Shown here piece by piece: positions 1 to 64,000 of a DNA stretch of 64,000 nucleotides. The stretch's first letter is position 1. Each line of letters opens with the position of its first letter. The notes under the pieces are model-generated. The model searched no databases and was not told the origin of the DNA. It saw only the letters and a list, made by a program, of their open reading frames with translations. Source of the DNA: Isoetes taiwanensis (taxonomy: Eukaryota; Streptophyta; Lycopodiopsida; Isoetales; Isoetaceae); assembly GCA_021234155.1 (NCBI GenBank), contig JAJEKV010000003.1:19638386-19702385 (forward strand), read 5' to 3'. Position numbers and translations under genes: made by a program.

Positions 1-839
1 CGATTAAATTTAGCGGACGCTGCGGGAGGGATATGTTCTCGGTTGGATCTTGAATTTTCTTGACTTTGCTTTCGAGCAAGTTACTTGAATGTTGGCCTTC
101 TTGTTTTCAGCTATGACTTCTCGACCATGTATCTCAAGTGCAAGCTGAATAAACTTCGACCTCCATAAGTAAACCCTCACCGGTAACCTGGCAGCACCAC
201 GGGGTTTCGTTTTGGAATAATAGCGGTGGACGGGATCTTGCACAATGTCGCCCGAAAGAAGGGTAGTGGGAGGCGATGCCGGGCCTAAAACCTTCGAGGA
301 AAAGTTAGATCCCAAAGGTCCTCTACGCGGAGGTCCTTAGCCGCAGACAGACAACTCTCCCACCGGAGCGTGATCGACTCTTCCAGCGGTTCGAAACATC
401 GACATTACCACGGAGACCAAGTTTAGTGGTGAGACCACCCAGGCGCCAAAGTAGCTCATATCCAGCAGTTCGTGAGTGGGTGTATGGCGGAGGGTCACGA
501 ATCTTGCCATGTAGAGGTTCGTGTTTCTTTTGCTGCAAAAGAGGAGTCCCTAGAATTAATTTAACATTTGTTTAGGACTGACATGGCCCGAAGTCAAATC
601 TCATTCAGAACCTTTGTCTTTGCCGACGACAAAGCTGCCAGGTTTCTACCGCGGTCATTGCGGGACACTTTCGCGGAGGATCCAGGACAGATCGCCCGTT
701 TTTGAGCTGCTTTCGAAGCAAGTTACTGAATAGAATTCAGCGGTCGGATGAGAGCCCAGGTTCAGGAAGGAGGCGGTAGCGTTGCTGCCCTCGGAGGAGC
801 AGCGGTAAGGCTTTGCCTCGGTAACCGCTGAATGTGTCA
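1..839. repeat. Repeat-derived DNA with a divergent 0.8 kb-family segment
   Basis: No gene is recognisable here. The part around 390-560 (a 'cattaccacggagaccaagt' block, then 'gagaccaccc' and 'gtccctagaatt') resembles a piece of the 0.8 kb tandem monomer found at 2160-5146, so it is probably a diverged or broken unit. A motif near 80 ('gagcaagttacttgaat') recurs near 715 in slightly altered form. Confidence 0.4.
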
Positions 840-1300
840 GGTCTCACAGGGGAATTGCAGCCCACCTAGGCTATAACATGCCACGGGCTGCAACATGCCC
901 GTGAGCTCCAGCATGCAGGTGGCTCCAAGCATGCCACCTAGGCTCAGAAGCATGCCAAAGGTGTCGGCCATCCACCACCCTAGGCTCAGCACGGGCTTCC
1001 AGCATGCCGTGGGCTCCAACATGCCAACTAGGCTCCAACATGCCTCGTGAGCTCATGCCACAGGCCAGCATGCCACCTGGGCTCCAGCATGCAGGTGAAA
1101 CCAACTGGCTCTGCACCCTAGGCTCAAGCATGCCACCTAGGCGCCAGGTGGTGGCATGTGAGTAGCGGGGCCAGGGTTTGGTAGGCCAAAAGGCGAAGAG
1201 ATGTCTTTGATTCTTTCATTGGGTGATGTTGGCCCAAATTTTTGGGTGACATGGCTAGATGGTGGTGACATGACTAGGACTTTATGCAAGAAATATGATA
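840..1300 (-). repeat. Left inverted arm: minisatellite plus unique inner segment
   Basis: From 840 to about 1165 the sequence is an imperfect minisatellite built from 'ccacctaggctccaacatgc'-like units of roughly 20 bp. It is followed at 1196-1290 by a non-repetitive piece reading 'cattgggtgatgttggc' and 'gggtgacatggctagatggt'. The reverse complement of the whole arm, in the right order, is found at 18305-19030. ORFs read through it are translation artefacts of the repeat. Confidence 0.75.
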
Positions 1301-2150
1301 ACCTTTGGGGGAATTTTTGTAGAGAGGAGTTTGGCGGGGATAGAATGAAGGATCTTGGAGAACTCTGTTGCTTCCGGTGAGAGGAGTGGAAAAGTATGCT
1401 GCCTTGAGTTCGACCCCATCTCGGGCATGGTCCCAGGCAGCATACCACGAGAGGAGCTCATTGCAGGAGGTTTGGGATGTGGCGGAGTCTCGATCTTGGC
1501 CTTTCGAGATGTAAACCCTAGCAAACCCTAGGGTTTGGTGGGTTCCCGTCTGAGGATCAACTCCAGAGTAGTAGAGGCAAAGGGATGCGTGAGCCACGTG
1601 CTGGATCCCACCCTCTGTAGCCTTTGGAAGCAGAGCCATTTTCCGGTCTGAGCCACCTTTTGGGCTCATGCACCAAGCCCCTTTCCGGTGAAGAGTCACG
1701 GAAAAGCATCTTTGCCCTTGAAGAGGATTAGGCCCCATCTCAGGAGCAGTCCGGAAGCATACTCTGAAGAACTCCGTACAGTTCCCGGATGTGAGTCAGT
1801 GTCTAGAGATGTAAACCCTGCATAAGCCTAGGACTGACAGGGTTTTGATGCACTCAAGATGACGGAAGGCCGAAGGAGTCACGGCGTGAATACGTCAGTT
1901 ACCCTCATGGCGACCACAAATTTCCGGTCACACGACATACCTTTGGAGAGACTCCACATACAGCCCTTTCCGGTAGAGATGCAGAAGAGAGAAAAACATC
2001 TTCGCGAGAGTTGAGCCATCTGGGCATAGTCCCCAGAGCATACCACGAGAGAACTCCATGCCGGGTTTCCGGATGTTAGTCTGGTCATGATGCTCGAGAT
2101 AAACCCTGCAACCTAGGGTTTGGTAGGATTGTCTAGGGACAACTACCGAT
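1300..2150. repeat. About three tandem copies of a ~300 bp repeat
   Basis: Three related blocks begin with 'ttccggt' near 1370, 1684 and 1968. Each runs through a 'ccatctcgggcatggtccc'-like segment and a 'gagatgtaaaccctgca'-like segment. Spacing is close to 300 bp. No coding potential is credible. Confidence 0.65.
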
Positions 2151-2159
2151 CAGAGGGCC

Positions 2160-5146
2160 GTGGAACTTTGTCCCCTAGGGTAATTTGGCGTTCAGGGTTG
2201 ACATGGAAAGTGGGATCGCCAATGGGGCCTCCTCCATGCCCCAAGAAATAAAACGTGGTCTAAACCACCGAGGCCAGCGGTGGCCATCCCAATCAAAAAA
2301 TCGAGGGTCTACAAAAGCTCACGAATCTAGGGATTTTCTGTATAAGCGCCGGGGCTACGCCAGCAAGCCAGGCTGGCTGAAAACCATGATTTTCCCGCCC
2401 CATGCATTGTCATGAATTTCAGGATCATAAACGCCACAAAAGCAGACCAAAATCAGGGTCAGAAAAGGTGAAATCTTGGCGGGATGTATGCGACGCGGCT
2501 GCATGAAAATGCGGCAATGAGGCACAAGCGAGAGGCATGAGGCGAGCCAGACCAGCTTGCAGGAGGGGCCGGGTGATAGCGTCCCCTCTTGAAGGTCGGG
2601 CTAGCTTTTAGCTTCTAGACATTCCTGTATACCACCCTAAGCAGTCCTAGTAACGCTGTTCTCCTTTTTCGATCTTCCTACTGGGGCCTCGGGAGTGACT
2701 GATATCTTGTTTATTGTAGGGCTAGACAGGCGCGAGGGCGTCGGACTACATAGGCTGAAAAACCGCCAATGGACGAAACATCCCATTACACAGGAGGCCG
2801 TTTAGTGGAAGTGACCACCTTCTCCGAAGCGCCGTGGTGGTTTTGCACTTAGTAGTCAATTGGCATGGAGGTGGATCTTGTGAATACCTCTTAGTGGGGG
2901 TAAGTGATTGATCCCACAGGAAAGTGGAGACTTGTCCTCTAGGAGTATTTCGGACGATGTGGAAGGTGATTGCTTGTCAGGGAGATAATGGAAGGTCCGG
3001 ATCATGTCAAGGGCCTCCTCATACTAAAATCGCGATGGTCTAAACCACAACCGGAGATACTTGAGGTAGCGTCGATAAAATCGGGGTCTAGCTCGCCCAA
3101 AAATGCGATTTTCTGCAATGCGCTCGCTGACCGCCAGCAAGCCAGTGGCTGAAAATCAAGGATTTTCCTTGCATTAATTATGAATTTGAAGACATAAACA
3201 CAAAAACCACCGGATAGAAATAGGATCTCGAAAAAGGTGAAATCTTGGCGGGATATACCTGCAACATGTGCACCATGAAAAATGCGTGAGCTATAGCGGA
3301 GGCATGAGACGAGGCTTGAGCCAACCCCGCCAGAATTGCCGGGTCATTAGCGTCCCTCTTGGGCGTTGGCACTTCTCAGAGTAGTCACATAATATACCAC
3401 CCTACTTGATCCCTGATCTTTGCTATTCTCGCCGATCTTCTACCGGGGCTCGGGGGTGACCCAAGTATCTTCTCGCGGGCAAGTGAGGCGTCTTTGGACC
3501 CCACTCACGGGCCCGAGGCCCGGCTGCCTTGATGGACCCGAAACATCCCCATTACCTAGGAGACCAAGTTTAGGTAGGCTGAAGACCACCCACTTCAAGA
3601 AGCGTGAAATGCGTTACGGTTTTACTACACACTTGTAGTCCCGGTGGCATGGAGGTGGATCTTTGAATACCTCTAGTGGGGGTAAGTGATTGATCCACAG
3701 GAAAGCGTGGAACTTGTCCTCTAGGGAGTAATTTCGGCGTTCCAGACGATGTGGGAGGTGGGATGCGCTGTCAGATGTGGAGAGGTGGGATGCATGTCAA
3801 GGGCCTCCTCCATGCCCCAAAATCAGCGATAGTGCAAACCTGTCGGGGCCAGCGGTGGCCATCGTCAAGAAATCGAGGGTCTAAAGCTGCGCAGAAATCT
3901 GGGATTTTCAATGCGGCTCAGCGGCCACTTAGCAAGCCAGCTGGCTGAAAATCAGGATTTTTCCCCGCCCATGCATTAATTATGAATTTAAGACATAAAC
4001 ACAAAAAACACGGATAAAAATCAGGGTCTCGAAAAAGGTGAAATCTTAGCGGGATATGCAACATTGCTGCAGCGAGAAAAATGTACGGAACAATAGAAGC
4101 ACAGCCGAGAGGCATGAAGGCAGGCTTAGGCCAACCCCCTTCGGAATTTGATGGCGTCCTCTTGGCGATTGGGCTAGCTTTTCTTCTCAGGTAGTCACAT
4201 GTATACCACCTGAGCCCTAGTGCTCCCTATTGTCACTTCAATCTTCTACCCGGGGCCTCGGGGGTGAACCCCAAGTATCTTGTTCATGGGGCTGGAGTGT
4301 TGGAAATTTGAGGGCAATTTTGGACCCCCACTCACGGGCAGAAGGCTCATGATGGGCCAGGAACATCCCCATTACCTAGGGACCAAGTTTCATTGGTAGA
4401 AGACCACCCCTCTTCAAGAAAGCGCCAAAGTAGGTGGATTTACTACACGCTGTAGTCCATTTATGGAGGTGGATCTTTGAATACCTCCCTGAGTGAGGGG
4501 GTAAGTGATTGATCCTGGGAAGGCTTCAGCCGTGGAACTGTCCCTAGAATTGAATTTCAACCGTTAGGATGACGGCAGAGTCGGTCATATCCAAGGGCCC
4601 TCCTCCATGCCCCAAAATCGAAAGTTAAACCACTGTGAAGACCAGTGTCCCAATCATGGGAGTCTAAACTCATCCCAGAATCAAGGGATTTTTCCTATAC
4701 TCGGGGCCATGACAAGCCAGCTGGCTGAAAACCAGGATTTTTCCCTGCCCGTACGTAATTATGAATTCAGGGCACCAGGCTAAAGAAAAGCAGGATAAAA
4801 AATTGGTCGAAAAGGTGAAATCTTGGCCGGGATGTCTTGACATGTGGCTGCACCATAAAGAAAAATCTGCAAACAATAGAAACCTGTGAGCGTGAGAGCG
4901 AGCTTAGAATATGGAGATTGCAAGATTGATAGCGTCTACTGGTAGTGGAGCTGGCAGCTATAGTGGTCACATATATGCCTGGGGTCGTCTTTGCTATGCT
5001 CACTTCAATCTTCTACCGGGGCCTCGGGGTGAACCCAAGTATCTTGTTCTGTGAGAATTCTAGTCAAAGTGAAATTTTGAGAATGGAATTTGGACCCCCA
5101 CTCGAGGAGCAGAAGCGGCACCGTAATGGACGGAACATCCCCATTA
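2160..5146. repeat. Tandem array of ~0.8 kb monomers (left part)
   Basis: Landmarks repeat at about 770-820 bp spacing. 'catccccattacctagg' and its variants occur near 2777, 3545, 4365 and 5136. Each is followed by 'gaccaagttt', a 'catggaggtggatctttgaatacctc' segment and 'gggggtaagtgattgatcc'. A 'ggtgaaatcttggcgggat' block and an 'ataccacc...cttctaccggggcctcgg' block complete the unit. The fourth unit is interrupted at 5146 by the retrotransposon and resumes at 17744. Short ORFs across the array are not believable genes. Confidence 0.8.
5142..5146. repeat. Target-site duplication CATTA, left copy
   Basis: The bases 'catta' sit directly before the terminal 'tgtggcg' of the left LTR. The same five bases follow the right LTR at 17744-17748. 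The flanking monomer sequence ('ccccattacctagggacc' elsewhere in the array) is split exactly here. Confidence 0.85.
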
Positions 5147-6725
5147 TGTGGCGTCCCTGCTAAATTATCTGGTGCCTCTGGCGCTAAGCGGAAGTTCATC
5201 CCATGCGGCTCCGTGCTATCTGGGGGCCCTCCACATGACCGCTGCCAGCCGTGGCCGGGTCCAGTGGGAAGAGTGGAAGGAGTCAGTACACCCGTCTCCC
5301 TCGGGGCCTACCTAGGCTGCCGAGGCGGCAAAACATACATATCGATAGCACATACATCAACATGTGCTGACCATGAAGGATGGTCCCTCCACATATCTGC
5401 ATAGACAGATGAAGCGCATCACATAGGGGATCACCCAAGGAAACAGGAATGAGATGGCCAAATGGCTTGGAGTCTCGAGTTCATTAGACGGAATTCATGG
5501 CGATGGATTTGGGCATATATGAACTTATGGCAAGTTGTCCCTCCATCGCCCTCCAGTACACTTTCAGGTAAGTGAAAAGTGTTGGGACGACATGGCCCAG
5601 GATCGTAGCCAAAGGGCTATTCACGGGACATCTCCCGATTCGATGGGGCGGTGGGATCGTTCCTCGGAGATCTGTGACTCAAGGTGACTAGAGAGACCTT
5701 TGCGTGTTGACTTGAACTCAATGCGGTGCTTATCCACCTCAGTGTCGAGCCCATACCTTGCCCTGCAGGTATGAAGCCATTAGACCCTAGTCACCGATGA
5801 TGCGGTAGCACTAACACACCATAGGGATGGTTCAAAGAGTGAACCACGAGGAACCTCCTTATAAAGCGGTCGGCCTTCACCCCAACCCGAGGGTGTGGCT
5901 CTTGTGCAGGTATACGGTGCTAGAGAGGCTACTGCGGGGCACTCATTGCAAGCTTTAGGTCTGCCTTCCAAATACGGAGTTCATAGAGATACATCATCCA
6001 TATACATCCGCGGAAGAACTAAAGAAACGAGATCTAATCTACAACATAGAAATTTAGGTTCTTTGGATTTGATCTGTATCTAGAGATCCTAGAGAACATA
6101 AACATCTAATAAATTAAAACCTCACGATTCAATGACTAAAATAGGGCTTGGAGCTATCTAATTGGCCAAATACGTCCTTGAGGGCTCCTCGGCTGAGCTG
6201 GAAATACATCACAGCACCAAGCTTGTAGCTTCGAATAGAGGAAACTAAGGATGCAATTCTCGGTCAGTGCAGGGGGATGCGGTTAGGTAGGCTGACCATG
6301 ATTCTGAAGCCCTAAAATGAGAATTGGAGCTGCCAAGGGTTTCCTACCCTATATAGACAAGGGGTTGGCTGGGGTTTGATTATCCTTTTGGCGGGATAAT
6401 TGGAAATGGGCCCACTTGCCTTTGGAAGTAGGTGGCCAAATGTGCACATGGAATTGTGTGCCCACATTAATAATGTACATTGGGGAAATGTGCGCATTAG
6501 TGCACTATAGTGTGGCCCACTTTGGATTGGAAATTAATCGCGGAAATGTGTGCACATTAGTAATGCGTTGGAAAATGTACCGCGTTAATAGTTACTATAT
6601 TCTGTGAAGTTGCCCCACAGGGCTACTCACAGCTCTGCATTGCGGCGTGCAAATTAAATTTAGTGCAGGTAATGCGGCTGACGAGGCGATACGATTTATC
6701 GTCACGAGTATCATGGAGCGTCATT
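5147..6725 (-). repeat. 3' LTR of copy 1
   Basis: This pairs with 16109-17743. Shared blocks include 'acatacatcaacat', 'atacatcatccatatacat', 'cagggctactcac' and a terminal 'tatc..tggagcgtca'. The termini form TGTGGCG...CGTCA-type inverted ends. The purine tract 'gcggggagaa' (read on the minus strand) abuts its upstream edge at about 6726-6735, as expected for a 3' LTR. The part at 6410-6600 contains repeated 'aaatgtgcacat..ttggaaatgtg' motifs. Confidence 0.85.
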
Positions 6726-7559
6726 CTCCCCGCAACGAAATGATCTTGTGACATGGTAGGTCTCCCACCTTGGGATCAACCCTAACGCAACAGCGATACA
6801 TCGATTGCTACTCTAATTCCTACACATTTGGCCAAAATTACCTTAAGGTAATATTTTTATGACATTATCACATTATTATATTATAAAATAACTTATCAAT
6901 TCACAACATTACTAGCAGTTACTCCAAATTCACTTAACATTCTGATTAAGTTTATCAAAATTTAAAATTAACGTCAGGGTACTCTTTGAACCCTTCTGAC
7001 ACATTCGGCAGGAATTTGTGTTGCCAAGTCTTCATAACTTGGAACCTCCTTGCCCCTCCCGTTGCTCTCTTGGCACAATTGACCTCGTTAGTACCATTTA
7101 ATTATTAAATAAAATTTTGGTTATGTAATTGACCCCGCCCCACCTATCTACATGGATGCATGGCTAAATCTCGTGGGAAGGTGAATCTTCCATTATGGCA
7201 GCCCGAGGAGGCGAGCTACTCATGCCTATATCGCGGCTCATGCCTACCTCCCTAGTTGCCGTGGAGACATCAGCTTCTACGTGGAAGCCTTGAAGGATAG
7301 ATTCACTCTATCAGAAGCATATATGGGGCTAAAGGTGCTTTCCTTATCAATGCATTCCTTCATGACCTCCCTTTCTCGGTCATCTGCCAGGTGGACGGAA
7401 GTAGACTTTCTAATCTACCTTCCACTTTCGCCCAAGCCCGAGCTTAGCGGTCATGCCTACATTGACATTACACCGCGCCCTAGAGATCAGGTGGTCCCAT
7501 CGCCGGTAACAAGCATCGCGATCCATAGCGTAAGGTTGCATCGCGTAGATTAATCATAA
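6726..7559 (-). other. Untranslated 3' internal region of copy 1
   Basis: The segment between the chromodomain end and the 3' LTR. The LTR-proximal edge carries the purine-rich tract expected for plus-strand priming. An AT-rich stretch lies at 6840-6960. I see no gene in it. Confidence 0.5.
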
Positions 7560-10500
7560 CTACACAGAATTAGCCTACACACCGTCGACATGCAATGGGA
7601 TTTCTTGGGAGATATTATGCGAGTCCCATTGCTCCATAAGCTGCGGCGGATCGCTTTCAAATCTTTCTTCAAGTACTGCGTCAGCGTCTTCCAGCGGTAA
7701 GTGTTTCCACTTGACCAAAAATGCGGAGGAATTGATCTCCGTTTTCTTGAAAGCTTTATCAAGAATCAATTCTGGAACTATTTCCGGTTGCTCCTCGATC
7801 ATTTCAACAAGCGTTGAGATCAAGACAGAGTAGTTTGGGAGTATGCTTCTTCAACAAACTCCCGTGGAAGACCTTATGAGATCTTTAGGTGTCTTGAAGT
7901 CTAGCTTGTGAAGCGATTACCTACTCTCACCGACTATTACGAAGGTCCAGCACCTTGGAGCAAGCTTCTTGCAGTTCCCAATCTGAGCTTCGCTGCTTCA
8001 CCTTGATCTTGGGCGAGCGTAAATACCAAACTGAACTCTCTTGCTGACCCCGATGCTTGTCGGCTGATGCTCTTCTGACGACTTCTTGCTGCTAGCGGAT
8101 ATCCACGAACTTCCTCCACAAGCTCGCATATCGGCCAACATCTGGCTGGAAACTTCCACTTTGACGGGGGTTGTGCCAGAATTATGCGGAGTTGATTGAA
8201 AACCTTGTGCAGAAGTAATTGATCATACTTGGCTGACCTTTGGGATGATTCTGCTTGGTGCTATTGTGTAAACTCCACCGTGAATAAATTCTTCCCACAT
8301 ACTTTGCTTATTCGAGACATGGTTTACGTAGCATGTCCTCTAAATCCTGTTAAAGTGCTGTGACGCCAGATGCGAGGATGGTATCTTTAGTGCTCATGGA
8401 TAACCCGTGCGGATTGTCGTAAAGAGGTCTTTGCCAAAGTGACTCATGAACCCGGATCCACTGTCGGAGATGATCTCCTTAATGCCATGAAGCTGAAGAT
8501 CTCTTTGGTGGCTTTAACATCCGCCGTACGTATCGTGGTCTGCGAGGTACAAAAGTATTGCCATCTTAGACAGCATGACCACTACCATCAAAGGCGTCCG
8601 CGCACTCTTGGCAGCACGTTGTTCTTGGGAGTCACGTGATGAAATCCATCGTTACCCCTCCCACTTGGCGTTTAGCGCAGCTAATGGCTCTAATGCTTAC
8701 AGGATTGAAGCTGCTCCGCCTTATTGGCATAAAGTACGACATTTCGCCGATAATGGCGAGCTGCACGCTATTAACCATCGTCAATCATTTCTTATACGAT
8801 TTCCATCCGTCGTCAATCGCGGTAGCGGTGTATTGAAATTGCGTTTGCAATGCACTCTGGTTGTCGGGGATGCGCTTGAAGCGCATCGCTGCCATTGAGC
8901 TTCCGCGGCGCGGAGCTATATCAAAGTGGAAACGCTCTTCAAGAGGAACTCCATCCACCTTCTCGCGCCGGGGTTGGGGTGTGGTTTAGCGTGAATACAT
9001 ATTGGAATTTCTGGTGAATTACGTATCCCATTTGGAACTTCCTTCCCCAAAGGTAGTGCCTCCATATTGCTGTGCGACAGCGCCAACCCGTTGCGGTAAA
9101 ATTGCGTTGGGTGGCGGCGTCTGGCGTCGTTCATCTTCACCCGGGATCATACAGCTACCGCCCTTTGCGCCAAGCCTTTGCTGTGGCTATCTTGCGCATG
9201 CGATTTTCTGGCTTATCTTTCTCCGGGTCTAGGTTGAGGCGGTCTTTGGAACATTTAACGGTTCGACCCAGCGCGGGCTTTTCGTGCCAATGCTCTGCAA
9301 TCTTTCGCATGCAGGCCTCGTCGGTGCGTTACGTTGTTTGTTGGAACGATTAGCAGCAAAGTTCCGCGAACTGCGTGGTACTGCTGGTAGAGCCGACTTC
9401 ATGCATTCTTGGTGGCCGGATAGCGGCTTCAGTCTTGGCGGGGTCGGTTGGGGATGCCTTATGGCGAGATCACATGACCCGAGGTATTCCACCTTCTGCG
9501 ATTGCGGTGGCGCTGACGGCAGTACCAGGCGGATTGCCTCTTCAGCTTCTGCAGCACTCTTCTCAGGTGTTATGCGTGCTCTTCAAGGGATCGCTGCTTA
9601 CGCAAAATGTCATCCAAAGAGAAACAATCCACCAAAGTTGTCGGGAACTCCTGAAGATATGCGTTCATAGGCCTCGCCAGGCGTTGAAACGTGGCGAAGG
9701 CATTCGTGAACTCATAGTACGCAGCGTTAGAAGGGCGGTCTTACATGGATCTCTTCCTTTATCGTCGATGATACTTTGATCTTAAGTGATTTTTGGAGAA
9801 GATCTTTGCACCTTGTTTGATCCATCAAAATTAAATTACGATCTTGGAAGCACATACTTGTTCTTAATGGTGGCGCTATTCAAGCGTACATAGTCTATGC
9901 ATCCTCAGATCATCCTTCTTCTTGACCCAAAAGAGATAGAAACCAGTGGTGAGGACACTGGGTCTGTAATGAGCCTAGGTCGGCGTCTTCCTTTGCTTCG
10001 CCGGCTCAGACAATCTGGCGTTGGCATTCTATGGAGCCTTGCTTGTTGGCTTTGTTCACCGGTTACAGTGCTATCTGCGCTTTCGACTCCCCTATCAGGG
10101 GAGAACGCTTGATCTCATACGGAAGAGATCATGGAACTCGGTGATCGACAACTACTTGCTTCGGCAACTGGGCACCTTGTCTTCTTTGCTTCCTTCAGAT
10201 TCGGCTCACTAATCTCAAACGGATGTATGCTTGCTCGCTCTTGATGCGCTTGAGCGGTAGTTTTAGAAGACATACAACATGATGGGGAACAACTTCCTTA
10301 CGCATTATCTCAATGATCTTGCCGTCGGGCGTTGGGAAGGTCACCTTGGCTTTCCTGGTCGATAATGGCCCTGGCGGCCGTTACTCCATTCTATGATCAA
10401 GTCATGCTTTCCAATGCCCATTATACGCCCCATCACGGATATTAATCCACTGGCGAGTCGATGTGAAGTTAATTCTCTTGCGTAGATACGCCTTCTGCAC

Positions 10501-11200
10501 CACTTGCTAAAACAGCGGGTCTTGGCACGACTTTCGCTTCAGCTTCAACATCGAACCATTATGGGGATGCAAAGTTATGGCTACTTCACGAGTCACATCA
10601 AGACTATAGAAGGACTTAGCTTTGGCCTTCCCTCGTGGAAATTACCTTATCATGGCTCTACGCTTACGTATCTATTGCGGCGGCAAGATGTGACACTCAC
10701 CAGATGTAATTCGGGCCTCTTAAATCGTCGTCGTCAAACCCGGTACGTTCAATCTCCAGCTGGCTAGGCACTCATGGCGTAAAGGCTGATTTAACGATAT
10801 GGCTTTGGTGGAAGCACGAACCGCAATTTGCTTTTCTATGCACTCCTCTTTTCGCGCCGGCTTTGCAAAGGATTCGCCTTTGCTTTGGAGTGGTTTGACC
10901 CCTCTGCTTGTCCTTGAAGGACACTGCTTCTTCTCTCTTTGCTTCCTTGGTTTTCCCACCATATGGGGCTCATTTGGACTGGGTGTTTATACAGGGGCTA
11001 TAGCTTCTGTCGCCTTTATCACAGATGCTAGCACGCGTACTGGCTATTACGAGGTCTGACCCACCGCAAGCTTATAGCCTTGGATTAAAACGATCTTTGT
11101 CCTGGGGTTTATTGCCTCCACAAACTGCGGATCTCCTGTTGACCCCTCAATATGGCTTTTCTCGCATGCTTCTCTCCCAACCCGGCACATCGACCTTAGC
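7560..11200 (-). pseudogene. Degenerate Ty3/gypsy pol of copy 1 (RT, integrase, chromodomain)
   Basis: Pieces of a gypsy polyprotein are readable on the minus strand in shifting frames. At about 9600-9930 there are reverse transcriptase landmarks: 'VKKKD', 'AKIFSK', 'YYEFTNAFATFQRL' and the catalytic box read as 'FSLDDIL'. At 8270-8460 there are integrase-core landmarks ('SGFMSHFGKDLF', 'NKQSMWEEF'). At 7575-7823 an open frame gives 'PELILDKAF' followed by 'AFLVKWKHLPLEDA', a C-terminal chromodomain-like module typical of chromoviruses. Many small indels and stops break the frame, so no functional polyprotein is encoded. Protease and RNase H boundaries could not be fixed. Confidence 0.8.
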
Positions 11201-12120
11201 CTCATGAATTCCTCTGTATATTTACGGGTGATTTGTTGCCTTCAACGTGGCACAGCCAAAAGTAGCGCATCATCTTTGGACTTATGTTCCTCGGGCGTAA
11301 TGGGCGAAGGCTTTGTAAACTTTGAACACAGCATCACCTTAGTAGTGTGCCTTTGCATAACCCTTCACAAATCCGGTGGCTCCTTTCAAGTTGGGTACAT
11401 TGCAACTCTGCCTTTGTCCTTATCAGCACCTTCATGCCATAAGCATTTCATTACTCGCTCATTTCGTCCGGCCATGCCTCACCTTCCAATCACGACCTAA
11501 CAATTCTCCCACGAGAGTTTAGGGCCTTCCATACATTGCCGGTCACGGAATCTACCTTCTTACGGTAGTCCCGGAGGCCACAGTATATCTCTTTACTAGC
11601 CATTCTGGGGTGTTCCTGCACTTATCCATCTGTTAGTTCATTTTGTCCTTCCCCTCTTCCTCGAGTCGGTCACGAGTCAGACGAGTCGGAAGATTAGGGC
11701 TGGGAGTCTCCTTCTCTTGCTCCTCTTCGTCCCTCCTGCCCTCAGAACGTGCTTGCGGCGTTGCCCGCCGAACCCACTCACGCTGCGGGCGGTAATGCCT
11801 TTATCGCTTTCGGGTAGTCCTCATCGGGCTATCTCCTCCCTCTTTTGGGGTCATGGGTTCCCTATCTTCAAATGAGTTCCTTCTTAGGGGGTAGTACGGG
11901 TGGGGTTGCTCTTCTATGAGGTCACCATGGGTTAGCCGTTCCCTGCTTTAACAGATCACTCTAAATTTTGCATCCACAGTGATTAATGGCTATATGGTTA
12001 GTTCATTTGTTCTCTTGCATTGTTGTTTATGTTTGTTGAGTATAATTGTGGGGCAAAATGCATCAACAAAACATTTAAAGAATCTGTGAGAATTGTATTT
12101 ATATATCATATAATATTTTA
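11201..12120 (-). pseudogene. Gag-like region remnant of copy 1
   Basis: This lies between pol and ORF2, in the same place as the small frame at 40640-40930 of copy 2. The minus-strand reading gives short matching patches such as 'RRNSFEDREPMTPKEG' (copy 2: 'PRNLFEEYYAPTPEEE'), then acidic/basic low-complexity residues. No CCHC zinc knuckle is unambiguous. Nucleotide similarity to 40290-40640 is clear around 11350-11480. Assignment as gag rests on position only. Confidence 0.4.
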
Positions 12121-12164
12121 GATACAAAAGTCTCGGGATCAAAGAGTCTAGCAATCTTGAAATC

Positions 12165-13625
12165 ACCCGGTAAGGCGGGTTGTCTTCAAGAAACTTCTTA
12201 GCAGGCGTCCTAGGAGTGACCCAAGTTCACGATGATGTCTTCTTTGGCGACCTCCTGGATGGCTCACCCGGAGTCTTCTACCTAGCGATTGAGGATGTAG
12301 GGGCGCGATCCTTTGCTAATCTGCGCTGGCGTCGGTGGGGTAAAAGTGGCGAAGTGTCCCGAAGGTCGAGAGTGCCATTGCCCTCTTGACTAAAGGCGAC
12401 ATAGTCGACATTTGTTGCTATTCGAGCATGCCGAAACTTTGTGAGTGCAATCGGCGCTAACCTCCTTCTTAGCCTCTGGGGTAAGAACTTCTTGGTGAAT
12501 TACGCTATATCCATGGTGGCTGGCAAGTAATTACTGGCTGACACAATGCGTTGTGTGTCAGCCGGCTTCTCGCTTGTTTGGCCTCCGTACGTCGCGCAGT
12601 ACTTTCGTCGACCTCAGCGGTGGGCTCCACAGCGTCTTCAATTGTGCGGTCGAGCCTCTGAGGAGTCGATTCCCTTCTCCTTTTAGCGGTGATAATAGAA
12701 GGTTGCGGCATTAGGATGCTGGTAGGTGTTACGGATCCCCATCGTTCTTGGGCGAGGAACTCCTCCCTCGGTGGCGGCTCCATTTCGTCCATCAATTGCA
12801 CGATCTTCTTTGTAGGCACGGATATGGTCGTCTCCACAGTAGTGATGTCGGCCTCCCCTCCCCGCTCGAAAGCCCGGGAAGTCAGAGGCTCCCACGGACT
12901 GACGTCGTCCATGTCGATCTGCCGGAGTTGGTGGGCCGATTCGTCCAACTGAAACCCTCTCCTGCGACCGGGAAGGTTACGGATTAATACATTTGAGGTA
13001 GATACTCCTCTCAGTTGATGATAGGGGCTGGCTGGAAGCGATGCCTGGCAGGAGTGGGGCAACTACGATGCCGCATTCCTTTCGAAATTGATCGCTCTGC
13101 TCTCCTTGGCGTAGTTCTTCGTCTGAGTCGGAGCTCAGTGTATCCTTAATTCGTCAGGCTCCTCATCCTCTCTTTCACATTCTGATCTTGCCATGACATC
13201 TGCTCTTCCTCTTACCTTTGCTATGGGGTCTACCTCCATCCCGAGGTCGAGTTACCCCATCGGGTTCTGTTGTGATTGGGATAAGAAGATGTGGTGTAAA
13301 GTACTTGATCTGTTAGACATCGGATACATGTAGTCGGTAACCTCTGTAGCCTTGTTAGTCAAATTAGCGAATGTTGAGGACGCCAGCCCATTATGAAGGG
13401 CCAGGCGAGGGAGCGAAGTATCTATGCAGGGAACTTGGACAAGGGGAGGGTCCTACCTAGCTGAAGTGCTAACTTTTGCCTATATCTTTGGGGTTGCATT
13501 TAAGCGTAGCTTGAATGTCGATTTCTTTCACAAAAGAGACTTGGAAGATGCTTCGTTGACATCATACCGATAGCATGGGCAGCATTTTATTACCATCGCC
13601 GAAATCAGCGGTGGCCATTGATCTG
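12165..13625 (-). pseudogene. ORF2 remnant of copy 1 (homologue of 41071-43425)
   Basis: On the minus strand a start reading 'MATADFGDG' near 13625 is followed by 'FDLQATLKCNP'-like residues (copy 2: 'FDLSATLNSNP'). Acidic 'SDSDEELRQGEQ' follows, then an open frame at 12505-13062 with 'NLPGRRRGFQLDESAHQLRQ' and 'PPREEFLAQERWG'. The end near 12165 reads 'KKFLEDNPPY' (copy 2: 'NKFLEDHPSY'). No large insertion separates the two halves here, which shows that ORF2 and ORF3 of copy 2 were once a single frame. Several stops and shifts inactivate it. Function unknown. Confidence 0.7.
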
Positions 13626-13904
13626 AAGGGAGTATCAAGCGGATCTTGACCTCGAGGAGCTGAAGAAGATCGCCTAAGGTGGGGAGCAAATTTGCGGGGT
13701 GCGATTGAAATGGGAACTTATTTATAGAAAGGGAAAACCCTAATTTTGGATGACTTAGAATTTCTGCTGAGATTAGGCAATCTTAACCTATTAAGTGATG
13801 CAATTGCAAGTTTGAAGTATATTTCTAGGGTTTGAGCATGCTAAGGACAACTCTTGAACCTATTATTGCAATTTGGAATCATTTGGTGATGATGAAATGA
13901 TGCG

Positions 13905-13968
13905 GGGTCTCACCGCGTTAAGCGGCCCAGATTTCTAAAATGTAAATCGTCTGGTAGCGGCGGTGTGA
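13905..13968 (-). other. RNA hairpin before ORF2 of copy 1 (a)
   Basis: Inverted-repeat element starting 'gtctcaccgcg' and ending 'tctggtagcggcggtgtga', with an inner 'atttctaaaatgtaaat' loop region. It is the partner of the hairpin at 14106. Both lie between the H3-like ORF and ORF2. Confidence 0.65.
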
Positions 13969-14105
13969 ACTATAGATCTAATTAGGCTAGAAGTTACTCG
14001 AATTTAGGTGATCCTAAAGGCTGTAATTCCACTAAACTCATCGAGTTAGGCGAAATTGACCCCTTACTTGAGTGATTTAAGGTACATTTTGGAGCATTTT
14101 GGGCA

Positions 14106-14169
14106 TGGTCTCACCGTGCGCCCGGTAGATTTCTAAAATGTAGAAATCACGTCTGGCGGCGTGTGGAGA
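14106..14169 (-). other. RNA hairpin before ORF2 of copy 1 (b)
   Basis: The strongest hairpin of this copy. The outer arms are 'gtctcaccgtgcgcc' and 'ggcggcgtgtggaga'. The inner stem is the perfect pair 'gatttcta'/'tagaaatc' with a 5-base loop 'aaatg'. Confidence 0.75.
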
Positions 14170-14299
14170 TTATCAAATCTCGTTGCTCAAAACTCCAATT
14201 CAGATAAAACAAAGGCTAGGGATGCGATATCTTGACCTATTTAAAGGGTTTGACACTTTATTTACAAAATTTCTTTATATTAACAAAATTTTTTGAGTT

Positions 14300-15530
14300 A
14301 TTTACAAGGTTGAGGCGTTCTCCTTGATGTGCACAGCTTAGATCATATCTGCCTCATGAGGGTAACCTCTTGGCGTGGATCGGGTAACGCTGGAAGCCTG
14401 CGGTGATCTTATCTCGTCGATCCGCAGCATACGTATTGTAGATCTTGCATGAAGCAGCGGACCATGGCAATCAGTCGTAACTCTTAAGGTGTGGATCTCA
14501 TGAGTCAATCTTCAAATTGTTTCTTCTTGCTTTCATCTTCCACGGATGCTCGGGGAAGCTTGGGCTTTAGTGGAGAGGGGCTTGATTAATACGGCTCTTA
14601 AGAGTCAGGCGGCCTTGTCGTTCTCACCGGTGCTCTGGTAATATCGTTGTCGCTCCACTTTGCCATATCTGGCGTTGTGCTCCTGATCCTCATACAGTAG
14701 ACCTTTAGGGGTCTGTATCACATATGCCCGTTCGCGGTAGTGGGGGCTGGCTATCCGTCGGGAGCGGTGGGGAGCTCGCCACACCGCGGCCTCCTCACGT
14801 TCTTGGGCCGTGCAGCTGGGACCTCTTCTTCTGGCCGGGGCTTTGAAGGCTTGCTTACGTCTGCGCCCGGAAACCCGTAGTCTTGAGTCCGAATCGTGTC
14901 CGGTAGTGGTAGGTCTCCTCTCCCGGCGGCTGCGTTGATGTGAGTTCTCGCCCCTCTTCCCAGCCTTGACCACCTTCCTCTTGCACCTTTATGGCCTTGG
15001 CCTTCCTCTTCTTAAGGTCATTTGGCGTCTTCAGACTCTTTGTTCTCAAGCTCCGGTAGTAGCTCTTTCAGCCGTACTTGTAGGGGCCCAAGCGTGCGAA
15101 GGTGGCCTCTTCTTCAGGGGTGAGTCAGTGATGCTGCTCCCTCTCCTACACCTCCTCCTGCTTGGCGGGTGGATCTCGGCACAGGGTTGTTCTTGGGCTG
15201 TTGATGAGTCGCCTGTTCCCTCTGCTCCTCACGTGGGTTGGCGATCCTCTGGTGTTGCTCCTGGCACGTTGCGGCTTCTTCCCTCTGTAGTGCTGTTTCG
15301 TGAGGATCTGGATTCTTGGCGTCTGGTAGGTCGTCCTCCAGAGCTCGTGGTAATTAGCTCGGTCAGGGCCTGCTTCCTCGCTCGGCGAAGGTCCGTGCGT
15401 CGTGGAGAGCGTTCCCAGAAGAATCATTGAAAGAGGTCGGGCCGTGGCTGGAGGATGCAATTTAGGCTTCCTTGCGATTACGCCCCGTCGCAGACTTCAT
15501 CTTCTGGTTTGTCGATCGAGACTAAGCGCC
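14300..15530 (-). pseudogene. H3-like ORF1 remnant of copy 1
   Basis: First ORF after the 5' LTR, the positional homologue of 44160-45257. The middle part reads 'YRERAYVIQTPKG' and 'YGKVERQRYY', similar in pattern to the Tyr/Lys-rich middle of copy 2. The C-terminal part, split between frames, gives 'THEIHTLR', then 'LIAMVRCFMQDLQ' (copy 2: 'LIPRAAFQRFVRELL') and 'IHAKR' at 14366-14380. 'IHAKR' is the hallmark preceding helix 3 of histone H3. The N-terminus near 15520 is too damaged to show the ARTKQ tail. Frameshifts and stops make it non-functional. Confidence 0.6.
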
Positions 15531-15677
15531 CAGAAGATCGCCTTAACTGACGAAGCGAAGTTCAAGGAAAGGCAGGGGAAAAAATGGGAGGAGTGGTTCT
15601 ATTTATAGAACATTTAGGTCAACTTTTAAAGCTACCTTTTGGGTTGTCAGGCATCACAAAGCTACCTAGTTAAGCAA

Positions 15678-15743
15678 GGTCTCACAGAATTGCGCCAGCC
15701 ATTCTAGAATCCTAGAAACACATCTGTGGCGGCGTGTGAGACA
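15678..15743 (-). other. RNA hairpin before ORF1 of copy 1 (a)
   Basis: 'gtctcacagaattgcgcc' pairs with 'ggcggcgtgtgagac', and the inner 'attctag'/'cctagaa' pair closes the loop. First of two hairpins upstream of the H3-like remnant. Confidence 0.65.
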
Positions 15744-15858
15744 TGGTGGGGCCCACTATTAAATTAACATGTAACATGCCGAATCTACTAATTCTTGGGC
15801 AAAATTAGAATTATCAAGGTATTTTCTTGTAATTTACATTTTTAGTGTCAAAGTGAAT

Positions 15859-15910
15859 GTCTCACACGTTGCGTAGGCGGTTTCGTCATGTCTGGTAGCG
15901 GCGTGTCAGA
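15859..15910 (-). other. RNA hairpin before ORF1 of copy 1 (b)
   Basis: 'gtctcacacgttgcgtag' and 'tctggtagcggcgtgtcaga' form the arms. The sequence is eroded, but it keeps the same order of elements as the other hairpins of this copy. Confidence 0.5.
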
Positions 15911-16096
15911 TTCCACGGATGTTGGCTCATTAATTTTTTAATCTTTTTCGTTTCTATTCATTTTAAGCTACATTACTAGCTTAGCATAAACTACAAAATG
16001 AAAAAAATTTCTCATTTTTGAGGTTTACTGAGGATCTATCAAGTTAGTACTCACAGGAACATGGCCGATTAACTGCTCTTGGTCTCCAAGAACATA

Positions 16097-16108
16097 GCTC
16101 GATACCAG
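16097..16108 (-). promoter_or_regulatory. Primer-binding site of copy 1 (initiator Met tRNA type)
   Basis: On the minus strand, directly after the 5' LTR, the sequence reads TGGTATCGAGC. This is close to the plant consensus TGGTATCAGAGC, which pairs with the 3' end of initiator methionine tRNA. Confidence 0.65.
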
Positions 16109-17743
16109 CGTGGCGTCCCCTACTCATTATCGGTGCCCTCGCAGGTATGCAAGCGAGTTCATCCCCATACGGCTCCATGCTAATCTGAGGCCCTCCACGC
16201 TGACCTTTACCCAGCGAAGTGGCGGGTTCGATTAAGGAAGAGTGGAAGGGTCATTACACCAATCTCCTCGAGGTACCTAGGCGCGAGGCGTAAACATACA
16301 TGTCGGTAGCACATACATCAACATCATGTGACCATCTCGGGGAAGGATGGTCCTCCACATATCATGGAAATGAATCCGGTATCGCTTAGGATCCTACGAG
16401 GCTCGGACTTCAGGGATGGCAGAGAAACTGGAGTCTCGAGTTTCATTCTGCGGTGAAATTCATGGTAGTTTGGCGGCATATAATTTATGGCAAAGTTATC
16501 CACTCCATCAGCCCCTCACGTGCACACTGCGGTAAATTTTGAAAAGTGTTAGGACTGGCCCGTAGCCCGTAGGATGCATAGCGAAAGGGCTATTCACAGG
16601 TTCCATCTCCCGATTCAGATGGGAGTAGGGATAAATTCCCTCGAGAGATCCATCTTGACTCAAAGGTGACTAGAAGAGGGCCGCTGCCGGAAGTGATGCG
16701 ACTTGAACTCAATGGAAAGGTCATATCCACCACCTCTGATGTCGAGCCATGCCTTGCCCACCTTGCCCGGTAACCAAGCCGATGAACCCTAGTCACAATG
16801 ATGCGGTAGCACTAACACACCATAGGGATGGATTCAAAGAGTCCCGAATTTCACGAACCTCCTTATAAGCCCGGTCTGGCCTTCACCCACAACCCGGGTG
16901 TGGCTCTTGTGCCGCAGGGCGCATCACGGTGTGCTAGAGGCTACTCTAGGAGCATCATTGCAAAGCTTTAGGTCTCACCCCCTTCCCGATACAAAGGAGT
17001 TCCTTAGAGATACATCATCCATATACATCACGAAGGAAGAACTAAAGAACAAGATCTAATCTACAACATAGAGTTAGGTTCTTTGGTTAGAATGCTACTA
17101 TCTAGAGATCTGAAACATGGCCAATCTAATAGAGGCTAAACCCTCTTTGATTCAATGACTAAAATAGGGCAGACTATCTAATTGTGGAAATACTGATCCT
17201 TGAGGGGCTCCTCTGACACGAGCTCGACCATCCTATTTGAAGCCTTCGAATCTAGAGAAACTAAGGATGCAATTCTCGGTCAGTGGGATCACGGTTTTAA
17301 TTGGCTGACCAAAGCGAGTTACGAAGCCACAAAATCGAAAATTGGGCTACTTAGGGTTTCCTACCCTATAGACAAGGGGTTGGCTAGGGTTTCCAATTAT
17401 CCCTTTTGGCATGTGGGATAGTGGAAATGGAATACCTTTAAGGGCCTAGGTGGCCAAATGTGCACACATGGAATTGTGGTGCCCACATTAATGTGTACAT
17501 TGGGAAATGTGCACGTGGTACACCTATAGATTAATGGCCCACTTGGATTGAAGTGTCCACTTGGAAATGTGTGCCCGGTAATGTGTACATTGGAAAATGC
17601 ATTAATGGTTACATATTTGCAGCAAGTTCCCCTAGGGCTACTCACTGTCTGCTAGCTGCGATAAATTTCAGGTAAGGCGTTAATGCGGCGTGTGGCATTA
17701 TGGTATGTCGATCACGAGTATCTTTTGTCTTGGAAGCGTCACA
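16109..17743 (-). repeat. 5' LTR of copy 1
   Basis: Homologous to 5147-6725 and, more distantly, to 46007-47570. The inner end reads cgtggcg (expected tgtggcg) and the outer end gcgtcaca, followed by the CATTA duplication. Length is about 1.64 kb against 1.58 kb for the 3' LTR. The difference is spread over many small indels. Confidence 0.85.
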
Positions 17744-18300
17744 CATTACTAGGGACCAAGTTTGCATTAGTGACCACCCCTCTCGAAAGCGCCAAAGTAG
17801 ATTCGTTTACTACGCGTAGTCGAATTGGCATGGAGGTGTTTGAATACCTCCTAGTGAGGGTAAGTGATTGATCCTACAGAGGCTTCGTAGGTGGAACTTG
17901 TCCCTAAATTGAATTTCGCCATTCGGGCGGCCTTGGCGAGTCCGGATCAGCCAATCGGGGGCCTCAAGCCCAAAATCCCGAAAACGTGGTCGCTTGTGGG
18001 GCCGTGATAAAAAATCGGTCTAAAACTCAATCGAATCTGGGGATTTTCCCACCTACTCTGGGGGGCCTTAGCGAAACCGGCTGGCTGAAAACCGAGGATT
18101 TTCACGCCCCATGCATTAATTATACTGAATTTCCGAGACGCCAAACACAAAGAAAGCCACGGATAAAAATCAGGGTCTCGAAAAGGGCGAAATCTTGGCG
18201 GGATGTCGCGGCATATTTGCGCATCGCCAGAAAATGCGCACCAACATATATACCTTCAGACTCCCTTCACAAAGAAATTTGCAGATTTAAGTGCTGCTTA
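17744..18300. repeat. 0.8 kb tandem array, continuation after the insertion
   Basis: Starts with the CATTA duplication and then 'ctagggaccaagttt', the continuation of the monomer split at 5146. A further partial unit (about 17905-18260) ends in 'gggcgaaatcttggcgggatg'. The array gives way to the right inverted arm near 18300. Confidence 0.75.
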
Positions 18301-18304
18301 GAGT

Positions 18305-19030
18305 CATTTTGCGGCACATCCAAGGTCCATGTCACCATCATCTAGCCATGTCACCTAAAATTTGCCAACATCACCCAATGAAAAGACCAAAGATGGACAT
18401 CTTTGGTTTTAACTAGTCAAAACTTGACCTTGCTTGGCATGTGTCACCGCCCAGAAGTTGCTAGGCGTGGCATGCTTGAACTAGGTGCTGCGAGCCACCT
18501 TGGCATGTTGGAGCGCATAATGTTAGACCACCTTAATGTTAGATTACGTGGCATTATGGAGTCCACGTGGCATGTTTGAAACCACAACCAATGTTGGAAC
18601 TGGAGTGGCATGTTTGAAACCCACCTTGGCATGTTGAGCCACGGCATGTTGAACTGGGTGGCATGTTGGAGCCTAGGTGGCATGTTTTGACCACCTTGGC
18701 ATGTTTGAGCCCTAGGTGGCATGTTGGAAACCGCAGCAATGTTGGAGCCCTAAGTGAGCTGCGTGGCATGTTTGAGCCTATGTGGCATGTTTTGAGCCAC
18801 CTAGGATGTGGAACTAGGTGGCATGTTGGGAACCGTGGCATATTTGAGCCACAGCAGGATTGGGCATAGGTGGCATGTTGGAACCTCGTGGCATGTTTGA
18901 ACGCGTTGGAGCCTGGGTGGCATGTTTGAGCCATTTTGTCATGTTGGGGCCTAGGTGGCATGTTGGAGCCACCTTGGCGTATTTGAGCCTAGGTGGCATG
19001 TTAGAGGCCACCTTGGCATGTTAGTGCCAC
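18305..19030 (+). repeat. Right inverted arm: unique inner segment plus minisatellite
   Basis: Positions 18318-18405 ('catgtcaccatcatctagcc', 'ccaacatcacccaatgaaa') are the reverse complement of 1196-1290. From about 18440 to 19030 the DNA is a minisatellite of 'ggtggcatgttggagcct'/'ccaccttggcatgtttgag' units, the reverse complement of the left array at 840-1165. ORFs in it are artefacts. Confidence 0.75.
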
Positions 19031-19510
19031 GTTATGCAAAAAATAGGTGTTAAGTAATTGGAAGTAGTTGAGTAACTTATATTTACATGGAATCTGGAAC
19101 ATGTGATGCGTGCGTGCATCACGTATGTGATATCTACCTTATAAAGACTGAGTGATATGGAAGGATAGGACGTAACCTCTGATGCCTTAGCAAATAAAGT
19201 ACTTTCTGTGTCCTACCTACTATAAAAGACATGTGACATGGGAAGCATATGGGCATGTAAGAGAATCAGAAGTATTCTTCAGGCTTCTATAAAGACATGT
19301 GACAATAGAAGTATTACACATGTAAGTAATTCAATATGTGTCTTTCCTCTGATGCCTTAGCAAAATAGAATTATACGTCCTACTACTATAAAGACATGGA
19401 TGGAGTATAGGACATGTGAAAATCAAATATTCTTTCCTACATCTATAAAGAGACATGTAATGATAGGGTGTGGGCATGTAGAAATTCAAATTACTCTTTC
19501 CTCTGATTAG
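19031..19510. repeat. Tandem repeats with 'ctataaagacatgtgac' core
   Basis: The core 'tataaa(g)aca/gtgacat' recurs near 19140, 19228, 19288, 19387 and 19445. It alternates with 'ggcatgtaagaaattcaa..tattctttcct' and with 'cctctgatgccttagcaaa' (twice). Spacing is 60-100 bp. No gene is seen. Confidence 0.6.
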
Positions 19511-19524
19511 GATTGTATTATAAA

Positions 19525-21330
19525 ATGACGTATGTCACAATGAAAACACAAAACAGCAGTGGATGTTTTGGTCCTTTGAAAAAAGAACACCATTATCGAA
19601 CAAAACCATACCTTCACAAATCCATGCTTAAGTTCTTTGAAAAGCGGGGACATGTAGACTACCAAAGTGATGTTTTCAGGTGGACTGGCAAGGTGAGTGT
19701 GCACGAAGTGTGTGAGGAATTTTATGTAGAGAAAACTGAAAGCACAACACTTACCATAAGAGGAATGCATTACAGGTGAGTGTGAAGAGTGTGGGATTAA
19801 AGAATTCCTATGCGCCCACATGAACTGATCTAATAGTGATGACTAGCTGGTGAAGTGCAGGAATACCTGAACTATGAAAAAGCTGAAGATTGAGATGGCT
19901 GACAAGAAGTCTAAATGGATTTCACCAACTTACAATGAAGCGCAAGTCTTCCAGCTGGTGAACAAAATGTTGGAAGCTTCAAAATTTCCTTTACACAACA
20001 GGATATAAGTGGTAGGCCGATTACCGAACCCTTGATAACTTGCGGAGATGCTTCACCTATTAGAGTGGTTGACTTGGCAATTATACTTTTAAGGGCCCGA
20101 GGAATGAAGTTGATCCATGCGGTAGCTCAACAACGGTCTTTATGTTTGTTCAAATAACCTATCCCGAGGTTGATCCTGGGCCAGAGCACCATTGAGAAAG
20201 GAAGTACACTACTATGTGTGTCCGGATGATAGGAACATGACACACTTTTGTTCAACATTGTTTTATGAAACATTTTGAGTACTTAAGCGAGAAAGGCAAT
20301 GTCCCAAAGCGGTACTATGTATTTTCAAGGGTGATTGCTGCATCACAATTCAAAGCATCAGAGACCATTTTATTTTGTTGGAAGGTATAGTTGTAATCTG
20401 AGAGGAGTCAACATGATGTGGAACTTCTTTGGATCAAGAACCATGGAAAAAGGTGAACATGATGGGAAGGCAATGAGAATTGAAAAAGATGGATCCCCGA
20501 GGTCTGAAGCAAACATCGATATTAAACTAGATAATGCCCATGATGTGGTGAAATTGCGGAAAACAATTTCAATGTAATTGCCGGAGTGAATTTGAAAATG
20601 GAAAGAAAAGTTAGGAGATATACGGAGTAATAATAAAACACGAGGATATCAGCGGGGAAAAAGGCTTGAAGTGCGAGAGACAATTCCGAGAGGAAACCGG
20701 GCAAGTGTTGATCCATGGTTAACCGCAGGAAATCCAACCACTGACTACATACGAAGCTATCATGTTTTGTAGCAATTGTTTGGATGGAAATGGGACATAT
20801 CTTGAGAACAAATTGTATATAGATGAATGGAACCTTGTAATTAGTTGAACCATCCTCCAATGTTCGTAGCCAGATGTGGAAAGAGACCATAAGTCTGCGA
20901 GGCCACTATATGCCAACCTTGGCAAATGTACTTGCGAAGCACTTTCGAGAGAAGGAGACAACTTTATTTGTTCTTTGCACCTAAAGGGAGTGAGGATTAC
21001 GTATTTTGGATGTTGCTATGCAAGCCAAAATTTGAAGTTGAAAATGACTTCAAAGCGAGAGCGGAAGCTGGTTTTGTGAGAGGTGAAGCTGTTGTGGAGG
21101 CATTTACTATAGAAAAAGCCTCGGTCGAAAGGTGATGTATGAGTTGTGCTAAGCGAGCCAAAGTCGCGCCATTCTCTCAAATTTATTACTGAAACCGGTT
21201 CCCATCGCATTGAGGATCAAGAAAAGCGGCTCGAGCTGTTTACGAGCTAGACCCGAGGCGGATGAGGAAAAGATTCACAGAAAACTTGCGAGGTTTTATC
21301 GATGAAGATAGCATGTCTAATGAAGAATAG
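19525..21330 (+). pseudogene. Decayed plus-strand ORF chain, probably transposon-derived
   Basis: A chain of open segments in shifting frames. It begins near 19525 with 'MKTQNSSGCFG', 'FEKRGHVDYQSDVF' and a Cys/His-rich 'CEECGIKEFLCAHMN' patch. Near 20350-20500 it reads 'RPFYFVGRY', 'GVNMMWNFFGS' and 'KGEHDG'. Near 20940-21120 it reads 'WMLLCKPKFEVENDF' and 'RGEAVVEAF', and finally 'PEADEEKIHRKL'. The aromatic-plus-'KGxxDG' pattern resembles proteins I associate with repetitive plant elements, but I cannot name a family. Multiple stops and frame changes make it inactive. Confidence 0.4.
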
Positions 21331-21700
21331 TTTTTAGACTTCGTGGGGCGTCGGCATTTGAGATCTAAGTTCATTGGACACATTCTTACGAGGTTAGGAA
21401 ATGATTCAATTTTGAATATATGTTTTTGTGTCTTGCCTTGTTTTTGGAATAATATAAGAAACTCAATTCCATGCTCAATTGTATTTTGATGTCCCTTGTT
21501 TTCAATGTAATATGTTTTGCTTTTGATGTAATATGTAATTGTATTTTGATGTCCCTAATATAACATCGCCCGGGTTCACCACATGTTTCACCACATGTTT
21601 CACCACATGGGTCACCGCGCCGGAGTTCCTGCACATCTTTCACCACATGTTTATGTTTCACCACATGTTTCACCACATGTTTCACTTTACATCCTTATTT
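21331..21700. repeat. Short tandem repeats including TTTCACCACATG units
   Basis: At 21475-21560 a roughly 60 bp unit ('ttgtattttgatgtccct', 'atgtaatatgt') is present twice. From 21570 to 21690 the sequence 'tttcaccacatg' repeats about seven times with small interruptions. The core matches minisatellites at 25600-25730 and 36690-36870. Confidence 0.65.
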
Positions 21701-23924
21701 GAGCCCGGATAGATCCTTTCCCGAACAACTTTTCCACTTTTCCTTTCCTTTTCCTTAAATTCTCTTTCGGTCCCATCAATTCCCCTCATCATCCTTTAGG
21801 TGACGAAGCCCGTCCCGTGCGAAGATCATTAGGGATGGCGAAAATTAATGACCTCGGAGCAGCAAAAGGCGAGGTGCCGATATACAGCTCCGTGGATTTC
21901 TGATTTACAACGCCGGGGAAGCGGCTTCTGATTCTGGCGGCTTAGCTTCGCCAGACTTGATTTATAGTTCGGTTAAGGAGCGGTTTAGAGTTCACAGCAG
22001 CTCTGATTCGGGCTTGACATGGCCCTTCACCTCTTGAATCTTTGCAAAACCAAAAGTGCGAATGGGACAATGTGACGGAGAAGCTAATACCTAGGCTTTC
22101 TTTATCCGTTTTCACCAATGCGAGAATGGATGATGAACATCCTCGGTATGAGAATTTCTCCCAGGATGAAAATATGACCGCGAAATCGCGCTCACCAAGA
22201 GGATGAATTACCTGCAAGGCCTCCCGGACCTCTCTTCTTACTCTGCTTGGCAGAATTTTTTAATACTTGAGAGTCTTTGGCCTCTTTCTCATCTTGTGGT
22301 CGGGGATCGCAAAAGGTTGAAACCTTTTTCTCCTTAATGGCTACCAAGCCTTTATACTACAAACGAGGTTCTTGTTTAGTTATGATAGGTTGTTCTGAGG
22401 AAGACCCGAATTCCTTCCGCCGGGGATATGTTCTATCATCCACAAGGCCAGCGGGGATACACATGGAGAAAATTTGCTAATGCGACATTAACACATACAT
22501 TATATGGTTTTGCTTTCCCTCGAGCAGGATGGAAATAGGCTAACCAAAGGCCGACCCGGTGTACTTGATCTGGTGATGCGAAGAGGACGAGGAGGAAGCT
22601 GGACCGAAAGTCTCTTTTTGATGAGAGAAGCCACGGTAAAGGGGCAAAGGGACCGGGGAATGAATTTTGTCATCCCAAGTTAGAAAGCAATGTATATATA
22701 AAGTTGTCTGAAGTGTTTTGTTTCTCATGTAGCCACGAAATGTTTAATACAAATCCTGCTCTACCTATGTAATCATTTTTATATGTTTAATATAAATCTT
22801 CACTCTTCAATCTTCATACTGTGGAGCTAATTCACTCTTTAATAGACTAAGGGGAAGGTCATTGGCTGGATTTGGTGGGAGCATGAGTGAAAGTGACAGG
22901 AAAATTACATTAGGATGAGCGAGAATGGGACAGGAGAAACACATGATGAAACCCACCATTGGAAATCTGTCATCAAATCACGAGGTCCGATCATTCAAAG
23001 GCTGGCGGAAGCATTGAATGAGAGGAATAAATCTAGTTTGCATCAGGAACATTGGCTTATCCCAATCCAGCTATGGCGAGAAGGCTGAGAAGAGGAGAAC
23101 ACGAAACCTGAAACAATTTAGCCAGTCAAAATGAGTCGCTTGTCACAGTAGGACCTATCTTGGAAGCGAATAAACCCGGGGAGCAGTGGATATTAGAGGA
23201 GCATCCTGCAGGATCCATGAATTGAGGTATTCTAGGCTTAAAACATAGGTTAATTCTGATGAGCTTAAAAGAATTAGAAGCCAAAGGCGATGATAGGTGG
23301 TTCCTTTCTTTGTAGTAGAATGTGATTTCTATATTACTAATCTTAATATTTGTGATGATGTCTTTACCTGAGGCCAGTGATGGTGAATAGGTTTAGTCTT
23401 GCTGATAGGATGATGAGAATGCGAATGCCGGATGAAGAAAGAATCGACTCCTAAGCTTGAGCGAGGAGAAACTTTTAAGGCGAGAGAAGGGAGATGGTGC
23501 ATGCCAAAGCCATCAAAAAGTCTTTGTGTATGAATTGTGGAGGTTCGATAGCACGGCTTTGCTTCGGAACTTATACCACAAATGGCGGCAAAGGAGGAGG
23601 CCCATGTCCTTCTCTTATTGGACTTCACTAACTACCATACTACCACGTAGACATGTTCGCACGAAGATGTTTTGGCGAGGAATGAGGTTCTGATTTAACC
23701 ATGCGGGGATGTGGAGGGAAATGGTCTAGGCTGAACTTGAAAGAAAATAAAAACTTGGTCAAAAATTTTACTCATCACGATATGTATCTAAGACATCTTT
23801 AGATAATTTTGTTAAAAGGCCCATGAATCACGTATTCCATGTGTACTTATATGTAATTACTATTCTACGGTATGAGTAGATTTGATATAATATTTTATTA
23901 TTTGAAATATATAAAAACAACGTT
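21701..23924. other. Intergenic DNA, no assignable gene
   Basis: Several weak open frames occur on both strands (for example 21942-22217 minus, 22277-22480 plus, 23329-23628 minus). None shows a motif I recognise or a consistent multi-exon structure. An F-box-like impression at 22210-22260 was not strong enough to call. Confidence 0.3.
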
Positions 23925-25035
23925 TGCATCACCACCCAGTATCCTGCAGTTTTCACCACAATCGGCCGGGGCATTGACCATTTTTTGACCGGTCAAAATG
24001 GAGATAGCTCTGGGTCCCTCCACAGAGTATCTTAGTGATTTTGGTATGACAATATATGGATCCCAAATTAGGTCATCACGAGATTGATATAGAGGCCAAA
24101 ATTCATTAAGCTCTGCTGTGAAAGATTCTTGCAAGGCCACTAACTTTTGCTTGATTACGTGTTTTTCTTTAGTTTCTTTTGAACTCTATTTCTTTTGAAT
24201 ATGGTATAAATACAACCTTTTCATCTAGATGTCATCTCTTTGAATACATCTTTAGCTTTTTATTGAAAAAAGTTGCTTTTTTTGAAGAGTAGAGTTGGTT
24301 TTATCGTAATTATAAAGATTCAAGTACAAAGCATCACGTAGCGAAATTTGTGATATGATGAGAAAATTATGGTGAGAGATCACTATAGAATACATAGCAT
24401 ACCATAGCATAGCATCACTATCTTGAAATGCCATAGCATAAGCTTATGGATCATGAAAAGATGGAATTGAAGTAGGTATTGAAGAGCTCGGCCCGGATCC
24501 AAGCTATAGCCATTGGCGAATTCGGTCAGCCCAGGTAGAGTAGGCGGAAATAAATAAGCATCTCCCCAACGAATAATAAATTGACCCATATAGATCTACA
24601 ATGCAATGCATGATTGTAGTACATGGATCTCTGTATCCTGAGCAGTTGTCTTTGTTGGTGAAGTGATAGTTCCTAAGAACCACCATAAGCAGTGAACTGG
24701 ATAACCTCTCTGCGGAAGATTGCTGCCCATAACTCTTCACTATCCTTCTTTATGGTAGCTTACCAACCGCGCCGGATATTCCTCGAGATGCCATATTGTT
24801 CTCAAACATATCATCAATTATTGGATCGAGAAGAAAGGGAGATGTTTGACAAGCAGTTTCTCCTTAAAAGTCAAGGCATCCTAGAATCATTAGAGGAATA
24901 AAATATTAGAATCCACCACATTAGGATTAAGAAGCAAAACATATCAAAACATGTTTAAAGGAATGAACAATAGGTAAGTTCTTGAAATACCATTGTAGAG
25001 GTCCCATTTAAAGTCTTTAATAGAGAGGGTAAAAG

Positions 25036-25302
25036 AGCATGTTAGGGCCTACATGTTTTGGAAACTACACAGAAAATACTCTGGGTAGTCAAAGATGATG
25101 ACATATTTGAGTTCTTAATATCTTCTTGACATCACAAAGTACCTTACAACATGTATGTACTACTATTCTTGAACATAACACAATTTCTTTTAGTCAATCT
25201 TGTAGTCTAGGTACTTTAAAATCTGATTATGTACTTGCCTGAGGAAGTACCTGAGAAGAAGAGATACCTTTTGGTAATTTTTTATGTAGGCCCTAACATG
25301 CT
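25036..25302. repeat. MITE-like inverted repeat, 19-bp perfect arms
   Basis: 'agcatgttagggcctacat' at 25036-25054 is the exact reverse complement of 25284-25302. The 267-bp unit lies inside the small LTR element. No transposase is present and no target duplication was convincing. Confidence 0.6.
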
Positions 25303-25599
25303 TTCACCCGAGCGGCCTCTGCTAGAGTTCGGCTATGAGGATAGAGGAAACCCCATAAAGGAGCAGGCATTTGTGTAAGCGGGATCAATATTATGGTAGC
25401 GTCCACGATGATAGGATCAGCGAAGGTTGTCCCATGGGAACTTTATGGCAAATAGGATCCATTGGGCACTTTTAAAATTCAGAAGGAAGGAGGTGAATGA
25501 GAGGAGGAGGAAGCGATCTGAGCTTGGGAGATTTACAACATGAAGAAATGCCAAATTTTTAGGGTTTAAATGGTGAAAGGAATTGAGAATTGAGAATTT

Positions 25600-25730
25600 C
25601 TTGACACCATTCACCACATGATTCACCATGTACCACATGTCACCACATGATTCACCACATGTACCACATCATCACATGATTCACCGGCACCATTTGCATC
25701 ACCACATCTAATCACCCACATTATCACCCG
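25600..25730. repeat. TTCACCACATGA minisatellite
   Basis: Repeated 'attcaccacatg', 'gtaccacat' and 'atcaccacat' units sit immediately upstream of the right LTR of the small element and run into its first bases. Confidence 0.7.
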
Positions 25731-26015
25731 CAGTCAATTTTTGGCCGGTCGAGAAAATGGAATAGCTCAATTCCTCACAATATCTGGTGATTTTGGTGAC
25801 AGCGATATATCGTCCCAAACTAGGTCCACTGAATTGATTTGAGGCAAATCTCATTAAGATCGCTTTACGCAAAGATTCTTGCAAGGCCACTAACTTTTGT
25901 GTTTTTTTTTTTTTCAATTTGCAAAGCTTCAAGTTTATGTTTATACGTATTTCTTTTTAGCAGATATGGTATAAATATAACCTTTTCATCTAGATGTCTC
26001 TTTAGATACATCTTT

Positions 26016-28980
26016 ATTCCAAGATACTTTAATTTGCATCAATTTCTTACGGAATTTGAACTCCACGGTATTGCTAAATTCATTGAGAAAAAATCTGGTA
26101 TACAATGAAGTATACAGCAATGTACATTAGAATGTCAATGAAAGGATAGGTTACAAGAATAACCTCTTTGGATTTACAATAATACAAAATAATAGATTAC
26201 AGAAGTAAAGATCATTGATCACATCAGCCTAAACTTCATTACTGAACAAGCTGTGCTTCACAACATCAATCATCGTGCCTTACGTGTCAATGGCTCCCCA
26301 CTAGAAATTGGTACACCTGCAGCAAACATGCTCGAGGCCTCACATTGGACTGAATAATACCTTCAAATTCTGAACTCACCTTGCATTGGGATAGTATGTC
26401 CAAGTCTGCATTCTTGCCCAGCCACAACTTTCTTTACAAAAGACACATGTCATGAGGACCACCGACCCGATAATAATCCCGAGTGGAGACGCGAATTCGT
26501 AGTGTGACTTTATGGTGCTTGGGAATTTTGTGTTTGCATCCTCAAAACTCATGGCAGGGCTTTCGGGCCCTTGTACATTTTAAATTTGTCCAATGGTAAT
26601 ACACGGCTGACCTCAAGACCTACAATGATATACATTGTCTAGTCTTCTTTGATAACATCTTTGGCGAGAATGGTACATTCAGAAATTACCAGTTGAGGGT
26701 TCAATAGTTTGTCCTTTGAAGCATGCTCGTTCGTGATGATAATGTGTAAATGGTGGATCCATGAAATGGAACCTGTTCCATGTCGTAGCGATCACGAGGT
26801 AAGTGCATACACTTAGAAGTCCAAGGTGGTAAAACAAGATGCTTTAAAACAACGGAAGACTTCAAATCGGAGTTGTTTTATATTAAATTACTAACCTCAT
26901 GAACAAATGGACTATCACATCTTTGAACCAATCCCTACTTTTCTCGATAATGCAGTTGAATCTTGATCAAGTCACAAAGAGGCTCCTGTTGTTCTTTAAA
27001 CACACTTCAAGTGGCGAGTTATCACGGTGGGATAATAAGCTCTTAACAACTGCGATCCTGCGTCTTTGAGTGGTGTAAGTTTACATTGACAAATGGAAGA
27101 TTATTAGAAAACCGGGAACATTTAAAATAGCGAAAATGAAGACAGAATTGGAAGTAAAACTTTGTTTTATATTAAAAGTATAGAGGATTACATCATATAC
27201 ACAATAATACTATTTCTAGGCTTTGGTTCTATGTTTTCATCATATTAATAAATTTGACTCTTAGTGTCCGAACATATTGACATTTTGTTGCTTTCGACAT
27301 AACTTTGCATTCTGCCTTGACAACCCACGAAGCCAATCCTTCAAGATCATTCATGGGAAATTGCCATCTACTCTGTCGGGCTCAATTTGTTTAGATAGAT
27401 CATGGTGTTTGGCTCATTGAGGTCCTTTGTATCTGTTGTCATCAATGAGAAGCATGTTCTCTTCGTGAAACACGGATTATCGTCGTAGACCTTTTGAGGT
27501 GCTTCAAAAATTGGCTTTCCTTTGTTATATAAATTTGTGCTTGTACCCAGCGATCCACGATCCACTCTGATTTGTCCTTGTATTTCATCAATGCTCCATA
27601 ACGCTATCATTCTCATGTTTTGGGCTGCGAAATTTTGGACCAAAGTGCTATATAGAAAATTACGAAACACTTTCCAAAATCTAGGCTGGGCTGACCCTAG
27701 TCTGAATTCTGCAACCTTGGATCTGTTAAGTATGACCATGGTAGCAGCCCTCTTTTAATGATGGGTATTTTTTACTCTTATCCTGCTTCTAAAACTCCAT
27801 TGTAGTAAAAAACAAGGGATTGGGCTTAGCCTTATGTAGTCTTATGGGCGGAGAGTTAGTGCTGGTAAAACTACAGCCACGGCGTAATGTCTTGAGTCGC
27901 GGGGCTAGAAACTACCTTCCCGGCTATGTCTTGGAGGTGTCTTTTCTTGGAATTACGCTCTTGATTTTTCTGAGACACTTCGGTACCAAAATTAGGCAGT
28001 TACGTAACTATATGGAGTCAAATTAAAGAGCGAGCCTGAGGTTGGAAGTTACCTTGTGACTTAGATTCACCTATCGATTTGTTGGATCATAACTTGATGC
28101 ATCTGTGATTTGGCCAGTGGTGTGGGCATGACTTAATGCATCTGGCGATTTGTGGTGTTATCCAGGGACTTGACTTGATGCACCCTCGATTTGTTGACAT
28201 CTGCGATTTGTCGAGTTCCTATAACTGATGCATCTTCTTATTTGCGAGAGTTTATCACATTGTCTAATGCTTTTGAAGGGTGTGAGTGTCTTGTCCCCTA
28301 AGTGAGCACATTTGTACCTCTATATCACACAAAGTAGGGATGAAGAAGTAAGCTACATATCAATTACGTAAAACTGAGACTTAGTTACCTTTGAGAGTAG
28401 AAAATAAGTCCCTTTTGGTGTGCTATATGGACTCACAGAAGTCATTGCCACCGGTAGAACATTTAAACTGAATTAATAAATGGCGCCATGCTCTATGACA
28501 CGGAATTGAATCACAATTGATTGTAACTATGCTTTGGCATCTCAATATGACAGGCTCACCTATAAGTGCCTCGGTGGCTTGAAGTTGTTTTTATCCTCCT
28601 ACTCACACAGGCTTGTACCCATGTTGTAGAAAGATTAGCTTGTGACAATTCTCAATGCAGCAGTGATTACGATCACGCAAAGTGAACACAAATTTGTCAA
28701 TGAGAATACAAATATACTAGGCACCGGGGAATTTTATTATGAAGTACCTCAAAGAGTGAGACATGGAAGATGGTATTTGGTATTTGCATTGACAATCAAA
28801 GTTAGTAGTGAGTTCCCCATCCAGCTGGAGGGATCTTGCCCGCAGAATGGACAGCCACTACCATAATCTTCAGCCTTATCAAGATGCGGAAGTAGTGGAT
28901 CAAGACAAATAAAGGAAGACGGTCCTTGCAGAATGAGAAACCTCTCTAACCTTGGTTTTGGTACTTCAATCTTGTTGTAA
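26016..28980. other. Mostly unassigned DNA with an exon-like minus-strand stretch
   Basis: No family was recognised. The best coding signal is on the minus strand near 26380-26560: a coherent frame with 'FEDANTKFPSTIKSHYEF', a hydrophobic 'GIIIGSVVLMTCVF' segment and 'WARMQTWTYYPN', ending at a consensus splice donor (aag|gtgagt). A second minus-strand frame at 27368-27739 (123 codons) is also unrecognised. These may be relics of one cellular gene. I see no start, no complete exon set and no homologue. Confidence 0.3.
28070..28265. repeat. Imperfect tandem repeat, ~55 bp unit
   Basis: 'acttgatgcatct' and variants alternate with 'cgatttgttg' and variants about four times. No coding potential. 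Confidence 0.55.
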
Positions 28981-29344
28981 TGCGCTTCAGGCGTATTGAT
29001 TAAGCTCCGATTTTTTGTCGCTTTCCAGTGCGGTAATAGTTCATGAGCTCGGCCTGCATCTTGGCCATATAGCGAATCACGAATGCCGCACGACTTGCTT
29101 TATCCTTCCACCATTCCTTCCGTGGTAGCCTTCTCCCATCATGGCGAAGTGGGGCAACCCCATCGTGCACAGGATGACACTCATGCCACCACTGTACGGT
29201 TGCTTTTGCATGAAGGTTAGTGTCCTCCATGGTAAGTGAAGGATCGCTAAAATGATAACATTGACTAGAGGTGCTTCTATCATGCATCACGAGAATGACC
29301 TCTTTTCTCTCAAAGTGACTACTTAGTGGCATCGAGATGGAGCT
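28981..29344 (-). other. Unassigned 110-codon minus-strand frame
   Basis: An open frame at 29000-29332 encodes residues such as 'WWHECHPVHDG' and 'KMQAELMNYYRTGKRQK' in its C-terminal half. It adjoins the broken 3' end of the copy 2 retrotransposon but has no match to copy 1, so it is probably flanking DNA. Family unknown. Confidence 0.25.
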
Positions 29345-32300
29345 CCTATTACCTCACTCACGCATCGGTTGGTCGACCACTTCGGTGTGAGCTGACCCTT
29401 ACATTATCCATGGTGTGGAGTACAGCTTCTCAGATACGATTGTAGTACCCGCGTAGCGTCCTCAGCGATAAAATTGCGTCCATTTCACAAAGATATGGAG
29501 AAATTGAGATCTTCTCAGGCGCGGATTGATCGAGAAGAACCTCGGGGAACAATCTCAAGCTGATCGTCAGATTAATTCCCAGTAAACTTCGGTCAATGTC
29601 CAATACTTCCTGCGGATTAGGAGTGTGTTTCTTTAGGAGACTTCGTGAAAGACTCTATGGATCTTGGTGTCGTAGTAAGTCCAATTTGTAGGCTTAGTTT
29701 GCCCGACAATTTGAATGGAGGCTGACCCACCTTGGAGCAAGCTTCTGCTTGCAATTCTTAGATCTGAGCTTTGCTTGTTTAACTTTTATCTTTAAATGAA
29801 ACATTGTCCCTACTTGGAACTCCCTTCTTGTTGGTCTTAGATCCAGCTATGCTTTCGCAGAAGCTTCTTGCGCTGAGGTATCCTAAGCACCTCAACAACC
29901 AATTATTTGCATCTCGGCTAGCATCTGCTGGGATACTTCTACCTTGGACCGGGGGTTGTGCCAAATTAATGCAATTAAGCAGCGATAGCGTAGTTGATCA
30001 CTGCTGGCAACATTTGGGATGACTCACCTTGGTGCTATTTATGCGCAAACTCAACCAAGTAAGATGAAGTCATCCCTTTGATTCGCGTTCCGGACATAAT
30101 TAAACATATCCTCGAGTATCAGGTGGAATTAAAAACCGATGCATACATCTGTCACGAGGGTGATAAGCGTGCTCATACGACAATTTAGTTCAATAGTCGC
30201 GGAGATCACGCGGAATGCACTCATGAACCCGAGATCGATTAAAGTTATTTCTCTTGGCATCCCATGGAGTCCTAAAATCTCCTTTGTAGACCGTAGCCAG
30301 TAGGTGTCCAGTAATGATTGCTCTACAAGGCACAAGTCGCCATTTTTACTGACGAACTGGCCGACTCTGACGACCATTAAGGCATCTTGCCCCTTATAGT
30401 TCTAGAATTTTGTAATGAAGTCCATCTTGATTATCTCCACTTGGAGTTTGAATGCTGGCAATGGCTCTAATGCCCACAGATTAAGTAGTTGCTCGGCTTT
30501 GAGTGCCTTCTTATGCCGTGACGCACCGATATATACCTTGCTATCTGCTTCTTCATGCACGGTGTGTGCTTCTCCTTATCTTGGAAGTAGGTTTTACATT
30601 AAAACTTTTCCGTGGCCCGACTATTAGATGTTGTGGGTAGGTGGAGAATCGGTATACGACTCGGATGATTCATTTTACAACTTATTTTATCGGTACAAGA
30701 GATTTCCTTCATGCAAAATGTTTGAAGGTTTCTCTCTCTTTGTCCGTTCTTGCCTCTTTAGAAGGCATACTTCACGAAGTCCTTGTCAGGTTGGCAAGCA
30801 TTTCTTCCTATTTTTCTTGCCAAAACTCGCTGGTGAGTGTTGATGTAACGTGCAATGCACTCTTGTTGTTAAGGGATGCTTGTAGCCGAGCATCTGCAAC
30901 CACATTGAGTTTCCACGGCTTTATTGCACAATCTGAAGTCGTACTCTTCCGCGAACTCCATCCATCTCCTTTGTCTCAAATTCAATATTAGTTTAGTGAA
31001 AATGTCTGTAGACTCACGATGTGGTCTCCTAGTGGAACTTCCTTCCCAATAGATGAATTATTCTCCAAATCTTTAAAGCTCTTACCCCACTTGCCCGATA
31101 AATGCAGTCGTATTATTAGCCATTGCAGAGTCTGCGTCGTTCATCTGAAGTGAATGGTAATACTCACGACTCTTTCTTCTTGCGTGGGGTATCGAAATCC
31201 TTGATCTTGCTAGCATCGGTTACAGCTAAGCATGCCTACCGGATCACGGCGTGGTAAGGCGGTTATTAAGGCTTCCTTCAACTTCTCAAATCACCTTGAG
31301 CCTTCTTTGCCAATATGCCACCCGGTCTTTTATCTTTTACGCCTTGGTGAGGTCGAGTCAATTAAACACTTCATCTTAGCCGGGATTTTGACAAACTTTC
31401 TATAATACCCTGCTAAGCCTAAAACTTCTCACCTCGTGTATGTTCTTTGGTGCGACCCATTCAATCAAGCGGATCTTTGTGGGATCGGTGGAGATGTCGT
31501 CTGTGATATGATATGCCCCAAGTATTCCCTCTTTTGGTGGCGAAATGAGCGTTTTGATAACCCATAAAAGGCTGCGAGCTTCACCGAGTACCCTTCTCAA
31601 ATCTTTGAATATGCTCCTCGAGGACTTTATGCTATACACCAAAATGTCATCAAAGAACACAATAACAAATGTGTGGGAATTCGAAGATGCTCGTTCATAA
31701 GTCTCTCATGAGATATTCTTTGGGGCATTAGATAAGTAGAGATGGCATCAGCGTAATTCATAGTGGCCATATCTCGTCGAGGAGCAGTTTTGTGGATATC
31801 TTCCTCCTTGATTATGATTTGATGATATATCAGGACCTTAAGTCTATTTTAGGAAGACCACAGCACCTTATAACTGATCCATCAAGGTCATTTGCTCTAC
31901 GGAGTAAAGTACTTGTTCTTGATGGTGTGCTTGTTTGGTGTGATGGTAATACATCCTCAAGCTTCCATCTTTCTTCTTAATGAATAAGATAGGAGACTCG
32001 ACGAACATAGGTCTTATGAACCCTAGGTCTAATAGCTCACCATGAATTGCTTCTTCAATTAGATGGATTAGGTAGTAGTCATTCTATCTGATTGCCTTAC
32101 TTGTGGGCTTGAGATTGCACAGTTCAGTGCAATTTAGCCTCCACTCCTCTATATGGCCCGAGGAAGCTCCTTGATTTTGTCGGGGAATAAGTCATGGAAC
32201 TCCCTTTATTGGCTTGGCTGCAGCAGGTAGCTTGCTTCTTGATTATCTTCTTTATCCTCTGGTGCCTCTTCTTAAGAGCCCAAGTTCGTTGAAGAAGATG

Positions 32301-33418
32301 TAGCCATGTTGCCTTTTCATGCATCAAGTAACTTCTTACTCGACATGCATTGTATTATAGGTATTACTTCCTTACCTTGATCTCCTATAATTTTTTCCGT
32401 TGAAGCAGATTAAGCTTCACCTTCGCTCCCCACAATCTATTTGTGTGCTTTTCTTGCGTTGAGGTATTCCATATTTATAATGGTCATATTTTTTCGATGT
32501 TCGTGATCCTCGCCCCCATTTCCAATGTTGATGCGGGTAAGTCTATATTGAAATTCACCCTCTTCTTGCGGCTCAGCTAGCTAACACTACTTTTGATGCG
32601 GGCTTAGACTTCCTTGTTTTCAACTTTGGCATTTGGCCATCCTTGGTGGCCTTAAAGTTGTGAAGCTAGGTGTCTATAGGGGTATAAAGATTTGGCGGTA
32701 TCTGCAATTGTGGATATTACTTGAATGCGAGCCTCGCGTTTTACGTATCTATGGCGGCAAGATATGACACTCACCATGGATAAAGTCGTGTCCTTCGTCC
32801 TCCTCTTCTTCGGCGGGGTCTCCCAACTCCCATCTCGCCAGTCTTTGCATTCATCGAGCAGGCGGTTATTGTTCTATGTCATTTGGAAGCATCGGAAGCA
32901 CAAGCGCTTTTACATGCATTCTTGCCATTTTCTTCGGAATGGAGTTGAGGAGCTGCGTATTTGTCTTTGAAAGTATTTGAGCCTCCCCTTGTCCTTTGTT
33001 ATCTTTGAAGGCGGCGTGCTTTTTCTGAAGGCATTTCCATTGATTTCATTATGGCGTCTTAGCGGGTGAAGGGCTACGGATTTATCGGGCTATGGCCTCC
33101 ATACCCTTTTTCCTTTAATCGCCTGCTTGTTTTGGTTCACTATTAAGGGTCGGATTTCCTTGTAAGCTTATGGCCTTTGCTTATTTCCGGAAATCTTGGC
33201 CCTTGGGTTCGGGGCCACGATTAATTCAAGTAGATCCTCATTGAGCCCTCCATATAGCCTTCAAGCTCTTCTCTCAAGGTTTATTTTATAAAGCCTCAAC
33301 CTCATGAACTCCTCATTGTTATATTTAAATGCCAGTTTGTTTCCTGATATTTTGCTTTGTGGAAGGCTTGCATCGATGGCACTTATTGCTCTCACGGGCA
33401 CATAATGTTGTTTGAAAG
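29345..33418 (-). pseudogene. Degenerate gypsy pol of copy 2
   Basis: The reverse transcriptase catalytic box is clear at about 31630-31660 on the minus strand ('VFFDDILVYS'). Upstream, the reading 'KKKDGSLRM' near 31960-31980 is the usual start of the RT core. The region 29625-29790 matches the copy 1 stretch 7845-7990 upstream of the chromodomain, and 29400-29600 retains 'PEVLLDQ' and a damaged 'VKW' chromodomain remnant. Frames are interrupted throughout, so the polyprotein is inactive. Confidence 0.75.
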
Positions 33419-33757
33419 TGTTGGGGGTGATCACCACTCACCACACCGTCACCACTCACCACACTTATCACCACTCACCACATTCATCATATCACAGGTA
33501 TATAGAGTGATATCTTGGCGCATGCTGACGTCTTGCGGGATATTTACTGCAGTATGCGTGTGGAGCCATTATCCACCCTTGTATTATCGGCGAGGAGGAG
33601 GAGAAGAAGAGAGGGAGGCGGTGTATTGGGAGAATTTTTGATTGATCAGCTATGGAGATTAGTGATTCTTTGTGTTGTGCATTGCCTTATTACGATGGGT
33701 GGCTTGGATTGTTGGGTTTTCATCCTTCTTGCAAGGTTAAGAGTATAGGCTCTAACA
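33419..33757 (+). repeat. 5' LTR of nested gypsy element
   Basis: Starts tgttggggg and ends tctaaca. The first 80 bp are a CACCACT/CACCACATTCAT minisatellite. It shares 'atatagagtgatatc', 'gggatatttactgc', 'gcggtgtattg' and 'gattctttgtgttgtgcattgcctt' with the copy at 39960. Confidence 0.8.
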
Positions 33758-33759
33758 AT

Positions 33760-33780
33760 TTGGCGATACGGTGCTCGGCG
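33760..33780 (+). promoter_or_regulatory. Putative primer-binding site of nested element
   Basis: Directly after the 5' LTR the sequence reads 'tggcgatacggtgctcgg'. It resembles, with errors, the TGGCGCCGTTGCCGG-type site common in Athila/Tat elements. Low confidence because of mismatches. Confidence 0.35.
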
Positions 33781-36689
33781 GACCATTAGTGACAAGAATT
33801 TCCATTGAAAGAGGTTGTTACCATTGGTATTGGTGTTAAATCCGGAGAAAAGAGCGACACCATTGAGAAAGGAGCAATTTCTTGTGTGAAGGGAATTTTA
33901 TGCGTAATTGATTGTGGAGTAAAATTTGACAAGGGGGAGCATAGTTTTATGCCGAAGTAAGAAGGACATCCCACCAAGCTCTATCGTGGCTAAGAAGATG
34001 GGTGGAAGAGTCAATCTTTGGGCTCAAAATTGCATCAAGATTGAATTTGTTTTCAGTTGGGGCCCGTCACGGGGTCTAATTCTCGGATCCGGGGAGGTTT
34101 GATTCCATTTACCGATCTAGAAGGTAATCCAATTTCGTTTTTCAAAATTGAAGGGAGATTCAATTTCGTTTTCCAATTTCAAGAAACCCAAGAAGCGAGA
34201 TAAGGTTTGGCATTACCACCTATGGTATGGGGTTTTAGGACAATGGGGATTCAAAGTTTGATGATGGTGGATCGGGATCCTTTGGAAGCACGATACGAGA
34301 AGTTTGAGGGAGGTATTGCCCGGCAATGTAGGATTCTGCGTTGTGATTACTTGCTTTGGTTTCATGGTTGCAAGATTCCCGGTGGAGGAATGGGCACAAA
34401 CTCTGACCCGGTCTTGATCAGAATTAAAAAGGAAGCTTTCATTGCTAATTATCAAAGAAGTTCATGGTAAGGATAAGACTATGGAAGGTGGACCAATTTC
34501 ACACACAAAGGAAGATGAATCAATTAGAGAGTATAATCCCGGAGGTATATTCACGGTTCTGGTAGTGGTTCATTGGAAAGATTGCAAGGAGTGATGAAAT
34601 GGATATTCAATGGTATGTGAAGAAATTTTGAAGCGAGCTATTATCATAAAGATTGAAGGCTAAACAGCCACCACAACATTGTCCGAGGCACAAAAGTATG
34701 CTCTCAAAGGTGAAGATAAGGCTGGGATACATTCATGAAGTTAATAACCGAGGCAAAGCGAGAGGATGTTAGGCCAAGATTTCTAAGCTTACAATGGTGG
34801 TGAAGCAGGGAGGTTCAGTTTCTTACTTGGCCAATTATTGTGGGTCTATTGGGCGTGCGATGCTACATGTGGGTGAAGTGCTCAAGATGCCAAATAAAGG
34901 GCCATAATGATCGAGAATGTGGGAGAAAGAGATTCTTTGAGAGGGCAGTCAGTATTTCTTTGTTATGCAACAAGCACCATCTATTCCTATTCAACCAATG
35001 CGGCCACCTATTATACCACAAGTGCCAATGATGCCACAAGCTCCAATTGCCCAACAAGTTCAATGGGTTCCACATCAATGCGTGCCGATACGCTTGAGGG
35101 ATGGTATCAGTAAGGCTCATTTATTGCAAGTTATGTGATAAATTCAAGCATGATGGGACTACTTGTTGGAAAATCCATGGAAAACCAGAATATGGGCAAC
35201 CAACAAGTATCCACCAAAGCTGACAAGAGTGTTTGAATCCGGTACCTCTTCCTAATAATGATAGGCCAGCATTCAAGATGCAAAAGTACATTGATAATCC
35301 TCGAGTTAAGGCTCTTATTGAGGGGCTTAAGAAGCGAGAGAAGGCAAAATCCCGGTAGTAAATTGTGGATTTGTTGAGGTGGAGCATGACCTATTTCAGC
35401 AAGAAGAGATTGGAAGTAAATCGTTACAAGATCACAAAAGGTAGTCACGGGGAACAAAGAGTAGTGCCATTGCGGAGAAGACTAAGACCTCTTTCGAAGG
35501 CTTTGAAGGAACAAGCTTTGAAGGTGTCGGCTAGAAGGTGCAATTCAATGTCTTGCCCATGAGCAGTTTCGATCTATAGAAAATCAGCCCATGAAGTGAT
35601 GCCTCCTATGGTGGATGAAATTCAAATGAAGATGATGTGATCAGCGAGTTTTGGCCACTAAAGTTACACTTACTCTTGAGCAATTGATGCATTTATTCTC
35701 CAAATTTATTGCAAGAGTTAGGGAAGAACAAAATCAAAATTTCAGTCCAACAAATCCTCGATAATCTGAGCAAAGAGGAGAATGGGAGGCCACCAACCCG
35801 GCAATCCAAAAGGATCTGGGCCATTTCTTTGTGATGTAGTATTAATGGATATCTAATAATCAAAGGCCAACATAAGATCTTGGTAAGGTGGAGTGAATGT
35901 ACCCGTACCACATAATGCTTCAAGTTAGATTGAAAATGATGGAGCGGAAACCCAGCTATGATGCTCAAAGCATTCAATCAAATGAAGGTGCAGCCTATGG
36001 GAGTCATAAGAATGTGTCTTATGCAAGGTCTATGAAATTGGAGAGGAAGCAATCTTGGATTTCATGGTTTTGAAATTTCAGAGAGAGTGTGCATCTTTGA
36101 AACTTATAACTGTTCTTTGGCCCAGAGTACATGGTTTAAGATCTTGCGTACAAAATTTGAGACTTCATGGAGAGGCAGAAATGAACATCTTTGAAGAACA
36201 CAAAGGGAGTTACTATAGATCATCCTGCGAGAAATCAGCAAAAGGTACCTTTCTTTGCAATACTTCTTTGAGCAGCCATGGTAGAAATCAACCGAGAATG
36301 CCATAGTGTCGAGGGCAGCAAGGTCTTAGTTGTTTTTCATATCTTGGAAGTGGGTGACAGGGAAGATAAGACTTTGTACAAGTGGTTCAAAAGGTACCCC
36401 AAATTTCAGAAATATGTCATTTCACGGCCAAGTTGCCCGTCATTATGTCAAGGGAGCTTGAGAGTATTGTTGAAGATGAGTTACAAGAGATGTAGCCAGA
36501 CATGCGAGGAAGAGTCCATTCGAACCCATTGGGAAACTTTATTCCAGCAAGGAAGTGATCAAGATCAAGTAGAGATGCTGATTTTGACATGGGCATGGAT
36601 GGAGTAATAGAGAAATCAGCCCGCTATGCAAGGACAAGCAGCTTGGTGGCATGCACGATACGGAGGATGAAATTAAATCAGATAGTCCA

Positions 36690-36875
36690 TATTCACCACG
36701 GTCATTCACAGTCACCACATACACCATTTCATCACAATCATCACATTCATCCTGATCCACCACATTCATCACTTTGTCACCACATTCACCACATTCATCA
36801 ACTGTCACCACATTCACCACATTAAGTCATTGTCATCACACCTCACCACATTCATTCTGATCACCACATTTGAGT
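36690..36875 (+). repeat. CACCACATTCAT minisatellite inside the nested element
   Basis: About fifteen imperfect 'caccacattcat'/'atcaccacat' units. They interrupt the region between gag and RT. The motif is the same as in this element's LTRs. Confidence 0.8.
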
Positions 36876-39800
36876 AAAGAACATCAATATTCTCAAAGAA
36901 ATCAAGAATTGGTTACTATTGGAGCGATCTTACTCCAAAGAGGAGGAGCGATTTGATATCTTTATTAAGAGATTCAGGATGTTTTGGCAAGAAATTACAA
37001 AAGAGGTGAAAGGCATTCCACGAGAGGTTGTAGTTTCATACCATTGATTTGAAACCAAGAGGATCAAAACCAGGAGTCCAACAAGCTCAAAGAATGGAGT
37101 CCAGCCATAGAGGAGCAAGTAAAGGTTGAAGTCATAGGGTTTTGGGCCGAGGTTATTGTACGGTGCCAAATTCCAGTTGGATCCCGAGTTCTGTGTGTAC
37201 GATTGAAAGCCAAATAACTCAATCAGAGTATGCATTGTTGATTCACGAGGGATCAACAAAGCTACCAAAGAGATCATTTTTCCTACACCATTCATAGACA
37301 CCTTGTTGGATATTGTTCGCGGGGAAATCAGGCCTATTCGTTCTTGGATGGTTACTTTCGAGGATATAATCGATTCAAATTCTCCACTACATCCAAGTAT
37401 TGTGACTTTTGAACACCTTTTGGTATCTATGCTTACAAAGGTATTACCTTTTGGCCTCTGTCTCCAGCCACATTTGAGAGAGCTATGACATATGCTTTTC
37501 ATGATATTTTAGACTTTTTGAGAGTCTTTATAGATGATTTGTAGGTATTTTGAATCAAGAAGGGATCACTTGGATCATCTCGGAAAAGTTCTTGAGCGAT
37601 GCGATTGTATGGCATAAGTTTGAATCTGCTAAGTGTAACTTCACTAGAGGAGGAAAACTATTGGGCAATTATGTTTGAAAGGGATTACAAGTGGATCATG
37701 GCAAGGTTGCAGCCTTGGAAAGGTAGAGCCCACCTACAAATGTATCACAAGTGAGAAGCTTATATGGCCAACCGGTTTTAGTAGAGTACATTTTGCTAAA
37801 ATTGACTGACCACTTGTGGTTATGTAAAACAGGGGCCGAGAATTTTTAGATGGAAGGAGAATGCTCAAGAAGCATTTGAATGGTGTCTTGGACAATTGAA
37901 GAACTTGCAGTTCTCAAGAATGGGAGTGAGCCTTTTCATTTATTCTTTCTTGTTTTGGGAGCAAGCTTTGGCTGTCACTATATGGAAAAATCAGCAAAGC
38001 ATTATGATGTGAATTACTATGCTAGTAGGTTGTTAACTCCACAAAACTTAGAAATGGACTCATGTGTTAGCATCTTGGGTTGGCATTGAAGTGGGCCTTG
38101 AATAAATTTGGGCATTATCTTCTTCCTTCACAATGGAATTGACAGAGTAATGCAATGTGTTTACATTCATATGGATGTGAACCGTTGCCATGCATTTACA
38201 ACAAAAGGTATTTGTCCAAGATCCTAAGTTTACAAGATGGGCTCTCATCATGCAAGAATTTGAGTTGAAGTATGTTAAGATGGCTCGAAGACTCATAATC
38301 CAAATTACTTTATTTGAGTAATTAGTGTGAGAATAGAAGAGCGAAGCAGACCGACTAGTAGCGGTTAGGGATAATGGAGTATTCTGAGGGTTCATTGAGG
38401 CCGTGGATCTTTGGTATGCCAATATAGCACAGGTATTTACAAGATCAGACTTATCCTTCATCATTTCAAAAGCAACAAAAAGCATGCTCTTAGAGTGGCG
38501 GCTGATTTATGTGGTGCATGGAAACAAACTGCTACTGGAGACCTAAGGAGGTCTCTTATTAAGGTGTGTTGCTGGTGTCGGCAAACTCATGATTTGTTGC
38601 AACAAGCACATGATTGTCAGGGGGCATTTGCAGCCAAGACTGGCCTAGGAAGATCCTTCATAATAATATGCCATTCCACCTATTTTGGCGTTGGTCCATA
38701 TGTAGAGTTGGATTACATTGAGACTCGCCAGTCATCCATCTGGAGTCATAAGTATATCTCCCAGCAGCCACATGCATGGTGTTTACAAAGTGGAGTGAAG
38801 CAATTCCAGCAAAGCATGCACTCTGAGAAAATACCACGGTAGCTCTTTATCACAATTTGATTTCGGTTTGGTGTTCCAACCATTCTTTTTTGTCACGATG
38901 GAAGTCAAACTTTCATGGGAAAGAAGTAGTAGCTTCAGTGCCGAGAAAGATTGGTGTTCAACGTAGTAAAGCTTACGCTTATTATCCGCGAGGGGGCAAT
39001 GGGCAGGCGGAGTCTACTAACAAAATTAAAGCTATATTGTCCAAGCGATGTGAAGGATAATCAAAGAAATTGGCATGGAAGCCTTGGCCAGATTGCCTTG
39101 AGTTTAGTGTACTTACAAGTTAGCTCTGAGTTTACACCATTTGAATTGGTTTATGGAGTGCAAGCTATGATGCCTATTCATTTGGACATTCCTTTTGTGT
39201 TCATTTATTGGAGCTACCTTATTATGAGAATTTAGGAGAAGTTCCAACTCCAAATCAAGTGCATAATAGGATGGATGATTCTTGATTGGAAGAGATGAGA
39301 CAAGAAGCGTGAGACTTCAATATGAGGGCACAAGAAAGTAAAGCTTATCAAAGATAGGATTCTGAGTTGTCAATCCATTTTGAGGAAGGCCAATTGGTGT
39401 TGTCTTGAGTTCACCCTAAAGAAGCATCTATCCAAATTTCAAAGCCCATAGGAAGGCCCATTTTGATTGATAAAGAGGTGCAGGTGGGGCTTTCTGCTTG
39501 ACCATTCGAGGTATTTGCCTAATCCAGAAATGGCAAGGATCTCGAGGCCTTATTTTGAAAGAGAAGTGCTATTCTAAAGGGATTTGGGTTGGCGCCAGCC
39601 AATTCTGGAATTGTGGAAATTTTTGGGTTACAGCAGGTCGTTTTCTGTAAACAGATGGTGCCAGATCAATAATACTTCATCTATCCTAGATCAAAAGATG
39701 TGTTTGGCGATCTGAAGATCAACGAGGCATGGTGCAGGTCAAGCGAGTCCTGGAACTCAAGATATCAACTTAAAGTTTGCCATGAATTCTGGAGGCTGCT

Positions 39801-39959
39801 GTTTCGTCACTGTCATTTTGGATAATTTGTTTTGTATCGATCCATTTGGTTTGAGAAGGGTGTAAATGGGTCATTTGGGGACATGTCCAAGGACCATATG
39901 AGTTTGTTTTGTTGTGGGTTCTGCCATGCGAGATTATCCACATTTTCCAATGGTCTCGC

Positions 39960-40270
39960 TGTTGGGGTGATCACCACTCACCACATTAAGTCACCGCTCA
40001 CCACACTTATCACACTCACCACATTCATCATATACGTATATAGAGTGATATCACACGGCGTACGCGTCGCGGGGATATTTACTGCGTAGCCCGTGTGGGC
40101 CATTATCATGTTATGCAGGCGAGGGAGCGGTGTATTGAGGGAGAGATTTTTGATTGATCACCTTCGCTAAGGATGATGATTCTTTGTGTTGTGCATTGCC
40201 TTGATACGGTGTGAGCTTGGATTGTTGGGTTTTCGTAGCTGCTTTTGAGTTAGAGTCTAGGCTCTAGCGA
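39960..40270 (+). repeat. 3' LTR of nested gypsy element
   Basis: The partner of 33419-33757, with the same start (tgttggggtgatcacc) and an eroded end ('ggctctagcga' for 'ggctctaaca'). Past it, copy 2 sequence resumes. Confidence 0.75.
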
Positions 40271-40639
40271 GAAGCCGAACTGTGAACTGCGCTATCTCTG
40301 CTCATCCCATGGGCTTTGGCGCAGCCCCTCCACGAATCTGGTGCCCCTTGAGGTTAAGCGGTGGCTACTGCATATCTTATCCTTCATACGTAAAGCATTT
40401 CCATATTCACTCATCTAAATTACAATGGCGGCTTCATCCCGATCTGTTTTGTAGGAAAGCTGTTCCGGCTCGCCGGGCTTCCAAAGCGTTACTCGAAGTA
40501 GAATTGACCTTCTTGGTAGTCGAATTGGCAGGCATCTTACCTTATTCTTTCTTCCCTTCGATGAACATTTCTGTTTCTTTCGGACTGGAGCTTGAGTCGA
40601 GCTAAGTAGAAGACTAGAAGATGCTTGGCTCCTCTTTCT

Positions 40640-40930
40640 TTATTTTCCCTTGTGTTGAGAATGGGCCTCTGGGGCTTGCACGTTCTGGTCCTGCCTGTTA
40701 TTTCCCCTGCCGGCCAACATGGCTTTTATTTCTTGCAGATCTAACCTCATCTGCGAGATTTCTTCCTCTGGCGTTGGTGCGTAGTACTCTTCGAACAGAT
40801 TCCGAGGCTGGAATTGTCCCGGTGGTGTCTGCTCGCCTTGGGCTTGGAATTCAATTTCGACATTCCTCGCTGTTCTAGCTGCACATATTGCATTGGCACC
40901 ATTTATCATGAGTTCTTTTGTTGGTTGCAT
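40640..40930 (-). CDS. Small ORF of copy 2, gag-like by position
   Basis: A 96-residue frame starting at the ATG whose product begins MQPTKEL. It contains 'QPRNLFEEYYAPTPEEE' and a predicted amphipathic stretch 'MRLDLQEIKAMLAGRG', then a polar Gln/Asn-rich end. It lies just 5' of the place where pol should begin and has a recognisable counterpart in copy 1. Coiled-coil-forming gag segments of gypsy elements can look like this, but no zinc knuckle is evident. Similarity continues to about 40290 in broken frames, so the stop at 40640 may be secondary. Confidence 0.45.
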   Translation of the reverse strand: MQPTKELMINGANAICAARTARNVEIEFQAQGEQTPPGQFQPRNLFEEYYAPTPEEEISQMRLDLQEIKAMLAGRGNNRQDQNVQAPEAHSQHKGK

Positions 40931-41070
40931 TAAGAGTTTGAATGATATGATTGTTAAGGCAAAGATATCAAAAAGACATTTAAAATGCAATTCAAAAGAT
41001 CTTATATTTTTATTAATATATAGCCGATATATTAACTTAAAACAATAGTCATGATTCCCGTTACATTGAT

Positions 41071-43425
41071 TTACTGATAGGATGGGTGATCCTCAAGGAA
41101 TTTATTCACTTGGGCTGTACCCACTGTACGTCCCAAGTTCTGGAGTATATCCCTCGATGATCCCCCTCGGATAGCTAAGGCTAGCTCTTCCACCCGTCTA
41201 TTGGAGGCATGAGCTGCTGTTACTGCCAACCTACCTTGTCGAAGATGGGGTACCGTGAAGTCGAAAATGCTCAAGGCCGTTCTCCGCTTCACCAAAATTA
41301 CATGGTCGACTTTTTCTGATAGCCGTGCGTGCATGCCAAAACCCAAAAGTGCTATCAGCATCTGCACGGCTTCCTCTCCACGTGGGCTGAAAAGCTTATG
41401 AAATACTATTATTCTACCGTCTGTTAGGAGCGGGAGATAGTATTTAAGTGCTGCTCCGGGGCGAGAGTCCCCCCGTACTCCTGAGGTAGACCTGTGCCTT
41501 GATGAATACTGATCGACCGGTACTTGAACTAATTCTTCGTAATCATGGAAGAGCGTTCGTAAACTTGTTAAGTTCGTGGCTCTCCCTAGGAACGTTGGTA
41601 ATGGTTCTTGTGAAGAAGATTCTGCTTGAAGTGCTCTTGTTGTCTTCCCCCTTATTCCCATCCGCTCTTGGAGTGCCACAAACTCCTCCTCTGTAGGCAG
41701 TTGTTCTTCCGTCATCATGCCTCTGATAGTGCTATAGGCTTCGATATCTGACATTGTGTGTCCTGTGTATGTGGCTGCTTCCCTTACTTGCACCGGAAAT
41801 TCATCTGTTTCTTGGTCGATGAAATCCTCCAAGTCCGGCTGCTGCCGTAGAAGGTGGAGGAGTTCCTCGACGCGATAGCCTCTGTCCCTGCATTCGGGAA
41901 GGTTTTTAATATCGTTTAGGAACAAATATTCCTGCCCTTCGACTATGATCGGCGCTAGACTTGTTATTCCCAGCCCGATTGGTTGTGCTATCCTCAGGGA
42001 AAAAATTAAGCACAATATATATTTTTTCATAAAAAATGGTTTGGCTATTTTTCAAAATCTTACAGTATTTTATGATATACATTTGGCTAAAGTTATTATT
42101 ATCATTACGTTTATATGTATTTGGACTTGGCGAAACTTTTGAATTAAGTATTCCATTAAGCTTTCACTTGACTATTTTTTCTAATTAGAAAAGGCGAAAA
42201 ATGTAAATTCTATAGTTTTAGACATATTGGACTACAATTACAAATAATAATCAACAATCAAGGAACGTACGATGATATTAAAAAACTTTTAACGGAAGCT
42301 CACAACATAGATTATAACATCCATAGTCTAAACTACATTCAATGTAACGGTGTCCTTCTAGATATGGTGATCAAATTGCACTTATCTGTAACTCTTGAAG
42401 GAATCTATGCAACCAACTCGGGCATCTAGATGGATATTATTAGCCATCTCTTACAACTCCTTTTTTAAGATGCATATGTGGTATATGTAATAGAAATTCA
42501 TAATTTGGAAAACTACTATCACCGATGATGGTAGGTGGCGATTTGTAAAAATCTTTAATAAGAATTCATTTCGTTTGGCTATTAATGATCTAAGATATAA
42601 ATATTGTAATATAAAGAAGGGCTAATCCCTTCTTCGTTAAGGAAAAGGGGAAAAATAGTTTGGCTAATCCTAAAAAAATAATGGAGTACTTGTTTTAACT
42701 ATGGCTATTTTTTATTTTTTTAAAATAAATCTCTCTTCATAAAATTCGCCGCAAAAATTGCCTAGACCCCCTGAAAAATCGCCATTTGGCTAATAATAGC
42801 CGCTAATTTTTTCCATGGCTATCCTCGGTGTGCTCCTGTCAGCTTCGAAACGACTAACATCTTGTTCTGCTTCACGGCGTTCTTCCTCTGGGTCCACTTC
42901 CATTTCATCTTCACTTTCCTCTTCTGAGTCCTCACTTTCTTCGGATGATTCCGCTATGGACTGCTCGTACTCAAGCAGTAGTTGTTCGTCTGCTGCTGAG
43001 TCCAAGGGTGTGATCTCTAGTGGCTGGATTGATGGTTCACCTACCACGGTTTGGGCCCTATAGAATAAATATAGTGCTAAGGCTGTGTTGTAAGAGAAAA
43101 ATCTCTTTCTGTTACTGCTTAGGGTCATGTAGTTGGGTAGGCGCTCGGTTCTATTCTGCAGCAATTTCGCAATGTTGGGTATATGACTAAGGGCTGTTTG
43201 CAATACAGTCTTTGGTACAAAGTACCCTATGCATGGGGGTATTTCTTGCAAGCTAGGAGCTACTTTCTCTTGGAATTCTTGCAGAACTTGTTGGTAGAAT
43301 GGGTTTGAATTCAGGGTTGCCGACAAGTCAAATTCTTTCTGGAAAAGTTGGAGTACTAGGTTAACATCTACCTGAGCAATGTGGGGAGAGGCGCTGTACC
43401 AGCTGATGAAGGATGATGTAGCCAT
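41071..43425 (-). pseudogene. ORF2 of the H3-carrying family, split by a MITE
   Basis: Two open frames, 42790-43425 and 41071-42030, are parts of one gene. An 822-bp insertion at 41996-42817 is flanked by the 9-mer gctatcctc. Removing the insert and one 9-mer joins the halves in the same frame (residue 203 to 204), giving 507 codons. The N-terminal half has 'FDLSATLNSNPFYQQ' and a strongly acidic Ser/Glu/Asp tract at about residues 160-186. The C-terminal half has 'NLPECRDRGYRVEELLHLL', 'PTEEEFVALQERMG' and a hydrophobic domain ending 'NKFLEDHPSYQ'. The family was not recognised. The acidic tract recalls histone chaperones, which is only suggestive. The copy 1 homologue lacks the insert. Confidence 0.8.
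41996..42817. mobile_element. Non-autonomous Mutator-like MITE
   Basis: AT-rich 822-bp insert. Ends read 'agggaaaaaattaagcac' and, reverse complemented, 'catggaaaaaattagcggc', forming imperfect terminal inverted repeats. The flanking 9-bp duplications gctatcctc (41987-41995 and 42818-42826) fit the 9-11 bp habit of Mutator-type elements. No transposase gene is inside. Confidence 0.8.
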
Positions 43426-43725
43426 GAGGAGAAGCGTGATGTCGATATCAAACGGAACTGGAAGCGCTTAAGGAGGCTGGAAGATCGCCTTGGGCGCAGG
43501 AGCAACTTTATAGGTGTGGTTTAGGGGTTATGAGGGTATTTATAGGGATCTTGTACCCTAAAATTTTTAGGGTTTCTAAAACTTTTGGCATTTTGAGATG
43601 AAGTTTGATGTTCCTAGGTTAATATGGAGCTAGAAATGGATTCTATACAATTTTAGGGTTCTAATGCAACAAATTTTGGCCGATTTGGATATGTCTAGCA
43701 CAAGTTATGGACCTTGAAAGGTCGG

Positions 43726-43797
43726 ACCCCTCTAAGCATGCGCGAGAGCATAGTTAGGTTGGGACCTAAGTGGTCTCTAGCGCACCCTTAGAGGTGT
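43726..43797 (-). other. RNA hairpin before ORF2 of copy 2 (a)
   Basis: Nested perfect stems: cctctaag/cttagagg, gcgc/gcgc, agag/ctct and ttaggt/acctaa around a tggg loop. It belongs to a four-member set in this element. Confidence 0.85.
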
Positions 43798-43938
43798 TGG
43801 TCTTTTTATGTCCCATGGATGCCAAAAACAAGTTTAAAGATGTGAATTCATACTTATTTTCTTCTGAACTGCAAGTTTGTTTGCTTATTTACTTCATTTG
43901 GAGCAGGTAAGTGGCTGATCAGTGGTCCAGCTGGCTGG

Positions 43939-44010
43939 ACCCCTCTAAGCATGCGCGAGGAGGGTGTTAGATCCAGACCTAACTATGCCCTGGCGTACCC
44001 TTAGAGGTGT
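43939..44010 (-). other. RNA hairpin before ORF2 of copy 2 (b)
   Basis: 'acccctctaagcatgcgcg' pairs with 'tggcgtacccttagaggtgt', and the inner 'gttag.tc'/'ga.ctaac' pair forms a second stem. Nearly the same sequence as the hairpin at 45476. Confidence 0.85.
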
Positions 44011-44159
44011 TGGCCTCTTTTTACCCAAAATTTCCCATTTGCTCCTTAACTGCTACTATATTTACTCCAATGCACATTTTAAACAACTATATATCCTTAT
44101 TATTCAAAATTTTCACACTTTACATATAAGCCTGTTAGTTACAAAAAGTAGCTTCTGTT

Positions 44160-45257
44160 CTATTTATCTGTCCTCCATGCCAGTGAATCTTCGAAGTGTT
44201 GCACGACCTCCATCTCTGCTGCTTCTTGTAAAGCGAGTAACATATCGTTAGTTACTCGCTTGTCGGGGTCGAAGTCCGACAAAAGCTCCCGGACAAATCT
44301 CTGGAATGCAGCTCTGGGGATAAGAAATCCGTAACTCCGTTGGAAGTGTCGGATTTCTCGCAAGGCTTTCGCATACACTGAATTCTGGGATCTTTTTATG
44401 GGCTTCTGTGGGGGTTCCGGAAGCTCTGGTGGAGGTTTCAGCTGGAATATCTCGCGTGTCGGCCGCCCTCCCTCAATGTATTTTACCTTGTGTGTCTCGT
44501 AGTAGGCACTGTACTCGGTGTACATCTTCTTATATGCCGTGTAGTCTGCTAGCTCCTTCTTATATCTCCTCTCGGGCCCTAAGGTGTATGCGTCCCTGGT
44601 CGTTTTGTTCGACTTCCTTGCGGTTGCTTTGTCTGCATCTAACTTCCTCGCCTCTTGCCATTGCGGAAACGGTGGAGGCATTGGCGGGGGTAGTTCAATC
44701 TGGGGTTCTGCCGGGTCCGGTGGGGTTTGGCCCTCTTCTTGGGGTTCTTCTGGCTCGGGATGACAATTCTGGTTCTTCTGCGAGGGTTCTCCAGTTTCGA
44801 TGAATACTTCATCCAAGAAGTTCGGCGCATCACCTGAATCTCCCGACGACGATGAGGGTTGGTCGTCTTCGGGTCGTTCGCCGATGACGATGCCGACCGA
44901 TCTCCTTTTCTTCTTCTTTGGTGGCCCTTCCGTCATCACTCCCTTGCCCTTCCTGTCTTTTTCTTCCATGTTCTTCATTCTCTGTTCGCGCCATTGGTCT
45001 TCCTCGGCCTCCTCGGTTGCTTCCTGTGCTTTCTTCCTTGCCTTCTCCTCCCTCCTCTTGGCCTTTTCCTCTTTTCTCTTTGCCTTCTCTTCTTTCTTCC
45101 GCCTCTTCTCTAGATTTCGGTAGTATCTAGGTCGCCTCTCCATGTCGGCCTTCAGTTTCTCTTCGTCATCTTTGAGTTTCTGCTCGGCGGCGAGGACTTG
45201 GGCGCTGGGCTTATCATCGTTTTTTACCTTACGAGCGGTTTGCTTCGTCCTAGCCAT
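44160..45257 (-). CDS. Histone H3-like protein encoded by the retrotransposon (ORF1)
   Basis: A 365-residue intact frame, first ORF after the 5' LTR. I chose the ATG at 45257 because the product then begins MARTKQTARK, identical to the H3 tail through K9; the frame is open upstream. A Lys/Glu-rich helical region follows (about 24-105), then a basic cluster PPKKKKRR (112-119), acidic and proline-rich stretches (129-198), a second tail-like motif TARKS (212-216) and a Tyr/Lys-rich region. The C-terminus (about 297-361) is an H3 histone fold: 'ALREIRHFQRS', 'AFQRFVRELLSDF' and 'LALQEAAEMEVVQHFEDS' align with H3 alpha-N, helix 1 and helix 2. It stops before loop 2 and helix 3, so the fold is incomplete. 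Known H3 variants lack such a roughly 285-residue spacer. A nucleosome-mimicking or chromatin-targeting role is inference. Confidence 0.85.
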   Translation of the reverse strand: MARTKQTARKVKNDDKPSAQVLAAEQKLKDDEEKLKADMERRPRYYRNLEKRRKKEEKAKRKEEKAKRREEKARKKAQEATEEAEEDQWREQRMKNMEEKDRKGKGVMTEGPPKKKKRRSVGIVIGERPEDDQPSSSSGDSGDAPNFLDEVFIETGEPSQKNQNCHPEPEEPQEEGQTPPDPAEPQIELPPPMPPPFPQWQEARKLDADKATARKSNKTTRDAYTLGPERRYKKELADYTAYKKMYTEYSAYYETHKVKYIEGGRPTREIFQLKPPPELPEPPQKPIKRSQNSVYAKALREIRHFQRSYGFLIPRAAFQRFVRELLSDFDPDKRVTNDMLLALQEAAEMEVVQHFEDSLAWRTDK

Positions 45258-45475
45258 TATTTGACAGAGCTTGATTCGGATTAGGGCGCCCGAAGATCGC
45301 CTATTGGGAAGAGCTCGAAGAACAACTTGGCAAACCCTAAAAATGAGATCTAAGTCCACTAATTTATAGGGTCAAATTTTTAGGGTTTGGTCTAATTGGT
45401 TATTTCCTTGGTTTGTTGGTGAAGTCCTCCATATCCCGAATCGAAGCTGGGTCTTCTTCAACTATTTTCCCTCGA

Positions 45476-45547
45476 ACCCCTCTAAGCATGCGCGAGGAGG
45501 GTGTTAGGTCCAGACCTAACTATGCCCTGGCGCACCATTAGAGGTGT
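45476..45547 (-). other. RNA hairpin before ORF1 of copy 2 (a)
   Basis: 'acccctctaagcatgcgcg' against 'tggcgcaccattagaggtgt' forms the outer stem. The near-palindrome 'gttaggtccagacctaac' forms the tip. Confidence 0.85.
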
Positions 45548-45684
45548 TGCTCCAAATTGACTTTTACTTAATGTTTTTCTGTGTTTTAACATACAAATCT
45601 AGCTAATTCGAGCTTTTTAAATGGGATATTATCTTTTATTTTACAAGGCCTCCTAAGGCCGAGTTCTAGGGTTCATATGGGGTG

Positions 45685-45756
45685 ACCCCTCTAAGCATGC
45701 GCGAGAGACCAATTAGGTATGGACCTAACATGCTCCTGGCGCATCCTTGGAGGTGT
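45685..45756 (-). other. RNA hairpin before ORF1 of copy 2 (b)
   Basis: 'acccctctaagcatgcgcg' against 'tggcgcatccttggaggtgt', with an inner 'ttaggt'/'acctaa' stem around 'atgg'. Confidence 0.8.
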
Positions 45757-46006
45757 CGGCCGAAAAAGTGTCTAAAATTCAGTAGACTTTCTTAGGTTAC
45801 TTTTCTTCTATGTATTTCTTCTTAAATATGTTCTCTAATTATCTTAATTCTAGATAATTACTAACTCTATCCCGGGGAAAGAAAAAAAAATTTCCCACTA
45901 CTCGAGGTTCGTGCTTGGGCTTTTATCTCCAAGACTGAATGTCTAGATTAGTTAGTTCCTATAGGATTACAGTCAGTGCTCGATCTTGGTATGCCAAGAT
46001 CACCAT

Positions 46007-47570
46007 TGTGACGGCCCCAGCTCCTATACGATGCCCCGATCGTATACAAACTGGAGATCATCCCTCAAACCAGCATCTGCTTGCTGACATGAGGCCGTCC
46101 ACCTAACATCGGGCCCTTGTTGGTGGCCAAGAACCCAACGGGGAAGAATGGGCGTGTCATTCATCCCGTCTCCCTCGGGATCGATCTAGCTGCGGAAGCG
46201 TAAACACACATGAGCACATGACATCAATCAACAATAACATACCCACCTCGAAAGGTGGTCCACCATATCACAGTAGCTGCAACAACACATCAGTACATCA
46301 ACTTAACATGGGGAAATCCTACCCAGGCTCAGACTCTTGGGGAAAGACTGACGACTTGGGTCTCCGGATAACAATGCAGACAGAATTCATGGCAAATGGA
46401 TTTGGCTGGCATAGAAACATGGTCGTTGGATAGTCCACTCCATCCGCCCCTCCTGTGCATACTTTGCAGATAGGCTGAAAAGTATTAGAGCCTGACCGTA
46501 GCCTGCCGGGTTCATAGCCAAAGGGGCTACAACTGGGTTGCATCTCCCCAGTTTTCGATGAGGCAGGAGGAGATCACTCTCCTCCAGAAGGTTCATGCCA
46601 ATCACAGGCGAGCTAGAGAGCCACTGCTTGTATACGACTTGAACCCCTAGAAGGCGACGCATCATTCAAGAGGTGTCGAGCCCATACCCTGCCCGCACGC
46701 AGTGACAGGGTATTAGGCCTAGCCCACAATGTTCCTCGGCTGTCGCTACGCACCAGAGGAATCAACTGTGATCAGACAAGTCCTTCCTTGTTAGCCGGTC
46801 TAGCTCCGCCACCCACAGCCAGGCGGGCTCTTATGCACAGGCCGCATTAATTGGGAATTAATGGGCTAAACTATGATCATTCAATCTACTGGGCTCTGGG
46901 TCTCTACCCCCCTTCCCAATACACAAGAGTGGCGCATAGAATGTCAAAACATCATCACAACAGAACTGGAAATAATAGAATACATCTATTCTAATCTACC
47001 TAATCATACATGGTTAGGTTCCTTTGTTAGTGTCTATTATTCTTAGGCTGTAGGGGTCACCTATAGCTAAGAATGAATACGAATCCTATAGATTGAGAGC
47101 TGAAAACTCAGATCTAGCTATCGGATCAACCACTAACCTGCTTCTTGGCTGGCTCCCACTCCTCTGAAAGCGTCCATGCTGCTGGATCTTGAGACTGCTG
47201 GTCTTGGATCGAGCTACAACCTAGGAATTCCGGTTCCTCTGCTACCGTTCAGGCGAAAGGGCATCCAAAGCTGCTCCAATCCGACCTCTAGGGACTGGAA
47301 ACCGAAAAGGTTTCCCTTTTAGGGTTTATGCCCCTTTATCTCCACGAATTTAGGGCTGGTCCCTTTTGGTCAATGGGGCATTGCCACGTGGCAAAAAGAT
47401 ATTATATTCACATGTGGCCTTAACATGTGCAATATAATGGTTCACAGGGTCGTACCCTAGGGTACTACCCCTTTATGGTCGCTGTGTACATGTCGTCTGA
47501 GTCGACATGTACTAGTGACGTGTCAGTATAATATATATATTCATACCGTATATTATTCTGGAACGTCACA
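46007..47570 (-). repeat. 5' LTR of copy 2
   Basis: 1564 bp bounded by tgtgacg at 46007 and cgtcaca at 47570, a perfect 7-bp terminal inverted repeat. It is related along its length to the copy 1 LTRs (for example 'cgtaaacacacatgagcacatgacatcaa' corresponds to 'cgtaaacatacatgtcggtagcacatacatcaa'). The adjoining primer-site region (45980-46006) carries the inverted repeat gatcttgg/ccaagatc, so the Met-type site seen in copy 1 is not clear here. Confidence 0.8.
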
Positions 47571-49441
47571 AAGAGATTGTACCTAATAGTAGCAAAATAT
47601 GCTTATTCAACAATAACCACATTCAAACCAAATATGTTGCCTCAATAGCTTAAATATGATGCCTGCCTACCCCATGAACCCACAGTTGTTGCAAATAAAC
47701 ACTCTTTTCCTACTGTTGCAAATAAAAACTCTTTTTCTACTGTTCTTGGAGGACGTGCATCATCTATCAAAAGGACTTATTGAGTTTTCAATATCATGTT
47801 GAGTTAGTTGGTTATCATGCCTCGTACTTAGTCCCAATTTAAATGCGGGTTACAACATATAGTCATAATATAAAAGTCAATACCTCTTGTAAGGATGGAA
47901 TAACTGCACTTGGATCTTGTGATACCAATCTTTTAATGAAAAAGATAATATTTGCTTCCTTTATACATGGACGTATTCCTGCCTAATGCTTTCAAAGACA
48001 TCTCTGGAACATGAGAGAGTATAAACATGTGACTTCGAAGACCAAGAGATACCACCTGTACTTTGTTCACCTGCCGATTGCTTGGTTAAAGGAGCAGAAT
48101 TGCCAACTCCAGATAGATGATCCTGGTGAAGAGATGCAGCTGTTGCTCAAGACTATACGCTTGCCCTGCAACCATATGAAAGCCTTTTGACCTGTATTCT
48201 TCCTTTTCCTTCTTTGTAGCCTCCTGAGACTGAGAGACTGTTTCCGCTTCCCATGCATCATTTTGTTTTGGATCAACTTGACTTTCCTAGTTCTGCTGCA
48301 TTCATTGTTGATCTAGCAAGTGCCGCTTGCTACTTGACTGAGAGCCATCTACTATTTGATTCTGGTTGTTGTGCTGAAGCTGTGTTTGTTGGGGCAAATT
48401 CTGTTGCCTCTGATGGTGCTGCTGCTGCCACTAGCTGCTTCAAACATAAACTCATTAGTTAGTATCACTTGAATAGAAAAAATTAACAGCAAAGAATGAA
48501 TGAGAAAAAATCACATGCAATTGGTCAGGCTTTTCCCATAATTGGGGTTCCTCCAGTATCTTTTACTCCTCCAATAAATTCAGACCGTGGAACTTCTCCA
48601 TTATGCATATGAAATTCAATCGATATCATGGTCAGTTGACATCAGGGACTTTGTATCACAAGCACTAGTCAGCAAAGTCTCTGAAAACATCCTTTAAACC
48701 TTCATTCGATCATACAAATTTGTCAGCTCTTGCCACTGCTCGGAACTCACAGCTGGCTGCCAAAAGACAATAACTATCGAAGTGCAAACCTGAAAGTGCA
48801 AACCTGACAATGCCGCTGCACTTGGTGGGATCAGAGGAAATACCCAAGGGGTTATTTAACTAAGTTAAAGGTTAACAATGAAAGGCAAGGCTAAGGTAAA
48901 GGTTAAATACGTTACTATTAACAAACACCAAAATTAAAAGGCTAAAAGATGATCTGGATAAGAAAATTTCCCTTTTCTTATATTCATATTTTATGATTTT
49001 CAAGAGGGATCCAATGGTACCAATTTCAGGAAATTCAAACAGCATACAACATTGCCCTTTTGAGCAGATCTAAATGGTTCTGGATAAGCTTATCACCAAG
49101 ACATGAAAGCCAAATGTAGAAGAAAAATGGAGACCTCAAATGCCATATTTATTATATATCATTTTGTCAGCACTCCGAATTTCAATGAGAAAAAGTTCCC
49201 ATGAAAAACAATAACACCATAGCAGTTTTTTGCAACAGACTAAATCACATGGGGTTCATATTTTTGACAAGGAAAAGATATGTCGTCTTATCTACAAAAT
49301 TAACTCATTTTCCTAAAATGACAGATTCTCATTGGCAGACTTGCTCAATAAAATTCTGCCAATAAATCACTAGACTATTCATGTAGAGATTGGTCTAGAA
49401 TAGAAACATGGATAGTAACCTCAAAATGATGAGCCATTTAC
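47571..49441 (-). other. Unrecognised exon-like remnants (minus strand)
   Basis: Several coherent minus-strand patches lie downstream of the DNAJC8-like exons: 'VSSEQWQELTNLYDRMK' (about 48710-48765), 'NGEVPRSEFIGGVKDTGG' (about 48535-48610), a Gln-rich run (about 48330-48425) and 'HHLSGVGNSAPLTKQ' (about 48070-48120). They are separated by stops and frame changes. They could be 3' exons of a neighbouring or fused gene in decay. No family is assigned. Confidence 0.3.
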
Positions 49442-50747
49442 CCTGTTTTCTCTTGTGCCTTCCCACTTTTGTTCATCTTCGCGTTTCCTTTTCCACATTT
49501 CTCGGGCTTCTAAGTCTGCCTTCTTCTTCTGATATCTGAAAGAGTATGCAAATGGATTTGATTTAAACATCAAACGAAAAAATATATGCATTTCATGTTC
49601 ATAGAAAATGGAACTTTAAATACTTTACCCGCATCTGCATTTTACGTCTCCTCCATTCTTGATCAGTTAGTATCTTCCGAACTCTTTCCTTCCATTCCTG
49701 TTTAAATTCTTCTGAATTCTCATATTGAGTTTCAAATCTACCCTGCAACAAGTATGATAATAATAATGTTTTAGCAATTGTGATGCCACAACCATCTTGC
49801 AATAAAACGAGATAGAGAATATTAATTCTCCTCATCGACAATTGATCTGATCTTTGAAGCATTATCCCTTTTTAGCTCTTTCTTCCTTTCTGCTCGTAAC
49901 TCATCAGCGAAAAAGAATATGAATAAAGAACCTAGTTCTTATAACTGATCCTCCCACTTAATTCGTTACACCATGTGTACCTTTTGCAATGTTTATCTGA
50001 GTGATAATGTAACTTCTTTCTTCGGGATCTAAAAGCAGCTGCTGAACCTTTGCTAATGCTGAAGGGTCATATACTTGAATCAGTAAAACCATAGTGATGT
50101 AAAGCAGCATATTTCCTAAATTACAAATACTCTTTAAATTCAAAACAAGGCTACTAAAGGTTAAACATTGAGCTAATCAAGTCTGCCTCCTAACATCTGG
50201 ATCCCATAAACAAGTTGGAGTGACCCAGTAAATCAGATCACCATGGTCATAGCCTGAACACCTTGGATTGTCCTAATGTCTCACTCTCAAAACTATGCTA
50301 ACAAATGGCAACCATAGAAAATATGATTATAGTTAAGTTGGCATTGGAGAAAGATCAAAAGCATGGATCATTTCTAAGTCCATCTTGCAATATGAGTACT
50401 TTTTCCATGGTCCAAATGGGCGTGACATTTGAAGTGCAGGGTTTGTCTTTGGTGGTTTCAATGGTTTGCCAATCACTTGCAGCTTGTCTTTATATTAACT
50501 CTACTACATAGTTGAGCGATATAATATATACCTGCAAAAGCTTCTTTGGCGTTTGGATGTTTGCACTTATCTGGATGAACCAAGAGCGAAAGCTGGCATA
50601 GAGAATGTCAGCTATCATACAAAATATGTCAAGACAACCCAAGAACTGAAATCAACCTTTCTGTACTGTCGCTTAACTTCATCTTGTGTAGAATCAAATG
50701 GCAAATTAAGGTGTTCGAATGGATTTAGCTTGAAACAAGCAAGCACC
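49442..50747 (-). pseudogene. DNAJC8-like J-domain protein gene, broken
   Basis: Six exons can be traced on the minus strand: 50747-50657 ('FKLNPFEHLNLPFDS', J-domain helix I-II), 50592-50532 ('LSLLVHPDKCKHPNAKEAF', with the essential HPD), 50058-49981 ('LAKVQQLLLDPEERSYI'), about 49900-49831 ('LRAERKKELKRDNASKI'), 49742-49629 ('EEFKQEWKERVRKIL', 'DQEWRRRKMQMR') and 49535-49442 ('REMWKRKRE..WEGTRENR'). The family is the spliceosome-associated DNAJC8/SPF31 group. Defects: the fourth exon lacks AG and GT at its borders (ctg at the acceptor, gag|ga at the donor), the sixth exon contains a frame shift after 'ISEEEGRL', and no first exon or last exon is found. The copia fragment lies just 5' of it. 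Confidence 0.8.
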
Positions 50748-51162
50748 CTAAAAAAATTATAGACGTAAGTACTTCCATATCTTTCCAAGTTAAGTGCATG
50801 CCTACTGGATAAAATGCTCATGCATCGCCAATGTGGGGATGGACAGTACATAAAAAAGACTCGTTGCTTGGCAGAGAAAAATGACTATCAGGATGTCTTA
50901 TGACGCACGAACCAGCCATATTGATATGCAGAGTCCTAGATTCTAAGAAAAAACAGAACTTGGTAATTGCAAAAATTTGGATAAGCGTCGAGAGTGCACG
51001 AAAAAAAAAAAGGCCTCTCCGGTTAGCCGGTTTTGAGAGCGGCTGCCCACCAACAGAAGTGACCGAGAGTTTACAGCAGAAGTGACCAAGAGTTTACAGC
51101 CAATCATAAGTTTTGAGCAGTCACCAGCATATCCTAGGAATATTCTAGCATATACCTAGGAT

Positions 51163-52400
51163 ATGCCAAAAGCCCCACATAAACAAGGGTTTGCCCCCCT
51201 AGGGGCAACCCAAAAAGGAAGAGATTATGATGAAACCTACTCTCCTATAGTGAAACTTACAAGCATTAGAGTTTTGCTAGCTATGGCCAATGCTATGAAT
51301 TTAGAGCTACATCACATGGACGTAAAAACTGCATTTTTAAATGCTACTCTTGAGGAGGAGGCTTATATGAAACAGGCTCCAGGATATTCACATGGAAAGG
51401 ATATGGTCTGGAAGCTTAACAGGGTTGTCTATGGGTTGAAACAGTCACCAAGAGAATGGTACTTATGTATAAATTATTTCTTACGAGAACAGGGCTTTGA
51501 AAAATTGCAAAATGATGGGAATCTTTATAGGTTTGAGCAAAATGGAGAATATTGCATTATTGCACTCTATGTAGATGATTGTATTATGGTTGCAAGCTCT
51601 TTGAAAATTCTGAACATATGCAAAGGTATTTTAAAATCCAGGTTTCAAATGTCAGACCTAGGTGAGCTCAAAAAGTTTCTTGGGATTGAGGTTGTCAGAA
51701 ACAGAGAGTTGAAATGGATAAAGTTGCATCAAAGTGCACATATAGAAAATATGCTGAAAAGGTTCAAGCTAACTGAAGCCAAACCATCAAAGATTCCTAT
51801 AATAGCTAGACATAGACTGACAGAAGGACATGATGTTACTAATGATGAGGTTATTGAAATGCAAAATGTACCTTATAGAGACTTGGTTGGGTGCCTATTG
51901 TTTCTGGCAAACAGTACTCGGCCTGACATAGCCTACGCAGTCAACATTTTGAGCAGGAGAAACCATGATGCTACCAAAGAACATTGGGAGGCAGCTAAAC
52001 GAGTTCTTAAATATCTAAAGGGAACTCAAACTCATGGTATATGCTTTGACTCAGAAAATCTAACGATGATGTGTTATAGTGATGCAGATTGGGGAGGAGA
52101 TCTGCACACTAGAAAATCAACTTCTGGCTATGCAGTATACTTAGGAGGAGGTGTGATAACCTGGAGATGCAAAAAACAAGCAGCAGTGGCAATGAGCTTA
52201 GCTGAAGCAGAATATGCTGCATCCTCTCTGGTTGCCAAAGAATTAGTGTGGTTGAGAAGGTTACTGAATGAATTAGGATGTATCCAACAAGCACCTACAG
52301 AAATCTGGACTAACAGTCAGAGTTGTATAGCAATAGTTAAGAATCCAGTATATCATGATAGAACCAAGCACATTGAGCTAAACATGCATAATTGTAGAAA
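51163..52400 (+). pseudogene. Truncated Ty1/copia pol (reverse transcriptase and RNase H)
   Basis: A single long open frame covers the end of the copia polyprotein. Reverse transcriptase: 'DYDETYSPIVKLTSIR', 'DVKTAFLNATLEEEAYM', 'VYGLKQSPREW' and the catalytic 'LYVDDCI' at about 51565-51590. RNase H: 'CYSDADWGGD' near 52075, 'SLAEAEYAA' near 52198, 'DRTKHIELN' near 52380. The start ATG at 51163 is only the first in the remnant; capsid, protease and integrase are absent. After 'TKHIE' the frame runs into unrelated sequence. The frame is otherwise intact, so the truncated insertion is probably younger than the gypsy copies. Confidence 0.9.
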
Positions 52401-53368
52401 AAGGAAAGGGGCTAAGTGTCGGAACAGTGAGGAACCTCCGACCGACCACCAGGATAGAGCGGATACAACCCGCTGGCTGGTGTTCTATTTCCACATTCGA
52501 GTTTTGGTGCACCAAAAACTGAGGGTTCATAATTTGACCCACTATTAAAGGTGGGACAGTGGAATCCACAATGTGTACAGCTCAAAGTTGTTAATAGCAA
52601 AGCATTCTCGCATGGCCACGAAGCCAAGTATAAGCGGGGTGCCGGTACAAAAAAAAAACAAGAAAAGTCCTTAGAAAGGGCTACATTGTATCAGCGTGTT
52701 GCGCTAGTAGCACCCTATGGGAGCTCGCCCATGCTACATCAGTCCAGGGGCCTTAGGGCACAAGGGACAATAATTCTATTCTATTCTATTCTATTTGAAT
52801 AGCATACATCTTGAGTTATAGATTCGATTGTTTCAAAACCCTTTTCCGTTTCTTCTATATTTCAAAGGAAATAAAAATTCAGAAGAGGATTGATAATCTG
52901 GCCAAGTGGTAATTGCGTTCCACCATCAATCATTCAAGGCCAGGAAGCTTCAAAAATGTATACTTAAATTAAGCTATTCAACAAGAAATTGAATGCAATT
53001 ATTTGTATTCTAATTGCTAGCAAAACATAGCCAAACTTGTATCTTGCTCTAAACTGCAGCTAACTCCTGACACGTCTGAGTAGAAAATAAGAAACTAGCT
53101 GAAAGAAAGAAATGCATAATTTGTATAGTTCTATTAAAAAAAGCAAGATTTTATGCATAAGGAACGAAACACAATCAGACAATAAACATAAGGTAATTAA
53201 CCTACACAACACACGTGATCTGTATAACAATCTGCAAGGTCTGGACATAGATGGTCAGCCAAGACAGGAATTAGATCAATCCCATAAAAAATTATAAAGA
53301 AATATAAATTCCTAGCAAAATGTAGGTCTTGACGTTTTGTGCAGTCTTCAGGAGGTAACACGTATGTT
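52401..53368. other. Unassigned DNA with a possible LINE/SINE tail
   Basis: No gene. At 52690-52800 'cagtccaggggccttagggcac' is followed by a pentanucleotide tail (attct)n, which resembles the 3' end of a non-LTR retroposon on the plus strand. The rest is AT-rich. The last three bases, gtt (53366-53368), are the left target duplication of the CACTA element. Confidence 0.4.
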
Positions 53369-53859
53369 CACTAATAGAATTGAGGGGGGTTTGATACGCT
53401 CTTATAGTAATACTTCAGAATTTTGAAACGCAAATGTAGTTATTGCGCGCAACAAACAACAAAATTCATTTCTTGAAATGCGTTATAAAATTTAACCTTT
53501 GTAATGCGTTACAACTAAAAACTGTTACAAATGTGAAACGCATTTCAAAATAAACATTTGAAATGGGTTACAATTAATCTGAAGTGCGTTACAATTAAAA
53601 GCTCTGAAACGCGTTTCAACATAGATATTGAAATGCATTATAACTAACCCTTGCGTTACAGGATTGTCTCCGAAAACTAAATCGATTCTTGGCGCCCAGT
53701 TGCCGCCTATATTCAAACGGGGGGAAGGTAGCAGCGGGTTCATCAGACGCCCGCAATAGGTGCTTGAGGAGGGGGGCACGATCCAGCGTGCCAGTAGGCG
53801 GGGAAGATTCTAGGTGATTTCACGCTTTGCATTTCCTTTACAAAGAGGCCTCCGATAGC

Positions 53860-54070
53860 GTTTTTTTCCCTGTGAATATTTATACTCCCTTTAAGATTTC
53901 ATCTTTCAAGTACAACAATAACGTTTTGTGTCATGTTACAGGGAACAATTCAGATGAATATACAAGGAGGATCATCCCGACGTCAAAGGTATTGCTGCTG
54001 TAATATCTATACTTCAAAACCAGTAGTTCTGAATGATATTTTGAAATACGATGTGGTTTTTGTCTAGGTT
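53860..54070 (+). repeat. Internal direct repeat B of the CACTA element, copy 1
   Basis: About 200 bp nearly identical to 55578-55785, including 'acaattcagatgaatataca' and 'ttctgaatgatattttgaaa'. Both copies contain splice-like borders (ttacag|... and ...|gta), so an exon of a captured or ancestral gene may be included. Confidence 0.75.
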
Positions 54071-54187
54071 CCTTTAGTCGCTGAAGATCCAGGCATGGAG
54101 CAATCGACCTTCAAAGAACAGGAGGTAAATCGAATGTGTCATTTATATTAGAGCAGAGTGAGCAGCATGCAGCAGACTTAGGTTATC

Positions 54188-54600
54188 TTGTATTTTGCCT
54201 TCAGAACGACCATGGAGCAGGAACTAGGTAAGATTTGTCTTCAATGCCCAGCATATGATCAAATTCGGACACGATATGCTGAGTTGGTCAGGCCTGGCCA
54301 GCCATTACATGTGACATTGAGCACAGCATCCGTACGGGTGCTGGGATCATATCTTCAGGAGGTTATGGACATGCGAGATCAGCTATGTCCTCGGGCACAC
54401 ACTTGACATGTATATAAACATTGATGTATACTTGTACAGTTTGACAGCATTCTTATTACTGCCACGGTTTTTCCCTCGAAAACCCTTCGGGGCGGGGGTT
54501 TTTTAACCCGGACAGTAATAAGTTTGTTGCGCTCCTTATGGGTCCCATAGACCGATTGGCCTCAGTGGACGATAAAAAATCATTCTCATTCTAATTCTTT
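54188..54600 (+). mobile_element. LINE-like ORF2 terminus and 3' tail
   Basis: A frame ending at 54406 encodes 'ICLQCPAYDQIRTRYAEL' and 'VLGSYLQEVMDMRDQL'. The pattern C.QCPAYD.IR.RY followed by 'LG.YL' resembles the end of non-LTR retrotransposon ORF2 proteins. A tail with 'gaccgattggcctcagtgga' and 'cgataaaaaatcattctcat' follows. Only the 3' end is present, as in 5'-truncated LINE copies. It sits inside the CACTA element. Confidence 0.5.
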
Positions 54601-54699
54601 TGCGTTCTTGATTTTTACTTTCCTAAACATGTGCTTCTGAATGGAATATCCACTAGATTTTTTAACTTGAGTCTTGAATAAAGGAAACATAAATATTGC

Positions 54700-54835
54700 C
54701 ACTATACGCCACTGCAAGTAATAACCATATTATATGGTAATTAAGAACGGTAGCATGTTTCAGGAGACTGTCAAATATCCTAAGATTTTTCCACAAGCAC
54801 ATCTACAATAGTCTTCTTCCTATAGGATACATGAT
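54700..54835 (+). repeat. Internal direct repeat A of the CACTA element, copy 1
   Basis: 'ttatatggtaattaagaac' and 'gactgtcaaatatcctaag' recur at 55456-55580 in the same orientation and, with repeat B, show a segmental duplication within the element. Confidence 0.75.
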
Positions 54836-55455
54836 TTTTTTTTTTTTATTTATGTGAAACAGCTTCTACTTGAAATAAGTTTGTGATTTGAGACTGCCGT
54901 GGAATTTAAAGAAACAAATTCAAAATTTAAAGAAAAGATTTCAAGTGGTAACTCGATAACTGTATATGAGTGGTTTTCTGACTTCAGTCCTGTTGGTTTC
55001 TTTCATGCAAATAATCCTCAAAGAGTGCAGTCAGTTCAGTTGATTGAGAATCAGATTCAATAGGCATATATCTACATAGTGCACAAATTTAGGAGACTTC
55101 TTGATGGGCATAGACTCTACACCTTACCAGTGAACGGACTCGATAAAGAATATGTGGAATGTGCCTTTGCTTACGTTCAACAGATTTTGATATGTGTGGA
55201 GGAAAGAAGAGTGTCTGGCTATAGCATCCCCGAAGATTCAATATATTCGAATTCAAGTTCTTTCACACAATAGCATCTTTGAAAATTCAATATGTTCGGA
55301 TTCAAGTTCTTTCACGCAGTAACCACGTTCCTTTTAAATCTCCATGTGTATGAACACTGAATTTTGAGCAGCATAATCATCAAAAAATTGGTGGTTGAAG
55401 TGTATGGTTGAACTGGAAATATTAATGTGCATGTATGAAAGTTGAGCAGAATATT

Positions 55456-55785
55456 ACTGCCACTGCAAGTCATGACCATGTTATATGGTAATTAAGAACA
55501 GCGGCATGTTTCAAGAGACTGTCAAATATCCTAAGGTTTATCCACAAACAAATCTATAATTCTTCCTACAAGGTATAGTCTTTTTCCTGTGAATATTTAC
55601 TCCCTTTGAGATTTCATTTTTCAAGTACAACAATGATGTTTTGTGTCATTTTACAGAGAACAATTCAGATGAATATACAAGGAGGATCATCCCGACATCA
55701 GAGGTGTTACTGCTGTAAGTTTTTATACTTCAAAACCAGCTGTTCTGAATGATATTTTGAAATACGATATGTTTTTTATCTAGCC
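55456..55785 (+). repeat. Second copies of repeats A and B, joined
   Basis: Here A (55456-55580) runs directly into B (55578-55785). In the left half of the element they occur separately and in the order B then A. A tandem duplication followed by insertion or deletion explains this. Confidence 0.75.
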
Positions 55786-56433
55786 CCAATTTTAGCCCTG
55801 CTTTAGGTTGGCTTTTAGCTCAGCATTCATTCCTTTCACCTTAGTAGTTTTGCGTTTGTTTAGCAATTTGAGTTGCTTCTTGCTAGTGCATTCTTATTGT
55901 GGTATTTATACATTCTATTATTTTTTGATTCATTGATTCTATGTTCATTATCAGAACGCTATTGAGCAACTTAAAGGGGGGTGTTGACATTGTTGAAGGT
56001 TCTAGCCAAGTCTTATCACAAATTCTCTCTATCATATTATAGATCCTTAAAAAGGTGATATAAATTTTAGCTTAAATTTTGGTGATTGTATTATTTAAGC
56101 TTGTTAGAGTTTATATATATTAATTGTGTTCGAAAAAAGGTTCTTTATTAGATTTATCTAATGAATTGTGTTTCATTCACAGGAAATAACATGGATGATG
56201 TCTTGGACGAGCCTATCTTAAGCACGTTTACGGGATCAATAGAGGAGCATTTACTTTTGTAAGATACAAAAGCATCTAGCAAAGCATGGCATTTGGCCAT
56301 TTGAGGAGCGACATCGAAACGTAATTTTTTTTTAGATGATGAAACTAGTAACTAATTCGTAATCAAATTTCATGTCATTTTTCTTGTGTAGATCATTGAG
56401 CAACTGCTTCTTCTGAATGAAATAGAAGTAGAA

Positions 56434-56480
56434 GCTGATAATAAGATAAGATAAGATAAGATAAGATAAGATAAGATAAT
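56434..56480. repeat. (GATAA)n microsatellite
   Basis: Seven to eight perfect 'gataa' units inside the CACTA element. Confidence 0.9.
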
Positions 56481-57102
56481 GAAGATCTACCTAATAACGT
56501 TGAGCAAGATTGCATTTATGAAAATCAAAATTACGATGATATTTTACCTTTTTATTATATAAAGAGAATCTGGAAAAAACGTGTATAAAGGTTCGTCCAA
56601 ATTCTAAATAATATTTTTTTTTTTGTAACGGTTTATGAACTTGCAAAGCATTGCAAAGGTTTTTGTTTTCATTAAATATTGTTTTTTAAAACGCGTTTCA
56701 ATATTGTAACGCGTTTCTGTTTAAATTCTTTTGAAACGCGTTGCAAACTTTTGACGCGTTTCAAACTTGTTATGCGTTACAAAGCTGTTACGCGTTTCAA
56801 TTGACCCTATCAATCGTGACGCGTATCAAATCAACATTGTAACGCCACTTTTTAATTATATTATATTAATATTTTAGTTCAAAAATGCGTATCAAAAAAC
56901 GTTACAACATAGGGGTTTTCTTCTAGTGGTTATCTGACAAAGAATTAATTATTTCCTTACTTAAGAGCCTGATCCAGCCGTATCTCCTTTTTTGAATCTT
57001 CAAAAATACTACTTGATAAGGCTTAATCAAACATGAATAGAAAAAATCTAAGTCCAGAAAAAATTACCAGCATATATCACTGAGTGAGATTCTCTAGATG
57101 CC

Positions 57103-57531
57103 CCATGGATCAGAATCAAAGCTAATGTTATTTAGAACCTGTTCAAATATCCCTTTTTTATTTTTGAAACCAGGTGATACTATGCATGGTAAGAATACTG
57201 ACTTCATTAGTTCAGGATTACGCCCAAAAATTACTTGCCCAAAAAGATGGCACGCCATTTAGAAGAATATATAGAATTACATCGGCACTGCAGACATCAG
57301 CTTCTGGACCATAACGTTTTCTTGACACCTTAGGAGCAACATAATATGGGCTATCTACCACATTTCAAAAAACCTCCCCTGTCATAGAACCATCTTTGCC
57401 ATCAAGGACAAATCCACAAGAGGTTCCTAAGTGGGTTGGTTATAAAAAGTGATCCTACTAGGAACAAAACTAGCACTATGATCAAGAAAATTGTAACCCA
57501 AATTGCTAGAAATTTAAAGCAAAAGCATAGT
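57103..57531 (-). pseudogene. Inverted, unprocessed fragment of a CDPK gene
   Basis: Read on the minus strand, this matches about 60470-60945 of the intact kinase gene: the end of intron 1, exon 2, intron 2 and the start of exon 3. Retained introns show it arose by DNA duplication, not reverse transcription. Exon 2 reads 'SPYYVAPKV', '[13 protein letters not shown]' and '[14 protein letters not shown]' but has a stop after 'EVF'. The acceptor AG of exon 3 is lost ('gtttcaaaaa' against 'gtttcagaaac'), and part of intron 1 near its acceptor is deleted. The match ends at 'gatccatgg'. It starts 174 bp beyond the CACTA element. Non-functional. Confidence 0.9.
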
Positions 57532-59100
57532 TAGATAATCGCCACACTGCACATAAATAAATTTAATAGCGATTCCAATATATAAAACGACTTATAAACT
57601 ATTTCTTCACTTACTAGAATGTTGCAGTTGGCCTAAAGCTGTGTTGCATAAGGAAATATACTCTTTTAATTATCTGTATGGATTTACACACAAGAAAATA
57701 GGAAGGGTTTAGAGGTACTTCAACCAAATGACTTTGGAGAAACAAATAACTTAAATGTTTTGGGTGAACAAATTGCTTGAATGCTTTTGAATCGCTAAAT
57801 ACATAAAAATTTTAGGCTTGAATGCTTCTGACTGAGAAAATAAGTTCCATATATCCAAAAAACCAATTGATTAATTTTTACTTGGAAAACCCTTAAGTTT
57901 AGATAATTGCTTGCCTGATGAAGAGCTCTGAATAAAAAAGATGCCTTCTAAAAAGAGCTCTCTTGAAGCAATTGTATGAATTAAATTGCATGAAAATAAT
58001 TACTGGCGAATGCAACGACCCAAAAATTTGCTTTGATTTCTTTTTTGAAGCCAAAACCTTACAAGCTTCAAATTTAAGCGGAAACCCTACTAGGTCCAAA
58101 GTTGGAAAACCCTTCCTAGTTTTACGTAAAATAGGAAGGGTTCCCTTAATTCTTGGTTTTCCACCAGAAATCGAGTTGAGATAATTTGACTAGTATAAAA
58201 CCGAATAATTAAGCACATGGATATTTGAGATTCTAAATAAATTTGATACTAAATCTTTAAATTTATTCTTTTGGATAAACTTGGCAAAACAACAGTGGAG
58301 ATATGTGGTCATTTGAATACATCTAGAAACATGCATTGAATATTCAAAGAACATGACATGATCATATATCACAAACACGTCATCGCTTAAAAAAATCTTC
58401 TTGGTAGTTGACAAGGCAATATTCCATATCACGAGGAATGGAACGAGATTTTTTTCAATGAAAGAGGTATTATGCCAGAAATTGCAACCATTGCTGCGAC
58501 CGGCAAAAAAATCAGCCAAAACTGCACAATAAGCCATTAACTGCGCAGTTAACTGTGGGATTCCGGAGGAGGGGATCTCGCATGGGGATCTCGCGTGGGG
58601 ATGCCGGAGGAAGAAATTTCTACCTCCGGGATCCCCGAAACCAGGGTAAATATATCTTCATCCTCAGATATATCTATCAACGAGGAAGTTGACACAGACA
58701 CTTCACTAATAGAGAAAACATTTACAACAATGGACTAAAATCTTTGTCACAATTTCCAGAATGAATGCTGAATGAACAGATAGATTAAGGCAATAATTAA
58801 GGGTCATGCTCCCAAAGATGATGGCATAAAAAAGCAGGTCCATACAACGTAAGGAAGGAACCATGAAGAAGCAGAATAGGGACAAGGCTACATATTATAA
58901 GGGCTCTGGGGCAAGATGGTTTGGGATGGTGGAAGCAACAAGTCTTACATTTAAGAAATATACCGACAAGAGGGCATATGCATATGGGTAGCACTTTCAT
59001 ATATCTAGTAAAGAGAATTGAATTGAATTGAATAGAAAAGAAAAGAACAAAGGATTAATAAACAAGTTAATAAATATCTAAGCTTTATCTTTTCGTCATG
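57532..59100. other. AT-rich intergenic DNA
   Basis: No gene is recognised. A small inverted repeat, 'aacccttcctagttttacg' with 'taaaataggaagggtt', lies at about 58110-58142, and a related motif ('aaaataggaagggttt') is at 57695. A (gaatt)n run occurs near 59018-59034. Confidence 0.4.
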
Positions 59101-59118
59101 GGGGGCACTTGCTAATAC

Positions 59119-59225
59119 AACTTGAATATTTTGAGCAACCATTGAATATTTTGAGGAAAGCGAATATTTTAGCAACCATTGGATATTATTAGGATCCGGT
59201 ATAATAGTATAATACGCACGTGCTC
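59119..59225 (+). promoter_or_regulatory. CDPK upstream region: repeats, TATA-like stretch and G-box
   Basis: Three imperfect copies of 'gaatattttgagcaaccatt' (59121-59189) precede an AT stretch 'ggtataatagtataata' and the hexamer CACGTG (G-box core, 59217-59222). G-boxes bind bZIP and bHLH factors in plants, and bZIP binding often reflects ABA or light control. Transcription start unknown. Confidence 0.4.
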
Positions 59226-59529
59226 AAACAATTAGCGCCACATCCTTGCCGAGCTTTTGCTCCTAAGCTTGGACTGCCGGTCAGCCATAGCCAGCCGGAG
59301 CTTTTCTAGTCTCCATATTTAGCACATCTCTGCCTCGCTTTGATTTAGGTTTCGTGCCCTCAACTGAAAATGTAATTTATGCGCTTTCTGCCTTAAAAAA
59401 TTGCGGCCAATCTGAGGAAAAACAAGAGTATCCGGCAGTCTGATTCATCGGCAGACAGCTAAAAAGATATAAATCCGGTCTTGGGCACAGACATTGGTTC
59501 TGATTAAGATGAGTTTGAGTCATTTTTTC

Positions 59530-59557
59530 TTCACCCTGCTTCCTCCTCAGGTTGAAA
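59530..59557 (+). promoter_or_regulatory. Possible 5'-UTR intron acceptor
   Basis: A pyrimidine-rich run ending 'cttcctcctcag|gttgaaaatg' immediately precedes the start codon and has the form of a strong 3' splice site. A leader intron just before the ATG is therefore possible. Confidence 0.35.
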
Positions 59558-62219
<2,662 letters not shown>

Positions 62220-63569
62220 GCTTATCTTCTGTATATTGTGACATTCAAAAATCCTACAGTCCTCCACTGAATGCATTATGCAAGGAAAGATATTTCTCAG
62301 GATATACTGCTTGGTCTTTCGTGTTGCTTTACCAACATATTGGAGTCGCAACCACAGATGCAGATTGGTATTTAAAAGGGATCTTGGGAGTGATATAACG
62401 TAAGCAATCTTCATCTTCATTGATTGTGGAGCAGCTTGGTGCTTGGATATTGTTGAATGTAGATTTGAGCTCAATATTACAGTGAGCTTCTTGAGGCAGG
62501 AATATAGTAATAAATTAATATTTTGGCGGAAGCAGATCAGGAAATGAAAAGAAAAAACAAAATTCTGAACTGTTAGATACTAGGTTCCCTGATGCATTTC
62601 ATTCTACGTTGTGTGAAATCACCACTTGTATGTAAACATTGATTTTTTCCTATTAAAATTTACTTGAGAAAATATATTATACAAACAAGCAGCACAAAAG
62701 AAAATCCTGTGACTTTTGAGTTACCAAAGTAGATCAGTTATAACTAAATAAATGTGTCACCAAGCAGGAGGCAGGAAAGGGCATAATTTTGTGAATTCAA
62801 TTCTGTTTGTACGAAGTGTGTCGATTTTGGAAATGCAAAGCACAAGGACTAACGAAATAAAGATGTACCTTTAGAATGGTACATTTCCAGATGTAGAATG
62901 ATCAGATTCAGATATATAAAGCAAGAACGAATCACCAAACGAGTTTGATGCCAAGATGTGAATACAAAGATGTGTTGTCTAATAATATAAGTAGAGAAAA
63001 ATTATAAATGTTGGCCGCTTGTAAACCAAAATATATGTTCACATATATTTATGACGGTATGAGTAAAATGGTAATAGTATGTGCAAAACTGCGAGTTGTA
63101 TATGAGAATAGGGAGTTAAAGTCCTTTGAAGTAAATATAATAGTCTAGAATTGCAAGAACTGTTTTCCAAACAAAATAAGTGTTCTACTTGGTTACAAAC
63201 TGTGGTTCAGGATTCTGGAAGAGCCACAGGCATGAAAAGTATGTGATTCCAAAAAAAATAAGTGATCTACTTGGTGTTGAGGATCCTGAAAGAGCCACAC
63301 GCATAAAAAGTGCGTGATCTAATCTCTAATGGGAGGAGAAGTGTGAAACAATAACAAGTGTTTGACTTGGTGACGTCTTGTAGATGAAGATGAGGAATCA
63401 GAGCGTGGAACCCACTGCCGGTTGGTAAGGTAGATTTCTGTTTAGCAAATGGGACACGTTGCACAGTGCACCTAGACAGTTGACTTGAAGCAAAAGGTTT
63501 AGCTGGCTTCAGGGCCGATAAGATCCCTCTTGGGCACTGCCAAAAACAAGGCACTAGTCCAGTGTAAAA
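62220..63569 (+). other. CDPK 3' flank and spacer to the C2 gene
   Basis: An aataaa lies at about 62506, some 290 bp after the stop, and could serve for polyadenylation. Otherwise AT-rich. Minus-strand frames here (62091-62474, 63267-63782) are shadows. The final part carries the tandem duplication described separately. Confidence 0.5.
63176..63322 (+). repeat. Tandem duplication upstream of the C2 gene
   Basis: Two copies of an ~80 bp unit: 'ataagtgttctacttggt...ggaagagccacaggcatg' (63176-63248) and 'ataagtgatctacttggt...gaaagagccacacgcata' (63257-63322). The beginning of a third is seen at 63354. It lies 250-400 bp before the start codon. Confidence 0.8.
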
Positions 63570-64000
63570 ATGACAGAGATGAGGGCTGTAGAAATCAGCA
63601 TATACTCGGCCGAAGGGCTCAAGAATGCCAAGATCTTGGGCAGAATGAGATCCTATGTGGTGGCCTATGTAAATCCGGCACAGATGGCATGCACAAATGT
63701 GGATCAGAAAGGGGGCCGGAACCCAATTTGGAACGAGAATTTGAGGCTCTGCGTGGCAGAGCAGTTTCTGCAGCACCCACATGCGGGATTGATGCTGGAG
63801 ATCTACTGCGATAAGAATGAGAAATTGGGTTATGTGCGGGTGCCCCTTTTGGACGTTTTGGAATGCAAAAACGACGCAAGCAGGCAGGTGATGAGGTCCG
63901 AAGTCCGGCGGCCTTCTGGGCGCAGCAAAGGGGTGCTTAATTATGCGGTTCGTCTGGGCGACTCGTTCGTTGTTTCTTCAGATGAACCGGTTCTCGCATT
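63570..64000 (+). CDS. SRC2-like C2-domain protein, 5' part (runs off the window)
   Basis: A frame opened by an in-frame stop (63555-63557) and the ATG at 63570 stays open to the window edge, at least 143 residues. The product starts MTEMRAVEISIYSAEGLKN, followed by a C2 domain: 'RSYVVAYVNP', 'GGRNPIWNENLRL', 'LMLEIYCDKNEKLGYV' and 'VRVPLLDVL'. It then reads 'VRRPSGRSKGVLNYAVRLG', the signature of plant SRC2/soybean cold-regulated-type C2 proteins, in which C2 is N-terminal and a variable, often membrane-directed tail follows. C2 domains bind phospholipids or proteins, sometimes with calcium. Several loop Asp residues are present (Asp-Gln in the first ligand loop), but calcium use is uncertain. 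No intron is seen in this part. Confidence 0.9.
   Translation, partial: MTEMRAVEISIYSAEGLKNAKILGRMRSYVVAYVNPAQMACTNVDQKGGRNPIWNENLRLCVAEQFLQHPHAGLMLEIYCDKNEKLGYVRVPLLDVLECKNDASRQVMRSEVRRPSGRSKGVLNYAVRLGDSFVVSSDEPVLA

Follow-up and report, generated by a model that had tools for sequence, protein, structure and literature searches.

A chromovirus family of Isoetes taiwanensis carries a split, histone H3-like accessory protein under purifying selection

Mobile elements carrying histone H3 coding sequence have been described in fungi, where hAT DNA transposons captured and amplified H3 in Pseudocercospora, Cercospora, Sphaerulina and Pyrenophora tritici-repentis. According to the portions of the report drawn on here (PMC6710886), the Pseudocercospora copies number in the hundreds, are RIP-inactivated and mostly truncated, 23 of the 26 copies in Pyrenophora tritici-repentis appear functional, and the captured H3 has no known use to the transposon; H3 in a mobile element is therefore not new as such. 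Among chromoviruses, sunflower Tekay group 2 (PMC11728184) and the eORF-5′F class (PMC6317226) possess, like the family described here, a chromodomain integrase (of type II in Tekay), and precede gag by an ORF of ~400 aa that has a nuclear signal, is predicted to form three helices and contains long disorder; the cited sections of both papers report no histone similarity for it. The cited sections of PMC6317226 give methylated H3K9 as the ligand of type I chromodomains and characterize type II chromodomains by missing aromatic cage sites, with partners that are called unidentified. A domain screen of 121 angiosperm genomes names no histone domain in the text section used (PMC9289625). The original prediction for the present locus knew of no described LTR retrotransposon family encoding a protein with an H3 tail and fold, and our search agrees: hAT DNA transposons with H3 exist, and in the open-access literature no histone-encoding LTR retrotransposon was found (an earlier description may exist elsewhere).

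The 64,000-nucleotide stretch of Isoetes taiwanensis DNA analysed here (the window) contains, as the first long ORF past a 1.56-kb LTR, a frame of 365 aa (ORF1; 44160..45257), opened by the ATG at 45257 and closed by the stop codon 44160-44162. Its predicted coordinates proved correct, and its strand is minus. The stop-free run containing it spans 403 codons compared to a longest run of 217 in 500 dinucleotide shuffles, and the frame is thus beyond chance. Both the H3-like start and the H3 fold that had been predicted were recovered. The first codons (45228..45257, minus; residues 1-10) read MARTKQTARK, so that after Met removal the predicted N-terminus is ARTKQTARK, and the Pfam Histone profile matches residues 284-357 (E=4.7e-10, 40.2 bits, cut-off 26.4), while PDB H3 chains match residues 297-358 (E=4e-11). 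Helices alpha-N, alpha-1 and alpha-2, as anticipated, occupy residues 298-358 (44184..44366, minus), with 32/61 residues identical to an H3 when counted from residue 298. In this copy the fold ends after helix 2 and the profile alignment ends at position 97 of 122, loop 2 and alpha-3 being absent through a 63-nt in-frame deletion (21 codons). An AlphaFold2 model, built with an alignment that included H3s, places C-terminal helices at 294-309, 315-327 and 337-362 (block pLDDT ~47-62 there), along with a long helix at 19-104 and two middle helices; Foldseek ranked nucleosomal H3 first for this model (probability 1.00), at a best E of 0.008 and with none <=0.001.

The H3 tail and core are not contiguous in ORF1: the tail runs up to residue 10 and the fold begins at ~298, the rest of the H3 tail is absent, and the ~290 residues between H3 residues 1-9 and the fold are helical and disordered; a basic KKRR stretch is also present. 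A protein database search with ORF1 gave 371 matches, the best 120 of which are of histone H3 type by their names and Pfam columns, and none of these 120 is a whole-length relative (query coverage <=29%). A protein database search with residues 205-365 gave no match. The second TARKS motif noted by the original prediction is indeed found at residues 212-216 of the window copy; as a family feature it was rejected, an internal ARKS occurring in 1/28 intact copies. An ordinary histone gene or a processed H3 copy was likewise rejected on the basis of the linked LTR, ORF2 and gag-pol and the many copies, in keeping with the prediction that ORF1 is the first ORF of a Ty3/gypsy element. Viral origin was set aside after scans of viral contigs with ORF1, ORF2 and the hairpin arm described below gave no match.

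To place ORF1 among its relatives, the genome (1.658 Gb, 1110 contigs) was searched for ORF1 and ORF2. The ORF1 search returned at least 125 matches (112 candidates scored of 35,651), which makes the copy number a lower bound, and 29 of these 125, among them the window copy, are stop-free from residue 1 through residue 360 or beyond, supplying the full-length relatives that had been sought. Briefly, 40 stretches were fetched (28 listed as stop-free, 12 with stops), and addition of copies L001-L008 and removal of duplicates gave 42 distinct ORF1 loci, 28 of which count as intact, the rule being an ORF no shorter than 360 aa. Intact copies are 382-394 aa long in 25/28 cases, keep the loop 2 sequence HAKR in 26/28 and, judging from the sequence endings, mostly continue into alpha-3 after HAKR. 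The profile check accordingly extends beyond the window copy: Pfam Histone, run on two further copies, matched near the whole domain in L012 (profile 20-121) and L021 (23-121 of 122), each at E=3.3e-21. H3.3 matches L012 residues 300-390 (E=1.3e-18); the L012 core is identical to H3 at 43/89 positions, retains R49, R52, R69, R72, R83, E97, D106, C110, H113 and L126, and carries the substitutions R63>P, K79>D and F84>V. The MARTKQTARK start is exact in 22/28 intact copies; the six deviant tails comprise R8P (two copies), K9M (two, one of them also Q5H), Q5H alone (one) and a changed start (one). K4 is kept in 27/28 and K9 in 26/28 copies, and residue 10, the position of H3 S10, is V or P, never S, in 28/28.

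ORF1 is under purifying selection among element copies, as a comparison of 27 sequences shows (NG86, 351 pairs; L036 dropped for a disturbed fold frame, L015 kept with a shifted C-terminus). The dN/dS check proposed with the original prediction gave 0.159 for the whole ORF1, with 0.041 in the tail, 0.075 in columns 31-110, 0.151 in columns 216-300, 0.094 in the fold and the highest value, 0.330, in the disordered part (columns 111-215), so that H3 residues 1-9 form the most constrained part of the protein. Mismatches by codon position among the 28 copies were 0.116, 0.117 and 0.320. Since copies were chosen for open frames, the dN/dS values are somewhat low; the regional contrast comes from the same sequences and is not accounted for by this choice. 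With histone H3/CENH3, ORF1 shares tail residues 1-9 and, in other copies, a complete fold, and it differs from them in ~290 extra residues, in the absence of the remaining H3 tail and in K79>D and R63>P. CENH3 has a divergent N-terminal tail unlike ARTKQTARK, whereas H3 residues 1-9 are exact in 22/28 ORF1 copies.

By its coding content the family is a Ty3/gypsy chromovirus. Pieces of copy L024 match Retrotrans_gag (5.4e-16), RVT_1 (2.4e-41), RT_RNaseH (5.3e-34) and Integrase_H2C2 (8e-6) in gypsy order, along with the Ty3 capsid domain. Matches to SH3_Tf2-1 and Chromo lie at the integrase end of L022, the latter with E=2.7e-9 (37.3 bits against a cut-off of 25.1). L009 contains a 90% identical stretch, and in an older element of the window positions 7578-7850 match Chromo below cut-off (E=0.0029). 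Compared by eye with HP1 residues that we take to form the aromatic cage, the L022 chromodomain (EIVPEVLLDR...YLVKWTYLP) is missing cage sites 1 and 3, so that binding of methyl-K9 is not expected and the domain appears to be of type II. This assignment by eye, together with the 5′ ORF, is compatible with membership in Tekay.

The window copy is arranged, in element sense, as LTR, palindromic hairpins D and C, TATA box, 5′-UTR motif, ORF1, hairpins B and A, TATA box, 5′-UTR motif and ORF2, followed by a gag start, an older plus-strand LTR element and a decayed gag-pol. The 5′ LTR (TGTGACG...CGTCACA; 46009..47570, minus) matches the L009 LTR from end to end at 95.1% identity; no second LTR of this copy was found in the window, and the 3′ part there derives from an older copy. 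The gag start (40640..40990, minus) ends at a recombination breakpoint at about 40,640, above which 40-column identities to three copies are 0.85-1.00 and below which they are 0.60-0.93, mostly 0.70-0.80. Best identities to other copies follow the same step: 95% for the LTR and most of the leader, 89% for ORF1, 91-92% between the ORFs, 95-97% for the ORF2 parts and 98% for the gag start, then ~76-81% past ~40,640. The older LTR element within gag (33419..40266, plus) has LTRs at 33419-33754 and 39960-40266 that are 74.6% identical; copy L011 overlaps with a relative that matches at 82% across 2.8 kb. The decayed gag-pol of the same family (29299..33418, minus; ~77-81% identical to other copies) has a longest stop-free run of 101 codons in 29600-33418. 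No Gag, RT, RNase H or integrase Pfam match was obtained with the window gag-pol frames and pieces, those of both window elements giving just the weak Chromo match and weak matches taken as chance; a PDB search with the RT piece returned nothing informative, and CpG depletion, tried as an age measure, was uninformative. Judged from these sequence identities, the window element is a chimera in which a younger, open 5′ half continues, without a shift in register, into an old copy. Recombination or conversion may have made the join, with an assembly join as the alternative; post-insertion selection as the cause of the open 5′ half was rejected on account of the identity step at ~40,640. Elsewhere in the window, a long ORF at 51163-52548 (+) resembles, by eye, a copia RT-RNase H, and at 59552-60505 (+) a gene resembling those for plant calcium-dependent protein kinases begins, again judged by eye.

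ORF1 and ORF2 seem to have their own predicted promoters. On the minus strand, ORF1 is preceded by a TATA box read from sequence, CTATAAATT (45361..45369), and an exact 5′-UTR motif, AGGCGATCTTC (45292..45302), and ORF2 by the TATA box CTATAAATA (43537..43545, a sequence match) and a second exact copy of AGGCGATCTTC (43480..43490). Exact AGGCGATCTTC occurs at four sites in 64 kb (13665, 15533, 43480 and 45292), and in the two elements concerned every one of these precedes ORF1 or ORF2; at <=1 mismatch there are 4 matches compared to 0.94 expected, a number reached by 1/100 shuffles. Three of these sites are preceded by CTATAAATA (3 in the window, 0.60 expected) and the fourth by CTATAAATT. Across 20 copies, AGGCGATCTTC (<=1 mismatch) was found at the ORF1 site in 12/20 and at the ORF2 site in 12/20, and was missing from 8/20 at each.

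The palindromic hairpins lie, all on the minus strand, upstream of ORF1 (D, 45685..45758, z -4.5; C, 45476..45549, z -3.2 and 96% identical to hairpin B) and between ORF1 and ORF2 (B, 43939..44012, z -2.6; A, 43726..43799, z -6.8). The 20 copies contain 78 arms (<=4 mismatches), 50 upstream of ORF1 and 28 in the interval separating the two ORFs; eight copies have five arms, three before ORF1 and two after. Neighbouring arms are spaced at a median of 213 bp (n=36, range 157-220), and the 84-nt surroundings of the arms have a mean MFE of -36.5 kcal/mol compared to -16.7 for random stretches. The ~213-bp spacing (L009-L028), upstream of two genes, is near a nucleosome repeat. Covariation of hairpin pairs in the window copy did not exceed that of shuffles (374/500 as high), which makes a protein-bound DNA palindrome as likely as an RNA hairpin.

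ORF2, an accessory protein without assigned function, was found by ORF scan in a first part (42827..43425, minus) and a second (41071..41995, minus), the second also showing codon-position bias against the older element. Between the two parts lies an AT-rich insertion of 822 bp that has short inverted ends (41996..42817, strand unassigned). The insertion is flanked by a 9-bp target duplication, GCTATCCTC (41987-41995 and 42818-42826), by whose length it was judged Mutator-like, and none of the 20 ten-kb copies that were compared contains a match to it. In other copies ORF2 forms stop-free frames of up to 540-550 codons. Mismatches between window and old element by codon position (0.42, 0.43, 0.58) are skewed such that ORF2 was under coding constraint. 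Neither protein databases (second part, E up to 1) nor PHROGs (ORF2 of L026) gave a match, and an AlphaFold2 model of part of ORF2 had a mean pLDDT of 34. The genome search with the second part gave at least 125 matches (125 scored of 11,625) in two groups, one at ~71-96% identity with many members adjoining ORF1 copies, the other at ~58-64%.

From the second group, here treated as a subfamily, two stretches of ~1 kb were fetched. The first, L057, encodes an H3 fold 66% identical over 97 aa and ends short of loop 2; this copy is broken, with the fold in another frame than the preceding part. The second, L058, has MARTKQTA (8/8) at the expected place, with the frame broken directly after, and stops before the fold. 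H3 parts thus occur in two subfamilies that are ~60% identical in ORF2, the fold in one stretch and the tail in the other.

An old, decayed family member in the window (about 5148-17745, minus) has the same order of parts as the younger element and an LTR 62% identical to the window LTR over ~1 kb (E=8e-47). A frameshift-tolerant scan finds its ORF2 (0/100 shuffles as good, each half), and its ORF1 (14.3-15.5 kb) is weakly recognisable: 7/200 shuffles were as good over the whole length, and 4/200, 25/200 and 70/200 for residues 101-230, 1-120 and 201-300, respectively. The histone fold was not detected in this decayed 14.3-15.5 kb region (rank 279/428 bins; 100/200 shuffles as good). The element sits between matching repeats of ~780-bp period (2225-5146 and 17744-18207). 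Hairpin-like repeats at 13905-15912 (-) occupy four places around ORF1 matching those of the younger element, with different letters; two are more stable than shuffles (z -3.1, -3.2) and two are not (z -0.7, -1.5). The hairpin repeats are more alike within an element than between elements, as in concerted evolution.

The preserved H3 tip and core suggest that the element works on host chromatin with a captured chromatin part. We propose that a Ty3/gypsy chromovirus lineage captured an H3 sequence and kept it as its first accessory gene; that the ORF1 protein, given the H3 residues it retains, would pair with H4; that it may enter or contact chromatin and there display an H3 tail cut down to residues 1-9 (K4, K9); and that, perhaps with ORF2 on the palindromes, it might protect element chromatin from silencing. 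Taken whole, this explanation is one that we consider evenly balanced between right and wrong. The residues kept in L012, whose roles we take to be H4 pairing and H3-H3′ contact, make both possible, while R63>P, K79>D, F84>V and the 43/89 identity mean that nucleosome incorporation may fail; these core changes speak for a divergent role. The comparison of copies fits selection on H4 pairing, on the tail or on nucleic-acid binding alike. For the function itself we rank first anti-silencing at the element's own regulatory array, a serious candidate that we hold somewhat short of an even chance, because ORF1 and ORF2 apparently have their own promoters behind diverging repeats, as in VANC systems.

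Among the alternatives, the best surviving is that the ORF1 protein is bound by the integrase chromodomain of the same element and steers the pre-integration complex to ORF1-marked chromatin. The Chromo match of the L022 integrase end (E=2.7e-9), the strongest constraint falling on H3 residues 1-9, and the binding of methylated H3K9 by type I domains beside the open place left for type II partners in the cited part of PMC6317226 all point this way; against these, the loss by eye of cage sites 1 and 3 argues against methyl-K9 binding, and a separate ORF1 promoter provides no obvious link to the particle, so that we regard this tethering as possible but rather doubtful. Somewhat less probable, and in our view unlikely, is that the soluble protein, presenting H3 1-9 at the tip of a long stalk, sequesters readers of the H3 tail or methyltransferases acting on H3K9: the exact tail in 22/28 copies, a K9 without neighbouring phosphorylatable S10 in 28/28 and the long predicted helix at 19-104 would suit such a decoy, for which the conserved histone fold (dN/dS 0.094) would nonetheless be superfluous. 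Coating of element cDNA or RNA by ORF1 as a chromatin-like particle would draw on the histone fold, the KKRR stretch and the long helix, but a Gag with capsid domain is separately encoded and ORF1's own promoter elements decouple its dosage from Gag, rendering such packaging improbable. That ORF1 is a passively captured host gene, useless to the element, has precedent in the commonness of TE gene capture in plants (cited parts of PMC3726574 and PMC7264820) and in the amplification of H3 by fungal hAT transposons (PMC6710886, as cited); this reading is largely contradicted, and very improbable, in the face of a dN/dS of 0.159 over 351 pairs, the codon-position mismatches of 0.116, 0.117 and 0.320 and the H3 parts in two subfamilies ~60% identical in ORF2. 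Host domestication of the window copy, suggested by ORF1 and ORF2 parts that are open next to a broken gag-pol, is largely contradicted and hardly credible, since the younger 5′ half (best matches 94-98%, 91-92% between ORFs, 89% in ORF1) on an old copy (~76-81%) explains the open frames without it and since ORF1 is shortened by a deletion and ORF2 interrupted by an insertion.

A further reading would have an element-made H3 variant with a stripped-down tail deposited on the element's own palindromes or targets and read by its own type II chromodomain. Although we think this unlikely, if true, ligand and reader would travel in one element and the missing partner of type II chromodomains would be named. 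ORF1 offers a naturally occurring H3 tail of which just residues 1-9 are kept, a candidate for the type II partner left unnamed in the cited part of PMC6317226, and a possible function for the unexplained 5′ additional ORFs of chromoviruses.

Compared with known systems, what appears new is a retrotransposon family with a selected, split H3 accessory protein, for which the open-access literature yielded no precedent. The fungal hAT elements (PMC6710886, as cited) are alike in being mobile elements carrying H3 coding sequence in many copies and unlike in being DNA transposons that captured a plain H3 transcript, whereas here tail and core are split by ~290 residues and selected among element copies. 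Unlike Tekay group 2 and the eORF-5′F class, the present family has two 5′ ORFs, one of which encodes an H3 tail and fold, along with TATA boxes, a UTR motif common to both and an array of palindromes. The Phalaenopsis Gypsy elements with an AlkB m6A demethylase ORF (PMC9289625) are, in the sections cited, another plant Ty3/gypsy lineage in which a domain of host origin became fixed in an extra ORF, which there encodes an RNA demethylase and not a histone. Grande gene23 (PMC7264820, sections cited) is likewise a retrotransposon accessory gene, driven by a promoter of its own and yielding a nuclear product, but lies antisense between pol and the 3′ LTR and has no clear protein similarity. Finally, VANDAL elements and their VANC proteins (PMC5735166, PMC10398659) combine, as here, a TE accessory protein with fast-diverging repeated non-coding motifs; VANDAL is a DNA transposon, and the passages cited mention no histone similarity. 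A VANC-like anti-silencing protein would bind such a motif and strip silent marks; in the present family the motif array is known from sequence, and ORF1 and ORF2 are the candidate binders of its palindromes.
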